NCBI RefSeq assembly: GCF_003925875.1
Contig: NZ_AP019309.1
Coordinates: 1,798,001-1,862,000, forward strand
Length of the DNA stretch: 64,000 nt
From: Intestinibaculum porci
GTDB lineage: Bacteria; Bacillota_I; Bacilli_A; Erysipelotrichales; Coprobacillaceae
Direction: 5' to 3'
This document shows, in pieces, positions 1-64,000 of the stretch. The position numbers and the translations under genes are program-made. How positions within the stretch are numbered: position 1 is the first letter of the stretch; the number at the start of each line of letters is the position of its first letter. The notes under the pieces are model-generated. The model did no database searches. It saw only the letters and a program-made list of their open reading frames with translations, and was not told where the DNA came from.

Positions 1-569
1 GCGGTAAAGTTATAAGGATCATCCTCTAAAAACTGAATCGCTTGTAAACAAAGGCTGATGCCGCGACTATACATTTTATGATCCGCAAAAATTTGATTTA
101 ATTCAGAAAACAGGGAAAGAACATGATCTTCTGCATCAAATCTCATAAAATCTTCTTTGCCATCCCAATTGGTCTGGTAATATTCATCAAGATTTTCTTG
201 AATCAGCTTCATAAATCGTTTGATCTTTTCATCAACTGGCATCTCCTGCATTCTTACCGCAAATTCTTCGATCCCCGGAAGATGTGAATTTTTCACAATG
301 AAAGAGTCAACATAAGCTTTATATTCCGCCTCGTTTTTAATGGTATCTAAACCGCTATAAAAAGCATCTAACAAAGGATCAGCAGATAAAATTTCCGAAA
401 GGAAATCATTGATATTTTGATCTTTTAAAATACTCATGAATTCCTCAAATGCATCGTCATCACTGCCTAAAAAGTCTTCTGTATCATCATATTGTGTTTC
501 TGTTTTCTTTGGTTTATTGGTTGGTTTCTTTTTCGCATTATTCTTTTTCTTTTTGACTTTCTTACTCAT
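1..569 (-). CDS. Unknown acidic protein with Lys-rich N-terminus (3' end outside window)
   Basis: I translated this frame by hand from the ATG at 569; it stays open for 189 codons to the window edge, so the C-terminus is missing. The first 25 residues are very Lys/Asn rich (start MSKKVKKKKNNAKKK), followed by an acidic stretch and then a helical-looking region. There is no signal peptide or membrane segment. The start overlaps the 3' end of the nicotinamidase-like gene by 8 bp, which suggests co-transcription and translational coupling. I do not recognise the family. The real coding strand is minus; plus-strand frames here are low complexity. Confidence 0.75.
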   Translation of the reverse strand, partial: MSKKVKKKKNNAKKKPTNKPKKTETQYDDTEDFLGSDDDAFEEFMSILKDQNINDFLSEILSADPLLDAFYSGLDTIKNEAEYKAYVDSFIVKNSHLPGIEEFAVRMQEMPVDEKIKRFMKLIQENLDEYYQTNWDGKEDFMRFDAEDHVLSLFSELNQIFADHKMYSRGISLCLQAIQFLEDDPYNFT

Positions 570-1101
570 GATTGTCTCCTTTCATCATGACCTGGCAGCT
601 TTTCATTACTTCAATAGCCGCCTGGTGCTTTTCTACGCTCACCCCGGCACAGCAGCTTTCATCACAGTAAATCGGTAATTCCGGCATTTCTGCTTTCGTT
701 AATAAGGCATTAGAAATAACACAGATATCAGTGCATAAACCGACAAATTCAACTGATTCTAATTGTCCAGCATCATAACGTTTCTTGAGTTCCTTGACTA
801 AATCAACAGAGCCAAAGGTTGGTTTTTCAAAGATTGGGGCATGTCTTTCCGCTGCGATCTTCGCTAACTCAGGAATTAACTTCCATCCTTTCGTTCCCTT
901 AATACAATGGGCAACTGGTAATAAATGACCTTCCTGAGTCTCGGCATAATTCTGAGGATGGGTATCTTTAGTAAAGATCAGATCACCATCAAAGGTTTTC
1001 ACTTTTTCTAATAAATGAGGCACCATGGCCTCTGCTTCCTTCGTGCCTAAAGCCCCATCGACAAAATCATTTTGCATATCAATGATAACTAATGTTTTCA
1101 T
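562..1101 (-). CDS. Nicotinamidase-like cysteine hydrolase (isochorismatase superfamily)
   Basis: 179 residues, a normal length for the family. The N-terminal strand LVIIDMQNDF carries the catalytic Asp8, EKPTFGS carries the conserved Lys, and GLCTDICV carries the nucleophilic Cys; the DTH and H residues after FTKDTHPQ fit the metal site of nicotinamidases. Known PncA enzymes deamidate nicotinamide to nicotinate in NAD salvage. That fits the NAD synthetase gene later in the window, although the two are 53 kb apart. The RBS GAGGAG lies 11 nt before ATG. Another cysteine hydrolase of the same fold cannot be excluded, so no gene symbol is given. Confidence 0.85.
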   Translation of the reverse strand: MKTLVIIDMQNDFVDGALGTKEAEAMVPHLLEKVKTFDGDLIFTKDTHPQNYAETQEGHLLPVAHCIKGTKGWKLIPELAKIAAERHAPIFEKPTFGSVDLVKELKKRYDAGQLESVEFVGLCTDICVISNALLTKAEMPELPIYCDESCCAGVSVEKHQAAIEVMKSCQVMMKGDNHE

Positions 1102-1154
1102 AACAATATCAGCTCCTCTTTATCTTTATAGTAACACTTTAAAAATGACTTCTA

Positions 1155-1185
1155 AAGAAAATAATCTTCCCGCAGGAAGATTATT
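1155..1185 (-). terminator. Intrinsic terminator of the aminotransferase gene
   Basis: Perfect 11-bp inverted repeat (1160-1170 with 1175-1185, loop of 4) followed on the minus strand by a T-rich run. It overlaps the stop codon of the aminotransferase. The arms (AATAATCTTCC) resemble two other hairpins in this window at 3254-3283 and 4058-4077. Confidence 0.85.
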
Positions 1186-2347
1186 GAAAACGTTTTAAGA
1201 ATTGACGAAGTTTTCCCATCGCTTCTTGCAGCTGCGCTAAGGAATAAGCATAAGAAATACGGATATACCCTTCGCCAGCTTCGCCAAAAGCACTGCCTGG
1301 TGTCGGAGCTACTCTTTGTTCTTTCACTAAGGCCACACAGAATTCCTCAGACGTCATATGGGTAAACTTAATATTGGAGAAGGTATAGAAAGCCCCTTTA
1401 GGCATAAAGGTCTGTAAGCCCATATCATTTAAAGCTTTGACAAGATAATCACGACGCTGTTTATATTCCTCACGCATCTTAGCAACATCCTGATCACAGC
1501 TCTTTAGCCCTTCTAAAACCGCATACTGGGCAAAAGAATTCGCACAGATAATTCCCAACTGATGAATCTTAACCATTTCACTTAAGAACACTGGATTGGT
1601 TAAAACGTAACCTAAACGCCAGCCCGTCATCGCAAAAGATTTAGAGAAACCATTGATGGTAATAACCTGATCCCTGATTTCATCAAAGGATGCTAGAGAC
1701 GTATACTCTTCATCATAACTTAATTCAGAATAGATCTCATCAGAGATAACGATTAAGTCATGTTTTTGAATAACAGGTACTAACGCCGCCAGTTCCTCTT
1801 TATTCATAAAAGCACCCGTAGGATTATTTGGATAATTCATGATTAATACTTTTGTCTTAGGGGTAATAAGTGATTCTAAGACATCCGCTTCAATTTTAAA
1901 CTCATGTTCTTCATTGAGTGGTAACTTGACCATCTGACCACCCGCTGCTTTCACCGCTGATTCATACGCAACATATCCTGGATTTGTTAAAATGACTTCA
2001 TCACCTGGATCCACAAATGTTCTTATGGCCAGATCAATTCCTTCTGAAGACCCTACCGTTACTAAACATTCCGTAGCCGCATCATAACTGACATGATATT
2101 TACGATTATAATATTGACAGATTTCTTCTCTTAATTCTAAAAGACCTCTATTAGCCGTATAATGGGTTTTCCCTTCCTGAATAGCCTTAATCGCAGCTTC
2201 ACATATTTTAGGAGGTGTTGTAAAATCAGGTTCCCCTACTCCTAATGAAATCACATGATCAAATGTTTTCGCATAATCAGAGAACTTTCTAATCCCTGAA
2301 GGCTTAATTGATTTTATTCTATCACTGACTTTTGATTCTAAATTCAT
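1181..2347 (-). CDS. PLP-dependent class I/II aminotransferase (PatA/aromatic type)
   Basis: 388 residues, typical for fold-type I aminotransferases. The PLP Schiff-base lysine is Lys236 in NGFSKSFAMTGWRLGY; NYPNNPTGA (about 171-179) and SDEIYSELSY (about 202-211) carry the conserved Asn and Asp/Tyr cofactor contacts, and the C-terminal arginine is in YIRISYA. Such cytosolic enzymes transfer amino groups between amino acids and 2-oxoacids; the substrate (aromatic amino acid, alanine or another) cannot be read from the sequence. It is followed by its own terminator and so is probably a single-gene transcript. Confidence 0.93.
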   Translation of the reverse strand: MNLESKVSDRIKSIKPSGIRKFSDYAKTFDHVISLGVGEPDFTTPPKICEAAIKAIQEGKTHYTANRGLLELREEICQYYNRKYHVSYDAATECLVTVGSSEGIDLAIRTFVDPGDEVILTNPGYVAYESAVKAAGGQMVKLPLNEEHEFKIEADVLESLITPKTKVLIMNYPNNPTGAFMNKEELAALVPVIQKHDLIVISDEIYSELSYDEEYTSLASFDEIRDQVITINGFSKSFAMTGWRLGYVLTNPVFLSEMVKIHQLGIICANSFAQYAVLEGLKSCDQDVAKMREEYKQRRDYLVKALNDMGLQTFMPKGAFYTFSNIKFTHMTSEEFCVALVKEQRVAPTPGSAFGEAGEGYIRISYAYSLAQLQEAMGKLRQFLKRFQ

Positions 2348-2449
2348 ATCTGCACCACCTATACATATTCGTCTTTACCATTATAGCGGTTATCCTATCA
2401 CTATGAAAGAACTTTATCATTTATTCATAAGACCAGAAATGTATTATCA

Positions 2450-2875
2450 TTATTCTTCTATTTCAATATGATTGACTTCACACCAGTCACGAGCAATACG
2501 TTCATACTGTTTAGACCGATAGTCATACCAGTCCTCTTCCAAACCTAATGCATGGAGCTTCGCTCTAAATCTTCTAAAAGCCCCTTTGCCGCGCATAGCC
2601 ACATCAAGTGTATGACGAGCCTCTTCATCGGTGATTGTCCATAAGAAGTGTTCCATCATTTCATATTCATTAATATCAAACGAATCAGGTAAAGCGAGAT
2701 AACGATCACTTCCTTCTTCTATTTCTTCCTGAGCTTCTTCAGGATCATCGAAGTCATCAAAATCATCATCAAAGAATACATGGATTTCTCCTGTTTGCAT
2801 ATCTAGTACATATCCTGTATCATCACTTGCTCCTTCTAATGCTTCTAAGACATCATTTAATTTTAGTTTCATCAT
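2450..2875 (-). CDS. UPF0158 family protein
   Basis: Small acidic cytosolic protein of unknown function. The family signature is seen as an acidic stretch (DDDFDDFDDPEEAQEEIEEG), the segment DRYLALPD, and a C-terminal part rich in W/Y with FRRFRAKLHALGLEEDWYDYR. I place the start at 2875 because AAAGGAG sits about 6 nt before that ATG; a longer frame to 2902 has no ribosome binding site. It has no obvious operon partner. Confidence 0.85.
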   Translation of the reverse strand: MMKLKLNDVLEALEGASDDTGYVLDMQTGEIHVFFDDDFDDFDDPEEAQEEIEEGSDRYLALPDSFDINEYEMMEHFLWTITDEEARHTLDVAMRGKGAFRRFRAKLHALGLEEDWYDYRSKQYERIARDWCEVNHIEIEE

Positions 2876-3064
2876 TTCCATCTCCTTTATAGACATTATC
2901 ATAGTTGTATTCTATTGTTTATTCAAGGCCTCTAAAAGCTAAAAGTGATGACTACGCATCACTCAAATAGCCCACTCAAAATAAGCTTCACGATCTCTAT
3001 AAAACTAGCATATTCATACCAAATATCCGCAAATGTATCATAACTAAAAATACATCATAGAAAT

Positions 3065-3229
3065 TTATAATATCATCATTCGTTTTTCATCTAAACGATC
3101 GAAGCCATATTCCCAATCTAATATGAAGTCTGTTGTATCCTTATTGTTTAAAACTAATTCAGATAAGATTTCAAAAGATCTCTGAGAAATGTTCCATTCT
3201 CGGACTCTTTTCTTAACTTTATTATTCAT
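3065..3229 (-). CDS. Small hypothetical ORF (54 aa)
   Basis: A short charged frame, start MNNKVKKRVREWNIS, with only a weak AAAGAG element before the ATG. A longer frame to 3298 would translate the terminator hairpin at 3254-3283 and is unlikely. It lies downstream of that terminator and no promoter is evident. The composition looks protein-like but I recognise no family. Confidence 0.3.
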   Translation of the reverse strand: MNNKVKKRVREWNISQRSFEILSELVLNNKDTTDFILDWEYGFDRLDEKRMMIL

Positions 3230-3242
3230 CTGTTTCAACTCT

Positions 3243-3283
3243 TTTACAAAAAAGACAATAACCTTCCGCAGAAGATTATTGTC
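3243..3283 (-). terminator. Intrinsic terminator of pilin gene A
   Basis: Inverted repeat 3254-3266 with 3271-3283 (12 of 13 pairs), followed on the minus strand by a run of six T. It lies 57 bp after the stop codon of the pilin gene. Confidence 0.8.
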
Positions 3284-3339
3284 TAAATATCTTTTCAAAT
3301 TAGTCTACCCAAACAAGCTGTTACTCCTAATAATCTTTA

Positions 3340-3870
3340 TCATTTAGCTTTCTCATTATAATGAACAGCTGTACCATGACCTGGAACAATTAAAACGTTT
3401 GAATCTGCAACTGTCATCTTTCCATTGACTTTAACTTCTACCTTGCGAAATCCTTTATCTCCTTTTAACTGAATATACAATGTAATTGATTTTACATCTC
3501 TATCACTAGAATTATCATCTCCTGTTAAAAATATTTCATTGATAAAGATTTTATTTACATTATCTCCATAGCTTTTCTTTGAACCATAAAATTTATAATT
3601 TGTTCTTGTATCATCAAAAACTTCAACCCACTTAGCAACTTCAAGACAATCATCAGCTTTACCATTATCTGCAATATCTTTTGCAACAGCTATTTGAGTA
3701 TTAATTAAAGCTGCTCTGGCAACTGCCTCATACTTAGCTTTTTGTCCTTCTTTCATATATGACATAACTGAAGGAACTGCGACAGCCATTAATACAGCTA
3801 AAATGACAATAACAACGATGATTTCGATCAAAGTGAAACCTTTTTTGTTTCTCGTTTCTTCTTTTAGCAT
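3340..3870 (-). CDS. Type IV pilin-like protein A (class III signal peptide)
   Basis: 176 residues. The leader MLKEETRNKKG is followed by FTLIE and a 20-residue hydrophobic helix, the cleavage and assembly signature of type IV pilins and pseudopilins processed by a prepilin peptidase (none is in this window). The C-terminal domain ends in an extended part rich in K, V and G. I use ATG at 3870 (AGAAGG 9 nt upstream; it matches the paralogue's start) rather than the GTG at 3879. From RNKKGFTL to about residue 60 it is almost identical to the pilin at 9252-9674, while the C-terminal domains differ. The role (major pilin or pseudopilin) is unknown. Confidence 0.88.
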   Translation of the reverse strand: MLKEETRNKKGFTLIEIIVVIVILAVLMAVAVPSVMSYMKEGQKAKYEAVARAALINTQIAVAKDIADNGKADDCLEVAKWVEVFDDTRTNYKFYGSKKSYGDNVNKIFINEIFLTGDDNSSDRDVKSITLYIQLKGDKGFRKVEVKVNGKMTVADSNVLIVPGHGTAVHYNEKAK

Positions 3871-4040
3871 AATTTTCACCTTCTTAGTTTCCTCTAACTG
3901 TATTTTAACACAATTTCATTTCAATACAATGATAAGTGTTTCTTGTACAATGACATATTATTTATATTATTATATATCGTTTAATATGTAGATCGCTTTT
4001 ATTTTTATCAACAATATTATAATTGTAGCTAAAAAGAGTT

Positions 4041-4077
4041 TTCTTTCTAAAAGAAAATAATCTTCCGAAGAAGATTA
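4041..4077 (-). terminator. Probable terminator of the surface-protein gene, displaced by the IS
   Basis: An 8-bp perfect inverted repeat (4058-4065 with 4070-4077, loop CGAA) followed on the minus strand by a T-rich run. The IS1595-type element sits between it and the stop codon of the surface-protein gene at 5332; only the 8-bp duplicated target separates the hairpin from the IS. Confidence 0.65.
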
Positions 4078-4085
4078 CTTTCAAG
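4078..4085. repeat. 8-bp target-site duplication, left copy (CTTTCAAG)
   Basis: The same 8 bp recur at 5321-5328, directly outside the right inverted repeat. An 8-bp duplication is typical of IS1595-family insertions. Confidence 0.95.
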
Positions 4086-5320
4086 CGTGTTGTTAACAAA
4101 TAAGTGACTTTCACATATAAGCTCCGTATTTATCCCTTTCAAGCGATGTATTGAACATCAGGATATATGTATATTTGCTAAAATATATAGTACCTGGAGG
4201 TATTAATATGGAAATTCAAAACATTGCTGCTAACTTATCTAATATTAAACTAGATCAATTTCAAATTGAACAGATTCTTGATATGGTTGAGGAGTATATT
4301 GAAGCTAATGAAACTGCGTCTACACCTATCATAGAGCATTGCCCAAAATGTCCTGAAAAACATCCTAAAATGATCAAAGCAGGACACACAAAAAGTGGCA
4401 AGCAAATGTATAGATGTAAAAGCTGTAATAAACGCTTTGTAGCGGATACCGGTCAATTAACTTTCTATTCACATCAGAGCCTTTCAAAGTGGAAAATTGT
4501 TCTTAAAGATACACTCAACGGTTTAGCTTTACGCGAAACTGCATTCAAAATCGGTGTGCATTATGTAACTGTATTTAGAATGCGTCATAAGCTACTTCAT
4601 TTCATTGAAATGATCCTAGCTAATGATTCTGTAGGTGATGTAGCTGAAATAGATGAGAAGTACATCCTGGCGAGTCATAAAGGGACCAAGCTGGAAGGCG
4701 TTGATCCTCGAAAACATGGATCAATAGCACCGAAACCAGGCATAACTGATATTCTAGTATGTATTATGACCGTAGTTTCCCGAGGCGGAAATACATTTAT
4801 TCACACCTATAATACCGGTCGACCTACTGACGTGAATGGCTATGAATTTTGTCAGCATATTGATAAAGAAAGCTACTGCTTTATAGATGGTATCAATATT
4901 TATGACTGGAGTCTGAAAAAACGAAATTGCGGCGTAAAGCATCTAAAACTCGATGAGTATACAAAAACTGATCATTTGAATACTGTAAATGGACTTCATT
5001 CATTTATTGAATCAGAAATCATCTATTATAGAAATATATCTACAAAGTATATAAATAGATATAACTCGTTATTTATGATCCAATATAATTTCAGAAAACT
5101 CAATATCAGCGAGAAAGTTACAAAGCTTTTAGGGATGCTGAGACAGCATCAGCAATATTTCTACATTCGCCAACTCAGTAAAGAAAGTATATTTAAGTTT
5201 AGCAATAGTATATTTGATCTGTAAAAATAAAGTTAATGGAATTTATGACTCGTAGAGAGATATTAAATTGTGCGCTATCAACTAAAAATCATACCAAGTC
5301 ACTAAATTGTTAACAACACG
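4086..5320 (+). mobile_element. Complete IS1595-family insertion sequence, 1235 bp
   Basis: Terminal inverted repeats of 25 bp match at 23 positions (4086-4110 and 5296-5320), both beginning CGTGTTGTTAACAA from the outside. One transposase gene lies inside, and the flanks carry the same 8-bp direct repeat. All parts are intact, so the insertion is recent or still active. It landed between a surface-protein gene and that gene's terminator. Confidence 0.95.
4208..5224 (+). CDS. IS1595/ISXO2-type transposase
   Basis: 338 residues from ATG at 4208, which has GGAGG 7 nt upstream; the longer frame to 4151 has no RBS. The N-terminal part contains a zinc ribbon (CPKC ... CKSC, about 44-75), then a helix-turn-helix-like segment (LALRETAFKIGVHYVTVFRMRHK), then the ISXO2-type DDE domain with EIDEKYILASHKG and the HLNTVNGLHSFIE segment. 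The gene fills the element between its inverted repeats and appears intact. Confidence 0.92.
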   Translation: MEIQNIAANLSNIKLDQFQIEQILDMVEEYIEANETASTPIIEHCPKCPEKHPKMIKAGHTKSGKQMYRCKSCNKRFVADTGQLTFYSHQSLSKWKIVLKDTLNGLALRETAFKIGVHYVTVFRMRHKLLHFIEMILANDSVGDVAEIDEKYILASHKGTKLEGVDPRKHGSIAPKPGITDILVCIMTVVSRGGNTFIHTYNTGRPTDVNGYEFCQHIDKESYCFIDGINIYDWSLKKRNCGVKHLKLDEYTKTDHLNTVNGLHSFIESEIIYYRNISTKYINRYNSLFMIQYNFRKLNISEKVTKLLGMLRQHQQYFYIRQLSKESIFKFSNSIFDL

Positions 5321-5328
5321 CTTTCAAG
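5321..5328. repeat. 8-bp target-site duplication, right copy (CTTTCAAG)
   Basis: Identical to 4078-4085; it marks the right boundary of the IS. Confidence 0.95.
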
Positions 5329-5331
5329 ATG

Positions 5332-7563
5332 TTATTTTACTTTCACAGTTTTCGTCTTAGAGTATTTACCCTTTAACGTTAAGTTAATAGCACGGACTCT
5401 TACCTGATAAGTCTTCTTAGATTTTAGCTTCTTGATTGTACAAGATGTTTTCTTGACTGTTTTAGACTTCCATTTCTTAGTACCTTTTACTCTATAGTAA
5501 ACTTTATACTTTCTTGCATGTTTTGACTTTTTCCATTTCACAGTCAATTTCTTCTTACCCGCTTTAATTGATTTAATCTTAACCTTAGCAGGTTTATAGA
5601 CATTGACTAAATGCGTATCTTTTTTATTTACTTCAATATCTTGTGTTAAATCTTTAGAATCACTAAAACCATTTTCTTTGTACTTATAGGTAATCGTTAA
5701 GACAGTAGAGCCAATCTGAGCTACGGCATATGGATATGAAGTAAGAACTTTTACATTCTTCTTTGTTTCATATACAGTAGAACCATCAGACATCGTCTTT
5801 TTGATTACAGCATTCACTTTCATACCTTTCGTTGTAATCTTATCCCCTGCTTTATATTTCACCTTATTAGGATGTGATACAAAGTATAACTGATCAATGC
5901 TTGCTTCTTTAACAACTTTATTAACAGTTACTGGAATCTCTACTGACTTTTCAACACCATCATCATTAACTCTTACTTTAACACTCTTTTGTGTTGATTT
6001 TAATGAATCTCCATCTACAACAGTATAACTCATATTCGCCTGATCATAATACTGTTTAGAGCCATCACTATAATCCTTTTCATAAGTCCCCGTAATAGCT
6101 AATCCTGTATCATCAAACTTATCCCCTTCATTATAAGTTAACTTAGTAGGATTACTAGCAATCTTAATAGAAGATAACTTAGTTGAATTTAGTTTAGCAT
6201 TCACAGTAACAGGAATATCCACTGATTTCGTAATACCATCAGAAGTAACAGTAGCCGTAATAGCAGTTTGACCTACAGATAAATAAGTAGATGATAGACT
6301 ATAATCCATATTATCCTTATCTTCATAAGTTACACTGCCATCACTATATGTTTTAGAAAATGTTCCTTTAATAGATAAGCCATCAGTTTTAAATGCATCA
6401 CCATCAGTATAAACTGTCTTCTTAGGTTGAGATGCAATACTAATAGATGTTAACTTTGTACTATTAAGCTTAGGTTTAATAGTAATAGGTACATTAACCG
6501 TCTTAGATGTCACACCATCATTCACCGTTACCGGCCATGATGTAATATGATTACCACTATTATCATAGTATGTTAACTTTGTACTTGTATCAGTTGTATA
6601 CTTCATATTATTGACAGTGTATGTAGTAGGTGTTCTCCCATCAGACCATACCTGTTTATATGTTCCATCAATAACTAACCCATTACTATTAAATGTTTCT
6701 CCATCAGTATAAGTTGTAACAGATGGATTTTGTTTAATCTCAATAGAGTCTAATGTATTTGATGTAACATGAGCAAAGTCATAATGTGTCTGATCCCATA
6801 AACTATTTAAAGCACCAAAGATTTCATTATAGTAATTCACTGGTGTATTTTTATAGGCTTCATTAAGAATATCAACAAAATTATAATAAATGGATGATTG
6901 AGGAAATTTAGCATTTAATCTTCTAAGATTATTAATCCACTCTTTATAAGATTCATCTAATTTAATAGTTTTATCTTTATAATCTTGTCCTCTTTTATAA
7001 TAAATGTTAAAGAAGTTCTCATCGCCAGATGACATTTTTGGATTTTCTCTTAAATCATCTAAGCTTTTACCATCTTTAATTTGTGAAAGAATCTGTGCAT
7101 CCTTTTTACTACGTAAAGACTGAAATGAATCTTCCCCAACTATTTCTTTTTGAAGTGACGTTAAGACAGCATTCATACTATTATAATATTTATCACCTGT
7201 AAAAATCTCATTCCCATTTTCATCAACACCTTTAAAAGGGATATGATCTCTTGCTTCATTAAATTCATCTTTAATGCTATTACTTGAAATAGAATCGCTA
7301 TACTTATTGTTTAAATACAGAATATCATATAACCATCGGTAAAGATCAATGCTGTCTTCTACCTTACGTGACTGCAATTTTGTTCCAACAACTTTCAAAC
7401 TAGACAACAAGTCAGCATCTTCACGAATTGTATTTGAATTTGGAAACACTCCTGTTTCACTTTCTAAATTCGATTCCGCTGCATGTACATGCGTATTTTT
7501 CACTAACGTGAGTGAAAATACCATTGCCGATGCAATGAATAACTTCAATAATTTTTCAACCAT
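5332..7563 (-). CDS. Secreted protein with four Big_3-like Ig domains and a C-terminal FN3-like domain
   Basis: 743 residues. A Sec signal peptide (MVEKLLKLFIASAMVFSLTL, predicted cut near HVHAAES) is followed by a helical N-terminal domain (about 35-265) that I do not recognise. Four repeats of about 90 residues follow, each with the pattern I..NP/QP...Y..GD.F...GL.I.GT....YSDG, as in bacterial Ig-like group 3 domains. The last 90 residues form a very Lys-rich fibronectin-III-like domain (LTVKWKKSKHARKYKVYYR). There is no LPXTG anchor; the basic C-terminus could bind wall polymers by charge. Its neighbours are pilins and a Wzy-like protein, so a surface or adhesion role is inferred. Confidence 0.85.
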   Translation of the reverse strand: MVEKLLKLFIASAMVFSLTLVKNTHVHAAESNLESETGVFPNSNTIREDADLLSSLKVVGTKLQSRKVEDSIDLYRWLYDILYLNNKYSDSISSNSIKDEFNEARDHIPFKGVDENGNEIFTGDKYYNSMNAVLTSLQKEIVGEDSFQSLRSKKDAQILSQIKDGKSLDDLRENPKMSSGDENFFNIYYKRGQDYKDKTIKLDESYKEWINNLRRLNAKFPQSSIYYNFVDILNEAYKNTPVNYYNEIFGALNSLWDQTHYDFAHVTSNTLDSIEIKQNPSVTTYTDGETFNSNGLVIDGTYKQVWSDGRTPTTYTVNNMKYTTDTSTKLTYYDNSGNHITSWPVTVNDGVTSKTVNVPITIKPKLNSTKLTSISIASQPKKTVYTDGDAFKTDGLSIKGTFSKTYSDGSVTYEDKDNMDYSLSSTYLSVGQTAITATVTSDGITKSVDIPVTVNAKLNSTKLSSIKIASNPTKLTYNEGDKFDDTGLAITGTYEKDYSDGSKQYYDQANMSYTVVDGDSLKSTQKSVKVRVNDDGVEKSVEIPVTVNKVVKEASIDQLYFVSHPNKVKYKAGDKITTKGMKVNAVIKKTMSDGSTVYETKKNVKVLTSYPYAVAQIGSTVLTITYKYKENGFSDSKDLTQDIEVNKKDTHLVNVYKPAKVKIKSIKAGKKKLTVKWKKSKHARKYKVYYRVKGTKKWKSKTVKKTSCTIKKLKSKKTYQVRVRAINLTLKGKYSKTKTVKVK

Positions 7564-7710
7564 AATTTACCTCCCATTTGTATTCACTAATAATATTATA
7601 CCTTCTATAATCTTGGTATCAAGAAAAGATAAAAATATTATCGATTTCTTTTCTTGTGACCCTCAAAATAGTGTATAGTTTAATTGATTTTCTACACGAG
7701 GAGTAAATAC

Positions 7711-9039
7711 ATGAATGACTTTATTCAACTCATAAAATCTAAAGATATTTCACAAATAAACCAAAACCTTACCTATCCCCTAATCGGTAAAATAGCCTGT
7801 ATTCCCATAGCCACATTCTTCATATCGGTGATTATTGAGCTTATCAAAGCTCTGACAACAACGATGTCATTTGATTTAGAAATGTATAATCCCTATGCTT
7901 ATACAATAAGATATCTCAACGTGATTGACACAGTATTTGGTATTTTAGCTATTTTCCTTTATTTGTTAAGATTATATTTCGATCACAAGCTTACTAAAAA
8001 ACACATTATAAATCATCCATCCATACTACTGTTTATTATTCTTTCTATATGGATCATTATTACTACAGCAATTAATGGGTTTACCCCATATGCATTACAC
8101 GGTACTTATTATCGTAATGAATCTCTTTTCTCTTTCTTAAGATATTATCTGATTTATTTTATGTGTGGTGCTATTGTCACAGTAAAGCAAAAAGATTCTT
8201 TATTACATTTATTGATGTATACAAGTATGATTCTTGTCTTATTTGATTTGTTAAACTATATAAATCTATTTAATGATCAGTTCATGACATTATGGTCATC
8301 AGTCTTTTACAACACCAATCACTATGGTTATTATTTGACTATTGTTTGTCTTGTTAGTATGTCTTATTTTCTTACCAATGAATATAACCTTAAATACCTA
8401 GTTATATTCTGTTTTAACTTTATAGTCCTGGTATTTAATAATACCTTTGGCAGCTATCTAGGTGTTCTCATAGGTTTGATATTTGCCCTAGCAATCAGTT
8501 TTAAAATCAATCTCATCAATAAGAGAAAAATTATCACGATAGCAGTCATTATTATATTATCAACTGTGTTTGTAAAAGCAGTTAATCCATCCTCTGGTGG
8601 AAACTTTATTGCTTTGTTTGCAGATCTTAACAACGTTACTGAAGAAAACTCAGAAGCACAAATGGCTGGCAGCGGTCGTTGGAAACTATGGACATATTCC
8701 GTTAATCAGCTCAATAAAAAACCTTTAACTTATTTAACCGGATATGGCATTGAAGGCATAACTGATTCCATGAAAAAGGAAACTGGTGAAACACGTCCTC
8801 ATAATGAATTTCTCCAACAGATTGTTTTCTTTGGTTTACCAGCACTTATTATTTATGTAGTCGCTATATTTCTCATGTATTTACGTGGTTACCACAATGC
8901 AACTTTATTATCTATATCAACGATTGTTGCATTAATCGCATCATTTGGTTATTTATTCCAATCATCATTCGGCAATACCATGTATTACACATCACCATTT
9001 TTCTTCTGCATACTTGGTATGGCTTATCATCATAAATAA
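7711..9039 (+). CDS. O-antigen ligase/polymerase-like membrane protein (Wzy_C type)
   Basis: 442 residues from ATG at 7711, chosen because GAGGAG lies 8-9 nt upstream. There are ten or more hydrophobic segments. A long extracellular loop holds GRWKLWTYSVNQL and later RPHNEFLQQIVFFGLPAL, the H-N-E-F and G pattern of the Wzy_C/O-antigen ligase domain. Known members polymerise or ligate surface glycans, or attach glycans to pilins; the substrate here cannot be told. It is divergent from the surface-protein gene and is the only plus-strand host gene in this part. Placement between two pilin genes makes glycosylation of pilin or a surface glycan role plausible, but this is inference. Confidence 0.8.
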   Translation: MNDFIQLIKSKDISQINQNLTYPLIGKIACIPIATFFISVIIELIKALTTTMSFDLEMYNPYAYTIRYLNVIDTVFGILAIFLYLLRLYFDHKLTKKHIINHPSILLFIILSIWIIITTAINGFTPYALHGTYYRNESLFSFLRYYLIYFMCGAIVTVKQKDSLLHLLMYTSMILVLFDLLNYINLFNDQFMTLWSSVFYNTNHYGYYLTIVCLVSMSYFLTNEYNLKYLVIFCFNFIVLVFNNTFGSYLGVLIGLIFALAISFKINLINKRKIITIAVIIILSTVFVKAVNPSSGGNFIALFADLNNVTEENSEAQMAGSGRWKLWTYSVNQLNKKPLTYLTGYGIEGITDSMKKETGETRPHNEFLQQIVFFGLPALIIYVVAIFLMYLRGYHNATLLSISTIVALIASFGYLFQSSFGNTMYYTSPFFFCILGMAYHHK

Positions 9040-9171
9040 ATAATATCGTCATAAGCCACAAATTCGTATTAAGACTATTCATTTCCAGAAAAATGAGTCA
9101 TACCTAGTTTTCTGAACAGTTTACACTACAGTCTAAAAATTGATCAATAATATTCATTCAAAACTAAACGT

Positions 9172-9204
9172 AAAAAAGGTTAACCTCAATGAGATTAACC
9201 TTTT
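9172..9204. terminator. Bidirectional terminator between the Wzy-like gene and pilin gene B
   Basis: A 10-bp perfect inverted repeat (9174-9183 with 9195-9204), extended by three more pairs inside, has A/T runs on both sides. It ends the pilin transcript (minus) 48 bp after its stop codon and may also stop read-through from the plus-strand gene. Confidence 0.85.
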
Positions 9205-9251
9205 AGTTTATAGTTGCATAAACGCAACAACTTTTGCAAAAATAAGACGTA

Positions 9252-9674
9252 TTAGCTTAAAGTAACTTTCTTGTTAGCTGCAATTGTTGCAGTTTTAGTC
9301 TTTTCATCAATTGTAATTGTAGCAGTGACACTCTTAACATCCTGATCTTCAGCTGCACTACTTCCAGATTCTCCTGCTGTTAAATCAATTTTTGTTACTG
9401 CAACTGTTACACCATCACCATAATTCTTCTTAGCAATATTAGTCTTTGCAGTATCGAAACTATAACTTCCATTTGCAACTTCATTTGCATATTCAGTCTG
9501 AGTATTAATCAATACAGTTCTAGCGACAGCTTCATATTTAGCTTTCTGGCCTTCATTCATGTATGACATAACTGAAGGAACAGCTACAGCCATTAATACA
9601 GCTAAGATTACGATCACGACGATGATTTCGATTAACGTAAAACCTTTCTTATTTCTTAATTTTTCTCTTAACAT
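9252..9674 (-). CDS. Type IV pilin-like protein B (paralogue of pilin A)
   Basis: 140 residues. MLREKLRNKKG, then FTLIE and a hydrophobic helix that is identical to pilin A over 33 residues; identity continues to LINTQ. The C-terminal domain is shorter and richer in Ala, Thr and Gly. The codons differ at many synonymous positions between the two genes, so the shared N-terminus is kept by selection and not by recent gene conversion. GGGAGG lies 10 nt before the ATG. It is probably exported and assembled by a type IV pilus machine located elsewhere. Confidence 0.9.
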   Translation of the reverse strand: MLREKLRNKKGFTLIEIIVVIVILAVLMAVAVPSVMSYMNEGQKAKYEAVARTVLINTQTEYANEVANGSYSFDTAKTNIAKKNYGDGVTVAVTKIDLTAGESGSSAAEDQDVKSVTATITIDEKTKTATIAANKKVTLS

Positions 9675-9707
9675 AAGATTTATACCTCCCTATTTATCTC
9701 TACTTAT

Positions 9708-9735
9708 ATTTTAGCACATTAATTCGTAGACGCAA
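9708..9735 (-). promoter_or_regulatory. Likely promoter of pilin gene B
   Basis: Minus strand -35 TTGCGT (9730-9735) and -10 TAAAAT (9708-9713), spacing 16. It lies 34 bp upstream of the start codon. The match is fair and untested. Confidence 0.45.
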
Positions 9736-9787
9736 GAGAAAAGTATCATAAATTATTAAATATTTCATTAATTAGAAATAGTGTGAC

Positions 9788-11410
9788 TTATCTATTCATT
9801 ATTAACATTAAGGCCCAAATATTGCTATGAGGTTTTTTTCTGATGGGATAGATCCAACCTTTAGAGAATTCATAATGTGAGGAAGATTCTTCATAAAAGA
9901 CCCATTGCTTAGAAGCGATGGCTGTCTGGATTGCTTCTTCAAAACCTTTGGTGGTTGGTAAACGATATTCCTGAGAGTTATATAAATCATGGGCTTCTAA
10001 AAAATCAAGATAGGTATGATTTCCTTTAATAAAATGAATCATACCAGGCTGATACTCTATTAAGGAATAAGCGATCTGTTCTATTTCTTTACGTAATTCT
10101 ATCGGCATAGTTGTGTGATCTAAATGATAGAAGGCTTTATCTATATCATTATAATAAGCATCATTAACATCGACATGTTCAGCTAATAAGGTATGTAACT
10201 GATCGCCTAAAGGAATGGGTTTAGAGAAATAGAAGCCTTGTAATAAATCACAGCCAATACCTCTTAAATACATCACATGATATGAGATTTCTACCCCTTC
10301 TACTAAGGTATTAATATTTAAGTCTCTGGCTAACTCTACCATATGTTTAATAATGAGTTTCCCTTTCGGATAGTCTTCTAAATGTCTTAAAAAGCCCATA
10401 TCAATCTTAATGAGATCAAAGTTATATTCTTTTAAAATATTAAGAGAAGAATAACCAGAACCAAAGTCATCCATCCATACCTGAAAGCCTTCGTTGTGAA
10501 AACCATCAACCGCTTTTTTAAGGGTTTTAGGATCTTTAATAAAGGCACTTTCAGTAATTTCAATAATGAAATGATGATGGTCGATCCCATGATAGTCTAC
10601 AACCTCTTTCACCGCTGCCACCATATCAATATTTAAGAAATCATTAGGTGATAAGTTAATGGAAGTTGAGACAATCTCTTTCCCTTGTTTGAGATATTCT
10701 TTCATATCGATGCAGACCTGCTCTAAGATATACAAGTCCAGCTGGTAACATAAGTTGACGCTTTCTAAAACATCAATAAAGTCGCCTGGGGAAAGAAAGC
10801 CTTTGATGGGATCATCCCATCTTGCTAAAGCTTCTAAGCTAGCAACTGAATTACTCATCGCATACATAATGGGCTGATAGTACACTTTAATATATTTATT
10901 GAAAATAGCGTCTTCAAAGTGTTCAATAATATAACGACGATTCTCATAGTTTTCCGACATCTTTTGATTATAATATTGGTAATATTTAGAGAAATCATTT
11001 TTAATCGTACCCAAAGCCATGCGGGCACGATCGCAGGCTAAGTGGGCATTCTCACCTGCTTCTCCTAAATAAATACCAATCTTTAAGGAAACACTGATAT
11101 CCCCTTTATAATATTTAGAGTAGCGCACACTCTTTTCAACTTTCTCTAATAATCCTGCTTCATTGGTGCGAATGAAAAACGCATCATCGTTAAAACGACC
11201 AATAATAGCATGATCAAATACCCGCGTGAGGATATGAGCTGTTCGTTTTAAGACATGATCGCCAGTCGTATAACCATAAGTCATATTAATATTCTTCATG
11301 CCGGAGATATCAACGCAGATTGTCACTAATCCCGGATGGCTATTTTCTACTTTATTGTAATAGCCTTGTGTATCATAAACACCGGTCAAGCTATCATACA
11401 TTTCTTTCAT
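9788..11410 (-). CDS. Degenerate GGDEF plus intact EAL c-di-GMP phosphodiesterase
   Basis: 540 residues, soluble. The GGDEF half (about 1-150) has GRFNDDAFF in place of the active-site GGDEF, so it is probably not a cyclase. The EAL half keeps EALARW, NLSPNDF, EITESAF, DDFGSGYSSL, IKIDMGF and LVEGVE, the metal and catalytic set of active c-di-GMP phosphodiesterases. The last 120 residues look like a PAS-type sensor. The cytosolic role is hydrolysis of c-di-GMP. It lies next to a pilin gene, and c-di-GMP is known to control type IV pili in Bacillota, so a link is plausible but not shown. Confidence 0.88.
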   Translation of the reverse strand: MKEMYDSLTGVYDTQGYYNKVENSHPGLVTICVDISGMKNINMTYGYTTGDHVLKRTAHILTRVFDHAIIGRFNDDAFFIRTNEAGLLEKVEKSVRYSKYYKGDISVSLKIGIYLGEAGENAHLACDRARMALGTIKNDFSKYYQYYNQKMSENYENRRYIIEHFEDAIFNKYIKVYYQPIMYAMSNSVASLEALARWDDPIKGFLSPGDFIDVLESVNLCYQLDLYILEQVCIDMKEYLKQGKEIVSTSINLSPNDFLNIDMVAAVKEVVDYHGIDHHHFIIEITESAFIKDPKTLKKAVDGFHNEGFQVWMDDFGSGYSSLNILKEYNFDLIKIDMGFLRHLEDYPKGKLIIKHMVELARDLNINTLVEGVEISYHVMYLRGIGCDLLQGFYFSKPIPLGDQLHTLLAEHVDVNDAYYNDIDKAFYHLDHTTMPIELRKEIEQIAYSLIEYQPGMIHFIKGNHTYLDFLEAHDLYNSQEYRLPTTKGFEEAIQTAIASKQWVFYEESSSHYEFSKGWIYPIRKKPHSNIWALMLIMNR

Positions 11411-11510
11411 TATAAAGCCCCTTTACTTTTTCATATTTTGAAACACAGTTTCGTATGAAGCATTATAACATATATTTTACACAATCTTAATATCTTTTTT
11501 ACAACGTAAT

Positions 11511-11537
11511 GAAAAGACTATAGGAAACCCTATAGTC
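11511..11537 (-). terminator. Terminator of the chaperone operon
   Basis: A 9-bp perfect inverted repeat, 11516-11524 with 11529-11537, loop of 4, followed by TTTTC on the minus strand. It overlaps the end of the GNAT gene. Confidence 0.85.
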
Positions 11538-11799
11538 TCACATCATCGTATGTCTGATCACTTAATACTTTTACAGCATAAGAGCATACTGGTTTGATAC
11601 GGATCTGCTCTTTTCTTGCTACTTCGATTAAAGTATTGACTAACTTACGCGCTAAGCCCTGACCACCATAAGCTTTCTCCACAAAAGTATGGGTAATCAC
11701 CCAGTGATCATCTTCTAATTCATAATCACATTCGCCAATCAGCTTTCCCGCATCGTATAAGGCTGCGCGCTGATTGTCTTTCTCATAGATTAATTCCAT
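11530..11799 (-). CDS. Small GNAT-family N-acetyltransferase (YjdJ/Gcn5-like)
   Basis: 89 residues, typical of the short acetyltransferase group. The acetyl-CoA loop appears as YGGQGLARKLVNTLIEVAR, followed by IKPVCSYAVKVL. The start codon lies 1 bp after the stop of dnaK, so it is last in a tightly packed operon. The substrate is unknown. Confidence 0.82.
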   Translation of the reverse strand: MELIYEKDNQRAALYDAGKLIGECDYELEDDHWVITHTFVEKAYGGQGLARKLVNTLIEVARKEQIRIKPVCSYAVKVLSDQTYDDVRL

Positions 11800-11800
11800 C

Positions 11801-13567
11801 TTATTCTCCTACAATACCTGCAGAAACTTGTTTTAATGCATCAAACTGTTCTTTGATACTCTGATAGTCCCCATCAGAGCTATGTTCAAAATCAAATTTC
11901 TTATAGGCTTTCTTATAATTTGATAACTGATTCTTAATATTCTTTAAGGTCTCTTTATCAATTGTTTTCTTGCTATTGAGCAAAGCATTCTCTAAGCTGG
12001 CTACATACATTTCTGAATCATTCTTGAAGTTGATTCTCTCTTTCTTCTTACGATCTTCCGCTTCGAATGCTTTGGCTTCGCGCATCGCTTTTTCAATTTC
12101 TGAATCACTCATATGAGTGGATGACTCAATCGTAATATGCTGCTCATTGCCGCTGGCTAAATCCTTTGCCGAGACATTGACAATACCATTGGCATCAATA
12201 TCAAAGGTGACCTGAATTTGTGGAACCCCTCTTAAAGCACGTTTGATATGTTTTAATTTAAATTTACCTAAGGATTTATTATCCTTCGCTAATGGTCTTT
12301 CTCCCTGTAAAACATTGACTTCAACCTGAGTCTGGAAATTAGCACTGGTTGTAAAGACCTGGGAATATGTTGTTGGAATTGTCGTATTACGACGAATAAG
12401 CGGCGTCGCGACACCTCCTAAGGTTTCAATCGATAAAGTAAGCGGCGTGACATCTAATAAGAGGACATCATTACTTTCCGGATTACCGGAGACAATCAAT
12501 GAACCCGATAGCTTAGCCCCTTGGATCGCCGCTCCCATCGCCACGCATTCATCAGGGTTTAAGGAATGAGAAGGCTCTTTGCCAATAACCTGACGAACGC
12601 GATCAATGACGGCAGGAATACGAGATGAACCGCCTACTAAGATACATTTATCAAGATCATTGGGTGTAATGCGGGCATCATTTAAAGCATTTTGCATTGG
12701 GACCACGCAGCGTTCTACTAAGTGCGCGGTTAAGGTATTAAACATCTGACGATCAATCGTCATTTCCAAGTTTTTTGGACCGGTTGATAAATTGATAATA
12801 AATGGTAAAGAAACGGTAGCTGTCTGCATTGTCGATAAATCTTTTTTCGCTTTTTCAGCGGCTTCAATAACTCTTGATTTAGCGACGATATCTTTACGTA
12901 AATCAATGCCTTCCTTTAACTGGAAATCTTCAAAGATATAATTTGCCAGACAGGCATCAAAATCATCACCGCCTAAGTGGTTATCACCACTGGTTGATAA
13001 GACTTCAATAACACCTGACCCAATTTCAATAATTGAGACATCGAAGGTGCCCCCGCCTAAGTCAAAGACCATGACCTTTTGGCCATAATCATTTTCTAAC
13101 CCATACGCTAAAGCGGCCGAAGTCGGTTCATTAATAATCCGTAAGACGTCTAAACCGGCAATCTTTCCGGCATCTTTAGTAGCCTGACGCTGATCATCAT
13201 TGAAATAAGCAGGCACGGTAATAACGGCCTGATGGACTTCTTCACCTAAGTAGTCCTGGGCATCGATCTTGAGCTTTTGTAAAATCATGGCACTGATTTC
13301 CTGAGGGGAATAGTTACGGCCATTAAGTTTATGTTTTTTAGTCGTCCCCATATCTCTTTTAATCGATGAAATGGTCTGGGTCGGATTCATCGCCATCTGT
13401 CTTTTCGCTACTTCCCCCACTAAACGATTCCCATCTTTATCAAAAGCCACTACCGAAGGTGTGGTTTTGCCCCCTTCACTATTAGGAATAATCGTCGTAT
13501 GGCCATTTTCTGTAAAGGCCATACAGCTATTGGTTGTTCCTAAATCAATACCAATGACTTTACTCAT
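11801..13567 (-). CDS. dnaK: Hsp70 chaperone (DnaK family)
   Basis: 588 residues. The nucleotide-binding domain shows [53 protein letters not shown] and GGSSRIPAV; the peptide-binding domain begins around [17 protein letters not shown] and ends in a helical lid. It is slightly shorter than main DnaK proteins. It sits with a J protein but without grpE or hrcA, so it may be a second, specialised Hsp70 (inference). ATP-driven folding in the cytosol is the known role. AAAGGAG lies 10 nt upstream of ATG. Confidence 0.93.
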
Positions 13568-13581
13568 TGTGATCGCTCCTT

Positions 13582-14349
13582 TCAGTCAATAATCTGGAAA
13601 TATTTTAAGGCATTATAAATGCCATCATCATCTATATCTGTTGTCACAAAATCTGCATGTTTCTTCACTTCATCACTAGCATTCCCCATGGCAATGCCAA
13701 TATTCGCATACTCTAACATGCTGATATCATTCGCCGCATCGCCAAAAGCCATAATCTCATCGGTAGAAATATGATAATATTTAAGCACTTCTTTGATGCC
13801 CTGATCTTTTCCGCCTTGTTTCGGGATCAGATCAAAAGCACCAGGATGCCAGATATTTTTAGCGCAGTGCGGTAAATCAATATAATCCTTGCTTGATGGC
13901 AAGTAAGGAATCATCTGGTAAATCTTATTCTCATTACTCAACTTACCAAGCGGCGGAATACTGGAATGAATGTCATCCTGCACTTTTTTTACATAATCAT
14001 TACGCATATTAATATACATCTTATCGCGTTCCACAAAGATCACCGGATAATGCTTTTTAGCGGCATCCTGAATCACCAGATCAACATCCTGAGGATCAAT
14101 TGGTAAATCATAGATTAAGCCCTGATCGTTATAACAATATTGCCCATTTAACGTAATATAGGCATCAAAGTCTAAATAATCATGAATCTTTAACTCTTCA
14201 AGTTCTAAAACATGGCGGCCCGTGCAGGCAATGGTAAGAATCTTTTTCTTATGCAGTAAGGCAAAAGCTTTCTGACAGCTTTCCGGTACCCGATTGGTGC
14301 GATGGGAATATAAGGTCCCATCGATATCAAAGAAAATCGCTTTTAACAT
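13582..14349 (-). CDS. HAD-superfamily Cof-type phosphatase
   Basis: 255 residues from ATG 14349, which overlaps the last codon and stop of the J-protein gene (ATGTTAA), a coupling arrangement; the longer frame to 14403 would lie deep inside that gene. Motif I is [10 protein letters not shown], motif II ACTGR, and the C-terminal motifs are GGKDQGIK and [11 protein letters not shown]. The C2-type cap is typical of sugar-phosphate or flavin-type Cof phosphatases. The substrate is unknown. Its position between J protein and Hsp70 genes is unusual. Confidence 0.9.
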
Positions 14350-14984
14350 CCGCGATAATACCCAGCCCCAAAGCATGGGGAACAGCACATCTGCACTAAG
14401 CACATGGCATAACAGCAGCTCATTGGGTTGATGTCACGACCATAGCCGCGCGATGTTTCATTATAAGCAGCGCTGCCGCCCTGCAGCTGCTGTAATAAAA
14501 GCATATACTGTAAGTTCATCGGATTCATTGAATACGCGGTCTGAGCAAATTCAACAGCCTGGATATGATTGCCTAAGCCATTTTCACAAATCGCCGCATA
14601 ATAGAACCAGACATCATCTTTCTGATAGATGCCCTCTAAGACGCTTTTTGCTTCCGCAAAACGATTGGCATTAATATAGGCGATCACGTCCTGGTAAGCC
14701 TGCTGGGCATTGCCATAAGTCTGCTGAGTATTGGTATAGCCGGTATTGTTATAAGCACCTTGCGTGTTATTGGTATAAGTACGCCCGGTAAAACCGCGTT
14801 TACGATCATCCATAATCGTTCGATAAGCATTTTGTACCTGTTTAAATTTTTCTGTATACTCCGCCTGATGAGGATTACCAATATTGGCATCAGGGTGGTA
14901 TTTTTTAGAAAGACTGCGATACGCTTTTTTTACTTCATCATCCGTTGCATCGGGTGAAATACCTAAGATATCATAAGGATTCAT
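14343..14984 (-). CDS. J-domain protein with Cys-rich C-terminus
   Basis: 213 residues. A complete J domain with HPD at residues 30-32 fills the first 65 residues. It is followed by a Gln/Thr/Asn/Tyr-rich linker (about 75-105), a helical repeat-like region (TPR-like pattern YYAAICENGLGNHIQAVEFA), and a C-terminal tail with CC, C, CC and C residues that could bind metal or be acylated. It is not a full DnaJ: the four CxxCxGxG motifs are absent. It probably activates the Hsp70 encoded two genes downstream. It overlaps the DUF5685 gene by 14 bp. Confidence 0.9.
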   Translation of the reverse strand: MNPYDILGISPDATDDEVKKAYRSLSKKYHPDANIGNPHQAEYTEKFKQVQNAYRTIMDDRKRGFTGRTYTNNTQGAYNNTGYTNTQQTYGNAQQAYQDVIAYINANRFAEAKSVLEGIYQKDDVWFYYAAICENGLGNHIQAVEFAQTAYSMNPMNLQYMLLLQQLQGGSAAYNETSRGYGRDINPMSCCYAMCLVQMCCSPCFGAGYYRGC

Positions 14985-15813
14985 TTTTCTTCTCCTTTTC
15001 GTTTCTCTTTTGTTTCACCGCTTCAAAACGGCTCCATACTCCACTATAGAGAATATTTCTTATTATATCACTATATTCCAAAATCGGCATGCGTTCAAAA
15101 GCCAGCGTGGCTTCTGACATAAACATTGTTAAGATCTTTTCCACATAGTGATCAAAATCATCATTTTCATATTTTTGTTTAAAGGGATTATAGGTATTTT
15201 GTCGGATATCATCTTCGATATCATCATAGGCATCCATCAGATAAATAAACTTACCTAAGTTATTGCCTAAGGTATAGAGCTCTTCACTCCATTCATCATC
15301 CTGATAGCGGAAGATTTCTCCTAATACTTTGCCAAAAGTATTAGACATCAGATCTAAGGACTGACAGTTCTCTTCTTCTAACGTCGTTAAACGTTTAAGA
15401 TTGCTGTCAATAATAAAGATCTTGTTGGGATATTCCTGCTTAATCGCTTCAAATAACGGGGTTAAAGTTTTTAGGCGATGCTTATGTTTATGTTCATCAT
15501 GGACATCATCTAACGCTTTATAATACGCTAAAACAATTGTCATCTTCGCCGCATAGTCATCAAACAGATCCATGCGGGTGCGATGATGTTTGATCGGATG
15601 CATTGTGCACCCTTCTTTCGTGAGCTGAATCTTTGGCTCATACAGACCGGTTAAGACTAACTTTAAGAAGGTCATATCATTGGATAATAACCGCGTGGCA
15701 TTGGTGCCATAGAGATCTTTTAACTTATGACAGAGACCGCAATAAAAAGAATGATAAATCCGATAGTCTTCATCAGAAAGCTGTTTCTGATTGACAATCA
15801 CATAGCCAAACAT
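14971..15813 (-). CDS. DUF5685 family protein
   Basis: 280 residues, cytosolic. The N-terminus MFGYVIVNQ, then YCGLCHKLKDLYG with two Cys, RTRMDLFDDYAAKMTIVLAYYK, and later YLMDAYDDIEDD, are features of this family. The all-helical layout with two DD-rich motifs recalls isoprenoid-synthase folds, but no enzyme activity is assigned. It usually occurs near J-protein genes in Bacillota, as here. Function unknown. Confidence 0.8.
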   Translation of the reverse strand: MFGYVIVNQKQLSDEDYRIYHSFYCGLCHKLKDLYGTNATRLLSNDMTFLKLVLTGLYEPKIQLTKEGCTMHPIKHHRTRMDLFDDYAAKMTIVLAYYKALDDVHDEHKHKHRLKTLTPLFEAIKQEYPNKIFIIDSNLKRLTTLEEENCQSLDLMSNTFGKVLGEIFRYQDDEWSEELYTLGNNLGKFIYLMDAYDDIEDDIRQNTYNPFKQKYENDDFDHYVEKILTMFMSEATLAFERMPILEYSDIIRNILYSGVWSRFEAVKQKRNEKEKKNESL

Positions 15814-15815
15814 AA

Positions 15816-16208
15816 TTAAGACCGTGCATCAAAGTGATGACCACAGCGTGGACAAGTCACCTCAATATTTCCTTTACCTTTAGGCACACGAACCATCTTA
15901 TGACAGTTCTTGCAGACAAAATATTTATGATCTTTATCACTGAAGTTCTTTTGCATGACTTTGACTTGATCAAAGACCGGTCTCATGAATTCTTCATACT
16001 TCGCATTCTCAGCACTTCTGGCCGTGACATTTTTTGAAAATGTTCGGAATAAATCCACTGCAATTAAGGCATAGCTCAAGAAATAAAGCATCCGGTTATT
16101 TAATAATAAGTTTAAAACAATTAATACTAAAACCGTATATAAAATATGCTTATTGAGGGTATCTGTCCCGTAACGGCCCATCATAAACTGAATCAATTTA
16201 TCTTTCAT
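15816..16208 (-). CDS. Membrane protein with C-terminal zinc ribbon
   Basis: 130 residues from ATG 16208 (AAGGAG 8 nt upstream). There are two membrane segments (about 20-60), then a cytosolic linker, then a zinc ribbon CKNC ... CPRC near the C-terminus. It is first in the six-gene chaperone operon and may recruit the J protein/Hsp70 pair to the membrane (inference). I recognise no named family. Confidence 0.78.
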   Translation of the reverse strand: MKDKLIQFMMGRYGTDTLNKHILYTVLVLIVLNLLLNNRMLYFLSYALIAVDLFRTFSKNVTARSAENAKYEEFMRPVFDQVKVMQKNFSDKDHKYFVCKNCHKMVRVPKGKGNIEVTCPRCGHHFDARS

Positions 16209-16328
16209 GAATATCACTCCTTGTCAATATGCTTTCATTCTACATAGATTATGTGAATGAATCATGAACATTCCTTAAATATCCCTTAACTCTATTATCG
16301 CATATTTTTTCTTTTTTTTACATCAATT

Positions 16329-16358
16329 CGCAAAAAAAGGTACCCCGAGGATACCTTT
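16329..16358 (-). terminator. Terminator of the alanine symporter gene
   Basis: A 7-bp inverted repeat 16336-16342 with 16352-16358, followed on the minus strand by a run of seven T. Confidence 0.8.
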
Positions 16359-17790
16359 AACTTTCATATTCTTCAATTGCGGCCGAACGATAACTGGCAA
16401 AGAAACGCTTTGTCTCTGCGACAATCACGCCATTTAAAGAAATGACCGCAATCATATTTGGAATAGCCATGAGACCATTGAAGATATCCGCAATTGTCCA
16501 AACGGCAGAAATACTCATATAAGGGCCAATAAAGACATTGAGGATGTAGAAGGCTTTGAATACATTTAAAGCCAGTTTTGAATTATTTGTCAGATATTCC
16601 AAGCAGCGTTCCGCATAGTAGTTCCAGCCTAAAATAGTAGTAAAGGCAAAAAACACTAAGCATAACATTAATAAGCAGCTCGCAACGCTGGCACTAAATG
16701 GTAAACCTTTGGTAAACGCATAAGTGGTGACAGCGACCCCTTCTAAACCTTTGACTTTCCAGGCACCGGTTAAGACAATAGAAATGCCCGTCATCGTACA
16801 AATAACAATAGTATCAATAAAAGTCCCCGTCATCGAGACTAAACCCTGACGTACCGGTTCCTTCGTCTTGGCTGCTGCGGCCGCAATCGGCGCAGAGCCT
16901 AATCCCGCTTCATTAGAGAAAATACCACGAGCAATCCCTTTCTGCATAACGATGATCATCGAACCTATTGCCCCGCCCGTAACGGCACGAGGATTAAAAG
17001 CGCCGACGACAATTTCACGAATAGCTGCTGGCAGCGCTGTCGCATTGGTCATCATTAAGACAATGACACAGCCAGCATATAAAATAGCCATGAACGGTAC
17101 CACAATTAATGACACATTGGCAATACGCTGAAGTCCGCCAACTAATACTAAAGCCACGCAAAGCGTTAAGACAAGTGAGGCAATGACAACCGAAATACTA
17201 TAACTGCCAAGACCAGGAATATGCACCAAATGCGCATTATGTGGATCAAAGAAGTTATTGACCGCACTCGAGATCCCATTGACCTGAGTAAAAGTGCCGG
17301 AGCCAAATAAACCGACGCAAACACCAAAGAAGGCAAAGATTTTCGCTAAGAACTTAAACTGTTTGCCCATCCCTTTTTCAATATAATAGAACGGACCGCC
17401 TAAAGCATGACCATCTGCATCAACAGTCCTAAACTTAATAGCTAAAAGACCTTCGGCATATTTCGTAGCCATCCCAAAGATGGCTGCTAAATTAATCCAG
17501 AAAACTGCCCCCGGACCGCCTGCCGTGACCGCCGTTGCAACGCCGACAATATTACCAGTCCCAATAGTAGCACTTAAAGCCGTACATAAGGCCGCAAAGC
17601 TGGAAACTTCGCCATCGCCTTCTTCTTCCGACTGAATCATCCACTTTAACGCTAAAGGCAGCTTACGGATTTGTAAGAAGCCAAGACGAATCGTCAATAG
17701 AATCCCGCCGACAAGAATCAACGCCATGAGCGGTACGCCCCATACCAGACCATCGATCTGATTGAGGATTTGTGTAATTGTGTTCCCCAT
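16357..17790 (-). CDS. Sodium:alanine symporter (AGCS family)
   Basis: 477 residues with about 11 membrane segments. Family signatures are TIGTGNIVGVATAVTAGGPGAVFW and KYAEGLLAIKFR near the start, and GIFSNEAGLGSAPIAAAAA in the middle. AGCS proteins import alanine or glycine with Na+ at the cytoplasmic membrane. Length and motifs are normal. It is followed by its own terminator. No regulator is adjacent. Confidence 0.95.
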   Translation of the reverse strand: MGNTITQILNQIDGLVWGVPLMALILVGGILLTIRLGFLQIRKLPLALKWMIQSEEEGDGEVSSFAALCTALSATIGTGNIVGVATAVTAGGPGAVFWINLAAIFGMATKYAEGLLAIKFRTVDADGHALGGPFYYIEKGMGKQFKFLAKIFAFFGVCVGLFGSGTFTQVNGISSAVNNFFDPHNAHLVHIPGLGSYSISVVIASLVLTLCVALVLVGGLQRIANVSLIVVPFMAILYAGCVIVLMMTNATALPAAIREIVVGAFNPRAVTGGAIGSMIIVMQKGIARGIFSNEAGLGSAPIAAAAAKTKEPVRQGLVSMTGTFIDTIVICTMTGISIVLTGAWKVKGLEGVAVTTYAFTKGLPFSASVASCLLMLCLVFFAFTTILGWNYYAERCLEYLTNNSKLALNVFKAFYILNVFIGPYMSISAVWTIADIFNGLMAIPNMIAVISLNGVIVAETKRFFASYRSAAIEEYES

Positions 17791-17921
17791 AAAATGTATT
17801 CATCCTTCCTTTTATGCGTTATTGTAAGAGAATTATTTTCAAACGTCAAGTTAACCTATTAAAAAATGACCATCAATCCATAAAAATTCGTATTTGATGA
17901 GACTTTGGAAACCAGAAAGCA

Positions 17922-17946
17922 TAAAAAAAGGAGCCGTTAAGCTCCT
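17922..17946 (-). terminator. Terminator of the tRNA gene
   Basis: Arms AGGAGC (17929-17934) and GCTCCT (17941-17946), followed on the minus strand by seven T. Confidence 0.85.
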
Positions 17947-17956
17947 GCACTTTCAA

Positions 17957-18033
17957 ATGGCTGCGGTAGCTGGATTCGAACCAGCGCAATGACGGATTCA
18001 GAGTCCGTTGCCTTACCGCTTGGCTATACCGCA
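17957..18033 (-). tRNA. tRNA-Gln (CTG anticodon)
   Basis: The acceptor stem TGCGGTA pairs with TACCGCA; discriminator G and an encoded CCA follow. The anticodon loop CTCTGAA on stem ACGGA/TCCGT gives anticodon CTG (reads CAG, Gln). The T arm has GGTTCGAATCC. Length is 77 including CCA. The overall sequence pattern matches bacterial tRNA-Gln. Confidence 0.95.
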
Positions 18034-18157
18034 ATGTCTTTCTCTCTCGAGTGCTCACTTATAATACCATCACTCTCACGACATTGCAATACTTTTTTCA
18101 TATTTTTCGACAGAAAAATTTCAAATATCCTATTTCTATTGTATTATTCAAGCTTTT

Positions 18158-18565
18158 TTACTGATAATTTTCTAAACACCACTTTGCCAGATCCATGATA
18201 AACGCTTTTGGAAGCGGTTTTTGATAAGGAATCTGAATCGCTCCTTTTGAATACTTAAAACCTTTTTCTTCGCATTGAGAGGCAAAGGCGGCCACGCCAT
18301 CAGCGCCGGGATAAAGACCAATATGCTTCTTAAATCCCGCAAAGTGGATGAGATTATGGTGCTTATAAAAAGTAGGCATCCGCCAGCTGATCTTTTCCGT
18401 TGTATCTGGTAAAACACTTTTCAAAATGTCATACACCTCACTGAGATAGGCCCGCTGCTCTTCATCAAAAGTCTCAATATATTCTTTGATCGTGTGAACC
18501 TCACCACAATAGTGAGACTGATTTTCGTGTTTAAATGTGCGACCACATTTTGGACATGTCCACAT
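18158..18565 (-). CDS. DUF1801-type protein with N-terminal zinc-finger-like motif
   Basis: 135 residues. The N-terminus has CPKCGRTFKHENQSHYC, a likely metal-binding knuckle. The rest (ISWRMPTFYKHHNLIHFAGFKKHIGLYPG ... GAIQIPYQKPLP) matches the YdhG/DUF1801 fold, which is small, cytosolic and of unclear biochemical role. It lies 1 bp after the membrane protein gene and is probably last in a three-gene operon that begins at 19721. Confidence 0.82.
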   Translation of the reverse strand: MWTCPKCGRTFKHENQSHYCGEVHTIKEYIETFDEEQRAYLSEVYDILKSVLPDTTEKISWRMPTFYKHHNLIHFAGFKKHIGLYPGADGVAAFASQCEEKGFKYSKGAIQIPYQKPLPKAFIMDLAKWCLENYQ

Positions 18566-18566
18566 C

Positions 18567-19232
18567 TTATCGCCTTCCTTTCAAGTAACCTAACCAGCCT
18601 AAAATAGCGGGAATAAACGGCTGCCATAAGGCCATTCTTGGAGTAAATAAAATGGCCACCGAATAAATAATGGCCCCAATCAGGGTCAGGATCTGATTTT
18701 TCATAAAGAGTCCTAAGCTGTTAAAGACAATGCCCGCACTTAATAGAATGAGAAAATCATGCATTGCCAGCATCCCAATCGTAACGCCAAATTCAAAAGC
18801 CCAGGTATGATTGCCTGTTCGCGCCGTTAAGATATTATTGATATCCATAATCAACAAAAATAACGCCGCGATTAAGGCTAGCATTAATGGTACATTCACA
18901 CTGCTCTTTACCGGTTCTTGAAGCGTTTTCTTAGGCGTGACATGCTCTTTAGCGATAGGTTTCAGCGCTTTTTCGACTTTCGCTTTAGGCGCTTCCCCTT
19001 GATGGTGATAGAGATCGATAATCTTTAACACGGTTTGGAAATGATGACTATCACAAGTATAATGATGCTCGCCATTACACATGACGACAAAATGAACATG
19101 CTCATCATCTTCATCATCTAACGTACGAATATCCGTCATCTTCGCAAAAGGATACGTCCCCTCTTCATCACTTAAAGCCGTCTCTGTTATCTGTAACGCT
19201 TTCCCATTACTTAATGGTAATACCTCTTTCAT
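18567..19232 (-). CDS. Unknown membrane protein
   Basis: 221 residues. The N-terminal 100 residues look like a small beta-rich cytosolic domain (PFAKMTDIRTLDDEDDEHVHFVVMC), followed by a basic linker and four hydrophobic segments. The domain order resembles PH-like plus membrane proteins but I cannot name the family. Co-transcribed with its neighbours on spacing. Confidence 0.7.
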   Translation of the reverse strand: MKEVLPLSNGKALQITETALSDEEGTYPFAKMTDIRTLDDEDDEHVHFVVMCNGEHHYTCDSHHFQTVLKIIDLYHHQGEAPKAKVEKALKPIAKEHVTPKKTLQEPVKSSVNVPLMLALIAALFLLIMDINNILTARTGNHTWAFEFGVTIGMLAMHDFLILLSAGIVFNSLGLFMKNQILTLIGAIIYSVAILFTPRMALWQPFIPAILGWLGYLKGRR

Positions 19233-19244
19233 ACTAACGCCTTC

Positions 19245-19721
19245 TTAGTGTTCAATAACGCGTTTCCCGCTCATATGATCAATTGTCACTGCCAAGCATT
19301 GTACGCGTGATTGCGCTTTATTGAATTCATCTTCTGCGTACTTATGATCCGCAAACTTAAGGGCTAGCTTTATACAGATATCTTTGATTAACTGGGGATC
19401 TTCGACTTTCTCAATTCGGCCAAAACAAATGACGCTATGGAATGTAAGCGGCCAGTCATTAGGATCTTCCTGCACACCATCATTGATGACAGTATAAGAA
19501 ACCTTATTATTTTTCATGATGGCATCAATCTTATGCCCTTCTTTAGCACCATGAAAATAGAGCATATGGGTTTTTGGATCGTAATAATGATCCATCGGAA
19601 TACCATAAGGATACCCATCTTCTCCGATGAGACTTAAAACACCGCGTTTCTGGTGCACTAAAACGTTTATGCATTCTTCTTCGCTTAAAGCCTGTTTAAA
19701 GCGACGCATTTTTCTAAACAT
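19245..19721 (-). CDS. Pyridoxamine 5'-phosphate oxidase-fold flavoprotein (NimA-like)
   Basis: 158 residues from ATG 19721 (GAGGTG about 6-8 nt upstream). Motifs GVLSLIGEDGYPYGIPMDHYY and LYFHGAKEGHKIDAI belong to the FMN-binding split barrel of PNPOx-like proteins; VSYTVI and the conserved H in FHSVICFGRIE are also typical of the NimA/5-nitroimidazole-reductase-like group. Cytosolic, FMN dependent; substrate not known. It is probably first in an operon with the two genes that follow. Confidence 0.85.
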   Translation of the reverse strand: MFRKMRRFKQALSEEECINVLVHQKRGVLSLIGEDGYPYGIPMDHYYDPKTHMLYFHGAKEGHKIDAIMKNNKVSYTVINDGVQEDPNDWPLTFHSVICFGRIEKVEDPQLIKDICIKLALKFADHKYAEDEFNKAQSRVQCLAVTIDHMSGKRVIEH

Positions 19722-19747
19722 ATTTTTCACCTCATCACCATGATAAC

Positions 19748-19774
19748 ACAAAAAGATCGGAATGTCCGATCTTT
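19748..19774 (-). terminator. Terminator of the flavodoxin/cupin operon
   Basis: A 10-bp perfect inverted repeat 19752-19761 with 19765-19774, followed by TTTTTG on the minus strand. Confidence 0.88.
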
Positions 19775-20506
19775 CTATAAAGCATGATAAGTCGCATCAT
19801 CAACGGGTTCTAACCATTCATTAGAGGTCTCTTCACCAGGGATTTCAATAGCCAAATGCGAGAACCAGCAATCCGGTGCTGCGCCATGCCAGTGTTTCAC
19901 GCCAACAGGAATTTCAACCACATCACCAGGTTTTAATAACTGCGCTCTTTTCCCTTCTTCCTGATAATAGCCATGACCATCGACGCAGATCAGTACCTGA
20001 CCGCCGCCGCTTTTAGCATGATGAATATGCCAGTTATTGCGGCAGCCTGGTTCAAAGGTCACATTATAAATAGGCAATGGATCACCTGGCTTTGAAACAG
20101 GGTTCAAATAAGACTGACCAATAAAATACTTGGCATAAGCATCATTAGGCTTGCCTTGACCAAAGAAACCGCCATGATTATCCCCGATATCATCTTCATA
20201 GACTTTCTGCGCCATCCCAAAAGCCGCCCAGGCATTAGGCCAGCCGGCATAAAAAGCGATATGGGTGAGAATTTCTGCCATTTCTTCTTTTGTCACGCCA
20301 TTGGCTTTGGCGGTCGCTAAATGGTATTCGAGTGCTGAAGTGACCATACCTTTGCCAATTAATGCGGAAATCGTCACGATGCTACGCAGTTTCAGACTGA
20401 GCTGACCTTCACGATCCCACACTTCCCCAAATAAGACATCATCATTCAGCTGCGCAAATTTTGGGGCAAATGCGCCTAACTGTTTTCTTCCTGCTGTTTG
20501 TTTCAT
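19775..20506 (-). CDS. Carboxymuconolactone decarboxylase-like domain fused to a cupin
   Basis: 243 residues. The N-terminal half (about 1-105) is a CMD/AhpD-like helical domain (LRSIVTISALIGKGMVTSALEYHLATAKANGVTKEE..., IAFYAGWPNAWAA). The C-terminal half is a cupin with metal ligands in NNWHIHHAKSGG, Q-V-L-I-C-V-D-G and GVKHWHGA. Such fusions are common in gut bacteria and probably act in redox or quinone-type detoxification; no substrate is proven. Note that the CMD part lacks a CxxC, so a peroxidase role is unlikely. It follows the flavodoxin gene by 15 bp. Confidence 0.88.
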   Translation of the reverse strand: MKQTAGRKQLGAFAPKFAQLNDDVLFGEVWDREGQLSLKLRSIVTISALIGKGMVTSALEYHLATAKANGVTKEEMAEILTHIAFYAGWPNAWAAFGMAQKVYEDDIGDNHGGFFGQGKPNDAYAKYFIGQSYLNPVSKPGDPLPIYNVTFEPGCRNNWHIHHAKSGGGQVLICVDGHGYYQEEGKRAQLLKPGDVVEIPVGVKHWHGAAPDCWFSHLAIEIPGEETSNEWLEPVDDATYHAL

Positions 20507-20521
20507 AATGTACCTCCTCGT

Positions 20522-20938
20522 CTAATATCTCTTTGCATCCACAATCTTTACTTGAGGAAATGCTTTGCTTAAATCCTGCTGCGCTCTTTGAATAGATGAA
20601 CCGCCAGATGTCGCAAATAAATGGACTGTTTTATTTGAAAAATCATGGGTTTTAAAGAAACTGAAGATAATCCGGGGAGCGGTATACCACCAAATGGGGA
20701 AACCAACATAAATATCGTCATAATCACGAATATCAAGTGGTTCCATAGCCACTTCGACCTGATCACGCCCTTCTCTGTTTGCCCGGCTTTCATTATCCTG
20801 CCAATTGATATCTTCATTGGTATAAGGGATAACTGGCTTGATTTCTAAAATATCAGTCTGTTTTTCTTGAGCGAGTTTTTCAGCGACACGGCGTGTTGTG
20901 CCGGTTGCGGAAAAATAAGTAACGATTGTTTTGCTCAT
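20522..20938 (-). CDS. Flavodoxin-like protein
   Basis: 138 residues. The FMN phosphate loop is YFSATGTTRRVA at the N-terminus; DDIYVGFPIWWYTAPRII and FATSGGSS carry the isoalloxazine contacts. It belongs to the short flavodoxin group found with NAD(P)H oxidoreductases. It is in an operon with the CMD-cupin gene and is probably an electron carrier for it (inference). Confidence 0.88.
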   Translation of the reverse strand: MSKTIVTYFSATGTTRRVAEKLAQEKQTDILEIKPVIPYTNEDINWQDNESRANREGRDQVEVAMEPLDIRDYDDIYVGFPIWWYTAPRIIFSFFKTHDFSNKTVHLFATSGGSSIQRAQQDLSKAFPQVKIVDAKRY

Positions 20939-21015
20939 TGTAATGCCTTCTTTCGTCTCTTATTGTAGTTATGAAATGGCAGAATGTAAAATACCTATTC
21001 TTCATATGATATCAT

Positions 21016-21051
21016 GCCTAAAAAGCATGAAAGGCGCCTTTGGCGCCTTTC
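21016..21051 (-). terminator. Terminator of the FMN oxidoreductase gene
   Basis: A 10-bp perfect GC-rich inverted repeat (21029-21038 with 21042-21051), then ATGCTTTTT on the minus strand. Confidence 0.88.
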
Positions 21052-21625
21052 ACTTAAACAAACGTAAAATATCATCCTTCGCTTTTTCTAATAGCACATT
21101 CGTATCCGTATCCACCATATCAAGACAATCCACTTTGATTTCATAGGTCTGTTGAATGTCAAACATTTGCGTACATAATGCTTTGATATAACCATACCCA
21201 TAGGTATCATCGAGAATTCTTGATCCGGCCGTAGTGACATAATAAAGTTTCGTCGCTTTGCATAAACCATAGCTGCTGCCATCACGATGATAATCATAAG
21301 TAATCGAAGCCACGCAGATATTTTCCAGATACACCTTTAATAATGAAGGAAAAGATAAGTCATAATAAGGCGCACTGATAATAATCTGATCAGCCTGCGC
21401 AAACTGATGCGCCGCCTCAAAAACAGGATGATCAATGACATCCTGAAAAAGTAAAAGCGAACGTTCTTTCAGTGCTTCTCGATCTAAAGGATGCAGATGC
21501 TTTTCATCCAGTTTGACTTCTTCGACGATGTCATCCATTTTAACGATCTGATCAATAAGAAAACGGGCTAATCGGTTGGTGCGTGATTCATCACGAATAC
21601 ATGCATTAATATAAAGTAATTTCAT
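21050..21625 (-). CDS. FMN-dependent NAD(P)H oxidoreductase (flavodoxin fold, AzoR/MdaB-like)
   Basis: 191 residues from ATG 21625; GAGG lies 8 nt before it, while the ATG at 21631 is too close to the same site. Motifs LYINACIRDESRTNRLARFL (FMN phosphate site), IISAPYYDLSFPSLLKVYLEN and TTAGS are those of the azoreductase/quinone reductase group. The left edge of the tandem repeat (21619) falls in codons 2-3, so copies 2 and 3 of the array carry only this gene's leader and first two codons. The gene itself is intact at the left end of the array. Confidence 0.87.
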   Translation of the reverse strand: MKLLYINACIRDESRTNRLARFLIDQIVKMDDIVEEVKLDEKHLHPLDREALKERSLLLFQDVIDHPVFEAAHQFAQADQIIISAPYYDLSFPSLLKVYLENICVASITYDYHRDGSSYGLCKATKLYYVTTAGSRILDDTYGYGYIKALCTQMFDIQQTYEIKVDCLDMVDTDTNVLLEKAKDDILRLFK

Positions 21626-21686
21626 TTGCATCGCCTCTTCTTGTCTCTATTGTATCAAATACGCCAAAAGAAAAAAGGAAAAGTAT

Positions 21687-21719
21687 CCAAAAGAAAAAAA
21701 CTGTGAATATCACAGTTTT
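21687..21719 (-). terminator. Amylase terminator (copy 1; also at +3582 and +7164)
   Basis: A 10-bp perfect inverted repeat 21697-21706 with 21710-21719, followed by seven T on the minus strand; it overlaps the stop codon of the amylase gene. Identical copies lie at 25279-25301 and 28861-28883. Confidence 0.85.
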
Positions 21720-23058
21720 AATGGAAAAGGGCAATCCCTTCATCACTTTGTAAAATGATTGGCTCACCATCTGTCGCGATCGTTCCTTCACGAATTTCTA
21801 CACGCTGTCCATCAATCAGATTGGTGTAATAACCATCATGCAGACCACTTTGCCCAAGGTCTAGGAATGAGGATTGACCATGAAAATGGAATAACCCGAC
21901 TAAATAAGGATGATCCTGATCATCTCGTGGTGATGAGGCATTTTCATGATGAATGGCCATCAGGACATCATCACGAAGTACTTTCGTTTCATAAGTAGAA
22001 TTGGTCATAATCGGATTCTTCTTGACCTGGTAAAGCTTATGCATGAGCGGTGATAAATCCATTCCTGTATCATAATCAATCGGATCCTTATCAAAGAGAG
22101 CTGGCGTATGCATAGCGCCGGCTTCCTGACCATTATAAAGCATCGCAATACCTTTATTGAAATACATAAAAGCTAAATGATTGCGCAGTGCTTTTTCATC
22201 TGGAATACTGAAATGTGCACGATTACGATCATGATTTTCTAAGAAACGCGCTTTTACATAATTATCGGGATAGATCGTTTCCTGACGATTGATCGCCGCA
22301 CTATATGTTTGTAAGGACACTTTTCCAGCCAGATAATCTTTAAAGATGCCAAAGATATCATAATCATAAGCCATATCGAAAGCCTGATAAATCTCACTGT
22401 CGCTAGCGCTTGCTATGCCGCGTGAGCGGTTATAAGCCACAAAGCCTGGTTCCACGCTTTCTGCTAACCATAAAGCGCCGGGGCGAACCTTTGCCACAGC
22501 TTCGCGCGCCGCTAACCAGAAATCAACGGGGACCATGCTTGCGACATCACAGCGGAAGCCATCGACATCCTTTGCCCACATCTTCAGTGTTTCAATCTGA
22601 TAATCCCACAATTCATGATTCGCGTAATCTAAATCTACCACATCCCACCAGTCACCAACGCGATTGCCAAGCGAGCCATCGGCTTTATGGAAGAACCATT
22701 CGGGATGATGGGTCGCTAAATAAGAATCTGGTGATGTATGATTATAGACGACATCAATAATGACTTTCATCCCCCGTTTATGAATGGCCTCACATAAGCG
22801 CTGAAAATCTTCTTTGCTGCCAAACTTCGGATTGACTTCACGATAATCACGAATGGCATATGGTGAGCCTAATGTCCCTTTGCGATGCAGCTTACCAATG
22901 GGATGAATGGGCATCAGCCAAATGATATCCACACCTAAACTTTGAATCCGGTCTAAATCATTCATAACGGCCTGGAACGTCCCTTCTTTTGAATAATTGC
23001 GTACGTAAATACTATAAATAACCTCATTACGTAATTGTTTGTTTGTATCTTTTGCCAT
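21718..23058 (-). CDS. GH13 alpha-amylase-family glycosidase, copy 1
   Basis: 446 residues from ATG 23058 (MAKDTNKQL). The GH13 barrel motifs are DVVYNHTS (about 102-109), GFRCDVAS with nucleophile Asp171, WLAES with acid/base Glu200 and FLENHD with transition-state Asp277. There is no signal peptide, so it probably acts inside the cell on imported malto-oligosaccharides; exact specificity is unknown. No Shine-Dalgarno is properly placed before ATG 23058, because the IS110 element begins only a few bases upstream. A GTG at 23100 inside the IS would extend the frame by 14 codons. The native promoter and RBS are at the far right of the array. Confidence 0.93.
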   Translation of the reverse strand: MAKDTNKQLRNEVIYSIYVRNYSKEGTFQAVMNDLDRIQSLGVDIIWLMPIHPIGKLHRKGTLGSPYAIRDYREVNPKFGSKEDFQRLCEAIHKRGMKVIIDVVYNHTSPDSYLATHHPEWFFHKADGSLGNRVGDWWDVVDLDYANHELWDYQIETLKMWAKDVDGFRCDVASMVPVDFWLAAREAVAKVRPGALWLAESVEPGFVAYNRSRGIASASDSEIYQAFDMAYDYDIFGIFKDYLAGKVSLQTYSAAINRQETIYPDNYVKARFLENHDRNRAHFSIPDEKALRNHLAFMYFNKGIAMLYNGQEAGAMHTPALFDKDPIDYDTGMDLSPLMHKLYQVKKNPIMTNSTYETKVLRDDVLMAIHHENASSPRDDQDHPYLVGLFHFHGQSSFLDLGQSGLHDGYYTNLIDGQRVEIREGTIATDGEPIILQSDEGIALFH

Positions 23059-23070
23059 AATAAATACACA

Positions 23071-23097
23071 TGTCAAAACGTCGTTGCCGTTTTGACA
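23071..23097. repeat. 10-bp perfect inverted repeat near the IS110 left end
   Basis: TGTCAAAACG at 23071-23080 and CGTTTTGACA at 23088-23097, spacer 7. It lies about 13 bp upstream of the amylase start codon. It may be a subterminal structure of the IS or an RNA hairpin that hampers amylase translation. Also in copies 2 and 3. Confidence 0.8.
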
Positions 23098-23395
23098 CAC
23101 CTTGCAATGAATATATCAATTCAATGCAGGTGTTTTTCTCCTTTCCAAATTTATTTTTTTCGTTCCCTCTGTATCGTTTGATTTGTTGTGGTTACGAACC
23201 TACAATTTATTTGATGGAGATTCGTACTACAAAGCACGGTGAGGGGCGTTGTACGGTTAAACTCAATCGTTAATCAAAACAGCATAATAAATTGTGTGAG
23301 ATCAGCCATTCATGCACATCTGAGTAGACCCGTTGAGGCTGTAGATTAATCAATGACTAACAGTTAATCTTTAGTGCTGGCTGACCAGTCAACGT
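23098..23395 (+). ncRNA. Structured 5' non-coding region of IS110; candidate bridge RNA
   Basis: About 300 bases without a credible ORF, with several hairpins: 23098-23132 followed by TTTTT, 23186-23205 (stem TTGTGGTT, loop ACG), 23343-23370 (7-bp stem, 14-nt loop) and 23377-23388 (CTGG-CTGA-CCAG). Established knowledge: IS110-family elements encode a bridge RNA in a non-coding end, with two internal loops that pair with target and donor DNA. That this region is such an RNA is inference from position and structure. Also at 26680-26977 and 30262-30559. Confidence 0.55.
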
Positions 23396-23426
23396 ATCTC
23401 CTTCAAAAAATTATTTGAAAGGAGAT
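23396..23426 (+). promoter_or_regulatory. Hairpin that hides the transposase ribosome binding site
   Basis: ATCTCCTTCAAA (23396-23407) pairs with TTTGAAAGGAGAT (23414-23426) with one bulged base. The right arm contains the GAAAGGAG that serves the ATG at 23434. The structure should limit translation, especially from read-through transcripts. Identical in copies 2 and 3. Confidence 0.85.
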
Positions 23427-23433
23427 TTTTGCT

Positions 23434-24936
23434 ATGAAAGTAATTCGCAATCCGAAAGACTTTCGAATCGTTTATTCAAGAGCCTGTGGCATTGACGTTC
23501 ACAAAAACTTTATTGTATGCACAGCATGCATTCCTGGCAGCAAGCCTGATCAGTGGAAGTTCATTACCAGACGATTTTCGACTTTCTACAAGGAATTAGA
23601 GGAATGTGCTGACTGGCTTTCAAAACTTGACTGCCAGAACGTGTGCATGGAATCAACAGGCCAGTACTATATACCTGTTCATGACGTTCTTGAGAAGAAA
23701 CTGTCGAACGTCAGGGTCGTCAACCCTAAATGGGTTAAAGCCGTCAAGGGCAACAAGGACGACAAGAAAGATTCCAAATGGATCTGTCAGCTTTTTAGGT
23801 TTGGCATGACAAAATCCAGCTTTATTCCAGGAGAAGAGATCAGAACCCTGAGAGGTGAAACGAGATACCGCTATAAAGTCATCAGCATGCGAACATCCGA
23901 AATGAACCGCTATCAGAACGCACTGACAGTCGGAGGTTTCAAAGTAGATGCAGTCTTTTCTGATGTCTTCGGCAAGTCTGCTCAGGCAATCATTAACCTT
24001 GTCCTTTCGGGTAAGGAATACACTGACAAGGATATTCTGTCACTTGTTCACAAAAACTGTAAGTCATCACCTGAGAAAATTCTTGAAGCCGTAAATGGAA
24101 TCAGAATGAATGATACTCAGAAAAAAAGACTTATAATCATCAAGAATCATTTAGACTATCTCACTGATGAAATTGGCGAGATTAATAAACAAATTGACTG
24201 TCTCGTCAAGGAGATTCCAGGCATGGAAGCAGCCATTGATCACTCATGCATGGTCCCCGGCATAGACAAAAACCTGGCAGTCATCATTATGTCAGAAATT
24301 GGCACTGACATGAGCCCTTGGCCTAGTCAGTACAATCTGGTAAGCTGGGCCGGTCTGGCGCCAGGTGACAATCAATCAGCCGGAAAAAAGAAATCCGTTA
24401 AGATCTCACGAGCCGGTGTCTATCTTAAGCCTGCCCTGGTCGAAGCGGCTCACGCCGCTGTAAAGGATAAGGAGCACCCTTATTATGCCATCAAGTATAA
24501 TACAATTAAAAAACGCCGTGGCCAGAAGAGAGCTATTATTGCAATTGCACGAAAGCTCTTAATTGCAATTTATCACATGCTTCTTACTGGCGAAAAATGG
24601 AATCCTACCGATCTTGCCAACGTTGAAACACCAACTGACAAAAGAAGAAAGTACATCAAGAAAAATCTTTCTAATTCCTTTAGTCAGCTGGAAAATGCTG
24701 GGATGTTACCGGAAGAAATTATTAATTATTTGAAAGGACAATTTTTAGATTTAGAAGTTTCAGCCGAGTCTGAAGATGATAGTGATTCTTCGGATAACGA
24801 TTCATCTAAAGGCACAGAAGCCTCAGCAGACTCTGCCGAAACTAATAATAGTGAATCACCTACTGAGCAATCGGCCTTAGACAGTGATTCACAGACAGAT
24901 TTGACTTTGGTAAAAGATAAATCTGCCGCAAGCTGA
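23434..24936 (+). CDS. IS110-family DEDD transposase, copy 1
   Basis: 500 residues, longer than most IS110 proteins. The RuvC-like DEDD domain shows GIDVHKNF (Asp21), CMESTGQYY (Glu) and KDDKKDSKW (Asp pair). The C-terminal Transposase_20 part shows PGIDKNLAVIIMSEIG and WAGLAPGDNQSAGKK with the conserved serine. The last 60 residues are Asp/Ser/Glu rich and of low complexity, which is unusual. All three copies encode the same protein with no defects, so it is likely active. Confidence 0.95.
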   Translation: MKVIRNPKDFRIVYSRACGIDVHKNFIVCTACIPGSKPDQWKFITRRFSTFYKELEECADWLSKLDCQNVCMESTGQYYIPVHDVLEKKLSNVRVVNPKWVKAVKGNKDDKKDSKWICQLFRFGMTKSSFIPGEEIRTLRGETRYRYKVISMRTSEMNRYQNALTVGGFKVDAVFSDVFGKSAQAIINLVLSGKEYTDKDILSLVHKNCKSSPEKILEAVNGIRMNDTQKKRLIIIKNHLDYLTDEIGEINKQIDCLVKEIPGMEAAIDHSCMVPGIDKNLAVIIMSEIGTDMSPWPSQYNLVSWAGLAPGDNQSAGKKKSVKISRAGVYLKPALVEAAHAAVKDKEHPYYAIKYNTIKKRRGQKRAIIAIARKLLIAIYHMLLTGEKWNPTDLANVETPTDKRRKYIKKNLSNSFSQLENAGMLPEEIINYLKGQFLDLEVSAESEDDSDSSDNDSSKGTEASADSAETNNSESPTEQSALDSDSQTDLTLVKDKSAAS

Positions 24937-24941
24937 CTTCT

Positions 24942-24970
24942 CCAGAAGAATCAGCAATTTATTCTTCTGG
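24942..24970. terminator. Hairpin after the transposase gene
   Basis: A 10-bp perfect inverted repeat, CCAGAAGAAT (24942-24951) with ATTCTTCTGG (24961-24970). There is no good T run, so it may be a weak terminator or mRNA-end structure. Copies at +3582 and +7164. Confidence 0.6.
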
Positions 24971-25299
24971 AATGTAAAAGCGCTAAAACTTTATAAATTT
25001 TCAATCCATATATCTGTTGTCTTCGTTTTCAGATGATCAGATAGCCCAATGTTAGTTAGTTCTAACAATTTCCAATATCTTGGGGTAAGGGGGATTTTAC
25101 GCTTTTTCAGCTATTGCACCTAAATTATATCATCCTTACAGCAAAAATAAACTCTGTTTCATTTCACATCAATTGTTATTTCATTAATATATTCAGATTA
25201 ATTTCATTTGCATCGCCTCTTCTTGTCTCTATTGTATCAAATACGCCAAAAGAAAAAAGGAAAAGTATCCAAAAGAAAAAAACTGTGAATATCACAGTT

Positions 25300-26640
25300 T
25301 TAATGGAAAAGGGCAATCCCTTCATCACTTTGTAAAATGATTGGCTCACCATCTGTCGCGATCGTTCCTTCACGAATTTCTACACGCTGTCCATCAATCA
25401 GATTGGTGTAATAACCATCATGCAGACCACTTTGCCCAAGGTCTAGGAATGAGGATTGACCATGAAAATGGAATAACCCGACTAAATAAGGATGATCCTG
25501 ATCATCTCGTGGTGATGAGGCATTTTCATGATGAATGGCCATCAGGACATCATCACGAAGTACTTTCGTTTCATAAGTAGAATTGGTCATAATCGGATTC
25601 TTCTTGACCTGGTAAAGCTTATGCATGAGCGGTGATAAATCCATTCCTGTATCATAATCAATCGGATCCTTATCAAAGAGAGCTGGCGTATGCATAGCGC
25701 CGGCTTCCTGACCATTATAAAGCATCGCAATACCTTTATTGAAATACATAAAAGCTAAATGATTGCGCAGTGCTTTTTCATCTGGAATACTGAAATGTGC
25801 ACGATTACGATCATGATTTTCTAAGAAACGCGCTTTTACATAATTATCGGGATAGATCGTTTCCTGACGATTGATCGCCGCACTATATGTTTGTAAGGAC
25901 ACTTTTCCAGCCAGATAATCTTTAAAGATGCCAAAGATATCATAATCATAAGCCATATCGAAAGCCTGATAAATCTCACTGTCGCTAGCGCTTGCTATGC
26001 CGCGTGAGCGGTTATAAGCCACAAAGCCTGGTTCCACGCTTTCTGCTAACCATAAAGCGCCGGGGCGAACCTTTGCCACAGCTTCGCGCGCCGCTAACCA
26101 GAAATCAACGGGGACCATGCTTGCGACATCACAGCGGAAGCCATCGACATCCTTTGCCCACATCTTCAGTGTTTCAATCTGATAATCCCACAATTCATGA
26201 TTCGCGTAATCTAAATCTACCACATCCCACCAGTCACCAACGCGATTGCCAAGCGAGCCATCGGCTTTATGGAAGAACCATTCGGGATGATGGGTCGCTA
26301 AATAAGAATCTGGTGATGTATGATTATAGACGACATCAATAATGACTTTCATCCCCCGTTTATGAATGGCCTCACATAAGCGCTGAAAATCTTCTTTGCT
26401 GCCAAACTTCGGATTGACTTCACGATAATCACGAATGGCATATGGTGAGCCTAATGTCCCTTTGCGATGCAGCTTACCAATGGGATGAATGGGCATCAGC
26501 CAAATGATATCCACACCTAAACTTTGAATCCGGTCTAAATCATTCATAACGGCCTGGAACGTCCCTTCTTTTGAATAATTGCGTACGTAAATACTATAAA
26601 TAACCTCATTACGTAATTGTTTGTTTGTATCTTTTGCCAT
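25300..26640 (-). CDS. GH13 alpha-amylase-family glycosidase, copy 2
   Basis: Protein identical to copy 1. The IS110 copy 2 left end abuts its start codon on the right. Confidence 0.93.
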   Translation of the reverse strand: MAKDTNKQLRNEVIYSIYVRNYSKEGTFQAVMNDLDRIQSLGVDIIWLMPIHPIGKLHRKGTLGSPYAIRDYREVNPKFGSKEDFQRLCEAIHKRGMKVIIDVVYNHTSPDSYLATHHPEWFFHKADGSLGNRVGDWWDVVDLDYANHELWDYQIETLKMWAKDVDGFRCDVASMVPVDFWLAAREAVAKVRPGALWLAESVEPGFVAYNRSRGIASASDSEIYQAFDMAYDYDIFGIFKDYLAGKVSLQTYSAAINRQETIYPDNYVKARFLENHDRNRAHFSIPDEKALRNHLAFMYFNKGIAMLYNGQEAGAMHTPALFDKDPIDYDTGMDLSPLMHKLYQVKKNPIMTNSTYETKVLRDDVLMAIHHENASSPRDDQDHPYLVGLFHFHGQSSFLDLGQSGLHDGYYTNLIDGQRVEIREGTIATDGEPIILQSDEGIALFH

Positions 26641-26643
26641 AAT

Positions 26644-28782
26644 AAATACACATGTCAAAACGTCGTTGCCGTTTTGACACACCTTGCAATGAATATATCA
26701 ATTCAATGCAGGTGTTTTTCTCCTTTCCAAATTTATTTTTTTCGTTCCCTCTGTATCGTTTGATTTGTTGTGGTTACGAACCTACAATTTATTTGATGGA
26801 GATTCGTACTACAAAGCACGGTGAGGGGCGTTGTACGGTTAAACTCAATCGTTAATCAAAACAGCATAATAAATTGTGTGAGATCAGCCATTCATGCACA
26901 TCTGAGTAGACCCGTTGAGGCTGTAGATTAATCAATGACTAACAGTTAATCTTTAGTGCTGGCTGACCAGTCAACGTATCTCCTTCAAAAAATTATTTGA
27001 AAGGAGATTTTTGCTATGAAAGTAATTCGCAATCCGAAAGACTTTCGAATCGTTTATTCAAGAGCCTGTGGCATTGACGTTCACAAAAACTTTATTGTAT
27101 GCACAGCATGCATTCCTGGCAGCAAGCCTGATCAGTGGAAGTTCATTACCAGACGATTTTCGACTTTCTACAAGGAATTAGAGGAATGTGCTGACTGGCT
27201 TTCAAAACTTGACTGCCAGAACGTGTGCATGGAATCAACAGGCCAGTACTATATACCTGTTCATGACGTTCTTGAGAAGAAACTGTCGAACGTCAGGGTC
27301 GTCAACCCTAAATGGGTTAAAGCCGTCAAGGGCAACAAGGACGACAAGAAAGATTCCAAATGGATCTGTCAGCTTTTTAGGTTTGGCATGACAAAATCCA
27401 GCTTTATTCCAGGAGAAGAGATCAGAACCCTGAGAGGTGAAACGAGATACCGCTATAAAGTCATCAGCATGCGAACATCCGAAATGAACCGCTATCAGAA
27501 CGCACTGACAGTCGGAGGTTTCAAAGTAGATGCAGTCTTTTCTGATGTCTTCGGCAAGTCTGCTCAGGCAATCATTAACCTTGTCCTTTCGGGTAAGGAA
27601 TACACTGACAAGGATATTCTGTCACTTGTTCACAAAAACTGTAAGTCATCACCTGAGAAAATTCTTGAAGCCGTAAATGGAATCAGAATGAATGATACTC
27701 AGAAAAAAAGACTTATAATCATCAAGAATCATTTAGACTATCTCACTGATGAAATTGGCGAGATTAATAAACAAATTGACTGTCTCGTCAAGGAGATTCC
27801 AGGCATGGAAGCAGCCATTGATCACTCATGCATGGTCCCCGGCATAGACAAAAACCTGGCAGTCATCATTATGTCAGAAATTGGCACTGACATGAGCCCT
27901 TGGCCTAGTCAGTACAATCTGGTAAGCTGGGCCGGTCTGGCGCCAGGTGACAATCAATCAGCCGGAAAAAAGAAATCCGTTAAGATCTCACGAGCCGGTG
28001 TCTATCTTAAGCCTGCCCTGGTCGAAGCGGCTCACGCCGCTGTAAAGGATAAGGAGCACCCTTATTATGCCATCAAGTATAATACAATTAAAAAACGCCG
28101 TGGCCAGAAGAGAGCTATTATTGCAATTGCACGAAAGCTCTTAATTGCAATTTATCACATGCTTCTTACTGGCGAAAAATGGAATCCTACCGATCTTGCC
28201 AACGTTGAAACACCAACTGACAAAAGAAGAAAGTACATCAAGAAAAATCTTTCTAATTCCTTTAGTCAGCTGGAAAATGCTGGGATGTTACCGGAAGAAA
28301 TTATTAATTATTTGAAAGGACAATTTTTAGATTTAGAAGTTTCAGCCGAGTCTGAAGATGATAGTGATTCTTCGGATAACGATTCATCTAAAGGCACAGA
28401 AGCCTCAGCAGACTCTGCCGAAACTAATAATAGTGAATCACCTACTGAGCAATCGGCCTTAGACAGTGATTCACAGACAGATTTGACTTTGGTAAAAGAT
28501 AAATCTGCCGCAAGCTGACTTCTCCAGAAGAATCAGCAATTTATTCTTCTGGAATGTAAAAGCGCTAAAACTTTATAAATTTTCAATCCATATATCTGTT
28601 GTCTTCGTTTTCAGATGATCAGATAGCCCAATGTTAGTTAGTTCTAACAATTTCCAATATCTTGGGGTAAGGGGGATTTTACGCTTTTTCAGCTATTGCA
28701 CCTAAATTATATCATCCTTACAGCAAAAATAAACTCTGTTTCATTTCACATCAATTGTTATTTCATTAATATATTCAGATTA
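26644..28782 (+). mobile_element. IS110-family element, copy 2
   Basis: Same boundaries relative to the unit as copy 1. Confidence 0.8.
27016..28518 (+). CDS. IS110-family DEDD transposase, copy 2
   Basis: Protein identical to copy 1, with the same sequestered ribosome binding site (26978-27008). Confidence 0.95.
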   Translation: MKVIRNPKDFRIVYSRACGIDVHKNFIVCTACIPGSKPDQWKFITRRFSTFYKELEECADWLSKLDCQNVCMESTGQYYIPVHDVLEKKLSNVRVVNPKWVKAVKGNKDDKKDSKWICQLFRFGMTKSSFIPGEEIRTLRGETRYRYKVISMRTSEMNRYQNALTVGGFKVDAVFSDVFGKSAQAIINLVLSGKEYTDKDILSLVHKNCKSSPEKILEAVNGIRMNDTQKKRLIIIKNHLDYLTDEIGEINKQIDCLVKEIPGMEAAIDHSCMVPGIDKNLAVIIMSEIGTDMSPWPSQYNLVSWAGLAPGDNQSAGKKKSVKISRAGVYLKPALVEAAHAAVKDKEHPYYAIKYNTIKKRRGQKRAIIAIARKLLIAIYHMLLTGEKWNPTDLANVETPTDKRRKYIKKNLSNSFSQLENAGMLPEEIINYLKGQFLDLEVSAESEDDSDSSDNDSSKGTEASADSAETNNSESPTEQSALDSDSQTDLTLVKDKSAAS

Positions 28783-28881
28783 ATTTCATTTGCATCGCCT
28801 CTTCTTGTCTCTATTGTATCAAATACGCCAAAAGAAAAAAGGAAAAGTATCCAAAAGAAAAAAACTGTGAATATCACAGTT

Positions 28882-30222
28882 TTAATGGAAAAGGGCAATC
28901 CCTTCATCACTTTGTAAAATGATTGGCTCACCATCTGTCGCGATCGTTCCTTCACGAATTTCTACACGCTGTCCATCAATCAGATTGGTGTAATAACCAT
29001 CATGCAGACCACTTTGCCCAAGGTCTAGGAATGAGGATTGACCATGAAAATGGAATAACCCGACTAAATAAGGATGATCCTGATCATCTCGTGGTGATGA
29101 GGCATTTTCATGATGAATGGCCATCAGGACATCATCACGAAGTACTTTCGTTTCATAAGTAGAATTGGTCATAATCGGATTCTTCTTGACCTGGTAAAGC
29201 TTATGCATGAGCGGTGATAAATCCATTCCTGTATCATAATCAATCGGATCCTTATCAAAGAGAGCTGGCGTATGCATAGCGCCGGCTTCCTGACCATTAT
29301 AAAGCATCGCAATACCTTTATTGAAATACATAAAAGCTAAATGATTGCGCAGTGCTTTTTCATCTGGAATACTGAAATGTGCACGATTACGATCATGATT
29401 TTCTAAGAAACGCGCTTTTACATAATTATCGGGATAGATCGTTTCCTGACGATTGATCGCCGCACTATATGTTTGTAAGGACACTTTTCCAGCCAGATAA
29501 TCTTTAAAGATGCCAAAGATATCATAATCATAAGCCATATCGAAAGCCTGATAAATCTCACTGTCGCTAGCGCTTGCTATGCCGCGTGAGCGGTTATAAG
29601 CCACAAAGCCTGGTTCCACGCTTTCTGCTAACCATAAAGCGCCGGGGCGAACCTTTGCCACAGCTTCGCGCGCCGCTAACCAGAAATCAACGGGGACCAT
29701 GCTTGCGACATCACAGCGGAAGCCATCGACATCCTTTGCCCACATCTTCAGTGTTTCAATCTGATAATCCCACAATTCATGATTCGCGTAATCTAAATCT
29801 ACCACATCCCACCAGTCACCAACGCGATTGCCAAGCGAGCCATCGGCTTTATGGAAGAACCATTCGGGATGATGGGTCGCTAAATAAGAATCTGGTGATG
29901 TATGATTATAGACGACATCAATAATGACTTTCATCCCCCGTTTATGAATGGCCTCACATAAGCGCTGAAAATCTTCTTTGCTGCCAAACTTCGGATTGAC
30001 TTCACGATAATCACGAATGGCATATGGTGAGCCTAATGTCCCTTTGCGATGCAGCTTACCAATGGGATGAATGGGCATCAGCCAAATGATATCCACACCT
30101 AAACTTTGAATCCGGTCTAAATCATTCATAACGGCCTGGAACGTCCCTTCTTTTGAATAATTGCGTACGTAAATACTATAAATAACCTCATTACGTAATT
30201 GTTTGTTTGTATCTTTTGCCAT
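28882..30222 (-). CDS. GH13 alpha-amylase-family glycosidase, copy 3
   Basis: Protein identical to copies 1 and 2. It is the copy nearest the native promoter, but 2.14 kb of IS110 in antisense orientation lies between them. Confidence 0.93.
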   Translation of the reverse strand: MAKDTNKQLRNEVIYSIYVRNYSKEGTFQAVMNDLDRIQSLGVDIIWLMPIHPIGKLHRKGTLGSPYAIRDYREVNPKFGSKEDFQRLCEAIHKRGMKVIIDVVYNHTSPDSYLATHHPEWFFHKADGSLGNRVGDWWDVVDLDYANHELWDYQIETLKMWAKDVDGFRCDVASMVPVDFWLAAREAVAKVRPGALWLAESVEPGFVAYNRSRGIASASDSEIYQAFDMAYDYDIFGIFKDYLAGKVSLQTYSAAINRQETIYPDNYVKARFLENHDRNRAHFSIPDEKALRNHLAFMYFNKGIAMLYNGQEAGAMHTPALFDKDPIDYDTGMDLSPLMHKLYQVKKNPIMTNSTYETKVLRDDVLMAIHHENASSPRDDQDHPYLVGLFHFHGQSSFLDLGQSGLHDGYYTNLIDGQRVEIREGTIATDGEPIILQSDEGIALFH

Positions 30223-30225
30223 AAT

Positions 30226-32364
30226 AAATACACATGTCAAAACGTCGTTGCCGTTTTGACACACCTTGCAATGAATATATCAATTCAATGCAGGTGTTTT
30301 TCTCCTTTCCAAATTTATTTTTTTCGTTCCCTCTGTATCGTTTGATTTGTTGTGGTTACGAACCTACAATTTATTTGATGGAGATTCGTACTACAAAGCA
30401 CGGTGAGGGGCGTTGTACGGTTAAACTCAATCGTTAATCAAAACAGCATAATAAATTGTGTGAGATCAGCCATTCATGCACATCTGAGTAGACCCGTTGA
30501 GGCTGTAGATTAATCAATGACTAACAGTTAATCTTTAGTGCTGGCTGACCAGTCAACGTATCTCCTTCAAAAAATTATTTGAAAGGAGATTTTTGCTATG
30601 AAAGTAATTCGCAATCCGAAAGACTTTCGAATCGTTTATTCAAGAGCCTGTGGCATTGACGTTCACAAAAACTTTATTGTATGCACAGCATGCATTCCTG
30701 GCAGCAAGCCTGATCAGTGGAAGTTCATTACCAGACGATTTTCGACTTTCTACAAGGAATTAGAGGAATGTGCTGACTGGCTTTCAAAACTTGACTGCCA
30801 GAACGTGTGCATGGAATCAACAGGCCAGTACTATATACCTGTTCATGACGTTCTTGAGAAGAAACTGTCGAACGTCAGGGTCGTCAACCCTAAATGGGTT
30901 AAAGCCGTCAAGGGCAACAAGGACGACAAGAAAGATTCCAAATGGATCTGTCAGCTTTTTAGGTTTGGCATGACAAAATCCAGCTTTATTCCAGGAGAAG
31001 AGATCAGAACCCTGAGAGGTGAAACGAGATACCGCTATAAAGTCATCAGCATGCGAACATCCGAAATGAACCGCTATCAGAACGCACTGACAGTCGGAGG
31101 TTTCAAAGTAGATGCAGTCTTTTCTGATGTCTTCGGCAAGTCTGCTCAGGCAATCATTAACCTTGTCCTTTCGGGTAAGGAATACACTGACAAGGATATT
31201 CTGTCACTTGTTCACAAAAACTGTAAGTCATCACCTGAGAAAATTCTTGAAGCCGTAAATGGAATCAGAATGAATGATACTCAGAAAAAAAGACTTATAA
31301 TCATCAAGAATCATTTAGACTATCTCACTGATGAAATTGGCGAGATTAATAAACAAATTGACTGTCTCGTCAAGGAGATTCCAGGCATGGAAGCAGCCAT
31401 TGATCACTCATGCATGGTCCCCGGCATAGACAAAAACCTGGCAGTCATCATTATGTCAGAAATTGGCACTGACATGAGCCCTTGGCCTAGTCAGTACAAT
31501 CTGGTAAGCTGGGCCGGTCTGGCGCCAGGTGACAATCAATCAGCCGGAAAAAAGAAATCCGTTAAGATCTCACGAGCCGGTGTCTATCTTAAGCCTGCCC
31601 TGGTCGAAGCGGCTCACGCCGCTGTAAAGGATAAGGAGCACCCTTATTATGCCATCAAGTATAATACAATTAAAAAACGCCGTGGCCAGAAGAGAGCTAT
31701 TATTGCAATTGCACGAAAGCTCTTAATTGCAATTTATCACATGCTTCTTACTGGCGAAAAATGGAATCCTACCGATCTTGCCAACGTTGAAACACCAACT
31801 GACAAAAGAAGAAAGTACATCAAGAAAAATCTTTCTAATTCCTTTAGTCAGCTGGAAAATGCTGGGATGTTACCGGAAGAAATTATTAATTATTTGAAAG
31901 GACAATTTTTAGATTTAGAAGTTTCAGCCGAGTCTGAAGATGATAGTGATTCTTCGGATAACGATTCATCTAAAGGCACAGAAGCCTCAGCAGACTCTGC
32001 CGAAACTAATAATAGTGAATCACCTACTGAGCAATCGGCCTTAGACAGTGATTCACAGACAGATTTGACTTTGGTAAAAGATAAATCTGCCGCAAGCTGA
32101 CTTCTCCAGAAGAATCAGCAATTTATTCTTCTGGAATGTAAAAGCGCTAAAACTTTATAAATTTTCAATCCATATATCTGTTGTCTTCGTTTTCAGATGA
32201 TCAGATAGCCCAATGTTAGTTAGTTCTAACAATTTCCAATATCTTGGGGTAAGGGGGATTTTACGCTTTTTCAGCTATTGCACCTAAATTATATCATCCT
32301 TACAGCAAAAATAAACTCTGTTTCATTTCACATCAATTGTTATTTCATTAATATATTCAGATTA
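30226..32364 (+). mobile_element. IS110-family element, copy 3
   Basis: The right end at 32364 adjoins A at 32365 and the GGAGG ribosome binding site of the amylase. This copy therefore still shows the original right insertion junction. Confidence 0.82.
30598..32100 (+). CDS. IS110-family DEDD transposase, copy 3
   Basis: Protein identical to copies 1 and 2, with the sequestered ribosome binding site at 30560-30590. Confidence 0.95.
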   Translation: MKVIRNPKDFRIVYSRACGIDVHKNFIVCTACIPGSKPDQWKFITRRFSTFYKELEECADWLSKLDCQNVCMESTGQYYIPVHDVLEKKLSNVRVVNPKWVKAVKGNKDDKKDSKWICQLFRFGMTKSSFIPGEEIRTLRGETRYRYKVISMRTSEMNRYQNALTVGGFKVDAVFSDVFGKSAQAIINLVLSGKEYTDKDILSLVHKNCKSSPEKILEAVNGIRMNDTQKKRLIIIKNHLDYLTDEIGEINKQIDCLVKEIPGMEAAIDHSCMVPGIDKNLAVIIMSEIGTDMSPWPSQYNLVSWAGLAPGDNQSAGKKKSVKISRAGVYLKPALVEAAHAAVKDKEHPYYAIKYNTIKKRRGQKRAIIAIARKLLIAIYHMLLTGEKWNPTDLANVETPTDKRRKYIKKNLSNSFSQLENAGMLPEEIINYLKGQFLDLEVSAESEDDSDSSDNDSSKGTEASADSAETNNSESPTEQSALDSDSQTDLTLVKDKSAAS

Positions 32365-32414
32365 TCCTCCTCACTTTTTTCATTATACAAAAGTGTCATG
32401 AAAAAGACATGACA
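32365..32414 (-). promoter_or_regulatory. Orphaned amylase promoter, operator-like repeat and ribosome binding site
   Basis: Read on the minus strand: a 7-bp inverted repeat TGTCATG-n7-CATGACA (32394-32414), a -10 box TATAAT (32382-32387), then GTGAGGAGGA (32365-32374), an excellent ribosome binding site whose last base touches the IS110 right end. No gene start follows, whereas the amylase start codon is found at the other end of the IS with no RBS. The -35 box is poor and overlapped by the inverted repeat, so a regulator may act there. Confidence 0.75.
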
Positions 32415-32444
32415 ATTCTTTAGGTTCCTTATGAAATTTCTTAG

Positions 32445-32476
32445 AAAAAAAGATATGACTGCCAATTGGCAGTCAT
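32445..32476 (-). terminator. Strong terminator of the candidate structured RNA
   Basis: A 22-bp perfect palindrome at 32455-32476 (arms ATGACTGCCAA/TTGGCAGTCAT) followed by ATCTTTTTTTC on the minus strand. Confidence 0.88.
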
Positions 32477-32858
32477 ACCGGTTCCATGAAACGTGAGGGA
32501 AATCTCAGGATCTCTGCAGTGATCCCGCCTTTCCCATCATTTCTGATGTTTAAGGGCAATTAATGGAATTGTAACACAAACTCCTAATTCGAATGACACC
32601 TAAGGGTCATTGATACATGTCAGAAGATCATGCTCACCCTTACGTGTGATTCATTTTTATTAAAGGCAGAGGTTATTGTTTTACAATGTGTATGATCCAT
32701 TAGAATCCAACCATCTCCTTCCGGTGAACAGGCTTCCAGGTATTACCCCTTCTTTATCTTCCAAAAGGTATTCATCCTTTTTTCAAGAAGGAATAACAAT
32801 CTCCTTTCTTCTTTATCACCACTTGCAATATTTACATGCATGTCTCTTGCTTAAGCTT
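32445..32858 (-). ncRNA. Candidate structured RNA of about 410 nt (identity unknown)
   Basis: A consensus promoter at 32865-32892 would start a transcript near 32858 that ends at the terminator above. No convincing ORF lies inside. Local hairpins on the minus strand include one closed by a GAAA tetraloop (CATCA-GAAA-TGATG, 32549-32562 region), GGATC...GATCC around 32505-32522, ATTGT-AAA-ACAAT near 32675, AAAAGG...CCTTTT near 32770 and AATGAC...GTCATT near 32600. It is not tmRNA, RNase P RNA or SRP RNA by the motifs I know. It could be a free-standing RNA or a long leader of the amylase. Confidence 0.5.
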
Positions 32859-33022
32859 AATTATATTATAGTCTTGTTTTCATATTTGTCAATATCATAT
32901 GATTTTATCTATTATTTATGATATTCATAATTATTTGTATTATTCCTATATATAAAGTGCCGATATGATCGTCATTCTCTAATTATGTGATAATATTTTA
33001 TCATCTTGTAGGAATTTAATAA
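32848..33022 (-). repeat. Upstream regulatory module, copy A (related to 39328-39527)
   Basis: On the plus strand both copies start with CTCTTGCTTAAGCTTA, then a promoter with 16-bp spacing, and end with the pattern TGTGATAAT....TTATCATC/ATTATCATG..GGAATTT.ATAAAT. The middle is diverged but alignable. Copy A contains TGATAA-TATT-TTATCA. Confidence 0.65.
32865..32892 (-). promoter_or_regulatory. Promoter of the candidate structured RNA
   Basis: Minus strand -35 TTGACA (32887-32892), spacer 16, -10 TATAAT (32865-32870). The same boxes, spacing and downstream TAAGCTTAAGCAAGAG occur at the urease promoter. Confidence 0.8.
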
Positions 33023-33055
33023 ATTAAAAATTCCTTCTTTTTTAAGGAAGGAATT
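33021..33055 (-). terminator. Terminator of the urease operon
   Basis: Arms AATTCCTTC (33029-33037) and GAAGGAATT (33047-33055), followed by TTTTTAATTT on the minus strand; overlaps the ureD stop codon. Confidence 0.87.
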
Positions 33056-33917
33056 AAATATGGAGAGAGTGCGGCCCTTTCCGTAAAGCTAAAGGGGCTA
33101 AGCCGATGGCTTGGCGATAAGCCTTGATCAAAGTCTCCATCACTTTTCTATTCTCATCTATGCTCATCCCTAAAACACGTAAAACCATTCCTTCGCTTTC
33201 AATCATCGATAAGCCAAAGCGAGATGATGTCTGCGCGTCTTCAAGGATGTTTCTGAAGTATTCAACCTGCTTCTGATTGATATCTTCATCAATAATTGTC
33301 ACTGAGTTAAAGTTCGTGTAGCCTTCAAAAAAGCCAATCTCAGACATGGGATCATAACGCGGATCCACGAGCATAAAATCATTCATAAGTAAACGTTTTT
33401 GACGATAGATTCTAGTTTTAAGAGCCATTTGATGATAAGTGAACAAGCCCCCTTGCTCATCATAGCCGGCGGTTAAGCCTTCACTTAAAATCAGCTTCGC
33501 GTGTTTTTCTAAAACGATCTCATTATTTTGGTGAAAGAGCGCATCTTTATAAGGAATCGTTTCATCAAAGTAATATTCACACAGCGCATTTTCTCCCACT
33601 TTAAGCACGCAATCCTGATGTGTAGTGAAGCATTGATCGCACTTGTAAATATAATTAGGCGCCTGCGTCGTAAGAATGGCATGCGTATCATCATCTAAGA
33701 CAACCTCCTGCCGGTAACACTCTCCTTCCACATACCCGCCGCCTGTCGCAATCAGAAAGTAATAAGGAAAATCATCGTCATTAGGAATGGCGGCGGAAAT
33801 GCGGGAGTTGCCATGACGATAGAGATCATCTGCGACGCTGCGCTCCCCACGCCTTACAAAATGCATGCGGATCTCGCCGTCTAAAGATCTTCCAGTAAAC
33901 AGTCCTTTTTGAGCCAT
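33054..33917 (-). CDS. ureD: Urease accessory protein UreD (UreH)
   Basis: 287 residues. Typical UreD segments are [41 protein letters not shown] and [18 protein letters not shown]. UreD is the scaffold that binds apo-urease and then UreF and UreG for nickel insertion. It overlaps ureG by 37 bp and is last in the operon. Placing ureD after ureG is common in Bacillota. Confidence 0.95.
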
Positions 33918-34495
33918 TCGACAACACCATCCAGACCTTCATCCGTTTTGAGATTGGTAAAGAAGAACTTTCCATCGCCTCTAAACTTTTGCGACACTTC
34001 GCGCATATGCTTTAAGTTCGCACCAACATAAGGTGCTAAATCAATTTTATTGATGATAAAAAGATCAGATTTGATCATTCCCTGCCCTGCTTTGGAAGGA
34101 ATCTTTTCCCCTTCTGCGCAGTCGATAATATAAATGGAAAAATCTACTAATTCCGGAGAGAAGGTAGCGGCTAAGTTATCCCCGCCGCTTTCCACGAAAA
34201 TAATATCTAAGGTATGATCAAAACGTTTTTCTAATTCATCAATCGCCGCAAAATTCATGGAGGCATCTTCACGAATAGCGGTATGCGGACAGCCGCCAGT
34301 TTCTACCCCGATAATGCGATCTTCGTCTAACACCGAATTTTTTGCCATATATTCGGCATCCCATTTGGTATAAATATCATTGGTAATCACCGCCATGGAA
34401 TACTCATTATGAAGACGACGGGTTAAACGTTCGATCAATTGGGTCTTTCCGGACCCCACAGGGCCGCCAACCCCGATACGTAATGCTCTTTTCAT
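33881..34495 (-). CDS. ureG: Urease accessory GTPase UreG
   Basis: 204 residues, normal length. P-loop [12 protein letters not shown] is at residues 8-19; the CPH metal site is in [36 protein letters not shown] and [11 protein letters not shown] give the other G motifs. UreG powers Ni2+ delivery by GTP hydrolysis in the UreDFG complex. It starts 12 bp after ureF. Confidence 0.97.
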
Positions 34496-34507
34496 GCAAA
34501 ATACCTC

Positions 34508-35194
34508 CTAAGACATAAACAGACGGGCCGCCTGTGATTCATGTAAGATTTGGGCAATCTCTAAGCCTGGACTATTCGCCCCTAAATAGTCTTCATCAAA
34601 GGTGCAAACATTTTCGTAAAGGCCTTCGATTTCCTTGATGACATCATGTAAGATGACTTGTCCTTCACGTTGGCCTAGCGGCACGCTGCGCACCGCATTC
34701 TGGGTTAAGGTGGAAGCGACGGAGTAACCATACAGCGTAAAGACTTCCTGGCTGCTTAGTCCTTTGGCGTAGGCAAAGATCGCAAAGACAAGCGCCGGAT
34801 TGCCATACGCTTTGCCTTCTTCAACGGCCTCTACATAGCCGTTTAATAAAGGAAAGACATCACCATAAATTTTTTGGATAAGCAAATACATTTGCCGGGC
34901 AATCAGCTTGGTACCATCACGGGTTTCTTTCGCTAAAGTAGACTTGGTCATGAGATCATCATAGCGCAGGATCTCTGTCAGCGTCGCCTCTTCACAAAGC
35001 AGCGTTAATAACCCTTCGCCAAAGCAGTACTGCGAGCGAAAATAGTTCATCAGCCAACATTTAAACTGTGGCGCTTTCTTGATTTTGCGGTTGACGAGAT
35101 AGTTCTCCATGCCAAAAGAATGATTGAAGGTCCCAATGGGAAACGTCGAGTCACAAATTTGAAAGACATCCATCAGTGTTTTCGTATCAGCCAT
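34508..35194 (-). CDS. ureF: Urease accessory protein UreF
   Basis: 228 residues. ICDSTFPIGTFNHSFGMENYLV at the N-terminus and PLGQREGQ near the C-terminus are characteristic; the protein is all-helical and binds UreD and UreG. It overlaps the His-rich end of ureE by 8 bp. Confidence 0.95.
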   Translation of the reverse strand: MADTKTLMDVFQICDSTFPIGTFNHSFGMENYLVNRKIKKAPQFKCWLMNYFRSQYCFGEGLLTLLCEEATLTEILRYDDLMTKSTLAKETRDGTKLIARQMYLLIQKIYGDVFPLLNGYVEAVEEGKAYGNPALVFAIFAYAKGLSSQEVFTLYGYSVASTLTQNAVRSVPLGQREGQVILHDVIKEIEGLYENVCTFDEDYLGANSPGLEIAQILHESQAARLFMS

Positions 35195-35660
35195 GGTGAT
35201 GATGATGGCTATGGGCGACTAAGTTGGCATATTTCATCGGTTCATCTAATTGTCTTTTTTCCACCACATAGCTTGCTCCTTCCTGATCTAATGTCTTTTT
35301 GACAACCTCATCATAAAGCATCGTAATCTGACCGTCTTTGACCTGAATCGGTTTATGAAGATTGCCTAGCATATGGGCAGTCTTACCCATCTCATCAATA
35401 TCCTTGGGCGTAATGATCATCACTTCATCAGGAATCGCTTCTAGCACTAATAATTCATGATCCCCGATTATAAAGGCAGCGCCATTTTCCAGCCCTTGTG
35501 TTTCATCTTCTAAGCGAATACCATAGTCATGTCCATGATCACTAGTCACACGTAAAATAGATTTTAATAAATCATCGCTTTTAACGAGGGCTGTCTCGAC
35601 ATGGTAATCATGGAGATGCGGGATATCTTTCACATTGGCATAGACTTTCGTTAATATCAT
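35187..35660 (-). CDS. ureE: Urease nickel metallochaperone UreE
   Basis: 157 residues from ATG 35660 (AGAAGG upstream); a longer frame to 35798 would read inside ureC and is rejected. The C-terminal tail HSHHHHHG is a nickel-binding His tail, and AHMLGNLHKPIQ carries the conserved central metal site. UreE delivers Ni2+ to UreG in the cytosol. Confidence 0.95.
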   Translation of the reverse strand: MILTKVYANVKDIPHLHDYHVETALVKSDDLLKSILRVTSDHGHDYGIRLEDETQGLENGAAFIIGDHELLVLEAIPDEVMIITPKDIDEMGKTAHMLGNLHKPIQVKDGQITMLYDEVVKKTLDQEGASYVVEKRQLDEPMKYANLVAHSHHHHHG

Positions 35661-35679
35661 TGTAGACCTTCTTTCTTCA

Positions 35680-37401
35680 TTAGAAGAAATAGTAACGCTG
35701 CGCCAGTGGGACTTCTTCGACTGGATCACAGGTAATTTCTTCGCCATCAATCGTAACGATAAAGCTCTGAGGATCGATCTTGATCGTCGCTGGTGCATAA
35801 TTGTTTAATTTCATATCACGTTTCGTCAGATTTCTTGTCTTATGCACCGGTAAGACAATTTTATCTAATCCAAGCTGCTCTTTAATGCCATGTTCATAGG
35901 CATAAGTCGATACAAAGGTAATACTGGTTTTGGCCATACCCTTGCCGTAGCCGCCATAAAGATCACGCATCATGCGCGGTTCTGGTGTTGGCAGTGAAGA
36001 GGAAGCATCGCCCACAACGCCATAAGCGATGACGCCAGCTTTGAGCACTAATTTTGGTTTTGCGCCAAAGAATTTAGGATCCCAAATGACTAAGTCGGCA
36101 TATTTGCCTACTTCAACAGAACCGATATAATCAGCAACACCATTGACAATGGCTGGGTTAATCGTATATTTAGCGACATAACGTTTGATACGTTCATTAT
36201 CGGAATATTCATAGTCACCCTTTAATGGACCACGCTGCTTTTTCATTTTATCCGCTAGCTGCCAGCAGCGCATCGCCACTTCGCCGACACGGCCCATCGC
36301 CATCGCATCACTGGTCATGACGGATAACGCGCCCATGTCATGCAGCACATCTTCCGCTGCGACCGTCTGTTTACGAACACGAGATTCCGCAAAAGCCACA
36401 TCTTCTGGCACCTTTGGGTCTAAGTTATGACAGACCATCGTCATATCGAATAATTCATCAATAACATTGGTTGTATAAGGATTGGTTGGGTTGGTCGAGC
36501 TTGGCAAAATGTTCTGCTCTCCTGCCACGATCATAATATCAGGCGCATGACCGCCGCCGGCACCTTCAGTATGGAAAGTATGAACCGTTCGCCCAGCGAA
36601 GGCATTGAGCGTATTTTCTACGAAGCCGCCTTCATTTAACGAATCGGTATGAACAGCGTAAGAAACATCATATTCATCGGCTGCCTTGATGGAGTTATCG
36701 ATCCCGGCAGCGGTTGCGCCCCAGTCTTCATGGGTTTTAATGCCTGCCGCTCCGGCTCTGACCTGTTCGGCAATGGTTTCCGGAGTAGCCCCGGCGCCTT
36801 TGGCTAAAAAGCCATAATTAAGCGGATCATGATCGACCGCTTCTAACATGCGGTGAATATGATAAGCTCCCGGCGTTGTCGTAGCCGAGTTAGAGCCATC
36901 CGCCGGACCGGTTCCGCCGCCAAATAAAGTGGTAATGCCGTTATCTAAAGCCGCATGCGCTAAACCGGTCGATAAGTAATGGACATGTAAGTCAATGCCG
37001 CCAGCGGTGACAATCATCCCTTCGCCAGAAATTGCTTCGGTAGAAGCGCCAACGACAAAGTCGATATCATCCATGATATCAGGGTTGCCGCCTTTCCCGA
37101 TAGCGAGAATCTTGCCATCACGAATGCCGATATCGGCTTTATAAATACCGGTATAATCAATGATAAGCGCACCGGAAATAATGGTATCGGCGACTAAAGG
37201 ATTTTTCTCACGGGTCATCGTCGCATTGACGCCCATGCCATCTCTTAAAACTTTCCCGCCGCCAAATTTACTTTCCTGACCATGCACGGTGTAATCTTTT
37301 TCGACGCGGGCAAATAAGTTGGTATCGCCTAAGCGGACACTGTCGCCTTCGGCTGGTCCAAACATCTGGGAATACTGTTTACGATCCATTTTAAAACTCA
37401 T
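35680..37401 (-). CDS. ureC: Urease alpha subunit UreC
   Basis: 573 residues. All catalytic residues sit 5 positions after those of the Klebsiella enzyme: His139, His141, carbamylated Lys222 ([11 protein letters not shown]), His251, His277, flap Cys324 and His325, and Asp365. The residue after His325 is Asn (CHNLDP) where CHHLDP is usual. Urease hydrolyses urea to ammonia and carbamate with two Ni ions. The start overlaps ureB by 4 bp. In a gut or rumen organism it would supply nitrogen and buffer acid. Confidence 0.98.
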
Positions 37402-37745
37402 TTTTCTGCCTCCTTTGCATGGGCATGTTTATCTTTGTCAAGATAACCATTGACCTTATTATTAAAACCAAAGACGCGACGTGAACCGCCAAAATCGATT
37501 AGCGGCACGGTGCGGCTTTCGCCGGGTTCAAAACGAATCGCAGTCCCGGCTGGGATATCGAGACGTTTGCCATAAGCTTTCTCACGATCAAAGGCAAGAC
37601 CGCTATTGGCTTCATAAAAATGGAAATGGGAACCGACCTGAACGGCGCGGTCACCCGTATTTTTTACTTCGATTGCAATGGCCTCATAGCCAGTGTTGTA
37701 ATCAACGGGTTCATCAGTGGCATAATGATATTCTCCTGGAATCAT
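37398..37745 (-). CDS. ureB: Urease beta subunit UreB
   Basis: 115 residues. IPGEYHY at the N-terminus, [26 protein letters not shown] and GFNNKVNG are family signatures. The C-terminal tail is Lys/His rich ([13 protein letters not shown]). It lies between ureA and ureC as separate genes, the usual bacterial three-subunit form. Confidence 0.97.
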
Positions 37746-37757
37746 GTTGCTTCCCTC

Positions 37758-38060
37758 CTATCGTATTGGGTCATGGATGGTCACGAGTTTCGTACCATCA
37801 ACGAAAGTGGCTTCCACCTGAATCATCGGAATCATTTCCGGAACGCCTTCCATGACATCTTCACGTTTCAGGATTTTACCGCCTTCATTCATTAACTCAG
37901 CCACGCTTTTCCCAGCGCGGGCACCTTCTAAAATATAACTTGTAATCAGCGCGACACTTTCTGGATGATTCAATTTGATGCCCGCATCTTTTCGATGCTG
38001 GGCAATCATGCCAGCTAGTGAGATCATCATTTTCTCGCGCTCACGTTCTGTTAACTGCAT
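37758..38060 (-). CDS. ureA: Urease gamma subunit UreA
   Basis: 100 residues, standard length. [40 protein letters not shown] and [17 protein letters not shown] are diagnostic. It begins 12 bp after ureI. Confidence 0.97.
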
Positions 38061-38072
38061 AACAAGCCTCCT

Positions 38073-38591
38073 CTATTTTGGCCACATGTTCACGAGCATC
38101 AGGAAGCCCGGAATCCAGGCGGTGACCACGCCTTCGATGACACTTAAATAAGCAGGAAATTTTCCTAAGTTCATTTTTAAATTGTTGGTTAAGAAACCAG
38201 TGAGCCAGAGGACACCCCATGCCCACCAGATCACACCGTAGATGGCGTTACCGCCAAAACCATAAAAGCATAATGCCCCGGCAGGGATTGTATTAATCGC
38301 CACAAAGAGTGAGAAATAACCATACAAACGGTTATCTAGTTCAAAAATTGTATTAATAGCGGTATACAAATACGTGAAGGCGAATAATAAGCCCGTAGCC
38401 GAGCCAAAGAAATAGGTATTAGGCTGATTGGTCACAATGCCATAAGACAACGACACGATATTTAAAATCAAACTCAGGCCGCCAGTGAAAATATTCATGA
38501 CAGCCATGGATTTATCGGAAATCTTTTCAATCGTCGCGAGGCCATTAGAAATCAGGACAATACCAACATAAAGTAGAACACAACCTAACAT
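38073..38591 (-). CDS. ureI: AmiS/UreI-family urea/amide channel
   Basis: 172 residues with six membrane segments. NTYFFGSATGLLFAFTYLYTAIN and IWWAWGVLWLTGFL match the AmiS/UreI family. UreI proteins let urea cross the inner membrane, gated by acid pH in Helicobacter; whether this one is gated is unknown. Its place directly before ureA makes urea uptake the most likely role. Confidence 0.92.
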   Translation of the reverse strand: MLGCVLLYVGIVLISNGLATIEKISDKSMAVMNIFTGGLSLILNIVSLSYGIVTNQPNTYFFGSATGLLFAFTYLYTAINTIFELDNRLYGYFSLFVAINTIPAGALCFYGFGGNAIYGVIWWAWGVLWLTGFLTNNLKMNLGKFPAYLSVIEGVVTAWIPGFLMLVNMWPK

Positions 38592-38605
38592 TACAACTCC
38601 CCCTT

Positions 38606-38908
38606 TTAAGATCTGGTTTTAATGACGTGCATCGGATCATGAATGAGCACGAAGACAAACCAGATCACTAACGCTAAAACAACAACGCTCATGCCAAGAA
38701 AAGCATCATTCATCATCACTTTCGCATTGGGCGTGAAATAAGCTGCCCCAAGCGTGATATATTCATGAATGGCATCGACGAGCCACATCAGGCTCGCTCC
38801 CCACAACATGAGGGCCAGCGTGCCAATGTGAAGGATGCGCGCCGTCTTGCTTAAATACCAGACGATGCTTGATATCACCGCTGCTAGTGAGGCAAGAAAT
38901 AAAGTCAT
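38606..38908 (-). CDS. Small unknown membrane protein of the urease operon
   Basis: 100 residues with three hydrophobic segments (about 1-20, 28-47, 72-92) and the loop LVDAIHEYITLGAAYF. I recognise no family. The start overlaps the stop of the upstream gene by 4 bp (ATGA), and it lies 14 bp before ureI, so it is surely in the urease operon. His residues at the membrane edge might suit metal or ammonium handling, but that is a guess. Confidence 0.75.
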   Translation of the reverse strand: MTLFLASLAAVISSIVWYLSKTARILHIGTLALMLWGASLMWLVDAIHEYITLGAAYFTPNAKVMMNDAFLGMSVVVLALVIWFVFVLIHDPMHVIKTRS

Positions 38909-39285
38909 GAATGCACCTTTTCCAAGCTTGGAGAAGTTTTCGGGTGTGTCATCTTATAGGTGATCAGGGTTAAAACGGCCCATACAAAGGTAACGAGCAA
39001 GGCCATGGCGACGCCAACAGTCGCCATTTCATGAAACATCGCGGAAAGTTTAGCGGGTGAAGAAGCAGCGGTAAAGAATGGGAAAAATGGTGTCACTTCA
39101 CCATGCCAGATATGTTCGAATAACAATAACGCACTGCCGCCCCACAACATCGTATTGAGGGTTTTCATATTTTTGATGTAATAATTTCCAAGAGTATCTT
39201 CTTTCGTTTCTAATGTGTGATTCAGTTTCTTGCTAGCCACCGTCGTAACGATCGCTTCCGTTGCAGGTACAATAAAACAAGCCAT
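38905..39285 (-). CDS. Unknown membrane protein, first gene of the urease operon
   Basis: 126 residues from ATG 39285, chosen because GAGGAGG lies 7 nt upstream; the longer frame to 39348 has no RBS. The N-terminus MACFIVPATEAIVTTV is a hydrophobic helix, then a polar region, then two further helices around LLFEHIWHGEVTPFFPFF and VAMALLVTFVWAVL. I do not recognise a named family. It is translationally coupled to the next small membrane protein, so the two probably act as a pair. Confidence 0.75.
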   Translation of the reverse strand: MACFIVPATEAIVTTVASKKLNHTLETKEDTLGNYYIKNMKTLNTMLWGGSALLLFEHIWHGEVTPFFPFFTAASSPAKLSAMFHEMATVGVAMALLVTFVWAVLTLITYKMTHPKTSPSLEKVHS

Positions 39286-39327
39286 TTTGACTTCCTCCTC
39301 TTTAAAGTTTTTGTGTGCACAATTCTC

Positions 39328-39527
39328 TTGCTTAAGCTTAGGTCCCATTATAATAATCTTTCATTTGTTGTCAAATGCGATATAGAAGCATTATCTTTTG
39401 TGTTTTATACAAATTTATATGATTATTTGTGATAATCATAATAATCCCTAGCGTTTCACTATGTATTTTACGAAATTATCGTGATAATTGTTTATTATCA
39501 TGTTGGAATTTTATAAATGAATTTTTT
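39328..39527 (-). repeat. Upstream regulatory module, copy B (urease)
   Basis: Related to 32848-33022. It contains two further palindromes: ATGATTAT-n5-ATAATCAT near 39418-39440 and TGATAAT-TGTTT-ATTATCA near 39481-39500. They resemble operators for metal or nitrogen regulators (Fur-like AT-rich dyads), but I cannot assign a regulator. Confidence 0.65.
39347..39374 (-). promoter_or_regulatory. Urease operon promoter
   Basis: Minus strand -35 TTGACA (39369-39374), spacer 16, -10 TATAAT (39347-39352). It gives a leader of about 55 nt before ATG 39285. Confidence 0.85.
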
Positions 39528-39534
39528 TAAAAAT

Positions 39535-39568
39535 AATGAAAAAAAGTGAATCTCATCATGAGATCCAC
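39535..39568 (-). terminator. Terminator of the YdcF-like gene
   Basis: GTG.ATCTC...GAGAT.CAC stem at 39546-39568, followed by seven T on the minus strand. Confidence 0.8.
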
Positions 39569-40584
39569 TAATGGATGCGTAAACCAACTATTAACAATTC
39601 CAATAATATAATAAAGACTATATGCATTTTGCGAGTTAAGGAGAGATAACCGATAAATTCACGAATCGTTGCGTTCAAAGCGAAATACCACTTCGTCTTC
39701 GCACCATAGCCGACACATTTGATATGCTGTTTGCGGGCAATGATCAGCGAGCGAAATACGTGATAAGAAGTGGTAACAATCGCAAAACGGGCTGGCTGTT
39801 TCATTAAGTTTTGTGAAAAGTGCAGGTTCTCGATCGTATTGCTTGATTTGTTTTCAATCAGGATGTGCTCTTTAGGCATCTGCTGCGCGATAGCATATTT
39901 TGCCATGGCTTCCCCTTCTGGAAGATCTTCGCCTGGTCCCTGGCCGCCAGACATAATAAGCTGACAGTCAGGATTTGCGCGGCATATTTCCATGCCTTTT
40001 TCAATGCGCGCCGCTAATAGCGGCGTGATTTTAGCGCCAATCACGCCAGCGCCTAACACGACGACATAATTAAAGTGATGATTCTTACGCAAATGCATAA
40101 GATTTAATAACGCCGAAACGACATACATTGTCGCCATAAAAAGCAGATAGGCAAAAAGCAGTTCGACCATTGACCACAGTTTAAAAAGATAAGGATGGAT
40201 TTTCCATAACTCCAGTGATGGTATGACAAACGTTGTAATAATCACTAACAAAGCTAAGCCTAAAGATAAACAGTTAGTCCATTTGAATCCTTCTTTGCGA
40301 ATGATCTTAATCCCTTCCACAAAAAACATCAGGACTAAGACAATCGGTAAAGCGATCAGGAATACTACCCCAACGAAAGCGCCGAAAAGAATCACATCAA
40401 AAAGAAGTCGATGCGCCGTAATCCAGTGACTGTAGCGAAAGACAATCAGCATGGCTAAAAGCGCATAGCTTCCTAACATACATAAAAAACTAAAACCAGC
40501 GAAAAGCGTACGTCGTTCAATAACCATAATCAAAATAAAAACGATGGTAAAAAAAGCAGTAAGCGAGAGACCGATGGTGATCAT
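39568..40584 (-). CDS. YdcF/SanA-family membrane protein (DUF218)
   Basis: 338 residues. Four or five N-terminal membrane segments precede a DUF218 domain with VVVLGAGVIGAKITPLLAARI, LIMSGGQGPGEDLPEGEAM, ENKSSNTIENLHFS and TTSYHVFRSLIIA. Such proteins act in envelope biogenesis, and some bind nucleotide-like ligands; the exact reaction is unknown. It overlaps the next gene's stop codon by 4 bp, so the HPP-like gene and this gene form an operon. Confidence 0.88.
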   Translation of the reverse strand: MITIGLSLTAFFTIVFILIMVIERRTLFAGFSFLCMLGSYALLAMLIVFRYSHWITAHRLLFDVILFGAFVGVVFLIALPIVLVLMFFVEGIKIIRKEGFKWTNCLSLGLALLVIITTFVIPSLELWKIHPYLFKLWSMVELLFAYLLFMATMYVVSALLNLMHLRKNHHFNYVVVLGAGVIGAKITPLLAARIEKGMEICRANPDCQLIMSGGQGPGEDLPEGEAMAKYAIAQQMPKEHILIENKSSNTIENLHFSQNLMKQPARFAIVTTSYHVFRSLIIARKQHIKCVGYGAKTKWYFALNATIREFIGYLSLTRKMHIVFIILLELLIVGLRIH

Positions 40585-41486
40585 ACATCATGCTCCTTAA
40601 AAACAAGAATGGATAAAGCCATTAAAATAAGTACGCCAAATAACGCCTGCATCGGGAACCCGGCCACGTATTTAGCGGGGATAAGCATTGCTAAAATGGT
40701 GCAGGCACCAACTGGCGGGATATACAAGTTGACAAAGTCCATCATTAAAACAAAGAAGATACTTGCCACAACAGCCGCGAAAGTGAGCGGTAAGCCCAGC
40801 TGCATAGTGAAAATCAAACGCGATAAAGCCCCGGCCGTCGCGCAGAAGCCCATGAGTAGAATCGTCACAATCGGTCTTTGACGCGCCTTCGCATGCGGAT
40901 TGGTAAATTCAGTAAAAGCGACTAATAATGGCGGTGCTACCATAAAGCGCATATTGACTTTAAAAGAGCCATAGATCATCAGCAACATCAGCACTGTACG
41001 CATTCCCACATGCATTAAATTACCGGGAGTAAACTGTGGCTTAAAGAATTGGTCCACTTTCGGTTCGGATTTTTCTTTTACAGCATGAGCGATTAAGATA
41101 ATGGCTGTAAAGAAAGCTGCGGACATCAAATAATGAATGGATTGGCTTGATAACATGACGGGTAAAACAATCGCCGAAATCATTGGCGCGAAACTTGTCC
41201 CCGAGCCTAGCATGACAAGCTGACCAAGCAAATACGCGAAGGTCATTTTTAAATAGACCGGTCCTGGTAAATGCACAATGAGCATTCCTAACGTCGCACA
41301 AATCAGAATAGTGATAAAAATACGTTTGCGATCAACATGCCAGGCCAGTTTCTCAGAGAGAATCGCGCCGGCCGCAATCGCCGCAATTTCCGGGAAGATG
41401 ACTTCCGGATCATGAATGAGTTCACTGACGGCAACCATCGCGGCGATGATCGCCACGACAATGATATTTTTAGTAAGTTTAGACAT
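40581..41486 (-). CDS. HPP-like integral membrane protein
   Basis: 301 residues with about nine membrane segments. The C-terminal part holds IPPVGACTILAMLIP, similar to the loop of HPP-family membrane proteins, which are linked to nitrite or other anion transport in some lineages. Assignment rests on this motif and topology only. AGGGG lies about 9 nt before ATG. Confidence 0.55.
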   Translation of the reverse strand: MSKLTKNIIVVAIIAAMVAVSELIHDPEVIFPEIAAIAAGAILSEKLAWHVDRKRIFITILICATLGMLIVHLPGPVYLKMTFAYLLGQLVMLGSGTSFAPMISAIVLPVMLSSQSIHYLMSAAFFTAIILIAHAVKEKSEPKVDQFFKPQFTPGNLMHVGMRTVLMLLMIYGSFKVNMRFMVAPPLLVAFTEFTNPHAKARQRPIVTILLMGFCATAGALSRLIFTMQLGLPLTFAAVVASIFFVLMMDFVNLYIPPVGACTILAMLIPAKYVAGFPMQALFGVLILMALSILVFKEHDV

Positions 41487-41512
41487 AAAAAAATTCCCCT
41501 TTTCCTCTCTCT

Positions 41513-41542
41513 ATTATAAAGAGAGAAGAAGCGGGGATTCAA
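41513..41542 (-). promoter_or_regulatory. Likely promoter of the HPP-like/YdcF operon
   Basis: Minus strand -35 TTGAAT (41537-41542), spacer 18, -10 TATAAT (41513-41518). The -10 box lies in the loop of a 7-bp inverted repeat (41506-41512 with 41520-41526), which may act as an operator. Confidence 0.5.
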
Positions 41543-41553
41543 GGAAAATCTTG

Positions 41554-42537
41554 TTAATACATGTCAGGTGATAAGTGCGCCACTTTTTTCGCCGCAATAG
41601 CGCCGCGTTCACAGCGATTGCCCCAGCTGTCAATCATCTCCCCATCACGGTAGACACAGATAATTTCACAGTTGTTGGGACAGCCGCCACAGTTGATTTC
41701 GCGGGTCACGAATTCCATATCTTCGATATCAAAGCTGAAAGTTGTCCGCTTTTTATTACGACGAGCTAAAATGGCAGCACCGATCGCTCCCATCAGATGA
41801 CCATTTTCATCAACGATGACATGGGTATCTAACTGTCTTTCAAAAGCTTTGACCACGCCGACATTTTTCGAAACACCGCCCTGGAAAACGACGGGTGAGA
41901 CAATCTTCTTGCCTTTACCGACATTATTAAGATAGTTGCCGACAACCGCATCGCATAAACCAGCTACAATATCCTGTTTGGTATGACCAACCTGAATCTT
42001 ATGGACAAGATCAGATTCCGCAAAGACCGTGCAGCGCGCTGCGATCTGTGTTGGGTGTTCTGATTTTAAGGCAATTTCTCCCATATCTTCTACCGGGATA
42101 CCTAAACGATGCGACTGCGAGGAAAGGAAAGCGCCGGTCCCGGCAGCGCATAAGGTATTCATCGCATAATCAATGGCGACACCGTTTTCGACAATAATAA
42201 TTTTGGAATCCTGACCGCCGATTTCTAAGATTGTCCGGACGTCAGGATGGAACGTTGTTGTGCCGACGGCATGCGCCGTGATTTCATTTTTCACGACCGT
42301 GGCACCCACCACTGTGCCAACTAACTTACGGGCTGAGCCGGTTGTTCCGATGGCCACAATTTTATATTTTGTTTCATCGAAGTCTTTTTGTAAAAGTTCA
42401 AGAAGTTTCTTGACCGCGCCAATAGGGTTGCCTTCTGTCCAGATATAAGCACTTGATAAAATGGTATTGTCTTTGGTCATAATAACGCCTTTTGTAGAGA
42501 TGGAACCAACGTCGATTCCCATATATGCATGTTCCAT
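41554..42537 (-). CDS. 2-hydroxyacyl-CoA dehydratase activase (BcrAD/BadFG ATPase family)
   Basis: 327 residues. The ASKHA ATPase fold shows GIDVGSISTKGVIM, GTTGSARKLVG, LEIGGQDSKIIIV and GGVSKNVGVV. Cysteines in NTLCAAGTGAF and AARCTVFAESD match those that bridge the 4Fe-4S cluster in HgdC-type activators. A C-terminal CGGCPNNCEIICVY motif adds a second possible cluster. Known activators use ATP to drive an electron into a dehydratase. The start codon touches the preceding gene's stop. Confidence 0.88.
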   Translation of the reverse strand: MEHAYMGIDVGSISTKGVIMTKDNTILSSAYIWTEGNPIGAVKKLLELLQKDFDETKYKIVAIGTTGSARKLVGTVVGATVVKNEITAHAVGTTTFHPDVRTILEIGGQDSKIIIVENGVAIDYAMNTLCAAGTGAFLSSQSHRLGIPVEDMGEIALKSEHPTQIAARCTVFAESDLVHKIQVGHTKQDIVAGLCDAVVGNYLNNVGKGKKIVSPVVFQGGVSKNVGVVKAFERQLDTHVIVDENGHLMGAIGAAILARRNKKRTTFSFDIEDMEFVTREINCGGCPNNCEIICVYRDGEMIDSWGNRCERGAIAAKKVAHLSPDMY

Positions 42538-43652
42538 TAGATGTTAACCTTCTTTCTCATTTCAATCATATCATAGAAAGCTTCCAGACGGGTCTGGAAA
42601 CCAGCATCCCCATCCTGGGCATCATAGGTCAAATAAAGGATAGGAATTTTAAAGTCACTAGAGATGCGTGATAACACCGGCATAATATCAATTTCTGGTG
42701 TACAGCCGGCAGATTTCACATGTATGATGCCATCAAAGCCTTTTTCTGCGCACTCTTTTGCATACCAGATATTGGCGGAACTGGTTGGCCCCATTTCATA
42801 CTGACAGTATTCCTGGATGCGGGGATGGAGATTCTTTTCTCCGGGATAGTGAAGATTACGGTGCGTGACATTCATCCAGCGATGCACTTCTACACCCATC
42901 ATCGCTAAATCCTGTTCTAAGTTAAAATTAGAGAACTCATCCATGACCGTAAAGTATTCCCCAAGAACGGCGACTTTTAATGGCAGTTCCCCCTTATGTA
43001 CCGGTATGCTCTGGAAAGCTTCTAACGCTTTATTATAGCCTTCGTTAATGTCTTCACTGTTTTTGGCTTTATGCATATCATGCATAAAACGGGTATAAAT
43101 GCTTTTGTATTTAACGGGATCTTCGCAAAAACCGAGATTCTGATAATAATATTCTTCAATCGCATCGATATTTTGCATCATCTTTAACGCTTCTAAGCCC
43201 GCTTTCATCATGCCAATCTTTTTGGCTTTGGGATTGATCTTTTTTAAAGCTTTCAGGTAATCCTTATATTTGCCAGTCGTGTAATCAGCCATATTGATAT
43301 AATTGAATTCATAGCCTAAATCACGTAAGATTCTCTCGGCTAATTCGCCATAATAGCCCAGGCGGCAGTAACCAAAGACCATAATCAAAGTATCCGCCCC
43401 AGCTTCTAACGCTTCAATCATTGACCCTAAAATCGTCTTAAACGGTGTACAGACCATATCCGGCGCATATTTAGCACCTAATTTCATCGTCCGTCTGGTC
43501 ATTTTAGGCTGTCTGATATACGTCTGGTTCATCCCCACTTCCACAAAATAACGAACGACATCGTTATAATTGGCAATCATTGGAAAGGCCACTTTTAATT
43601 CTTCACTCTTCGCCATGATCTTCCTGCTCCTCTCGCATTGTAATAATATCAA
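42537..43652 (-). CDS. HgdB-like 2-hydroxyacyl-CoA dehydratase-family protein
   Basis: 371 residues in the longest frame; MAKSEELKVAFPMIANY (start at 43616) fits better, as it leaves an overlap of only 14 bp with the upstream gene. Conserved Cys are in MVCTPFKTILGS, FGYCRLGYYGE and KSAGCTPEIDIMP, as in the dehydratase D-component group found with large activase-like proteins. The substrate is unknown, and such sets are widespread without proven dehydratase activity. Confidence 0.8.
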   Translation of the reverse strand: MILLQCERSRKIMAKSEELKVAFPMIANYNDVVRYFVEVGMNQTYIRQPKMTRRTMKLGAKYAPDMVCTPFKTILGSMIEALEAGADTLIMVFGYCRLGYYGELAERILRDLGYEFNYINMADYTTGKYKDYLKALKKINPKAKKIGMMKAGLEALKMMQNIDAIEEYYYQNLGFCEDPVKYKSIYTRFMHDMHKAKNSEDINEGYNKALEAFQSIPVHKGELPLKVAVLGEYFTVMDEFSNFNLEQDLAMMGVEVHRWMNVTHRNLHYPGEKNLHPRIQEYCQYEMGPTSSANIWYAKECAEKGFDGIIHVKSAGCTPEIDIMPVLSRISSDFKIPILYLTYDAQDGDAGFQTRLEAFYDMIEMRKKVNI

Positions 43653-44589
43653 TGAAACTTTCTAAACGGGTTTCCAGCCCGGCCGTCCCGCTTTGTGCAT
43701 CTAAAGTCAGCTGTAAAAGCGGTATTTCTGCCATTTTATTTTTACGCATAATCATATCGTTGACCATCGAGTCTAAAGCACATGGATAGACTGTTAATAA
43801 AATGACGCCATCAATATCCTTGTAATGCATAGCTAAAGAGCCAACAATTTCGCGAGAAAGTTCCCATTTCAAAGTTGGTGATGCTTTATGAGCAGCTTTT
43901 AAAGCTTCCTTGCGATCAACGAGATCTGCCCGAATAGGAATGATGCCATTATCTTTGAGGTAATCAAAGATCGGTTTACCGATATAACGATCTTCGGTGA
44001 CATAACTATGACCCGCAACGACAATCTTTAAACCTTTTTGTTTATACAGCTTTTCATTTTCTTCGACCTGCTGATCATAAGCGTCTTCACTTGCCTTATG
44101 CGCTGTTTTATAAGCTTTTTTCGCCTCAGAATGACTAAACCCTAAAGATTCCGCCATCGCGATCATCGCTTCTTTTTCATCGGTCTTTAAGCGTGAATCG
44201 ACATTATAGGAAAGCACTTTGAAGGAGGCATGACGAAAGATGTTCATCACTAAATCTGGCAAAGCCTGAAAGGTCGTACACATGACTCGGCGAATGCCAA
44301 AGTCGGCAATGCGCGGAACGAGGACATAGTCGCAGGCCCCCTCCAAGCTAGCCACATGGCCTAAATAAATCTTCATCGCTAAGCACATTTCGGAATTGGC
44401 TTTATTTTCCCCTTTGGTCATTGTCTCTAAGTTGGTCGGCTGCGACATCACCGTCTTGATCTTTAAAGCATCAAAGAAAGACTGCCATAAAGTCTGATAA
44501 CGAAATGTTAAAAAAGCACGCGGAATGCCAACGACAATCTTTGCGCGATCGATCTTGCGTTTCGGTATTCTGGTTAGTTCCATATTCAT
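43603..44589 (-). CDS. DUF2229-like activase-associated protein
   Basis: 328 residues. KIVVGIPRAFLTFRYQTLWQSFFDAL, SEMCLAMKIYLGHVASLEG and RRVMCTTFQALPD match DUF2229, the segment that in many Clostridia is fused to the activase and HgdB-like parts in one protein of about 1400 residues. Here the three parts are separate, overlapping genes. Paired Cys suggest an Fe-S cluster. Function in the cytosol is unknown. Confidence 0.8.
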   Translation of the reverse strand: MNMELTRIPKRKIDRAKIVVGIPRAFLTFRYQTLWQSFFDALKIKTVMSQPTNLETMTKGENKANSEMCLAMKIYLGHVASLEGACDYVLVPRIADFGIRRVMCTTFQALPDLVMNIFRHASFKVLSYNVDSRLKTDEKEAMIAMAESLGFSHSEAKKAYKTAHKASEDAYDQQVEENEKLYKQKGLKIVVAGHSYVTEDRYIGKPIFDYLKDNGIIPIRADLVDRKEALKAAHKASPTLKWELSREIVGSLAMHYKDIDGVILLTVYPCALDSMVNDMIMRKNKMAEIPLLQLTLDAQSGTAGLETRLESFIDIITMREEQEDHGEE

Positions 44590-44726
44590 TTTCCCTCAAC
44601 TTTCTCTTTTATACTTATACAAATCACAATTATAAAACTGCTATTTTTGAAATTCAATGCTTTGAATTTTCAAATATTCGTCTTTTCCTATTGAAACATT
44701 CACTTTTGGTCAAATATATCTATTTG

Positions 44727-44759
44727 ACTAAAAAGAAAACACCAGTCTAACAAGACTGG
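44727..44759 (-). terminator. Terminator of the TMEM175-like gene
   Basis: Arms CCAGTCT (44742-44748) and AGACTGG (44753-44759), followed by TGTTTTCTTTTT on the minus strand. Confidence 0.83.
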
Positions 44760-45463
44760 CGTAAATGATGACGTGATGAGATGAGATAAAAGCTCACAAT
44801 CAGATTGAGGATAAAAAAGAGATAACAGAGTATCGGCATCACCATAAAACTGATCACTTCACACAAGGTAAAAAATTCCCCAAAACCAATGAGACGGCGC
44901 TGCTCTTTAAGGCGCTCACGGGTGACACTGAGACGCTCCTGATCCTCCGCTGATAACTGACTCTCATTCAGATGATGTGTTGCATAGCGCCACAAATCAC
45001 GGCCCTGATTATTAATCACGGCTTTGGAGGCATAGCGCAATGATAATAACGTTCCTAAGAAAAGAAGGCCACTGGTTATAAAATAAGCCAAAATGGCATA
45101 AAAACTATGTTTCGGTGAGGCAATTAACATTGTGGCTTTGGGAAAGAGCGTGACCGGCACTAATAAAAGTAAAATGTGTAATGGCTGAACATTGCGACGC
45201 ATCGCCGGCACGCTGTAAAAGCGTAAATGAGCATGCCAGATTGTTCCTAATACCTCAAAGGACATGAGAAAGGCGGTAAAGTATAAAAATAACTCATGAT
45301 ATTTCGCATAATTATGGGTATTGAGATCATTGACGGGCAGTTCTAAGACAATTAATGTGATGGCAATGGCCAAGACGGCATCAAAGAACGCTAAAGCGCG
45401 CTCAGCGCTATTAAGTCCGGCTTCATCATTGATTTTCTTCATCTCTTCAAGTGTTTGTTTCAT
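44747..45463 (-). CDS. TMEM175-family (DUF1211) membrane protein
   Basis: 238 residues. SAERALAFFDAVLAIAITLIVLELP is the signature first helix of bacterial TMEM175, normally RxxxFSDAV; here it reads ALAFFDAV. About six membrane segments are followed by a charged region (SQLSAEDQERLSVTRERLKEQRR). Bacterial members form potassium-permeable channels. It follows the diguanylate cyclase gene by 10 bp and is probably in its operon. Confidence 0.82.
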   Translation of the reverse strand: MKQTLEEMKKINDEAGLNSAERALAFFDAVLAIAITLIVLELPVNDLNTHNYAKYHELFLYFTAFLMSFEVLGTIWHAHLRFYSVPAMRRNVQPLHILLLLVPVTLFPKATMLIASPKHSFYAILAYFITSGLLFLGTLLSLRYASKAVINNQGRDLWRYATHHLNESQLSAEDQERLSVTRERLKEQRRLIGFGEFFTLCEVISFMVMPILCYLFFILNLIVSFYLISSRHHLRQSC

Positions 45464-45473
45464 GACATCCTCC

Positions 45474-46607
45474 CTAAGATTCTTTGATCAGGAAGCGGGT
45501 ATCCTTTTGTTTTTTGGCTTCATACATCACCTGATCCACCTGCTGATAAAGGGCATCAGCATCCTGATAGTTATTATTATAATGCAAAACGCCGCAAGAG
45601 AAATGTAAATTTGTCACGACTTGACCATTGACTTCAATAATTTTTGATTCATAACAGTCCGCTAGCTCCTGTAAATAAGCTTCACAGATTGCGGCACTTG
45701 GGGCGTGGATGGCAAAGAGGAATTCATCCCCACCAAGGCGCGCGGTCGCATTGTCGGTATTTAAGTCAATGGTTTCGTAGAGACTAGGATTATGGGCATA
45801 ACGCACCACTAAATGTTTATTGAGGCACGCTGCCAGCTCCACAATAGCGGCATCACCAACGCGATGACCATAGGTATCATTAATGCTTTTGAAGTGATCT
45901 AAATCTAAAAAGCCCAGGTAAAGATCATCACAATGGGGCTCATCAATGACTTGCTGTAAGAGTTTCATAAAAGAAGAACGATTGAGAATACCGCTAAGTG
46001 AATCAAAATAAGCCTGCATTTTTAACTGTTCCTGACTTTCATTGTACTTATTGAGAATCAGAAAAGAGACCATTTTATCCTTTTGCACTAAGTTATGGAG
46101 AATCAGCGCAACGATAGTAAAAATAAAACCGTTAAAAAAATCATAAAGACCGATCTGCGCCCCTTTAAAATAAAAAGATGTGCCGACAAATACGGCAAAG
46201 ATGAGGAAATCATAAATAATTGTGTTGATCATTGTATCGATAAACAAAATACCGGTTAGCACAATGAAAACCAAATAAGCGGTCGCAACGTGATGGGGAT
46301 CAATAGCGGAATCAATAATACCAAATACCAGCAAAAGCGTCATAGCAAGATACATAACAGCTTTCACCGGCCCTTTCCTTTCCCTCAGCAGCCATGCTAA
46401 AACAAGGGAACAAAGACATGGCACCAGATATAAAAACAGATAGCTGCGATGTAAACCAAGCAGACTTAAAATCGTTAAGACAGCGGTTGCCACAGACATT
46501 GTCTTTAATAAAAACAAGGTATTTTTCTGGATGCTTGCAAGCACCTGGGGCCGACAGGCTTTATAGACGTCGTAGCTTTGACCGTAGTAATTGATTTTCT
46601 CAAACAT
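45474..46607 (-). CDS. Membrane-bound diguanylate cyclase (GGDEF)
   Basis: 377 residues. Six N-terminal membrane segments (about 25-175) form the sensor part; the GGDEF domain shows DSLSGILNRSSF, GFLDLDHFKSINDTYGHRVGD and an intact ARLGGDEFLFAI. It should make c-di-GMP from two GTP at the membrane. It is the only intact GGDEF in this window, against two EAL proteins. The ligand of the membrane sensor is not known. Confidence 0.9.
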   Translation of the reverse strand: MFEKINYYGQSYDVYKACRPQVLASIQKNTLFLLKTMSVATAVLTILSLLGLHRSYLFLYLVPCLCSLVLAWLLRERKGPVKAVMYLAMTLLLVFGIIDSAIDPHHVATAYLVFIVLTGILFIDTMINTIIYDFLIFAVFVGTSFYFKGAQIGLYDFFNGFIFTIVALILHNLVQKDKMVSFLILNKYNESQEQLKMQAYFDSLSGILNRSSFMKLLQQVIDEPHCDDLYLGFLDLDHFKSINDTYGHRVGDAAIVELAACLNKHLVVRYAHNPSLYETIDLNTDNATARLGGDEFLFAIHAPSAAICEAYLQELADCYESKIIEVNGQVVTNLHFSCGVLHYNNNYQDADALYQQVDQVMYEAKKQKDTRFLIKES

Positions 46608-46732
46608 TGTATAAATCTCCTCTAGCGTGTATTACGCTTGTAAAAATAGAATTAATGCCTTTTTATGTGACCTATTCTAACACATTTTCCTCTCTGCTCC
46701 TAGTAAAGTAAGCCTTTCCGTTACCCTTTCCG

Positions 46733-46779
46733 CAATACGAAAAAAGACGTTCCCGTCTTCTTTGATCTTACGGGAACGT
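46733..46779 (-). terminator. Terminator of the PAS-EAL gene
   Basis: A 10-bp perfect repeat ACGTTCCCGT (46747-46756) with ACGGGAACGT (46770-46779), followed by CTTTTTT on the minus strand. Confidence 0.85.
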
Positions 46780-49232
46780 TAGCGATGCGATTGTGTATTT
46801 TTCATAAGATTGACAATACGTGGATCATCCTTGTGGCTGTCATAATAAGATTTCCGTTCACAAATGACAATATCTTTAGTCTTCGTTTTATAAAGCAGTA
46901 AGGCAATATACTCAGTCCAATGATAGATGCCATCTTCACGTTTTACTCGCACGACTGTCGAAATAACGCCTTGATCATTTTTCTTTAAAGATTGATAAAG
47001 TGCATGAATATTAATAAAATGCAAGTACATCTCACGATCATCAGGATGTACGAGCGTATGCGTGAAGGTTTCAAAAGTTTGATCAATGTGATGGAAAATC
47101 GTTCCGGCACTAATTCTTTCATGCACGCACTCAAGGACTTCAATTTGATCTAACGAGCGATTGAGATAATAGATCCCATCATAGATCTGATAGAGATGGC
47201 GTAAAATCATATCATACTGATCCATCTTGGAATATTCAGTTTCTCCGGTAATATTGGATAACTGAGCAATCCCCAGCCAGTCATCTTTAAGGCCAGCCAC
47301 ATACTTGACTGCCACGCGATAATACTGACCGTTATCAACATAACTGATAACTTCTTCATTTTTTGACTGATAGGCCCGATCAAGCAGCTTCTTGAATTTG
47401 CCGCGCAGCGGATAGTCTTTTGCCCGTAAGTTTTCATTAGCCTTGATACGGCCAATAGTTCCTGCGGTTTCCATGACTTTTTTATAAGTGGCGTTCCACG
47501 CTAACATTTGCGGCGCAACGCCGTCATAATGCAAAATAGCGGTGCCATTATTAGAAATGATATTAATCAGTTCCGCCTGATCATACATCTTAGCATCGGT
47601 AGCCTTTTCAATAGCAATACCACGCTTTTGACAGTGCGCTAGCACCTCCCCATAAGGCATCGGCTTGCCATAATAATAGCCTTGGATTTTACCACAGCCG
47701 ATTTCTCTTAAGAAATCCGCCTGTTCGCGGGTTTCAACGCCTTCGGCTAAGGTATGCATTTCTAAGACCTTTGCCATCATCACGACCGATGTAATAATCT
47801 TGCGGGACTTTTCATCGAAATGACGGAAAAAGCCCATATCGATCTTTAATTCATCAAAGTGATAATTATGTAAGGCATTGAGTGAGGAGTACTCACTACC
47901 AAAGTCATCGAGCCACACCTGATACCCGGCATTATGGAACTGGCCGATCATCGTTGCTAGCTTCGCTTCATTGCGCTGTAAAACTGTTTCGGTAATTTCA
48001 ATCCGCAAAAGTGAGCGATCGACATGATATTTTTCAATCAGCGCTTCAATATCCTGAAAAGGATCCAGTAAATCAAAGTCAATACGTGATAAATTGACAG
48101 AAATCGGTACCTGCGCCACGTCACTATGAGCATGATCCGTAAAATGCTGGCAGACCTTTTCAATAATATAGTGATCCAGCTTCGAGATCAGCTTGGCATC
48201 TTCAAGGATCGGCACAAAGAGTCCAGGAGAGATTAAGCCTAATTTAGGATCATCCCAGCGCGCTAAGGCTTCGAAGCCGCATAGCTTCTCGCTATACGTA
48301 CGCACAACCGGCTGTAAGAAGACCTTGATATGCCCTTTTTCCATCGCCTGTTCAAAGTTACGAATGATATACAGCCGACGATCCTGCATTTTACTCATTT
48401 CTTCAGTGTAATAAGCACAATCTTTTGTGGCATCATGAGAAATGCTGGAGCAGGCTAATTTCGCGCGGTCGAAAACGTGACGTACACTGTTTAATGAAGA
48501 ATGAGGAATAAAGTTAAAAAGACCGCATTTGATCAGAATCGAACTATTCCCGATATAATGATTTATTGTTTCACAGACTCTTTGAATTTTTTCATGGAGC
48601 TGCTTTTTGTGGGCGCATACCAAAAAATTATCGGCATAAGCATGACCAACCAGATCCCCTTGAAATGTGTCAATCAATGTCTCGGCTATTTTCTCAATGC
48701 AGTCATCTCCAGCTGAAATTCCATAAAAGCGATTGTATTCCTTAAAATTAGTGACATTAAAAACGATTGGCACATAATCATTTTCCTGGTTGCTGATCGC
48801 GCTGAGCACTTCATTATAGAAATGGGTGGCATCAAGGACTGGTAAAGACTGGGTTAACTGATGATAGGCACTTTCCACCTGACCGCACAGTAGATGCATA
48901 TAGCTGTACTGTTGACCATCTAAGGTGATTAAGCGACTATAGCCGACGACATGATGAATCGTAGAATCAAGCGCAATTCTTCGAAAAGTCAAATAATGGG
49001 TCCCTTCCAAGCCAAAGCGATCCATGACCTGCTGATAATCCGCGTCATAAACCATCCCTTTAACATGACCGTGCGTTAAAGAAAAGAATTCTTCCTGAGT
49101 TTCACAATGATAAAGAGTCAGTAATCCACTGCTCGCAAAAACAATGCGTTTTTCTTCATCATTGGTGAATAAACAAATGCCACCTTCAATTTGATCATAA
49201 ATCTCATGTAATTCTTTTTCGTTGAAACTCAT
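46779..49232 (-). CDS. PAS - degenerate GGDEF - EAL - PAS c-di-GMP phosphodiesterase
   Basis: 817 residues from ATG 49232 (AGAGGTG about 7 nt upstream). An N-terminal PAS-like domain (about 1-110), a GGDEF-like domain without the GGDEF motif (HAYADNFLVCA instead), then a full EAL domain with FEALARW, NLSRIDF, EITETVL, DDFGSEYSSL, LKIDMGF and LAEGVE. A PAS-like C-terminal region follows (about 560-815). It resembles the EAL protein at 9788-11410 in domain plan and probably hydrolyses c-di-GMP in response to cytosolic signals. Confidence 0.88.
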   Translation of the reverse strand: MSFNEKELHEIYDQIEGGICLFTNDEEKRIVFASSGLLTLYHCETQEEFFSLTHGHVKGMVYDADYQQVMDRFGLEGTHYLTFRRIALDSTIHHVVGYSRLITLDGQQYSYMHLLCGQVESAYHQLTQSLPVLDATHFYNEVLSAISNQENDYVPIVFNVTNFKEYNRFYGISAGDDCIEKIAETLIDTFQGDLVGHAYADNFLVCAHKKQLHEKIQRVCETINHYIGNSSILIKCGLFNFIPHSSLNSVRHVFDRAKLACSSISHDATKDCAYYTEEMSKMQDRRLYIIRNFEQAMEKGHIKVFLQPVVRTYSEKLCGFEALARWDDPKLGLISPGLFVPILEDAKLISKLDHYIIEKVCQHFTDHAHSDVAQVPISVNLSRIDFDLLDPFQDIEALIEKYHVDRSLLRIEITETVLQRNEAKLATMIGQFHNAGYQVWLDDFGSEYSSLNALHNYHFDELKIDMGFFRHFDEKSRKIITSVVMMAKVLEMHTLAEGVETREQADFLREIGCGKIQGYYYGKPMPYGEVLAHCQKRGIAIEKATDAKMYDQAELINIISNNGTAILHYDGVAPQMLAWNATYKKVMETAGTIGRIKANENLRAKDYPLRGKFKKLLDRAYQSKNEEVISYVDNGQYYRVAVKYVAGLKDDWLGIAQLSNITGETEYSKMDQYDMILRHLYQIYDGIYYLNRSLDQIEVLECVHERISAGTIFHHIDQTFETFTHTLVHPDDREMYLHFINIHALYQSLKKNDQGVISTVVRVKREDGIYHWTEYIALLLYKTKTKDIVICERKSYYDSHKDDPRIVNLMKNTQSHR

Positions 49233-49417
49233 GTCCGCACCTCTTTCTTCCATTTGTCCCTCATAAAATCAAAATTGAAACCATTTGTCAATGTCCTGAT
49301 GACATTTTCATAAATTGATTTTTGCACGCAAAAATGATATGTGTTTCTTGCATTCATTGTATACCTATTCCCCTTTTATTCAAGGATTCTCGGGCCTTTT
49401 TTCGGAAAATGGAAGGT

Positions 49418-49437
49418 ATATATATATATATATATTG
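49418..49437. repeat. (TA)n tract of about 20 bp
   Basis: An uninterrupted alternating TA run in the gap between the EAL gene and the helicase gene. Prone to slippage; function unknown. Confidence 0.9.
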
Positions 49438-49451
49438 TTAGTATTTATAAA

Positions 49452-49483
49452 GGTAAGCAAAAAGGCGGATCTTACTCCGCCTT
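49452..49483 (-). terminator. Terminator of the helicase-nuclease gene
   Basis: Arms AAGGCGGA (49462-49469) and TCCGCCTT (49476-49483), followed by TTTTGC on the minus strand; overlaps the gene end. Confidence 0.85.
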
Positions 49484-52400
49484 CTGTTTCTTGATGGCTG
49501 CATCCTTCATCATCATATCAACCATTTCTGGTGGGAACTGGTTCATCGCACTGATAGGGATATTTTGAATCAGGTCGGCTTTGACCCGGTACAGCAAGTC
49601 ATTGCGTTTAACGGTCTGTTTTTGCGGTTTTACACCCAAACGTTCTAACCGTTTGATGAGGGTTTCCATCGTCCCTTTCGGATGAGTGAAATATTCACTT
49701 GCACGAATGCGGATAAAACGCCAGCCGACACGCTCTAAGATGGTCTGTTTTTCCATATCCTCACGGATATTTTCATCACTCATATGATAACGGTCACCAT
49801 CACAGGCAATGACCACGTCGTTGTCTTTCGCTACGACAATAAGTGGTAAGTCGTAAGAACCCACCTGCCATGAGGCCATTTCATAACCGCGTGAAGTTAA
49901 TTCATCATAAATGGCTTCTTCAAATGGCGAACGTTTATAAGTCACGCGCTTGAAGTCATAATCATGGGGATGAAGACCATAAGTGATTAATTCACGGCGT
50001 AAGTCGCCTTCTTTTAAGTCCCGTTCCGGCTCTAATGAGGTCACGATCCATAACTGATCGCGGGCTCGTGAAGCCGCGACGTTGTAACGTTTTTCATATG
50101 TTTCATCAACGGTTTTAGAGATTAATGGCAACGGTTCTCCTTTTGGTGAATCCACTAAGCTTAAGAACATCACATCACGTTCATCGCCCTGGAAATGCGA
50201 AGCATTCCCACAGAGAATACGCCGTTTTTCAATATCTTTGAGGCTGATCTGGGCATCGATAAGCTCCTGGATATATTTCGCCTGTTCATCGCCTAATAAA
50301 GAGATAACACCAAACGTCTTATCCTTGTATTCGTCTTGACGAATACATGAACGAATCAAGGAGACAATCATCTGCGCTTCGATCTTGTTCACCTTGCCCT
50401 CACGTTTACCTGGCACATGATATGTAACCAAGGCTGGTTTGACATGGGTGGAATGGGTTTCGCGCAGCGGTCTGATTTTATCTTCATAAATCAGATGGTT
50501 AGAGAAGCCGATAATTTCTGGCACGCATCTAAAGTGTTCTCTTAACATTAATGGCTGATAGGTCATCATTGCTAAATCATAGATGGATGTTTTCGCATTG
50601 TAGAGGTGGGCATTAGGAATAATTCCCTGTAAATACATCTGAATGAGATTATTAACCTTATTGGTATCCACCCCAACTGCCATTGGACTGACCTGATGTT
50701 CATCCCCGACGATAATCATCTTATCACCCATATAAGCGACGGCTAACGATGACAAGTTAGCCTGTGAAGCTTCATCGATAATGATGACATCAAAATGGTT
50801 CGTCGTCGGATCTAAGGTTTCTAAGGCTTTTCCAATTGGCATAATCCAGCCCGGCACAGCTTTCTGACACTGGCCCATCAGTTCGCGGGCTTTAGCTTTA
50901 TACATTGCCGCATCCTTACGGTTGCCTTTGCCAATCTTTTTCACGGTCTGTTTCCAGCCTTGTAAAGCCTGTTTCATATCAATGTTCTTTTCCGTTTCAC
51001 AAAGCAGATGATACCAGGCACTCTTTTGCGCAAAAGCAGTTGTTTTTTCTTTAAAACGCTTGCTTAAGGCTTCTGCCTTATCTTCTAATTCTTCATAAGG
51101 TTCTTTAAGAATCTTCGTTAATAAAGCCACATACTGTTTATAACGCCAAGCCTCATTAATATTGTCTGGAACATGATCTTGGCCATGGATGCCATCATGT
51201 TCTTCAATCGCATGCGCCCAATCTGGTGCAACGCTCGCTAAAGTGTCTAAATAGTCCTGACGTTTTTCATGAACATGACGCTGTGACTGAATTAACTCTA
51301 AATGATGATAAGCGTCTTCGTAATCATGGGCTTTTTTAAAGCGTAAGGCCTGCGTTAAGTCTTCGACGATCGAAGCTTTAACATCATGACCGATCATCTG
51401 GATGTTTTCTTCAATGATACTGTTAATATCCCCTAAGCGTACCGCCCCCACAAGTAGCTTAAATAATGGCGTTAAGTATTTCTCAATCGCTTCAATGAGG
51501 GCATTCAAACCATCACGTTCCGACATATATTCCCGTTTGCCATTCATCAGCTCCATCGGGATATGCGCTTTGCGCATGGCTTTTTCTAAAGCGGGATAAG
51601 AATCATCAAAATAGCTTAAGTATTTCTCCATTGGCTTAATGAGACCATAGGCGATTGTTTCAGGATGCTTTTCATCTAAATCATTGAAAGCTTTTTCGCC
51701 TAATGGGACTAATAAGGAATCCCAGTAAGAGGCGCACTGATTCTTTTTCTTCTTTAGGGTGATCAAGTCTAAGACATAAGACACATCATCAACGGTTTCC
51801 AAAGCATGGCCATCCACGTCAATAAGACTTTGACAGGTTTTGAGTTTGCGGTCAAAAAGTGTATCGAAGAAGCCGATCTTGCCTTTTTTAGAAAGCAGAT
51901 CACGCGTCTTTTCATAGCTTGCCTGATAATTTTCAAAATTCCCATGGATGGTATACTGCTTGCCAAAATGCTGGTCCATCATCGTTTCACTGACCCGCTG
52001 ACAATCTTTTAAAGCGGTGATCAGCTTTTGCCAGCGTGAAGCATTAGCCCCGCCGAGCTTTCCATCGACAACCATTGTTTTAATAGCTTCATTCCATTCT
52101 GGCAATGACTTCACTAAACCAATTAAATCATTGAGATCTTCTTCATGCGGGTAGTCAATGGCAAACTTCTGAGCGCCGATTTCGACATTGAGAACACGTC
52201 TGAATTCCTGATTACGAATGACAAAATGATTGGTATTTTCGATATCCTGGAACTCTTCTTCAATCTTTTGCGCTTCTTTCACCATTTCGTTAAATTCGGC
52301 TGGCGATAATAAGAACGCAGGTTCTGGCAAGACAAAACGCATCTGCTTTTCATCTTCGGCGCTTAAATCTTTATTGGCATGATAAAGATCACTAAGCTCC

Positions 52401-53971
52401 TGATAATTTAACGGCAAAGAGGCTCCTAGCTTTACCTTGCCGGGAATATAAGCGAGATCCTGCTGGTGCTGATAAACAAAGATGGCCGCTTCTGCTAAGG
52501 AAACTTCCTGCCCTTCAAAGCGAATATTCTGATATTCTGAAGCGATCACATCAAAGAGCTGTTTTCGGACTTTGCTTAAATCTTTAAACGCTTCACGGCG
52601 TTCTAAATCTAAGGCATCCATCTCATTTTTTAACTCGTATGACGTATTACGAGAAATAAAATCAGTAATTCCGTCAACGCTGTTTTCCATATCTTCATTC
52701 GAATCATCTAAGACGCTGACACAAAGCGGCTGAATCAGCGGATCGATCTGATCCTTTAAAACCGATAAGGCCTTCTTTGTATAACTGGTGACTAATACCG
52801 ATTTTCCTTTTGCAAGGAAGTGGCCCATCAAGTTTGCAATTTCGTGGGTTTTCCCAGTACCTGGCGGCCCCTGCACTAAGACTGCATCGTAATGTTCAAT
52901 CCGCTTCGCCACCTCTAACTGTTCACGGTTGGCTTCTTTGGATAAAAGAATATCTAAGCTTTCACCGCCGACTGACGCTAACGCTTCATCGATGGTTTCC
53001 TGATGGTCGATCGTGGGCATGTCGATCTTACCGCCCATCACTAAGTTGCGAATCGGTACTGGCACCTGCTTGGTTTCTTCGATTTTATTAATAATACTTT
53101 CAATGGCTTTGGCAGTGCCTTCTTCACGGCGTCTTAAAATCAGCATTGGATCATTAAAGACAATAATACTGTTTTGTTTCTCCCAGCCTTCATAGCTGCT
53201 TTCTTCACAGTAATAGCTATCTGGTGATAAGGCATGGGTTAAGCGTTTAAGAAAACCGCCTTCATCGTTGACCGGGTGATAGCTGGTGCTGACAAGTTCA
53301 TCGCGTAAATGCGGAATCCCCTGACTGTTTAAATGCTCATCAGCATTGAATAAGCCGGTATATAATTCGGCATGGCGATCCGTATCTTTAAAATATAAGG
53401 TATTATCATCCGCATTAAACGCCATCGCCACGCGCTTTAAGACTAATGGGTGGCGTAAATGAGGCTGACTTCGATCTTGTAAAATCCCATTGGCGCACAC
53501 CATTTCTAAGGTTTCGTAATCTCTTTCTAAATCATTAAAGACATTAAATAATGAGGTAAACAGATCACGGCTCTGCGCTAAAATGCGCTGCTTTTTTTGC
53601 CAGTTGCGACGCTTCGTATGCCATTTGCGATAAGCCTCTAAGCTTTCCCCTGCCAACTCATGAAGCAGGGCATCATCCTGCGTATAATCCTCATAGCCGA
53701 GCACTAACGCATCTTTAAAAGACGCATCAGGCGCCGGACAGGGCGTTAATTCTGGTTTATGAACGGTTAATAAGGTATAATCGTTGGCCTCACTAGGCAC
53801 TAAGACTTTAATATTGACGGGATCAACATCTTTCAGGTCCTTTAATGAGAGATGCCACTGATAGGCATCGACATTCGTAATGACACTGGCTTTGAGCTGA
53901 TCTAATTCGTATAAGAAACGATACAAGGAGATGACTCGTGAAGAGACTTCATCTCGTTTTTGTACATCCAT
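49472..53971 (-). CDS. Large SF1 (Upf1/COG1112-like) helicase with C-terminal Vsr-like nuclease domain
   Basis: 1499 residues. Walker A GPPGTGKT is at 368-375, then SYTKKALSVL (motif Ia), a long helical insert (about 450-1050), DVIIIDEASQANLSSLAVAYMG (Walker B), IIVGDEHQVSP (motif III), and the motifs QGDERDVMFLSLV and NVAASRARDQLWIV (V and VI). The last 110 residues (LTSRGYEMASWQVGSYDLPL ... VIACDGDRYH ... RVGWRFIRI) look like a DUF559/Vsr-type PD-(D/E)XK nuclease. Proteins with this plan occur in bacterial defence islands, so an antiphage role is plausible. It stands alone here with its own terminator. Confidence 0.85.
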   Translation of the reverse strand: MDVQKRDEVSSRVISLYRFLYELDQLKASVITNVDAYQWHLSLKDLKDVDPVNIKVLVPSEANDYTLLTVHKPELTPCPAPDASFKDALVLGYEDYTQDDALLHELAGESLEAYRKWHTKRRNWQKKQRILAQSRDLFTSLFNVFNDLERDYETLEMVCANGILQDRSQPHLRHPLVLKRVAMAFNADDNTLYFKDTDRHAELYTGLFNADEHLNSQGIPHLRDELVSTSYHPVNDEGGFLKRLTHALSPDSYYCEESSYEGWEKQNSIIVFNDPMLILRRREEGTAKAIESIINKIEETKQVPVPIRNLVMGGKIDMPTIDHQETIDEALASVGGESLDILLSKEANREQLEVAKRIEHYDAVLVQGPPGTGKTHEIANLMGHFLAKGKSVLVTSYTKKALSVLKDQIDPLIQPLCVSVLDDSNEDMENSVDGITDFISRNTSYELKNEMDALDLERREAFKDLSKVRKQLFDVIASEYQNIRFEGQEVSLAEAAIFVYQHQQDLAYIPGKVKLGASLPLNYQELSDLYHANKDLSAEDEKQMRFVLPEPAFLLSPAEFNEMVKEAQKIEEEFQDIENTNHFVIRNQEFRRVLNVEIGAQKFAIDYPHEEDLNDLIGLVKSLPEWNEAIKTMVVDGKLGGANASRWQKLITALKDCQRVSETMMDQHFGKQYTIHGNFENYQASYEKTRDLLSKKGKIGFFDTLFDRKLKTCQSLIDVDGHALETVDDVSYVLDLITLKKKKNQCASYWDSLLVPLGEKAFNDLDEKHPETIAYGLIKPMEKYLSYFDDSYPALEKAMRKAHIPMELMNGKREYMSERDGLNALIEAIEKYLTPLFKLLVGAVRLGDINSIIEENIQMIGHDVKASIVEDLTQALRFKKAHDYEDAYHHLELIQSQRHVHEKRQDYLDTLASVAPDWAHAIEEHDGIHGQDHVPDNINEAWRYKQYVALLTKILKEPYEELEDKAEALSKRFKEKTTAFAQKSAWYHLLCETEKNIDMKQALQGWKQTVKKIGKGNRKDAAMYKAKARELMGQCQKAVPGWIMPIGKALETLDPTTNHFDVIIIDEASQANLSSLAVAYMGDKMIIVGDEHQVSPMAVGVDTNKVNNLIQMYLQGIIPNAHLYNAKTSIYDLAMMTYQPLMLREHFRCVPEIIGFSNHLIYEDKIRPLRETHSTHVKPALVTYHVPGKREGKVNKIEAQMIVSLIRSCIRQDEYKDKTFGVISLLGDEQAKYIQELIDAQISLKDIEKRRILCGNASHFQGDERDVMFLSLVDSPKGEPLPLISKTVDETYEKRYNVAASRARDQLWIVTSLEPERDLKEGDLRRELITYGLHPHDYDFKRVTYKRSPFEEAIYDELTSRGYEMASWQVGSYDLPLIVVAKDNDVVIACDGDRYHMSDENIREDMEKQTILERVGWRFIRIRASEYFTHPKGTMETLIKRLERLGVKPQKQTVKRNDLLYRVKADLIQNIPISAMNQFPPEMVDMMMKDAAIKKQKAE

Positions 53972-54042
53972 ATGTCTTCCCCTTTCTGTTAACTATGCTT
54001 ATTTATCTTACCATTTTTTAAAGCCCCTCACAATGTAAAGAA

Positions 54043-54071
54043 TTGCGAAGCGATGGCGAAACCGATATAAT
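54043..54071 (+). promoter_or_regulatory. Promoter of nadE
   Basis: -35 TTGCGA (54043-54048), spacer 17, -10 TATAAT (54066-54071). The leader before ATG 54090 would be only about 12 nt and holds the GAGGTG ribosome binding site. Confidence 0.75.
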
Positions 54072-54089
54072 GAAAACGAGGTGAATAAA

Positions 54090-55988
54090 ATGAAAGATGG
54101 ATTTGTAAAGGCTGCCTGCGCCAGTATTCACGTAACCTTAGGAAACGTCAAAGAAAACGCTAAGCAGATCCTTTCTTATATCGACCAAGCGCACAAAGAG
54201 GATGTCCAGGTCTTAGTCTTTAGTGAACTGAGCTTATCGGGCTATTCGATTGAAGATCTCTTCTTTGCCAAGCGCGTCTTAAACGAATGTGAAACCCAGG
54301 TGGAACAAATCGCCAAAGCGACCAAAGATCATGATATGTTGATCGTCTTAGGCTTGCCATTTGCTTATCACAATGATTTATACAACGTTGCTTTAGTGAT
54401 GCAGCGCGGCACCATTTTAGGGATGGTGCCAAAAATCAATATCCCGAATTATCATGAATTTTATGAAGGCCGTCATTTCGCATCCGGCCAAGGGATGGAT
54501 GAAACCGTCACTTATGCTAAGCAGACCTTCCCTTTTGCGGATGATCTGATCTTCCAGGATGAAGCCCATCCATGGATTCGCATCGGCTGTGAAATCTGTG
54601 AAGATGTCTGGGTTCCTAATACCCCAAGCATTTCCTTATGTGAAATGGGAGCCACCCTCATCGTTAACCCTTCGGCATCAAACCATTTAACATCTAAAGC
54701 CGATTATCGCCGCGCCTTGATCGCTTCTACAAGTGCCCGTTTAATCTGCGGTTATGTGTACTGTAATGCCGGCAGCGGGGAATCATCAACTGATGTTGTC
54801 TTCTCTGGTCATTCGATGATTTATGAAAATGGTGTCAAATTAAAGGAATCAGACTTATTTGATGAACATCTGATCACTGCCATTTTAGATTTATCAAAGA
54901 TGGAAAGTGAACGCTTAGAAATGACCACTTATCCTAATGACTCTTATGCGCATTACATCCCTTTCCGCTTTGATGAACACAATCTCACATTAGATCGCTA
55001 CTATGATCCCCATCCTTTCGTTCCATCAAAGATGGCCGATCGTTATGCCCGCTGTGAAGAGGTCTTCTCGATTCAGACCCATGGTCTGATGCAGCGATTA
55101 CAAGCGATTCATGCGAAAACAGTCGTTGTCGGCATCAGCGGCGGCTTGGATTCCACTTTAGCGCTCTTAGTGTGCGTCCGCGCATTTGATGCTTTAGGGA
55201 TTGATCGTAAAAATATTATTGCCATTACCATGCCCGGTTTTGGCACCACGACAAGAACGAAAAATAATGCCGACTTATTAATGGAAGAACTCCACGTCAC
55301 CCGTAAAGAAGTCAATATCACCGAAGCGGTCCGTATCCACTTCAAAGATATTGAACATGATGAACATGTTCATGATGTCACTTATGAAAACTGCCAGGCT
55401 CGTGAACGTACGCAGATCTTAATGGATGTGGCTAATCAAGCTGGTGGGATTGTCATTGGGACCGGTGACTTATCGGAAGTGGCTTTAGGCTGGTCCACTT
55501 ATAATGGTGATCATATGTCAATGTATGCGGTCAATGTCTCAGTGCCTAAAACCTTAGTGCGTTATTTAGTTGATTATGTCTCATCGACTTATGATGGCGT
55601 TTTAAAAGATACCCTGCAGGATATTTTACATACCCCGGTATCCCCTGAATTATTACCAGCGGATGATAATAAGATTACCCAGAAAACTGAAGATATCGTA
55701 GGACCTTATGAATTACATGATTTCTTCCTCTATCATCATGCCCGTTTCCACTATGAACCAGTAAAGCTTTATCGCATTGCGAAAGTCGCTTATGGCGATG
55801 AATATGATGATGCGACCATCAAGAAATGGTTACTGAAATTCTATCGCCGTTTCTTTACCCAGCAGTTTAAACGCAGCTGTATCCCTGATGGCCCAAAAGT
55901 TGGTTCAGTTGCTTTATCACCACGCGGCGACTTACGTATGCCTAGTGATGCTAATGTCGATTTATGGCTGGAAGCCTTAGAAAAATAG
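54090..55988 (+). CDS. nadE: Glutamine-dependent NAD+ synthetase
   Basis: 632 residues from ATG 54090 (GAGGTG 7 nt upstream). The N-terminal nitrilase-like glutaminase domain has the triad Glu in FSELSLSGYS, Lys in VPKINIPNYHEFYEGRHF and Cys in GCEICEDVW. The C-terminal synthetase has the ATP loop VVVGISGGLDSTLAL and GTGDLSEVALGWSTYNGDHM. It converts nicotinate adenine dinucleotide to NAD+ with glutamine. A group II intron remnant begins directly after the stop codon. Confidence 0.97.
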   Translation: MKDGFVKAACASIHVTLGNVKENAKQILSYIDQAHKEDVQVLVFSELSLSGYSIEDLFFAKRVLNECETQVEQIAKATKDHDMLIVLGLPFAYHNDLYNVALVMQRGTILGMVPKINIPNYHEFYEGRHFASGQGMDETVTYAKQTFPFADDLIFQDEAHPWIRIGCEICEDVWVPNTPSISLCEMGATLIVNPSASNHLTSKADYRRALIASTSARLICGYVYCNAGSGESSTDVVFSGHSMIYENGVKLKESDLFDEHLITAILDLSKMESERLEMTTYPNDSYAHYIPFRFDEHNLTLDRYYDPHPFVPSKMADRYARCEEVFSIQTHGLMQRLQAIHAKTVVVGISGGLDSTLALLVCVRAFDALGIDRKNIIAITMPGFGTTTRTKNNADLLMEELHVTRKEVNITEAVRIHFKDIEHDEHVHDVTYENCQARERTQILMDVANQAGGIVIGTGDLSEVALGWSTYNGDHMSMYAVNVSVPKTLVRYLVDYVSSTYDGVLKDTLQDILHTPVSPELLPADDNKITQKTEDIVGPYELHDFFLYHHARFHYEPVKLYRIAKVAYGDEYDDATIKKWLLKFYRRFFTQQFKRSCIPDGPKVGSVALSPRGDLRMPSDANVDLWLEALEK

Positions 55989-56017
55989 GATAGAGGGAAA
56001 TTAATCCCCCTTCCATT

Positions 56018-56048
56018 GCACCATACGTACGGATCTCGTATATGGCGC
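56018..56048 (-). other. Group II intron domain V-like hairpin
   Basis: On the minus strand GCGCCATA (56041-56048) pairs with TATGGTGC (56018-56025; one G-U), then TACG pairs with CGTA around a 5-base loop, with a 2-base CG bulge on the 3' side. Length 31, a CGC triad at the base and a 2-nt bulge are domain V hallmarks. It lies 4 bp after the maturase stop codon. Confidence 0.7.
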
Positions 56049-56052
56049 TACA

Positions 56053-56515
56053 TTACATTATGCACAATTTATCTAGATAGTAACTAAGGGGATTGACAAA
56101 ACCTGGGCAGTCTCCTTTATCTTTCTCAAGAAATTTAGGACTTAAAATAAAATGAACAACATTACCGGTTGCTTTACGGTACCATCCCAGACGCGAATGA
56201 ACTACTTTAAAGATATCTTCGAATGAAAAATGACAATGCATAATCTTATTCAAATATGTAAGATGTCTAAAGATCGTTTTGGATCTTTTCCACATTTTTA
56301 AAATGATAACCCTGCTCTTGTGACGTAACCACATGCGAAGCTCAGTAAGAAAGCTTTTCATCATACCAATACGGAAGTAATGAATCCATCCTCTCAGTAT
56401 TTGATTGACTTTCGTAATTGTATCTGCAAGCGTGCAGGCTACAGCCCTTTTTCTCAAAAAGAACCACTTTAAGCTTGTCATAAAGTCTCTTCTTTCTATC
56501 ATCAGCAGGTTTACA
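56053..56515 (-). pseudogene. Group II intron maturase, C-terminal fragment, frameshifted
   Basis: Two frames join to give ...CKPADDRKKRLYDKLKVVLFEK and then KRAVACTLADTITKVNQILRGWIHYFRIG...WLRHKSRVIILKMWKR, the maturase (GIIM) and DNA-binding end of intron-encoded reverse transcriptases. The reverse transcriptase domain is lost, and a frameshift lies near 56450. Not functional. Confidence 0.8.
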
Positions 56516-56655
56516 TCTCCATTGTTCTTTATGCGTATATAGATGAAGGCCAGGTTTCTTATTCAAAGCTTGAAAGACTTTGCAAGGGAACTATTCCTTA
56601 TATTTTGATTGCAAATGGAGAAACACCATCAGCTAACACCAGAGACAAATTGTCA
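56512..56655 (+). pseudogene. IS1182-type transposase, N-terminal fragment
   Basis: The plus frame reads VLYAYIDEGQVSYSKLERLC, then a segment ending ANGETPSANT, matching the DUF772 N-terminal domain of IS1182 transposases (LLYAY..G..S.RK.E..C). The reading stops where the GC-rich mobile block begins. The continuation is found at about 59383-60505, with the order and strand expected if the block was inserted into the gene. Confidence 0.65.
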
Positions 56656-56675
56656 AGGACTTTTTAATCAAATTC

Positions 56676-56716
56676 ACAAAAAAGGTGTCAGAAGCACTGT
56701 ATGGCTCCTGACACCT
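56676..56716 (-). terminator. Terminator at the left edge of the mobile block
   Basis: A 13-bp repeat with one mismatch (56683-56695 with 56704-56716), followed by TTTTTTG on the minus strand. Confidence 0.83.
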
Positions 56717-56926
56717 CGTTTGATAGATGACATTTTTCCGTTCAGCAGGTCTTTGCGGAGATACGCATAGTCTGGCGTCTGGTTGATATATGGCTTCCAG
56801 CGCCGCTTGATTTCGGCCAATTCCAGCGGATCGGCTGCTTCCAGTGCATGATCGTTGCCTGATGGAATCATCATCAAAATAGTTTTCTTTGAGTTTCAGG
56901 TAATAATATTTTCGATTGTCTGACAT
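56717..56926 (-). pseudogene. Replication-organizer-like remnant
   Basis: The start MSDNRKYYYLKLKENYFDDD resembles the N-terminus of phage/plasmid replisome organizer proteins. After about 20 codons the frame changes to one reading LELAEIKRRWKPYINQTPDY, which I cannot assign. It looks like a deletion with frameshift. Confidence 0.5.
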
Positions 56927-57039
56927 AGGGTTCCTCCTTGGGGTTCTCTTGGGACTTTGTACGCATTTTAAGACTATTTTAGGGGGCAGAGGATAAATCT
57001 ATCAGACTGTCTTTGACACCCCCCGAAAAAAGCCTTGAT

Positions 57040-57435
57040 TTACAAGGGGTTTTCAGCCCCTAAAGCGTGACATTTCTCCCGTTGTTTCCGCTTGCGCTTT
57101 GCGGCGTTGATCCGCTTCATGCGTGCGGCACATTCCGGGCAGTATTTGGCCCTGTTAGAACCGGGGGTAAACAGCGCCCCCGCATACGGCGCAGTTCTTC
57201 GCATTCAGCCGGCGAACAGCGCCGTTTCCAGTTCTTTATCCTGCGGTAATACCGCCGCCCGAAACCACCTGCACAACAGGGAGTAGGAAATAGACTGGAC
57301 ACAGACATATTCCTCCCCATCGTCCAGAGCGATACAGTTTCCGTCGATGTAGTTACAGCACTCATGCACCAGTTTCCGCGCTCTGCGGTACTGGCGGTAA
57401 TCCATGACAGGGATAGGTTCAGCCTTGTTCTTCAT
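57040..57435 (-). pseudogene. Cysteine-rich VLP-type protein, frameshifted
   Basis: Frame 1 (57435 to about 57215) reads MKNKAEPIPVMDYRQYRRAR ... YVCVQSISYSLLCRWF, the Cys-rich VLP domain common in Clostridia conjugative elements. A zinc-knuckle tail continues in two other frames (NAKNCAVCGGAVYP, then NRAKYCPECAARMKRINAAK). Two single-base shifts, near 57215 and 57165, break the gene. Confidence 0.7.
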
Positions 57436-57561
57436 AAATGATTTCTTTCATAAAGCAGGTAACCTCTTTGAATGAATATATTGTTAAATATTCGTGCAAA
57501 GTATTGTTTTCTTCGTGCAAATGGCATATATTATAATTGCCAGCAGAAAGGGGTTGATCGT

Positions 57562-57840
57562 ATGGCTAGAAATACCACAAACATCAGTATCCGCATGGAC
57601 GCAGATTTGAAAGCGCAGGCGGACGCACTGTTTACTGAGCTTGGCATGAACCTGACTACGGCGTTTAACATCTTTGTGCGCCAGTCGCTTCGTGAAGGTG
57701 GCATTCCCTTTGAGATAAGGCTGGAACAGCCGAACAAAGAAACGGTTGCTGCCATGCTGGAAGCGGAAAAGATTGCAAAAGACCCGTCTGTAAAGGGCTA
57801 CAATGACCTTGACGAGTTGTTTGCTGACCTGAAAAGATGA
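57562..57840 (+). CDS. RelB/DinJ-family antitoxin
   Basis: 92 residues from ATG 57562 (AAAGGGG upstream); a longer frame to 57472 has no support. The ribbon-helix-helix N-terminus is TTNISIRMDADLKAQADALF, followed by LGMNLTTAFNIFVRQSL. It overlaps the toxin start by 4 bp (ATGA). RelB/DinJ proteins bind their own promoter and neutralise the toxin. Both genes are intact in an otherwise decayed element. Confidence 0.93.
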   Translation: MARNTTNISIRMDADLKAQADALFTELGMNLTTAFNIFVRQSLREGGIPFEIRLEQPNKETVAAMLEAEKIAKDPSVKGYNDLDELFADLKR

Positions 57841-58127
57841 AAGAAACCAAATATACCGTTAAGTACACGACCAGTTTCAAAAAAGACTACAAACGAGCCA
57901 TAAAGCGTGGCTTGAAGATTGAGCTGCTGGAGCAGGTCGTAGCATTGCTGGCAATGGGCGAACCGCTGCCGGATAAGAACCGCGACCATGACCTGTCCGG
58001 CGATTGGGCCGGCCATCGGGAATGTCATATTCTCCCGGACTGGCTGCTTGTCTATCGCATAGAGGATGATGTTCTGGTGCTGACGCTGGCCCGCACCGGC
58101 ACACACAGCGACTTGTTCGGCAAATAA
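57837..58127 (+). CDS. YafQ/RelE-family toxin (mRNA interferase)
   Basis: 96 residues. TTSFKKDYKRAIKRGL, LPDKNRDHDLSGDWAGHRECHI, PDWLLVYRI and LARTGTHSDLF match YafQ, including the catalytic His residues and the C-terminal TGTHSDLF. Such toxins cut mRNA on the ribosome. It is coupled to the antitoxin and followed by a terminator at 58136-58168. Confidence 0.93.
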   Translation: MKETKYTVKYTTSFKKDYKRAIKRGLKIELLEQVVALLAMGEPLPDKNRDHDLSGDWAGHRECHILPDWLLVYRIEDDVLVLTLARTGTHSDLFGK

Positions 58128-58135
58128 ACAGTCTG

Positions 58136-58168
58136 CCGCCGTATGGGGAAACCTGTACGGCGGTTTTT
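58136..58168 (+). terminator. Terminator of the toxin-antitoxin operon
   Basis: CCGCCGTA (58136-58143) pairs with TACGGCGG (58156-58163), followed by TTTTT. Confidence 0.9.
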
Positions 58169-58234
58169 CTGTATGCAAAGGTATGTCGTGAAACGCGACG
58201 CACTTGACAGAGGTACGGCAAAACGCGGTAGCCT

Positions 58235-58469
58235 TTATCGCTCCGGCCCATGGTCGTGAGACTTATCCCGTTCCTGTCGGGACAGCTGCTTTGCGGTTTT
58301 GCGGAGCCGTTCCACTGATTTCAAATCCTCCCTCATGGATTTCATGGCAAGCGTGTCCGTCTGCTTTCCGGCGGTTAGCTGGTCGATCTCCCGCTGCCAT
58401 GCCTTCGGGGTGATCCCCTCGCCGCTGTCTTTCAATTCTTTCAGATACCGGGCTGCTGCGTCATACAGG

Positions 58470-58490
<21 letters not shown>
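58235..58490 (-). pseudogene. Relaxase C-terminal fragment
   Basis: ILYDAAARYLKELKDSGEG, then PKAWQREIDQLTAGKQTD and LKSVERLRKTAKQL match the C-terminal helical part of relaxases of small clostridial mobilizable elements. The nuclease domain is missing and the fragment is joined to the recombinase remnant. Confidence 0.6.
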
Positions 58491-59374
<884 letters not shown>

Positions 59375-59382
59375 CATATATA

Positions 59383-60505
59383 TCCTTTTGCGTCTTTGTA
59401 AACAATTACCTTGTTGATAATATTGATAATATTTTCTTTGATATTGTCTCACGTTTAATTGAAATCATGTGTATCTGCACAGCCACTATGTTCATTGATG
59501 GTACTAAATTTGAATCTGTAGCCAACAAATACACGTTCGTCTGGAAAAAATGTATCCTCACCAATCAAAACAAGCTATTCAAGAAAATCACTTCAAGCAT
59601 TAATGAAATGCGGGATCAAATTGGTTTGCTTTATGACACCAAAGAGTCATATACCGCCCATGAAATTGGCAATATTGCCGAACACCTTATGGAGCAGATG
59701 AGAAAAAATAATATTGAGTTTGTCTATGGCCGAGGCCACAAGAAATCTGCTCTTCAAAAATGCTACGATACCTTTCTCAACTATTTCTGTAGACTTGATA
59801 AATATGAATACTGGCTTGCAGTCATTGGTGATTTTAGAAACAGTTGTTCAAAAACCGACCATGACGCCACTATGTGTGCTTTAAAAATGGACTATTACTG
59901 TAACACTGGTCTTTCCCGCCCGGCATATAATGCTCAGGTTGCCGTGGCTGACGGTATTATTGTTAATGCCTGCCTTTATCAAACACCAGGGGATACAAAA
60001 ACGTTTATCCCATTCATGGAGAGATACCATGAATATACTGGTGAATATCCACTCAACCCGGTAGCTGATGCCGCCTATGGCTCGTTAGAAAACTATATGT
60101 ACTGTCTTTCAAAAGGAATGAACCCCACTATGAAGTATGGAATGTATGCCAAAAAGAATACGCCGTCCTTTAAAAAGAAAGAATATAATCCAATGAACTG
60201 GGAAACGAACAGTGAAGGGATTTAAGGTATGCCCTAACGGTCATGTATTTGATGTGTTTGAAAGAGATTCATATGATCATGACAGTCTGAACATCAGACA
60301 GGTATATACAAGCAAAGAAAAGTGCAAAGACTGTCCATTCCGCCAAAAATGCCTTAGCACTAAGAAAAAGCCTAATCCTGAAACGAATGCCTATAAAGCG
60401 GTAAGTAGAAATGTCATCAAGGAACAAATGGAAGAAGTTGTGGATTCAATGCTGAGATCAAAATTTGGAGAAGAATTGAAAAAGCACAGTATGAGTTCCT
60501 CATGA
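59383..60505 (+). pseudogene. IS1182-type transposase, main part, frameshifted
   Basis: From FVNNYLVDNIDNIFFDIVSR the frame runs through FIDGTKFESVANKYTFVWKK (DDE region), SKTDHDATMCALK, YNAQVAVADGIIV and NPVADAAYGSLENY. An extra G in the run near 60217 (GAAGGGATT) shifts the frame; the continuation from 60212 reads FKVCPNGHVFDVFERDSYD and the Cys cluster CKDCPFRQKCLS. The N-terminus is displaced to 56512-56655. Confidence 0.85.
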
Positions 60506-60817
60506 TCTGTACAAGCCATAATTTTAGAAAGTACTATAAATTCTGGCTAGAAGAACGGTAAAACTTGGTGAATTAGTATAATTAAATATACTTTAAGTAT
60601 ATGTCAAAAAATAAGGGACTTTTTGCACTTTTTTAGAAGCAACAAGCTTTCTATAAAAATATATTAGATACATATAATAAGTGTACTAAAGTTAGCATTA
60701 TAAAACTATATTCTACATATTAGAATATAGTTTAAGAGGATATAAAAAAGATCCCAGTGTTTGAGATCTCTTTTAGGCCTAGCCGAAATTCAAATTATTT
60801 CGTGATGGCCCCTTTTT
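60506..60817. other. Intergenic region, decayed IS end
   Basis: AT-rich, no ORF. It holds the end of the decayed IS1182 copy, and near 60748-60771 a hairpin (AGATC...GATCT, T-rich on the minus side) that is a possible terminator for the ABC permease gene. I see nothing else. Confidence 0.5.
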
Positions 60818-62332
60818 CTATTTCCATAATGTTTTGATTTTCTTATATTTCTGATGATCTTTCTTTAAGACGGCGATGGTATGACGATAATCTTTGGTGA
60901 TACTCAAGTAATATGTCTCATGATTAGACACAAGCACTTCAAAGTAGTCCCCATCATCCCGATTCACTAAAGCTTCATAAGAAAGATGCGCGAGATCTTT
61001 GTTGTAGGCTTGAAGGATTGCAAGAGAATCCTGACTATCATAATTCACTCGCCCAGCACGAGTCGTGATGACAACCATCGCTGACTGCTTAGCCAACGCT
61101 TTGGTATTTAGCTGATGCCGCTGATGCATTTCCTTTGAGCCCAAAACGGCTTTGTAATCACGATCATCATCATGAACACGCGTATTCCAGTTATAGCTGC
61201 GTTTGATTGTTTTACCGTTTTTAAGATGATAGGTATAATCTAAAGTATTATCCCCTTCACCGATGCGATGGGTTATCGCGTTTTTTTGCATAGCTAGAAT
61301 ATGTTTGATATTGTCTTTCTTCTTAAATGTCACTTTGGAGACAAATAAAGGTGAAGATAAGGTGACGTAATCAACATCTTCTAATGCTGGGACTTTCCTT
61401 GAAATGCCAAAGGTATCATAAAACGTCACACTAGATAACAAAACATAGATCAGCCCATAACAGAGAAAGCTTTTGAGTGTTTGCTTATTAAAGATATGAA
61501 TGCTCGAAGAGGCAATCATCCGCATAATAAGGAAGATGATCACCCCAGCAGTGAGTGAATCAACCATATAAAGGGTAACTGGCAGGCCTTGAGAAGATGT
61601 CTCACGAAAACTTAAGGACATAACGACGAAATAATATGTCATTAAAAATGACGTGAAATAAACTAAAAATATTTTTAAATGCGGGAAGACGATGGCTTCT
61701 TCACTATGTTCACGTTTGGCTTTCACAAAGGCTAAAAGGGCTAAGGCAAAGCTTATGATGACCATGAAACAATCCGTCATATAGGCATAGGATGGGATCT
61801 CTGAGGGATCCACTAAGTAGAAGATCACGCCATAATATAACGATGCCGCATCAAAGCTTAAGCCATAGTATGCCACTTTTAACATTATGGCCACCATATT
61901 GGTAAGTAAAAATGGCAGTAAAATAAGTAATAAAGTAACGAGTAAATGGACAATGTTATTACCGGTAATCACCCCTGCTAACGTCGCTAACACGTAACAT
62001 TCTAAGGCGGTCATCAGTAAATGGGGACTTAAATGACCAAGGATACAGATCACAGGTGGCAAAAGTGCAAAAAGCAATCCAACCAGATAAGTCTGTAAAA
62101 AATAACTGACTCTAGAAACCGGCAATGATGATAATAAGGTCAAACGATCACGTGCATGAAGATCATTTTGCATAAATAATGATGTCACCACTGCATTCAA
62201 ACCAACCCACAGTGCCGCTAACATATAAACAGCGGAAAAGTTTTGAAAAAGAAAGAGGAATAAGAGCGTTAAGATATTCATGATCAAAGCGATCATGCCA
62301 TAACGTTTGATATAATATTTAGCGATAGCCAT
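60818..62332 (-). CDS. ABC transporter permease (YtrA-type operon)
   Basis: 504 residues from ATG 62332, with GGAGGTG 7 nt upstream; it overlaps the ATPase gene by 14 bp. Six membrane segments in the first 230 residues and one or two more near 260-310 are followed by a C-terminal extracytoplasmic domain of about 180 residues (from YDTFGISRKVPALEDVDYV). Substrate unknown. The partner ATPase and a GntR regulator are directly upstream. Confidence 0.85.
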   Translation of the reverse strand: MAIAKYYIKRYGMIALIMNILTLLFLFLFQNFSAVYMLAALWVGLNAVVTSLFMQNDLHARDRLTLLSSLPVSRVSYFLQTYLVGLLFALLPPVICILGHLSPHLLMTALECYVLATLAGVITGNNIVHLLVTLLLILLPFLLTNMVAIMLKVAYYGLSFDAASLYYGVIFYLVDPSEIPSYAYMTDCFMVIISFALALLAFVKAKREHSEEAIVFPHLKIFLVYFTSFLMTYYFVVMSLSFRETSSQGLPVTLYMVDSLTAGVIIFLIMRMIASSSIHIFNKQTLKSFLCYGLIYVLLSSVTFYDTFGISRKVPALEDVDYVTLSSPLFVSKVTFKKKDNIKHILAMQKNAITHRIGEGDNTLDYTYHLKNGKTIKRSYNWNTRVHDDDRDYKAVLGSKEMHQRHQLNTKALAKQSAMVVITTRAGRVNYDSQDSLAILQAYNKDLAHLSYEALVNRDDGDYFEVLVSNHETYYLSITKDYRHTIAVLKKDHQKYKKIKTLWK

Positions 62333-63182
62333 TATCTTCACCTCCAACGTAAGTCACAAAGAGATCTTCTAAAGTGACGGGTAAAGTTTCTAATAATAAA
62401 GGATGATGCGTCTTAAGGATCTCGAGAATTTGTTCATGATCTCCTTCCACCATCATTTGTTTGACTGAGCCAAGACCTTGCGTACTTAAAATCTTTAAAG
62501 GGGATAAATCAACCGGTTGTTCATAAGCGACCTGCACTTTTGTTAATGAAGCTTTCAGACCATCTAAACTGCCGGCTAAAACCATCTGACCCTGTTTCAT
62601 AATGCCGATCGCATCGACAAAGCCATCTAACTCTGCCAAATGATGAGAAGACATAATAATCGTTAAAGAGCGTTTGGCTACTTCATCAAAAAGCGTTTCA
62701 TAAATCTTCTTACGCATGAATGGATCAATGCCATCCATCGGTTCATCAAGTAATAAAAGATCACACTGCGTCGCTAAAGCTAAGGCAAAATAGGCCTGAC
62801 GCACCATCCCTTTTGAGTAGGTCCGCATTTTTTTTCGTTCATCTAAGCCCATCATATCTAATAAGGATGTATAAAGATTTCTAGAAAAATGGGGATAGAG
62901 ATCCTGATAAAGCGATCTTAACGACCGCAAGGTATCTTTCTGGGGCAGTTCATCGGGAATAAAACAGATCTTCTTTTTGATCGTCATGTTTTCATAAATA
63001 GGTGACCCTAAGTAAGTGACCTGAGGATCCTGATATAAGCCCGCCAAGTATTTTAAGACTGTTGTTTTCCCACTGCCGTTTTCGCCAAACAGACCATAAA
63101 TACTACCTTTTTTAACGTGCATGGAAAAATCATCTAAAATTTTTTGATCACGATATGTATTTAAGTGCTCAATGTGAATCAT
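62319..63182 (-). CDS. ABC transporter ATP-binding protein
   Basis: 287 residues from ATG 63182 (GGAGGG 7 nt upstream). Walker A GLFGENGSGKTTVL, signature YSKGMVRQAYFALAL (variant of LSGGQ, common in ABC-2 exporters), Walker B LLLLDEPMDGIDP, and the His switch SSHHLAELD. It drives the permease encoded downstream and overlaps the GntR gene by 14 bp. Confidence 0.94.
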   Translation of the reverse strand: MIHIEHLNTYRDQKILDDFSMHVKKGSIYGLFGENGSGKTTVLKYLAGLYQDPQVTYLGSPIYENMTIKKKICFIPDELPQKDTLRSLRSLYQDLYPHFSRNLYTSLLDMMGLDERKKMRTYSKGMVRQAYFALALATQCDLLLLDEPMDGIDPFMRKKIYETLFDEVAKRSLTIIMSSHHLAELDGFVDAIGIMKQGQMVLAGSLDGLKASLTKVQVAYEQPVDLSPLKILSTQGLGSVKQMMVEGDHEQILEILKTHHPLLLETLPVTLEDLFVTYVGGEDNGYR

Positions 63183-63555
63183 GAGCATCCCTCCTTTTGA
63201 TAAAATCATCCATGATTTCTAACGCCTCATCCTGACCATAACCAAGATAACGCAATTCTTTATACCCTTCATAAATCCGCGTAAGCAAAGTCTCCACCTG
63301 TTTGGGGTCTCGCGTCATTTCTCGTTTCGCCACAAAGGTCCCCTTACCGCTGATCGTATAAGTGAATCCCTGACGTTCTAATTCCTTATACGCCTTTGAA
63401 ACGGTATTAGGATTAACCATAATAGCTTTCGAAAATTCTCTGACCGAGGGCAGTTTGTCATCAGCTTTAAGAACCTGCATGATCATCAGTTTCTTCATAT
63501 AGTCAACAACCTGCTCATAGATGGAGGCTTTGCTTTGCGGGTCAAGCTGAAACAT
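63169..63555 (-). CDS. GntR-family repressor, YtrA subfamily
   Basis: 128 residues. The winged helix-turn-helix is IYEQVVDYMKKLMIMQVLKADDKLPSVREFSKAIMVNPNTVSKAYKELERQGF (about 12-64), with a short C-terminal helical tail, as in YtrA rather than FadR proteins. It heads the ABC operon and probably represses it through the palindrome at 63577-63599. YtrA-type operons often respond to wall-active antibiotics. Confidence 0.93.
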   Translation of the reverse strand: MFQLDPQSKASIYEQVVDYMKKLMIMQVLKADDKLPSVREFSKAIMVNPNTVSKAYKELERQGFTYTISGKGTFVAKREMTRDPKQVETLLTRIYEGYKELRYLGYGQDEALEIMDDFIKRRDAHDSH

Positions 63556-63576
63556 ATCATCGCCTCCTCGCCTATA

Positions 63577-63599
63577 GTGTACTACTTGTACTAGTACAC
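63577..63599 (-). promoter_or_regulatory. GntR (YtrA-type) operator overlapping the operon promoter
   Basis: GTGTACTA (63577-63584) and TAGTACAC (63592-63599), spacer 7: a perfect dyad. On the minus strand it spans the spacer between a TTGAAG -35 and a TACACT -10, so a bound repressor would block polymerase. Confidence 0.85.
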
Positions 63600-63617
63600 T
63601 TCAAGCATTATTGTACA

Positions 63618-63640
63618 AAAAATAGCAGTGCTTGCTGCTA
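63618..63640 (-). terminator. Terminator after the ABC-2 permease remnant
   Basis: AGCAG...CTGCT stem near 63624-63640, followed by ATTTTTTG on the minus strand. Confidence 0.7.
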
Positions 63641-63649
63641 CGTCTGTTT

Positions 63650-64000
63650 TTATAAGGATAAATCACGTTTTTTAAAGATAATCAGACTTACGATCATCAT
63701 GGCTAAACATAAGATCGCGAGGATCCCTACTTTCAATAAAGCGGTGGATGTGAGCTTGATCAGGCCATTTGTATCATAGAGTGTAAAGATCGTTGTATAT
63801 TTGAGGACTTTGATCTTGGTAACTGTATTTTTTTACATCTGCATAATGTACATGAAAGCCGGCATGCCAGCTGATAACAGTAAAGTCATCTTATAATCTA
63901 AGGCTAAGCTAGATATAAATAAGACAAAGGCGGCGACGACAAAATGCATGAGACATAAGCCGCTATTTAAGGCAAGTAAAGACGTATTGCCAGCACTCAT
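63650..64000 (-). pseudogene. ABC-2-type permease C-terminal part with in-frame stop (runs off window)
   Basis: Translated by hand, the minus frame from the window edge reads SLLALNSGLCLMHFVVAAFVLF ... SAGMPAFMYIMQM, then TAA at 63833-63835, then continues in the same frame KNTVTKIKVLKYTTIFTLYD ... LKVGILAILCLAMMIVSLIIF up to a stop at 63650. The two halves look like the last membrane segments of an ABC-2 exporter permease. A single in-frame stop splits it; the rest lies beyond the window. Confidence 0.65.

What the first reader, a model, noticed from the sequence alone, without database searches (positions are those of the whole stretch)
21619..32364. Three exact head-to-tail copies of a host amylase gene plus an IS110 element
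The period is exactly 3582 bp and the genes in all three copies encode identical proteins. IS110 elements are normally found as single insertions; here a chromosomal GH13 gene is amplified together with the IS. Identity across copies means recent amplification or ongoing homogenisation. It may raise amylase dosage, or be a side effect of IS activity. An assembly error is the main alternative, since the array is longer than most short-read inserts.
Basis: seen in the sequence. Interest (0 to 1): 0.9.

Follow-up and report, generated by a model that had tools for sequence, protein, structure and literature searches.

The report
IS110-bounded triple tandem amylase duplication
A gut bacterium carries three identical head-to-tail copies of a sugar-polymer enzyme gene joined to a jumping gene, and each joint falls exactly on the jumping gene's own end, which points to the jumping gene's RNA-guided recombinase as the cause rather than chance.

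Summary
Confirmed: window 21617-32364 is three identical 3582-bp copies plus a trailing TA. The genome is one 3.21-Mb contig, and unit and IS occur nowhere else in it. New: the array boundaries are not arbitrary. Related elements show that the IS110 element is 23063-25198 (2136 bp, TA core dinucleotides), inserted between the Shine-Dalgarno (SD) sequence and the ATG of the GH13 gene. In 42 of 42 relatives with a readable left end, that end abuts CAT (start codon); right ends face an SD. The putative bridge RNA carries an SD-like guide and a guide that matches the left junction (21/27 distinct pairs; shuffled mean 1.0). Each unit runs from a TA in the neighbouring flavin-reductase gene to the IS right-end TA, so the duplication junction is RE-TA joined to ordinary chromosome. 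Best explanation: recombination between the IS right end and an off-target TA 1.44 kb beyond its left end made a composite [amylase+IS] unit; homologous recombination then set copy number. The junction has only 2 bp homology, so an assembler is unlikely to have invented it; the number three is unproven without reads. Raised amylase dosage is doubtful: each copy starts behind an IS hairpin, without its own SD. New variant of a known kind; moderately interesting.

The parts
21617..32364 (.). whole array: 3 x 3582 bp plus final TA
21617..21618 (.). site X: TA core at the left boundary of the array, inside the first codons of the flavin-reductase gene
   Evidence: sequence
21617..25198 (.). unit copy 1
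25199..28780 (.). unit copy 2
28781..32362 (.). unit copy 3
21718..23058 (-). GH13 amylase copy 1, ATG at 23056-23058, 446 aa
25300..26640 (-). GH13 amylase copy 2
28882..30222 (-). GH13 amylase copy 3
23063..25198 (+). IS110 element copy 1 (2136 bp), flanked by TA at 23061-23062 and 25199-25200
   Evidence: ends inferred from relatives:
26645..28780 (+). IS110 element copy 2
30227..32362 (+). IS110 element copy 3
23434..24936 (+). IS110 DEDD transposase (500 aa), copy 1; identical copies at 27016-28518 and 30598-32100
23226..23400 (+). putative bridge RNA / seekRNA region in the left end, copy 1 (edges approximate)
   Evidence: conserved block in 23 elements; no Rfam match
23239..23247 (+). 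SD-like target guide (GGTGAGGGG)
   Evidence: role inferred
23283..23292 (+). guide CATAATAAAT, identical to the left junction at the amylase start
23343..23350 (+). donor-loop guide AGATTAAT, resembling the right end CAGAT-TA
   Evidence: role inferred
23068..23100 (-). terminator-like hairpin in the IS left end just before the amylase ATG (perfect 10-bp core at 23071-23097)
25189..25210 (.). duplication junction 1: IS right end CAGAT, TA, then site-X sequence ATTTCATTTG
28771..28792 (.). duplication junction 2, same sequence
32365..32374 (-). native SD of the amylase gene (GTGAGGAGGA on the minus strand), right of the array
32382..32387 (-). TATAAT, probable -10 box of the native amylase promoter
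   Evidence: sequence; inference
21050..21625 (-). flavin-reductase-like gene whose first codons contain site X (second ATG at 21623-21625 is the likely start)
   Evidence: start inferred from SD spacing

Best explanation
An IS110-family element first inserted at TA between the SD and the ATG of a chromosomal GH13 gene, at a site its bridge RNA recognises. The IS right-end core (CAGAT-TA) then recombined with an off-target TA (site X) in the next gene, 1.44 kb beyond the IS left end. This happened between sister chromosomes, or through an excised circle of amylase plus IS. It produced an RE-TA-X junction and a direct duplication of a composite [amylase+IS] unit bounded by TA on both sides. Ordinary homologous recombination between the identical 3.58-kb copies then gave three copies and keeps them identical. 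Shown: array, TA boundaries, IS ends by comparison, target type, guide match. Inferred: that the recombinase made the RE-X joint, the circle or sister route, and the RecA step.
For: The right boundary of every unit is the exact IS terminus: RE TTCAGATTA is the same end seen in five G016 copies at five sites and in about 15 independent relatives. All four array boundaries carry TA. TA is supported as the core because the IS-free homologue in the same genus reads CATAATA before its SD, matching the reconstructed empty site. In the relatives the right end is followed by an SD-like sequence (one weak case, L044); only the two internal array junctions lack one altogether. The IS is absent from the rest of the genome, so the array is not built on another copy. 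IS621 is reported to make off-target insertions that mostly keep the core, and rare deletions and inversions between sites (PMC11208160).
Against: Site X looks nothing like the normal target: 4 of 10 in a simple score, reached by 50% of all TA sites in the window. A 2-bp match at a joint is also what microhomology-mediated duplication leaves. No second such array was seen in 19 other genomes holding relatives. Three elements (L041, L043, L067) do not fit a strict TA core at the left end. [quoted passage not shown]
Confidence: 0.55

Rival explanations
1. Two-IS route. A second IS copy once sat at site X. Unequal homologous recombination between the IS at X on one sister chromosome and the IS at the amylase start on the other gave amylase-IS-amylase-IS with no IS on the left (or the left IS was later excised). 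Further homologous exchange gave three copies.
For: Gives exactly the observed structure, including RE-TA-X junctions, using classical steps; IS110 elements form excised circles (PMC11187229).
Against: Site X does not resemble a target of this IS, no IS remains at X, and the IS is found nowhere else in the genome.
Confidence: 0.18
2. Illegitimate duplication. A replication or repair error with 2-bp microhomology (TA) duplicated the segment, and its end coincides with the IS terminus by accident or because the IS end is break-prone.
For: Only TA is shared between the two breakpoints; tandem duplications with short microhomology are common in bacteria (general knowledge).
Against: A random breakpoint would hit the exact IS core position roughly once in thousands; here it does so with zero offset.
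Confidence: 0.15
3. Assembly or population artefact. The chromosome has one copy (or two) and the extra units come from mis-set repeat number, or from an extrachromosomal circle of amylase plus IS that was folded into the contig.
For: 10.7 kb of perfect repeat; identical copies are what an assembler would write for a repeat of uncertain number; no reads are available here.
Against: The RE-to-X junction joins sequences with 2 bp of homology, and neither occurs elsewhere in the genome, so the junction itself must come from real molecules; the genome is one contig, 98.9% complete.
Confidence: 0.12

Closest known systems
IS110-family insertion sequences with bridge RNA (IS621) or seekRNA (ISEc21)
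   Same: DEDD transposase with PF01548 and PF02371; long non-coding left end with a conserved block; guide sequences matching the flanking DNA; 2-bp core
   Different: One chromosomal gene is fused with the IS into a tandem unit; the transposase has a roughly 65-residue acidic tail that the 430-aa relatives lack
IS900 of Mycobacterium avium subsp. paratuberculosis
   Same: IS110-family element whose reported target motif CATGNNNNNNTCTCCTT (PMC8141618) is also a start codon plus an SD on the opposite strand; the title of Doran et al. 1997, cited there, says it targets translation initiation signals
   Different: No long opposite-strand ORF like hed in this IS; different host phylum; guides here are readable in the left-end block
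IS-mediated tandem gene amplification (IS26- or composite-transposon type; general knowledge)
   Same: Direct repeats of gene plus IS, expected to expand and contract by homologous recombination
   Different: No IS copy flanks the array on the left; the repeat is not bounded by two pre-existing IS copies but by one IS end and a chromosomal TA

Membership tests
IS110 family | DEDD (PF01548) and Transposase_20 (PF02371) domains | tested here: met
   E 1.4e-21 and 8.8e-15, both over the curated cut-off
IS110 family | non-coding end encoding a guide RNA that matches the insertion site | tested here: met
   conserved left-end block in 23 elements; guide equals left junction in 21/27 distinct pairs against mean 1.0, maximum 6 in 10,000 shuffles. 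RNA itself not shown
IS110 family | same 2-bp core on both sides of the element | tested here: inconclusive
   TA on both sides here, supported by the IS-free homologue; three relatives deviate at the left end
IS110 family | circular intermediate with abutted ends | not testable with these tools
   needs outward PCR
IS900-type targeting of translation starts | inserts between start codon and SD | tested here: met
   42 of 42 readable left ends abut CAT; right ends are followed by SD complements
IS900 | hed ORF along the opposite strand | tested here: not met
   no minus-strand ORF of 100 aa or more inside 23063-25198
Composite transposon or IS26-type amplification | IS copies on both outer sides of the amplified gene | tested here: not met
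   left edge is chromosome-TA-amylase, no IS

The most novel reading that the evidence does not exclude
The IS110 recombinase used its true right end and an unrelated chromosomal TA as a pseudo left end, so that a neighbouring host gene became part of a larger mobile unit able to circularise and stack in tandem: a one-IS composite element, and a natural case of bridge-RNA recombination building a gene amplification.
Probability: 0.35. Interest if true: 0.65.

Novelty: new variant of a known kind. Interest (0 to 1): 0.45.

Why it matters
Bridge-RNA recombinases are being developed as genome-editing tools, and their natural side reactions are poorly known. A natural array whose joints sit exactly on an IS110 end would show that these elements can amplify neighbouring genes from one IS copy. 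The clade also shows a putative guide RNA with an SD-like guide, so it targets gene starts in general rather than one locus.

Tried and rejected
AT (of CAT) as the core: rejected as less likely because L032 and L035 have CAGACTA at the right end, and the IS-free homologue already has CATAATA. Site X as a normal target: score at chance. Another IS copy in the genome at TTCAGATTATTTATACCTCC (G000 947459): a chance match in what reads as coding sequence. Rfam match for the left-end RNA: none. Empty sites in the genus of G016: no second species held. Other tandem arrays: G041 copies 9060 bp apart share only the IS; none in 19 other genomes with relatives (at most 5 candidates per genome were scored). 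RNAalifold on the left-end alignment gave only weak support (18 pairs, 8 with two-sided changes). No paper was found describing IS110-driven tandem amplification, but subscription papers are not held.

Full report
Observation. At shift 3582 the window is identical to itself without a break from 21617 to 28782, so 21617-32364 is three copies of 3582 bp plus a final TA; the copies are letter-identical. The window lies in a genome of one contig, 3,212,924 bp, 98.9% complete; the unit and the IS alone each occur at these three places only. Each copy has a GH13 gene and an IS110 transposase gene in opposite orientation. The host is in the same family as Thomasclavelia cocleata and Candidatus Stoquefichus: contigs of equal length appear under same-family handles G021 and G022.

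The IS ends. Five copies of a related IS in genome G016 (58% identical transposase) define its ends by comparison: all share the right end TTCAGATTA and a left end that begins after CAT. The same right end occurs in about 15 further relatives, followed by an SD complement such as CCTCC (L044 is a weak case). In 42 of 42 relatives with a readable left end the base triplet before it is CAT, the reverse of ATG, and most of these open into a reading frame. The element therefore inserts between SD and start codon. In the window the left end stands directly at the amylase ATG (23056-23058), and the amylase SD and a TATAAT box lie right of the array, at 32365-32387. The IS-free homologue in the same genus (G001) reads GCCATAATA-AAAACCTCC, and the window with the IS removed reads GCCATAATA-TCCTCC. 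This supports TA as the core and gives the IS as 23063-25198, 2136 bp. Homologues align from the same ATG, and in G001 the amylase is next to the same cupin gene, so it is a resident chromosomal gene.

The guide RNA. The left end of all these elements holds a conserved block. One part resembles an SD (GGTGAGGTG or GGTAGGAGGAG; GGTGAGGGG here). Another has the form YATNNNAAN, and at its four variable positions it equals the left junction in 21 of 27 distinct pairs, against a mean of 1.0 and a maximum of 6 in 10,000 shuffles. A third part resembles the right end (AGATTAAT against CAGAT-TA). This is the pattern expected of a bridge RNA or seekRNA (PMC11208160, PMC11187229). The RNA itself is inferred; Rfam has no match and consensus folding was weak.

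The array. The four boundaries are: AAAG-TA-ATTTC (left edge, in the first codons of the flavin-reductase gene), CAGAT-TA-ATTTC (twice, internal), and CAGAT-TA-TCCTCC (right edge). So each unit starts at a TA in ordinary chromosome and ends at the exact core of the IS right end. The two internal junctions are the only right ends seen here with no SD-like sequence beside them. A breakpoint that falls with zero offset on an IS terminus points to the IS machinery. The left partner, site X, has the TA but otherwise scores at chance as a target, so it would be an off-target or pseudo-end event. Off-target insertions that mostly keep the core, and rare deletions and inversions, are reported for IS621. 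I infer recombination of RE with X between sister chromosomes or through a circle, then homologous recombination between the copies. The alternatives are a transient IS at X followed by unequal exchange, plain microhomology duplication, and a wrong copy number in the assembly. The junction has 2 bp of homology and neither side is repeated elsewhere, so an assembler is unlikely to have invented it; the number of copies is not proven.

Consequence. All three amylase copies start behind the IS left end, which has no SD at the right place and carries a 13-pair terminator-like hairpin. Native promoter and SD serve at best the third copy, through 2.1 kb of IS. In copies 1 and 2 the sequence upstream of the IS is a duplicated flavin-reductase leader, whose first codons now run into the IS and stop after four codons (read from the sequence). 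Higher amylase output is thus not implied; the array may be neutral and unstable. Other GH13 genes exist in the genome.

Comparison. Targeting of translation starts is known for IS900 (motif CATGNNNNNNTCTCCTT, PMC8141618). This element shares that target type but has no long opposite-strand ORF. A single-IS tandem amplification with a boundary on the IS110 core was not found in the papers held, and not in 19 other genomes with relatives.

Noticed in passing
L088, L089, L090 (own genome, about 1.496, 1.353 and 1.997 Mb): A second IS110 type (422-aa transposase, three copies) also has left flanks rich in SD complements (CTCTCC, TTTCCTCC, CCCTTC), so it may target gene starts too.
   Followed up: partly
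L049, L050, L052, L053, L057, L060, L069, L080: In a subgroup of relatives the IS left end itself supplies GGAG 6 bases before the host ATG, so insertion would replace the SD it displaces; the window element lacks this.
   Followed up: partly
window 24727-24933: The window transposase has a roughly 65-residue tail rich in S, D, E and T beyond the end of the 430-aa relatives.
   Followed up: no
window 32452-32892, minus strand: A perfect TTGACA-16-TATAAT promoter is followed by about 390 bases and a strong terminator, between the urease genes and the amylase start; no Rfam match. Possibly an unnamed small RNA.
   Followed up: no
window 36960-37248, plus strand: Rfam 5_ureB_sRNA (74 bits) in antisense to the urease gene ORF at 35680-37401.
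   Followed up: no
window 32394-32414: Inverted repeat TGTCATG-N7-CATGACA next to the probable native amylase promoter; looks like an operator.
   Followed up: no

What the first reader, a model, noticed from the sequence alone, without database searches (positions are those of the whole stretch)
25195..25206. Amplification breakpoint coincides with the IS110 right end and a 2-bp TA identity
Each copy joins the IS right end (...CAGATTA) to the same point at the start of the oxidoreductase gene (GTA|ATTTC at 21616). The only shared bases are TA. IS110 recombinases are known to recombine at a short shared core guided by a bridge RNA. The junctions therefore fit an IS110-driven recombination between its right end and a second, pseudo-target site 1.44 kb beyond its left end, giving tandem copies of everything between. 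Also, CATTAATATA occurs just before both breakpoints (21604-21613 and 25182-25191). If true, IS110 could act as a gene amplifier.
Basis: partly seen in the sequence, partly recalled or inferred. Interest (0 to 1): 0.8.

Follow-up and report, generated by a model that had tools for sequence, protein, structure and literature searches.

The report
IS110 end bounds a gene amplification
Three identical copies of an amylase gene plus a jumping gene stand in a row, and the seam between them falls exactly on the jumping gene's own cut-and-join site, so its RNA-guided recombinase probably made the first duplication.

Summary
In detail: 21617-25198 (amylase + IS110 element, 3582 bp) is repeated three times without a mismatch. 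Each internal seam joins the IS right end to ATTTC near the start of the FMN-reductase gene, sharing only TA. Relatives define the element. It inserts between the start codon and Shine-Dalgarno (SD) of opposite-strand genes, here the amylase. Its noncoding RNA carries bridge-RNA-type guides that covary with both ends. The second site (21617-21618) has the TA core and lies near a start codon. It does not resemble a proper target (no CAT, no SD in place) and only weakly resembles the donor junction. The best reading is aberrant recombination by the IS110 recombinase between its right end and a pseudo-site, in trans or via a 3.6-kb circle, followed by homologous recombination to three copies. A relative genome holds an IS-IS dimer with the same kind of seam. 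Rivals remain: a lost second IS copy, or microhomology repair at a recombinase break. The shared CATTAATATA is out of register. A wider point emerged: a Firmicutes IS110 clade apparently guided to translation starts, which I did not find described.

The parts
21617..25198 (.). Amplified unit, copy 1 (3582 bp: amylase + IS110 element); copies 2 and 3 at 25199-28780 and 28781-32362, followed by the core TA 32363-32364
   Evidence: Exact self-match at period 3582, 21617-28782 = 25199-32364
21617..21618 (+). Second breakpoint (pseudo-site) core TA, 4 bp from the FMN-reductase start codon (CAT 21623-21625)
   Evidence: Sequence; reading frame; scored against donor, target and guide
21050..21625 (-). 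Flavodoxin-fold/FMN-reductase-like gene whose start region holds the pseudo-site; intact to the left of the array
   Evidence: Flavodoxin_2, FMN_red
21718..23058 (-). Alpha-amylase family gene, copy 1; start codon ATG at 23058-23056; further copies 25300-26640 and 28882-30222
   Evidence: PF00128; orthologues in G018 (73% aa) and G001
23061..23062 (+). Left core TA of the IS (LT = CATAA, i.e. amylase start codon plus 2 nt; LE starts at 23063)
   Evidence: Guide covariation and SD spacing; empty-site comparison in a relative
23063..25198 (+). IS110-family element between its two TA cores
   Evidence: Ends set from multi-copy relatives
23225..23415 (+). Noncoding region, inferred bridge RNA
   Evidence: Aligned with relatives; in the largest predicted helix all 8 pairs have two-sided compensatory changes; the single-sequence fold is not significant
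23238..23246 (+). SD-like stretch GGTGAGGGG, candidate right target guide
   Evidence: Conserved as GGTGAGGTGAG / GGTAGGAGGAG in relatives; pairing register not shown
23283..23292 (+). Left target guide CATAATAAAT, identical to the left junction 23056-23065
   Evidence: Covaries with the left junction across 46 relatives
23340..23348 (+). Left donor guide TGTAGATTA, matching RE TTCAGATTA (wobble at C/T)
   Evidence: Covaries with RE in 14 distinct pairs
23434..24936 (+). IS110 transposase/recombinase, 500 aa
   Evidence: PF01548, PF02371
25199..25200 (+). Right core TA of IS copy 1 = internal seam to the next unit
28781..28782 (+). Right core TA of IS copy 2 = second internal seam
32363..32374 (+). 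Right core TA of IS copy 3 followed by TCCTCCTCAC, the native SD of the amylase (minus strand)
   Evidence: same layout in relatives

Best explanation
The IS110 element inserted normally between the amylase start codon and its SD (shown by its ends). Its RNA-guided recombinase then recombined its right junction (LD-TA-RT) with a pseudo-site in the same orientation 1.44 kb beyond its left end (X-TA-Y), either between sister chromosomes or as an aberrant 3.6-kb circle. This gave the junction LD-TA-Y and a tandem duplication of amylase + IS (inferred). Homologous recombination between the identical 3.6-kb repeats then gave three copies (inferred).
For: The seam is exactly the IS right end plus its core. 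The core is TA by four lines. (1) Left junction and left target guide covary: 248 of 276 identities against 152.6 +- 6.3 for shuffled pairs. (2) RE and left donor guide covary through the last core base in 14 distinct pairs. (3) SD spacing implies 3.98 nt between start codon and RE end, i.e. 2 nt of LT plus a 2-nt core. (4) The deoC orthologues without an IS in sister species fit the same 4-nt distance. The second core base agrees between the two ends in 33 of 34 elements and the first in 24 of 34, the same strict/lax pattern reported for IS621 (PMC11208158). The pseudo-site has TA and lies 4 bp from a start codon. Relative G016 has an IS-IS direct dimer with canonical outer junctions and an inner seam RE-TA|TAACC, i.e. 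RE joined to a left junction 2 bp out of register. IS621 performs excision between same-orientation sites and gave rare genomic deletions and inversions between insertion sites (PMC11208160).
Against: The pseudo-site is a poor match: no CAT, no SD in place, 4 of 8 to the left target guide, and 9 of 17 to the donor junction (top 2.1% of TA sites in the window, the best of six scorings). One array only: no other gene + IS array appeared among about 90 RE-like ends examined or in the class and phylum searches, which scored at most three candidates per genome. No reads were available to look for a circle or a deletion product.
Confidence: 0.6

Rival explanations
1. A second copy of the IS once sat at the FMN-reductase site (AAAG-TA-[IS]-TA-ATTTC). 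Homologous recombination between the two direct IS copies amplified amylase + IS, and the leftmost IS was later excised precisely.
For: Gives exactly the same seams. Flanking direct IS copies are the classical route to tandem arrays (own knowledge), and IS110 elements are reported to excise scarlessly (PMC11208160).
Against: The site lacks the CAT and SD seen at normal insertions of the clade. It needs an extra precise excision that leaves no trace, and rejoined empty targets were not detected for the IS1111 element ISEc11 (PMC11187229). It does not explain the shifted inner seam of the G016 dimer.
Confidence: 0.18
2. Illegitimate recombination or template switching with the 2-bp TA microhomology, perhaps at a nick or break left by the recombinase at the IS right end.
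For: 2-bp microhomology is ordinary for such events (own knowledge). The pseudo-site resembles the target and donor only weakly.
Against: A random breakpoint would hit the RE core about 0.1% of the time. The nearest longer homology (CATTAATATA) is out of register and not at the seam. The G016 dimer is a second RE-anchored seam.
Confidence: 0.14
3. Assembly artefact, or a free amylase-IS circle collapsed into the chromosome.
For: Copies are 100% identical. No reads were available.
Against: The genome is one contig of 3.21 Mb. The seam sequence must exist in some molecule even if the copy number is wrong.
Confidence: 0.06

Closest known systems
IS621 and IS110-type bridge-RNA elements (PMC11208160, PMC11208158)
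   Same: DEDD + Tnp domains, noncoding RNA upstream of the recombinase, left target and left donor guides matching the ends, 2-nt core with strict second base
   Different: Core TA rather than CT. The natural target is a start codon plus SD instead of a REP element. A gene-sized tandem duplication anchored at RE was not seen in the passages I read.
ISEc21 / IS1111 seekRNA elements (PMC11187229)
   Same: RNA-guided site choice; a cargo gene placed inside the IS could be moved experimentally
   Different: IS1111 elements have the RNA downstream of tnp, whereas here it is upstream (IS110 type)
IS-flanked tandem gene amplification (IS26-, IS1-type arrays; from own knowledge)
   Same: Direct repeats of gene + IS expand by recombination
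   Different: No IS at the left edge here; the first duplication needs a single IS copy and a non-IS site
IS30 tandem dimers (PMC9333248, abstract seen)
   Same: Tandem IS-IS junctions
   Different: Copy-out-paste-in transposition joining inverted repeats; no RNA guide (own knowledge)

Membership tests
IS110 family (IS110-type, bridge RNA) | DEDD RuvC-like N-terminal domain (PF01548) | tested here: met
   E 1.4e-21, residues 18-165
IS110 family (IS110-type, bridge RNA) | C-terminal Transposase_20 domain (PF02371) | tested here: met
   E 8.8e-15; catalytic serine itself not checked
IS110 family (IS110-type, bridge RNA) | Noncoding RNA in the left end with guides matching target and donor | tested here: met
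   Left target and left donor guides covary with the ends; conserved helix. Right guides not established; expression not testable
IS110 family (IS110-type, bridge RNA) | Short core shared by both ends, no long target duplication | tested here: met
   TA at both ends; 4-nt spacing
IS110 family (IS110-type, bridge RNA) | Circular intermediate | not testable with these tools
   No reads or experiment
IS1111 group | Guide RNA downstream of tnp | tested here: not met
   Guides lie upstream of tnp (23225-23415)
IS1111 group | Subterminal inverted repeats | not tested
   Not searched for specifically
IS-mediated amplification by homologous recombination between flanking IS copies | IS copy at both edges of the array | tested here: not met
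   No IS left of copy 1

The most novel reading that the evidence does not exclude
A clade of IS110 elements carries bridge RNAs set to read translation starts (start codon plus SD). It lands between SD and ATG of genes, and its recombinase can also pair its right end with other start regions, so that the neighbouring gene is excised or duplicated with it: a single-copy, RNA-guided gene amplifier.
Probability: 0.3. Interest if true: 0.82.

Novelty: new variant of a known kind. Interest (0 to 1): 0.63.

Why it matters
If the recombinase made the duplication, one IS110 copy is enough to start gene amplification, without a second IS, and bridge recombinases have a natural side reaction (right end x off-site) that also matters for their use in genome engineering. 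The clade also offers a natural example of a guide RNA tuned to a feature found upstream of most bacterial genes.

Tried and rejected
CATTAATATA as the cause (slippage): it lies outside the seam and is offset by 4 bp between the two sites. Core AT, or core at CA-TA next to the start codon: SD spacing and the deoC comparison require 4 nt. kdpD as a second empty-site test: the only near orthologue has a different upstream region. Intergenic region 32362-33060 as a probe for an empty amylase site: no relative shares it beyond short AT-rich matches. RE-seam pattern in viral contigs: none. Single-sequence fold of the RNA: no better than shuffles. Literature on IS110 at start codons or SDs and on IS110-driven tandem amplification: nothing relevant in the open library, which lacks most subscription papers and the bioRxiv library.

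Full report
Observation. The window holds three copies of a 3582-bp unit with no mismatch (21617-28782 = 25199-32364). The unit is an alpha-amylase family gene (minus strand) and an IS110 transposase gene (plus strand). The genome is one contig of 3,212,924 bp and holds no other copy of this IS. The seams read ATTCAGAT|TA|ATTTCATTTGC; the left edge AAAG|TA|ATTTC; the right edge ATTCAGAT|TA|TCCTCC.

Ends of the element. Relatives, the nearest at 47-60% protein identity, were collected from whole genomes. The nearest named relatives are Firmicutes such as Thomasclavelia, Holdemanella and uncultured Erysipelotrichaceae. Five identical copies in G016 and nine near-identical copies in G041 show where identity stops. 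On the left it stops after CAT, the start codon of a gene on the opposite strand. On the right it stops after TTCAGATTA (or TTCACACTT), followed by variable pyrimidine-rich sequence that looks like the SD of that same gene. The same layout is seen across some 50 insertions in all: right-flank positions 4-8 are C or T in 234 of 260 cells, and 47 of 62 left junctions open into an ORF of 50 or more codons or run off the contig. That last count is an underestimate, since the script picked a wrong CAT in several loci. In the window, the left flank is the amylase start codon (23056-23058) and the right flank of copy 3 is TCCTCCTCAC, the amylase SD.

Guides. Upstream of the transposase a noncoding region carries CAG[C/T]ATANNAAN. 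Its variable bases follow the left junction element by element: 248 of 276 identities at positions 4-9 against 152.6 +- 6.3 when guides are shuffled between elements. The shuffle ignores relatedness, so the z-score overstates the case, but single-base changes on both sides recur between close relatives. A second stretch follows the right end: 14 distinct RE/guide pairs, e.g. CAGATTA/TAGATTA, CACACTA/CACACTA, CACACTT/GACACTT. These are the left target and left donor guides expected of a bridge RNA, whose left guides pair with the bottom strand (PMC11208158). A conserved helix has two-sided changes at all 8 of its pairs. An SD-like stretch (GGTGAGGTGAG or GGTAGGAGGAG) lies where a right target guide could be, but its pairing register was not shown.

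Core. Four lines put the core at TA (23061-23062, 25199-25200). First, guide and junction covary on the left. Second, guide and right end covary through the last base of RE, and the second core base agrees between left and right junctions in 33 of 34 elements, the first in 24 of 34; IS621 shows the same strict second, lax first base. Third, exact GGAGG lies on average 3.00 nt from the RE end at 23 insertion sites but 6.98 nt from ATG in 50 ordinary genes of the same loci, so 3.98 nt separate start codon and RE end: two of target and two of core. Fourth, T. cocleata deoC has an insertion while sister species do not, and their SD-to-ATG distance fits 4 nt; the four bases themselves differ (GATG in most sisters), so this is evidence for length, not sequence. 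The same-genus amylase of G001 natively reads TATTATG, as reconstructed here.

The second site. 21617-21618 is TA, 4 bp from the start codon of an FMN-reductase-like gene. It does not look like a normal target: no CAT in place, no SD in place, and 5 of 14 to the target, a score that 30% of TA sites reach. It resembles the donor junction (RE-LE) at 9 of 17, reached by 95 of 4542 TA sites in the window. That is the best of six scorings and so only suggestive. IS621 off-target sites sometimes resembled the donor (PMC11208160).

Mechanism. The exact use of the RE core makes the recombinase the likeliest actor. Recombination of RE-TA-(SD) with X-TA-ATTTC in the same orientation yields RE-TA-ATTTC. 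In cis that closes a 3.58-kb circle; between sister chromosomes it gives a tandem duplication directly. Homologous recombination can then reach three copies. In G016 (L101) two IS copies lie head to tail with canonical outer junctions and an inner seam CAGATTA|TAACC, where RE meets the left end 2 bp out of register. Insertion of one IS into the other's left junction at that register would have altered the outer left junction; RE x left-junction recombination would not. This is the same reaction on a smaller scale. The route through an IS at the FMN site, later lost, gives the same seams and cannot be excluded.

Limits. There is one gene-plus-IS array; none was found in the other loci held, many of which have short flanks, and the class and phylum searches scored at most three candidates per genome. 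No reads, no circle and no expression data were available. Whether the amylase is still translated without its SD is unknown: the window's left end offers no clear SD, while several relatives' left ends do (e.g. G041 GGAGGAATATATG; sequence).

Literature. The open library returned nothing on IS110 at translation starts or IS110-driven tandem amplification. That is weak evidence of novelty, since most subscription papers and the bioRxiv library are not covered.

Noticed in passing
23056-23065, 23238-23292; relatives: An IS110 clade in Firmicutes inserts between start codon and SD of opposite-strand genes; its noncoding RNA carries a guide covering the start codon and an SD-like stretch, so the bridge RNA seems to read translation start sites.
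   Followed up: yes
L101 (G016:C1:2357500-2362300): Head-to-tail IS-IS dimer with inner seam CAGATTA|TAACC, two bp out of register with the canonical core.
   Followed up: partly
left ends of relatives, e.g. L093, L052, L060: Several left ends carry a replacement SD (GGAGG) facing the displaced start codon, perhaps keeping the host gene translated; the window's copy has no clear one.
   Followed up: no
left ends, e.g. window 23074-23097, L069 near the left junction: A short GC-rich or perfect inverted repeat of differing sequence follows the left end in several elements (window: TCAAAACG...CGTTTTGA).
   Followed up: no
left target guide positions 8-9 in relatives: The left target guide continues past the core and matches the IS left end rather than the host right flank, which could be a handshake-type pairing with the recombined product.
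   Followed up: no
36960-37248: Rfam 5'_ureB_sRNA (RF02514), 74 bits, on the plus strand overlapping the start region of the minus-strand urease alpha gene (35680-37401), in a Firmicutes urease operon.
   Followed up: no
32380-32415: Inverted repeat GTCATG...CATGAC next to a TATAAT-like box upstream of the amylase SD: a possible operator and promoter now 2.1 kb from the nearest amylase start.
   Followed up: no

What the first reader, a model, noticed from the sequence alone, without database searches (positions are those of the whole stretch)
32362..32414. IS110 split the amylase ribosome binding site from its start codon
Reading leftward, TATAAT and GTGAGGAGGA end exactly at the array's right edge with no gene start behind them, while the amylase ATG stands a few bases from the IS left end without an RBS. 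Removing the IS restores GGAGG about 7 nt from ATG. So all three amylase copies lack their native RBS and must rely on IS-borne signals or be poorly expressed. Amplification could be a response to lowered expression.
Basis: partly seen in the sequence, partly recalled or inferred. Interest (0 to 1): 0.75.

Follow-up and report, generated by a model that had tools for sequence, protein, structure and literature searches.

The report
Mobile DNA that targets gene start sites
A small jumping gene sits exactly between the ribosome-binding site and the start codon of an amylase gene; its relatives do the same at dozens of other genes and nearly always bring a replacement ribosome-binding site, which suggests RNA-guided mobile elements that home in on the places where translation begins.

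Summary
The window's 2136-bp IS110 lies exactly 4 nt from the amylase start codon (CAT-AATA|IS on the plus strand), and the native GTGAGGAGGA (GGAGG 5 nt from ATG when the flanks are joined) is stranded at the array's right edge. All three amylase copies have lost it. It is not an accident. Of 58 related copies with a defined left end, 56 stand at the same place beside a start codon, and 54 of 56 evaluable right flanks hold a Shine-Dalgarno (SD) complement; in control DNA only 2-5% of guide-matching sites are start sites. Empty sites in Enterococcus plasmids confirm exact splitting of SD from ATG. The bridge RNA has a left guide that covaries with the two bases beside the start codon, and a conserved GGAGGTGAG-like loop that may read the SD. 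In 51 of 51 relatives tested the IS end carries an outward SD for the captured gene (weak in some); the window's element is the exception, because a two-hairpin block stands there. The array's junction is exactly at the IS right end; amplification as compensation is untested. No description of start-codon-targeting IS110s was found in the held papers.

The parts
32365..32374 (-). stranded native amylase RBS, GTGAGGAGGA (GGAGG = 32366-32370)
   Evidence: SD energy with joined flanks -11.5 kcal/mol
32382..32387 (-). TATAAT, presumed -10 of the native amylase promoter
   Evidence: sequence; the consensus promoter scan did not report it, so this is inference
32363..32364 (.). TA core at the right end of the array (IS right end - core - native right flank)
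23056..23062 (-). CAT-AATA: amylase start codon plus the 4 nt left between it and the IS in copy 1 (also 26638-26644, 30220-30226)
   Evidence: same offset in relatives
23063..25198 (+). IS110 element, copy 1 (2136 bp)
   Evidence: ends set by comparison with relatives
26645..28780 (+). IS110 element, copy 2, identical
30227..32362 (+). IS110 element, copy 3, identical
23434..24936 (+). IS110 recombinase (500 aa; copies at 27016-28518 and 30598-32100)
   Evidence: ORFs; Pfam PF01548 1.4e-21 and PF02371 8.8e-15
23233..23248 (+). SD-like loop (contains GCACGGTGAGGGGCG) of the candidate bridge RNA, closed by a TACAA/TTGTA stem
   Evidence: counterpart in 24 of 24 representatives
23283..23289 (+). 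left target guide CATAATA of the candidate bridge RNA, identical to the target CATAATA at the amylase start
23342..23349 (+). left donor guide (TAGATTAA), matching the IS right end CAGATTA
   Evidence: by inspection
23067..23133 (-). two-hairpin block between the IS's SD-like AAAGGAG and the amylase ATG; not seen in relatives
   Evidence: -28.7 kcal/mol, z -6.6 against mononucleotide shuffles; only these three copies in the genome at near identity
23138..23146 (-). displaced SD-like sequence GGAAAGGAG, 79 nt from ATG
21718..23058 (-). GH13 amylase CDS from ATG, copy 1 (copies at 25300-26640 and 28882-30222); a GTG at 23100 gives an in-frame 14-codon extension without a clear SD
21617..25198 (.). 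tandem unit 1 of 3 (3582 bp; others 25199-28780 and 28781-32362)
21617..21618 (.). TA at the left edge of the array, inside the flavodoxin-like ORF near its start; IS right ends are joined to this flank in units 2 and 3

Best explanation
The IS belongs to a clade of IS110 (bridge-RNA) elements whose preferred target is a translation initiation region. Shown: insertion in one orientation exactly 4 nt upstream of the start codon, so the native SD ends on the far side of the element. Shown by covariation, not by experiment: the bridge RNA's left target guide matches the two bases beside the start codon (NATNN + core). Inferred: the SD side is read by a conserved SD-like loop of the bridge RNA (GGAGGTGAG consensus) with variable spacing. 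Shown by sequence: the left end of the relatives supplies a substitute SD to the captured gene, which should keep it translatable. In the window this substitute is lost to a two-hairpin block, so the three amylase copies have neither a native nor a proximal IS-borne SD and are probably poorly translated. The array arose by recombination joining the IS right end to a TA near the start of the neighbouring flavodoxin-like gene, then RecA-type expansion (inferred).
For: 56 of 58 related copies with a defined left end sit beside CAT at this place (offsets in Enterococcus/Lactococcus corrected by empty sites); SD complement in 54 of 56 evaluable right flanks. Background: 1.6-5.4% of guide-matching sites in 400 kb each of two genomes are CAT+ORF+SD; binomial p from 3e-8 to 9e-18 per group. 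Empty sites: 79 of 87 matching E. faecalis plasmid records and 4 of 6 E. raffinosus records cover at least 80% of the joined flanks, with SD and ATG adjacent in the three sequences read. In E. faecalis plasmids 11 of 11 loci read (8 distinct left flanks) are at a start codon, one of them GTG. Guide/target bases: 35 of 40 match, shuffle mean 16.1, 0 of 20000 reach it. SD-like loop in 24 of 24 clade representatives, loop motif in 0 of 6 other IS110s. Outward IS-borne SD: median -9.3 kcal/mol in 51 relatives, -1.7 in the window. Distant IS110s in G004 are not at start codons (0 of 6).
Against: Exceptions: L165 (no CAT, no SD), L120 (TAT), L168 (no SD 4-mer), L031 (CAT, 17-codon ORF, no SD), L135 (CGT where CAT is expected), L248 and L255 (no SD). 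Loop-to-right-flank covariation is only suggestive: 82 of 5000 permutations over 56 rows; within G016b 548 of 20000 by energy and 1830 of 20000 by perfect stretch. In some elements the guide base opposite C of CAT is U or A, so the guide alone does not demand ATG. Chance SD-like 12-mers occur in the non-coding ends of non-targeting IS110s too (best -4.2 to -11.5). The guide does not explain the second site of the array. Nothing was tested in cells.
Confidence: 0.85

Rival explanations
1. Survivorship: the elements insert wherever the 7-nt guide matches, and only insertions between SD and start codon, repaired by the IS-borne SD, are tolerated.
For: The IS end carries an SD, and insertions inside genes are harmful; guide matches alone could explain NATNN-core.
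Against: Insertions at SD+ATG with very short ORFs also have an SD (L028 8 codons, L119 18, L171 3, L177 19: 4 of 4; background 11-14% for such CATs), although L031 with 17 codons and L255 with 21 are counter-cases without SD. Other guide matches, which form 95-98% of all, are almost never used.
Confidence: 0.15
2. Accident: one IS happened to land between RBS and ATG of amylase.
For: Only one original insertion exists in this genome.
Against: The same split with the same offset in nearly all relatives and exact empty sites.
Confidence: 0.02
3. The window's hairpin leader is a working, perhaps regulated, leader: the hairpins bring the displaced AAAGGAG near the ATG, so amylase is translated well.
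For: Very stable hairpins that leave AAAGGAG outside the stems in the predicted fold; hairpin-shortened SD spacing is recalled from phage T4 genes (no call).
Against: Residual spacing outside the two hairpins is still about 17 nt; the second hairpin was flagged terminator-like towards amylase; no relative shows the block.
Confidence: 0.2
4. The tandem array is an illegitimate (2-nt TA) duplication with no part played by the recombinase.
For: The second site matches the left guide at only 2 of 5 non-core bases; 30 of 144 TA sites in the stretch match better, and two perfect CATAATA sites nearby were not used.
Against: The junction falls exactly on the IS right end, and G016 holds an IS-IS tandem with the join at the same right-end base.
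Confidence: 0.35

Closest known systems
IS621 and other IS110 elements with bridge RNA (PMC11208160, PMC11208158; passages read)
   Same: DEDD + Transposase_20 recombinase, long non-coding left end, left guide including the core that equals the target strand, left donor guide equal to the IS right end, insertion at a short core
   Different: IS621 targets REP elements with a CT core and a right guide that lies 3' of the left guide. Here the target is the SD/start-codon gap, the core looks like TA or TT, SD spacing varies, and the candidate SD reader lies 5' of the left guide in its own hairpin loop; the IS end supplies an SD
ISEc21 / seekRNA IS110 type (PMC11187229; passages read)
   Same: Non-coding region upstream of tnp, RNA-guided choice of target
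   Different: The passages read mention no start-codon target
IS1111 group (attC-targeting)
   Same: DEDD recombinase, guided site-specific insertion
   Different: Non-coding region downstream of tnp and attC targets (PMC11187229, PMC11616780 passages); here the long one is upstream
Group II introns of Thermosynechococcus elongatus inserted between two start codons of an intron ORF (PMC2882425 passages)
   Same: RNA-guided element near start codons
   Different: One conserved host site, a retroelement that splices out; not a general start-codon target

Membership tests
IS110 family | DEDD_Tnp_IS110 and Transposase_20 domains | tested here: met
   PF01548 77.4 bits and PF02371 55.3 bits, both above cut-off
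IS110 family | Longer non-coding end upstream of tnp, holding a structured RNA | tested here: met
   371 nt upstream against 262 nt downstream in the window; conserved RNA alignment. No Rfam family matched, and RNAalifold support over the whole length was weak
IS110 family | Guide segment matching the left target plus core | tested here: met
   CATAATA = CATAATA in the window; 35 of 40 variable bases over 20 hand-compiled pairs
IS110 family | Insertion at a short core, no long target duplication | tested here: met
   Shown in Enterococcus relatives by empty sites, with one unexplained extra T in E. faecalis; no strict empty site for the window's species
IS110 family | Catalytic DEDD and serine residues; circular intermediate; activity | not tested
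   No alignment of catalytic residues was made; circles need wet work
IS621-type bridge RNA | Right target guide 3' of the left guide, fixed register | tested here: inconclusive
   The segment 3' of the left guide is nearly invariant and by eye does not match the right flanks; SD offset in the right flank varies, mostly 0-6 nt. No full structure of this RNA was established
IS1111 group | Long non-coding region downstream of tnp | tested here: not met
   The long one is upstream
IS-flanked (IS26-type) amplification unit | IS copies on both sides of the repeated gene | tested here: not met
   The left edge of the array has no IS; one IS per unit

The most novel reading that the evidence does not exclude
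A clade of mobile elements reads genomes as the ribosome does: its bridge RNA pairs an SD-like loop with the strand opposite the Shine-Dalgarno, with flexible spacing, and a CAU-like guide with the start codon. It inserts between them and hands the gene a new SD carried on its own end, so that it can settle upstream of almost any gene at low cost and can drag the gene along in tandem arrays.
Probability: 0.5. Interest if true: 0.92.

Novelty: new variant of a known kind. Interest (0 to 1): 0.85.

Why it matters
It would be a natural RNA-guided recombinase with a general functional target class (translation starts) instead of one repeated sequence, and with a built-in repair of the function it interrupts. 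It predicts how such elements spread at low fitness cost, gives a natural experiment for the effect of SD replacement on dozens of genes, and points to bridge-RNA architectures with a right-side reader of flexible spacing. The window adds a case where the repair is lost and the gene is found in three copies, which makes dosage compensation testable.

Tried and rejected
Rfam search of the array: one sub-threshold hit, enod40 at 0.78, taken as chance. Amylase search of genome contigs gave 60 loci, none above 60% identity, so no empty site; viral contigs gave no relative of the recombinase, and phage records only 7 distant ones. A first ncRNA alignment lost 12 of 22 rows to a bad regex and was redone. 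A first pass on the IS ends misplaced several and was replaced. Guide-directed origin of the array was tested and not supported. Empty site for the Lactococcus insertion: none found. The 38% relatives in G347/G358 show no start codon at the left end (4 loci, by eye), so the trait seems limited to the nearer clade. The tree puts the 22 start-codon rows on one side together with G358 (not targeting), G198 (ends not found) and G239b (CGT at the expected place); the label needs 3 changes, and three names gave no protein. Consensus promoter scan gave no clear support for an IS-borne outward promoter (14 found, 9.5 expected over the region). Rows left out of counts: L166, L137, L135, L136 (left end not found), L117 and L129 (no right end).

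Hand-set choices: the counts for the binomial test and the 20 guide/target pairs were typed from outputs; L109's right flank is the next IS copy, so G016a is strictly 5 of 6; near-identical elements (G132/G115, G021/G063) make the covariation figure optimistic; the SD test (any 4-mer of TCACCTCCTT within 12 nt) is loose, with a background of 11-22%.

Full report
WHAT IS THERE. The window lies in a 3.21-Mb single-contig genome. A 3582-bp unit is present three times in tandem (21617-25198, 25199-28780, 28781-32362), the copies identical. Each unit holds a GH13 amylase on the minus strand (Pfam) and a 2136-bp IS110 element on the plus strand with a 500-aa recombinase (PF01548, PF02371). The IS occurs nowhere else in the genome at near identity.

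THE SPLIT. Reading leftward, the right edge of the array shows TATAAT, then GTGAGGAGGA, then the IS right end. Each amylase start codon is followed on the plus strand by AATA and then by the IS left end. Joining the flanks gives TATAAT-GAAAAAAGTGA-GGAGG-ATATT-ATGGC. The only genus relative searched, G001, has an amylase (62% aa) with TATAAT-AAAGATACT-GGAGG-TTTTTATT-ATGGC.

IT IS A RULE. A relative of the IS in G016 (58% aa) is flanked on the left by CAT (revcomp of ATG) and on the right by revcomp SD sequences in the separate chromosomal copies. The next clade (45-48% aa) does the same in G041 and G016. Of 62 copies given to the script, 58 had a definable left end; 56 of 58 have CAT at the same place (exceptions L165, L120). 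For three Enterococcus/Lactococcus rows the script's offset of 7 becomes 4 once empty sites define the end (the Lactococcus row by analogy); L129's end is set by hand (offset 3), and L027 has CAT at both 1 and 4. Of 56 evaluable right flanks, 54 hold an SD-complement 4-mer within 12 nt (fails: L165, L168; L109's flank is another IS copy). In 400 kb each of G016 and G041, only 1.6-5.4% of guide-matching sites are a CAT with an ORF of 40 codons or more and an SD; observed 9 of 10, 11 of 11, 8 of 12 and 6 of 6 (strictly 5 of 6) in four families, p 7e-16, 9e-18, 6e-10, 3e-8. Distant IS110s (about 30% aa) in G004 are not so placed (0 of 6), nor by eye are the 38% relatives in G347/G358 (4 loci).

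EMPTY SITES. Joined flanks of an E. faecalis plasmid insertion match 87 records, 79 of them over at least 80% of the join; for E. raffinosus 6 records, 4 of them. In the three sequences read, SD and ATG stand together where the IS is absent, and the annotated gene in pFac74-1 starts exactly at the CAT in question. The E. faecalis empty site has one more T than the joined flanks; I take this as polymorphism. Eleven E. faecalis loci (8 distinct left flanks, the first one that of L176 itself) all begin 4 nt from a start codon, ten ATG and one GTG (L251); 9 of 11 have an SD in the right flank.

HOW THE SITE IS CHOSEN. The non-coding left end has a conserved RNA. It holds a left guide, NATNN-core, whose NN equals the target's NN in 35 of 40 bases over 20 hand-compiled pairs (shuffle mean 16.1, 0 of 20000 as high), and a donor guide equal to the IS right end. 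Upstream of the left guide lies a hairpin whose loop reads GCACG..GGAGGTGAG or similar in 24 of 24 representatives (pairing with anti-SD -8.0 to -16.7 kcal/mol); the loop motif is absent from 6 of 6 non-targeting IS110s, though these have chance SD-like stretches. Such a loop could pair with the strand opposite the SD. Covariation between loop and right flank is only suggestive (82 of 5000 permutations; within G016b 548 and 1830 of 20000), but two copies with odd loops sit at matching odd flanks (L169 ATGGT/ACCAT, L171 GAAGG/CCTTC). The SD's offset varies, so a fixed-register right guide as in IS621 (PMC11208158 passages) does not fit easily. Four start-like sites with very short ORFs still have an SD (L028, L119, L171, L177), which speaks for recognition over survivorship, while L031 and L255 are short-ORF sites without one.

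WHAT IT DOES TO THE GENE. In 51 relatives the IS end facing the captured gene carries an SD (median -9.3 kcal/mol, range -5.9 to -10.7; joined native flanks median -10.5; background median -2.65, 5th percentile -8.0), so the weakest ones lie within the tail of the background. The window element scores -1.7: between its displaced GGAAAGGAG and the ATG stands a 67-nt two-hairpin block (-28.7 kcal/mol), not seen in the relatives nor elsewhere in the genome at near identity. The second hairpin was flagged terminator-like towards amylase. I therefore infer poor translation of all three amylase copies. Transcription from the native promoter could directly reach only the rightmost copy, by reading through the IS; each amylase is followed by a terminator-like hairpin.

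THE ARRAY. The joins in units 2 and 3 are exactly at the IS right end (CAGATTA|ATTTC) and a TA near the start of the flavodoxin-like ORF. The left guide matches this site at only 2 of 5 non-core bases, and better sites nearby were not used; guide-directed recombination is thus not supported, but the exact IS end, and an IS-IS tandem in G016, point to the recombinase. Whether three copies compensate for weak translation is open.

KNOWN OR NEW. The elements are IS110s by domain content and by guide layout. Searches for IS110 with start codon, ribosome binding site, Shine-Dalgarno or bridge-recombinase terms listed no paper that, from title and abstract start, describes start-codon targeting; passages of PMC11208160, PMC11208158, PMC11187229, PMC7288454, PMC11616780 and PMC2882425 were read. 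The library lacks most subscription papers and all bioRxiv preprints, so this is weak evidence of novelty.

Noticed in passing
window 33054-38060: Urease cluster on the minus strand (accessory proteins, a 573-aa alpha subunit, beta and gamma subunits), followed at 38073-38591 by a small membrane protein that looks like a UreI/AmiS-type channel (names recalled from the ORF translations, no family search).
   Followed up: no
window 32394-32414 and 32452-32479: Upstream of the stranded amylase promoter lies an inverted repeat TGTCATG-N7-CATGACA near the -35 region (operator-like), and a strong terminator (12-bp stem, T-run) of an unknown short transcript; no ORF of 100 aa or more in the ~690-bp gap to 33054.
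   Followed up: partly
L237 (G016:C1:2357000-2362500): Two IS copies in direct tandem, joined CAGATTA|TAACCTCAC, like a frozen circle junction or an insertion beside an existing copy.
   Followed up: partly
L160-L172 (G016): IS copies in one genome carry different left guides and SD-like loops, as if guides drift and re-target within a genome.
   Followed up: partly
L251 (LR962564.1): E. faecalis insertion beside a GTG start codon with an SD, although the left guide reads CAT.
   Followed up: no
L135 (G239): Insertion where CGT stands in place of CAT before a lipoprotein-signal-like frame: perhaps a start codon lost by mutation after insertion (by eye).
   Followed up: no
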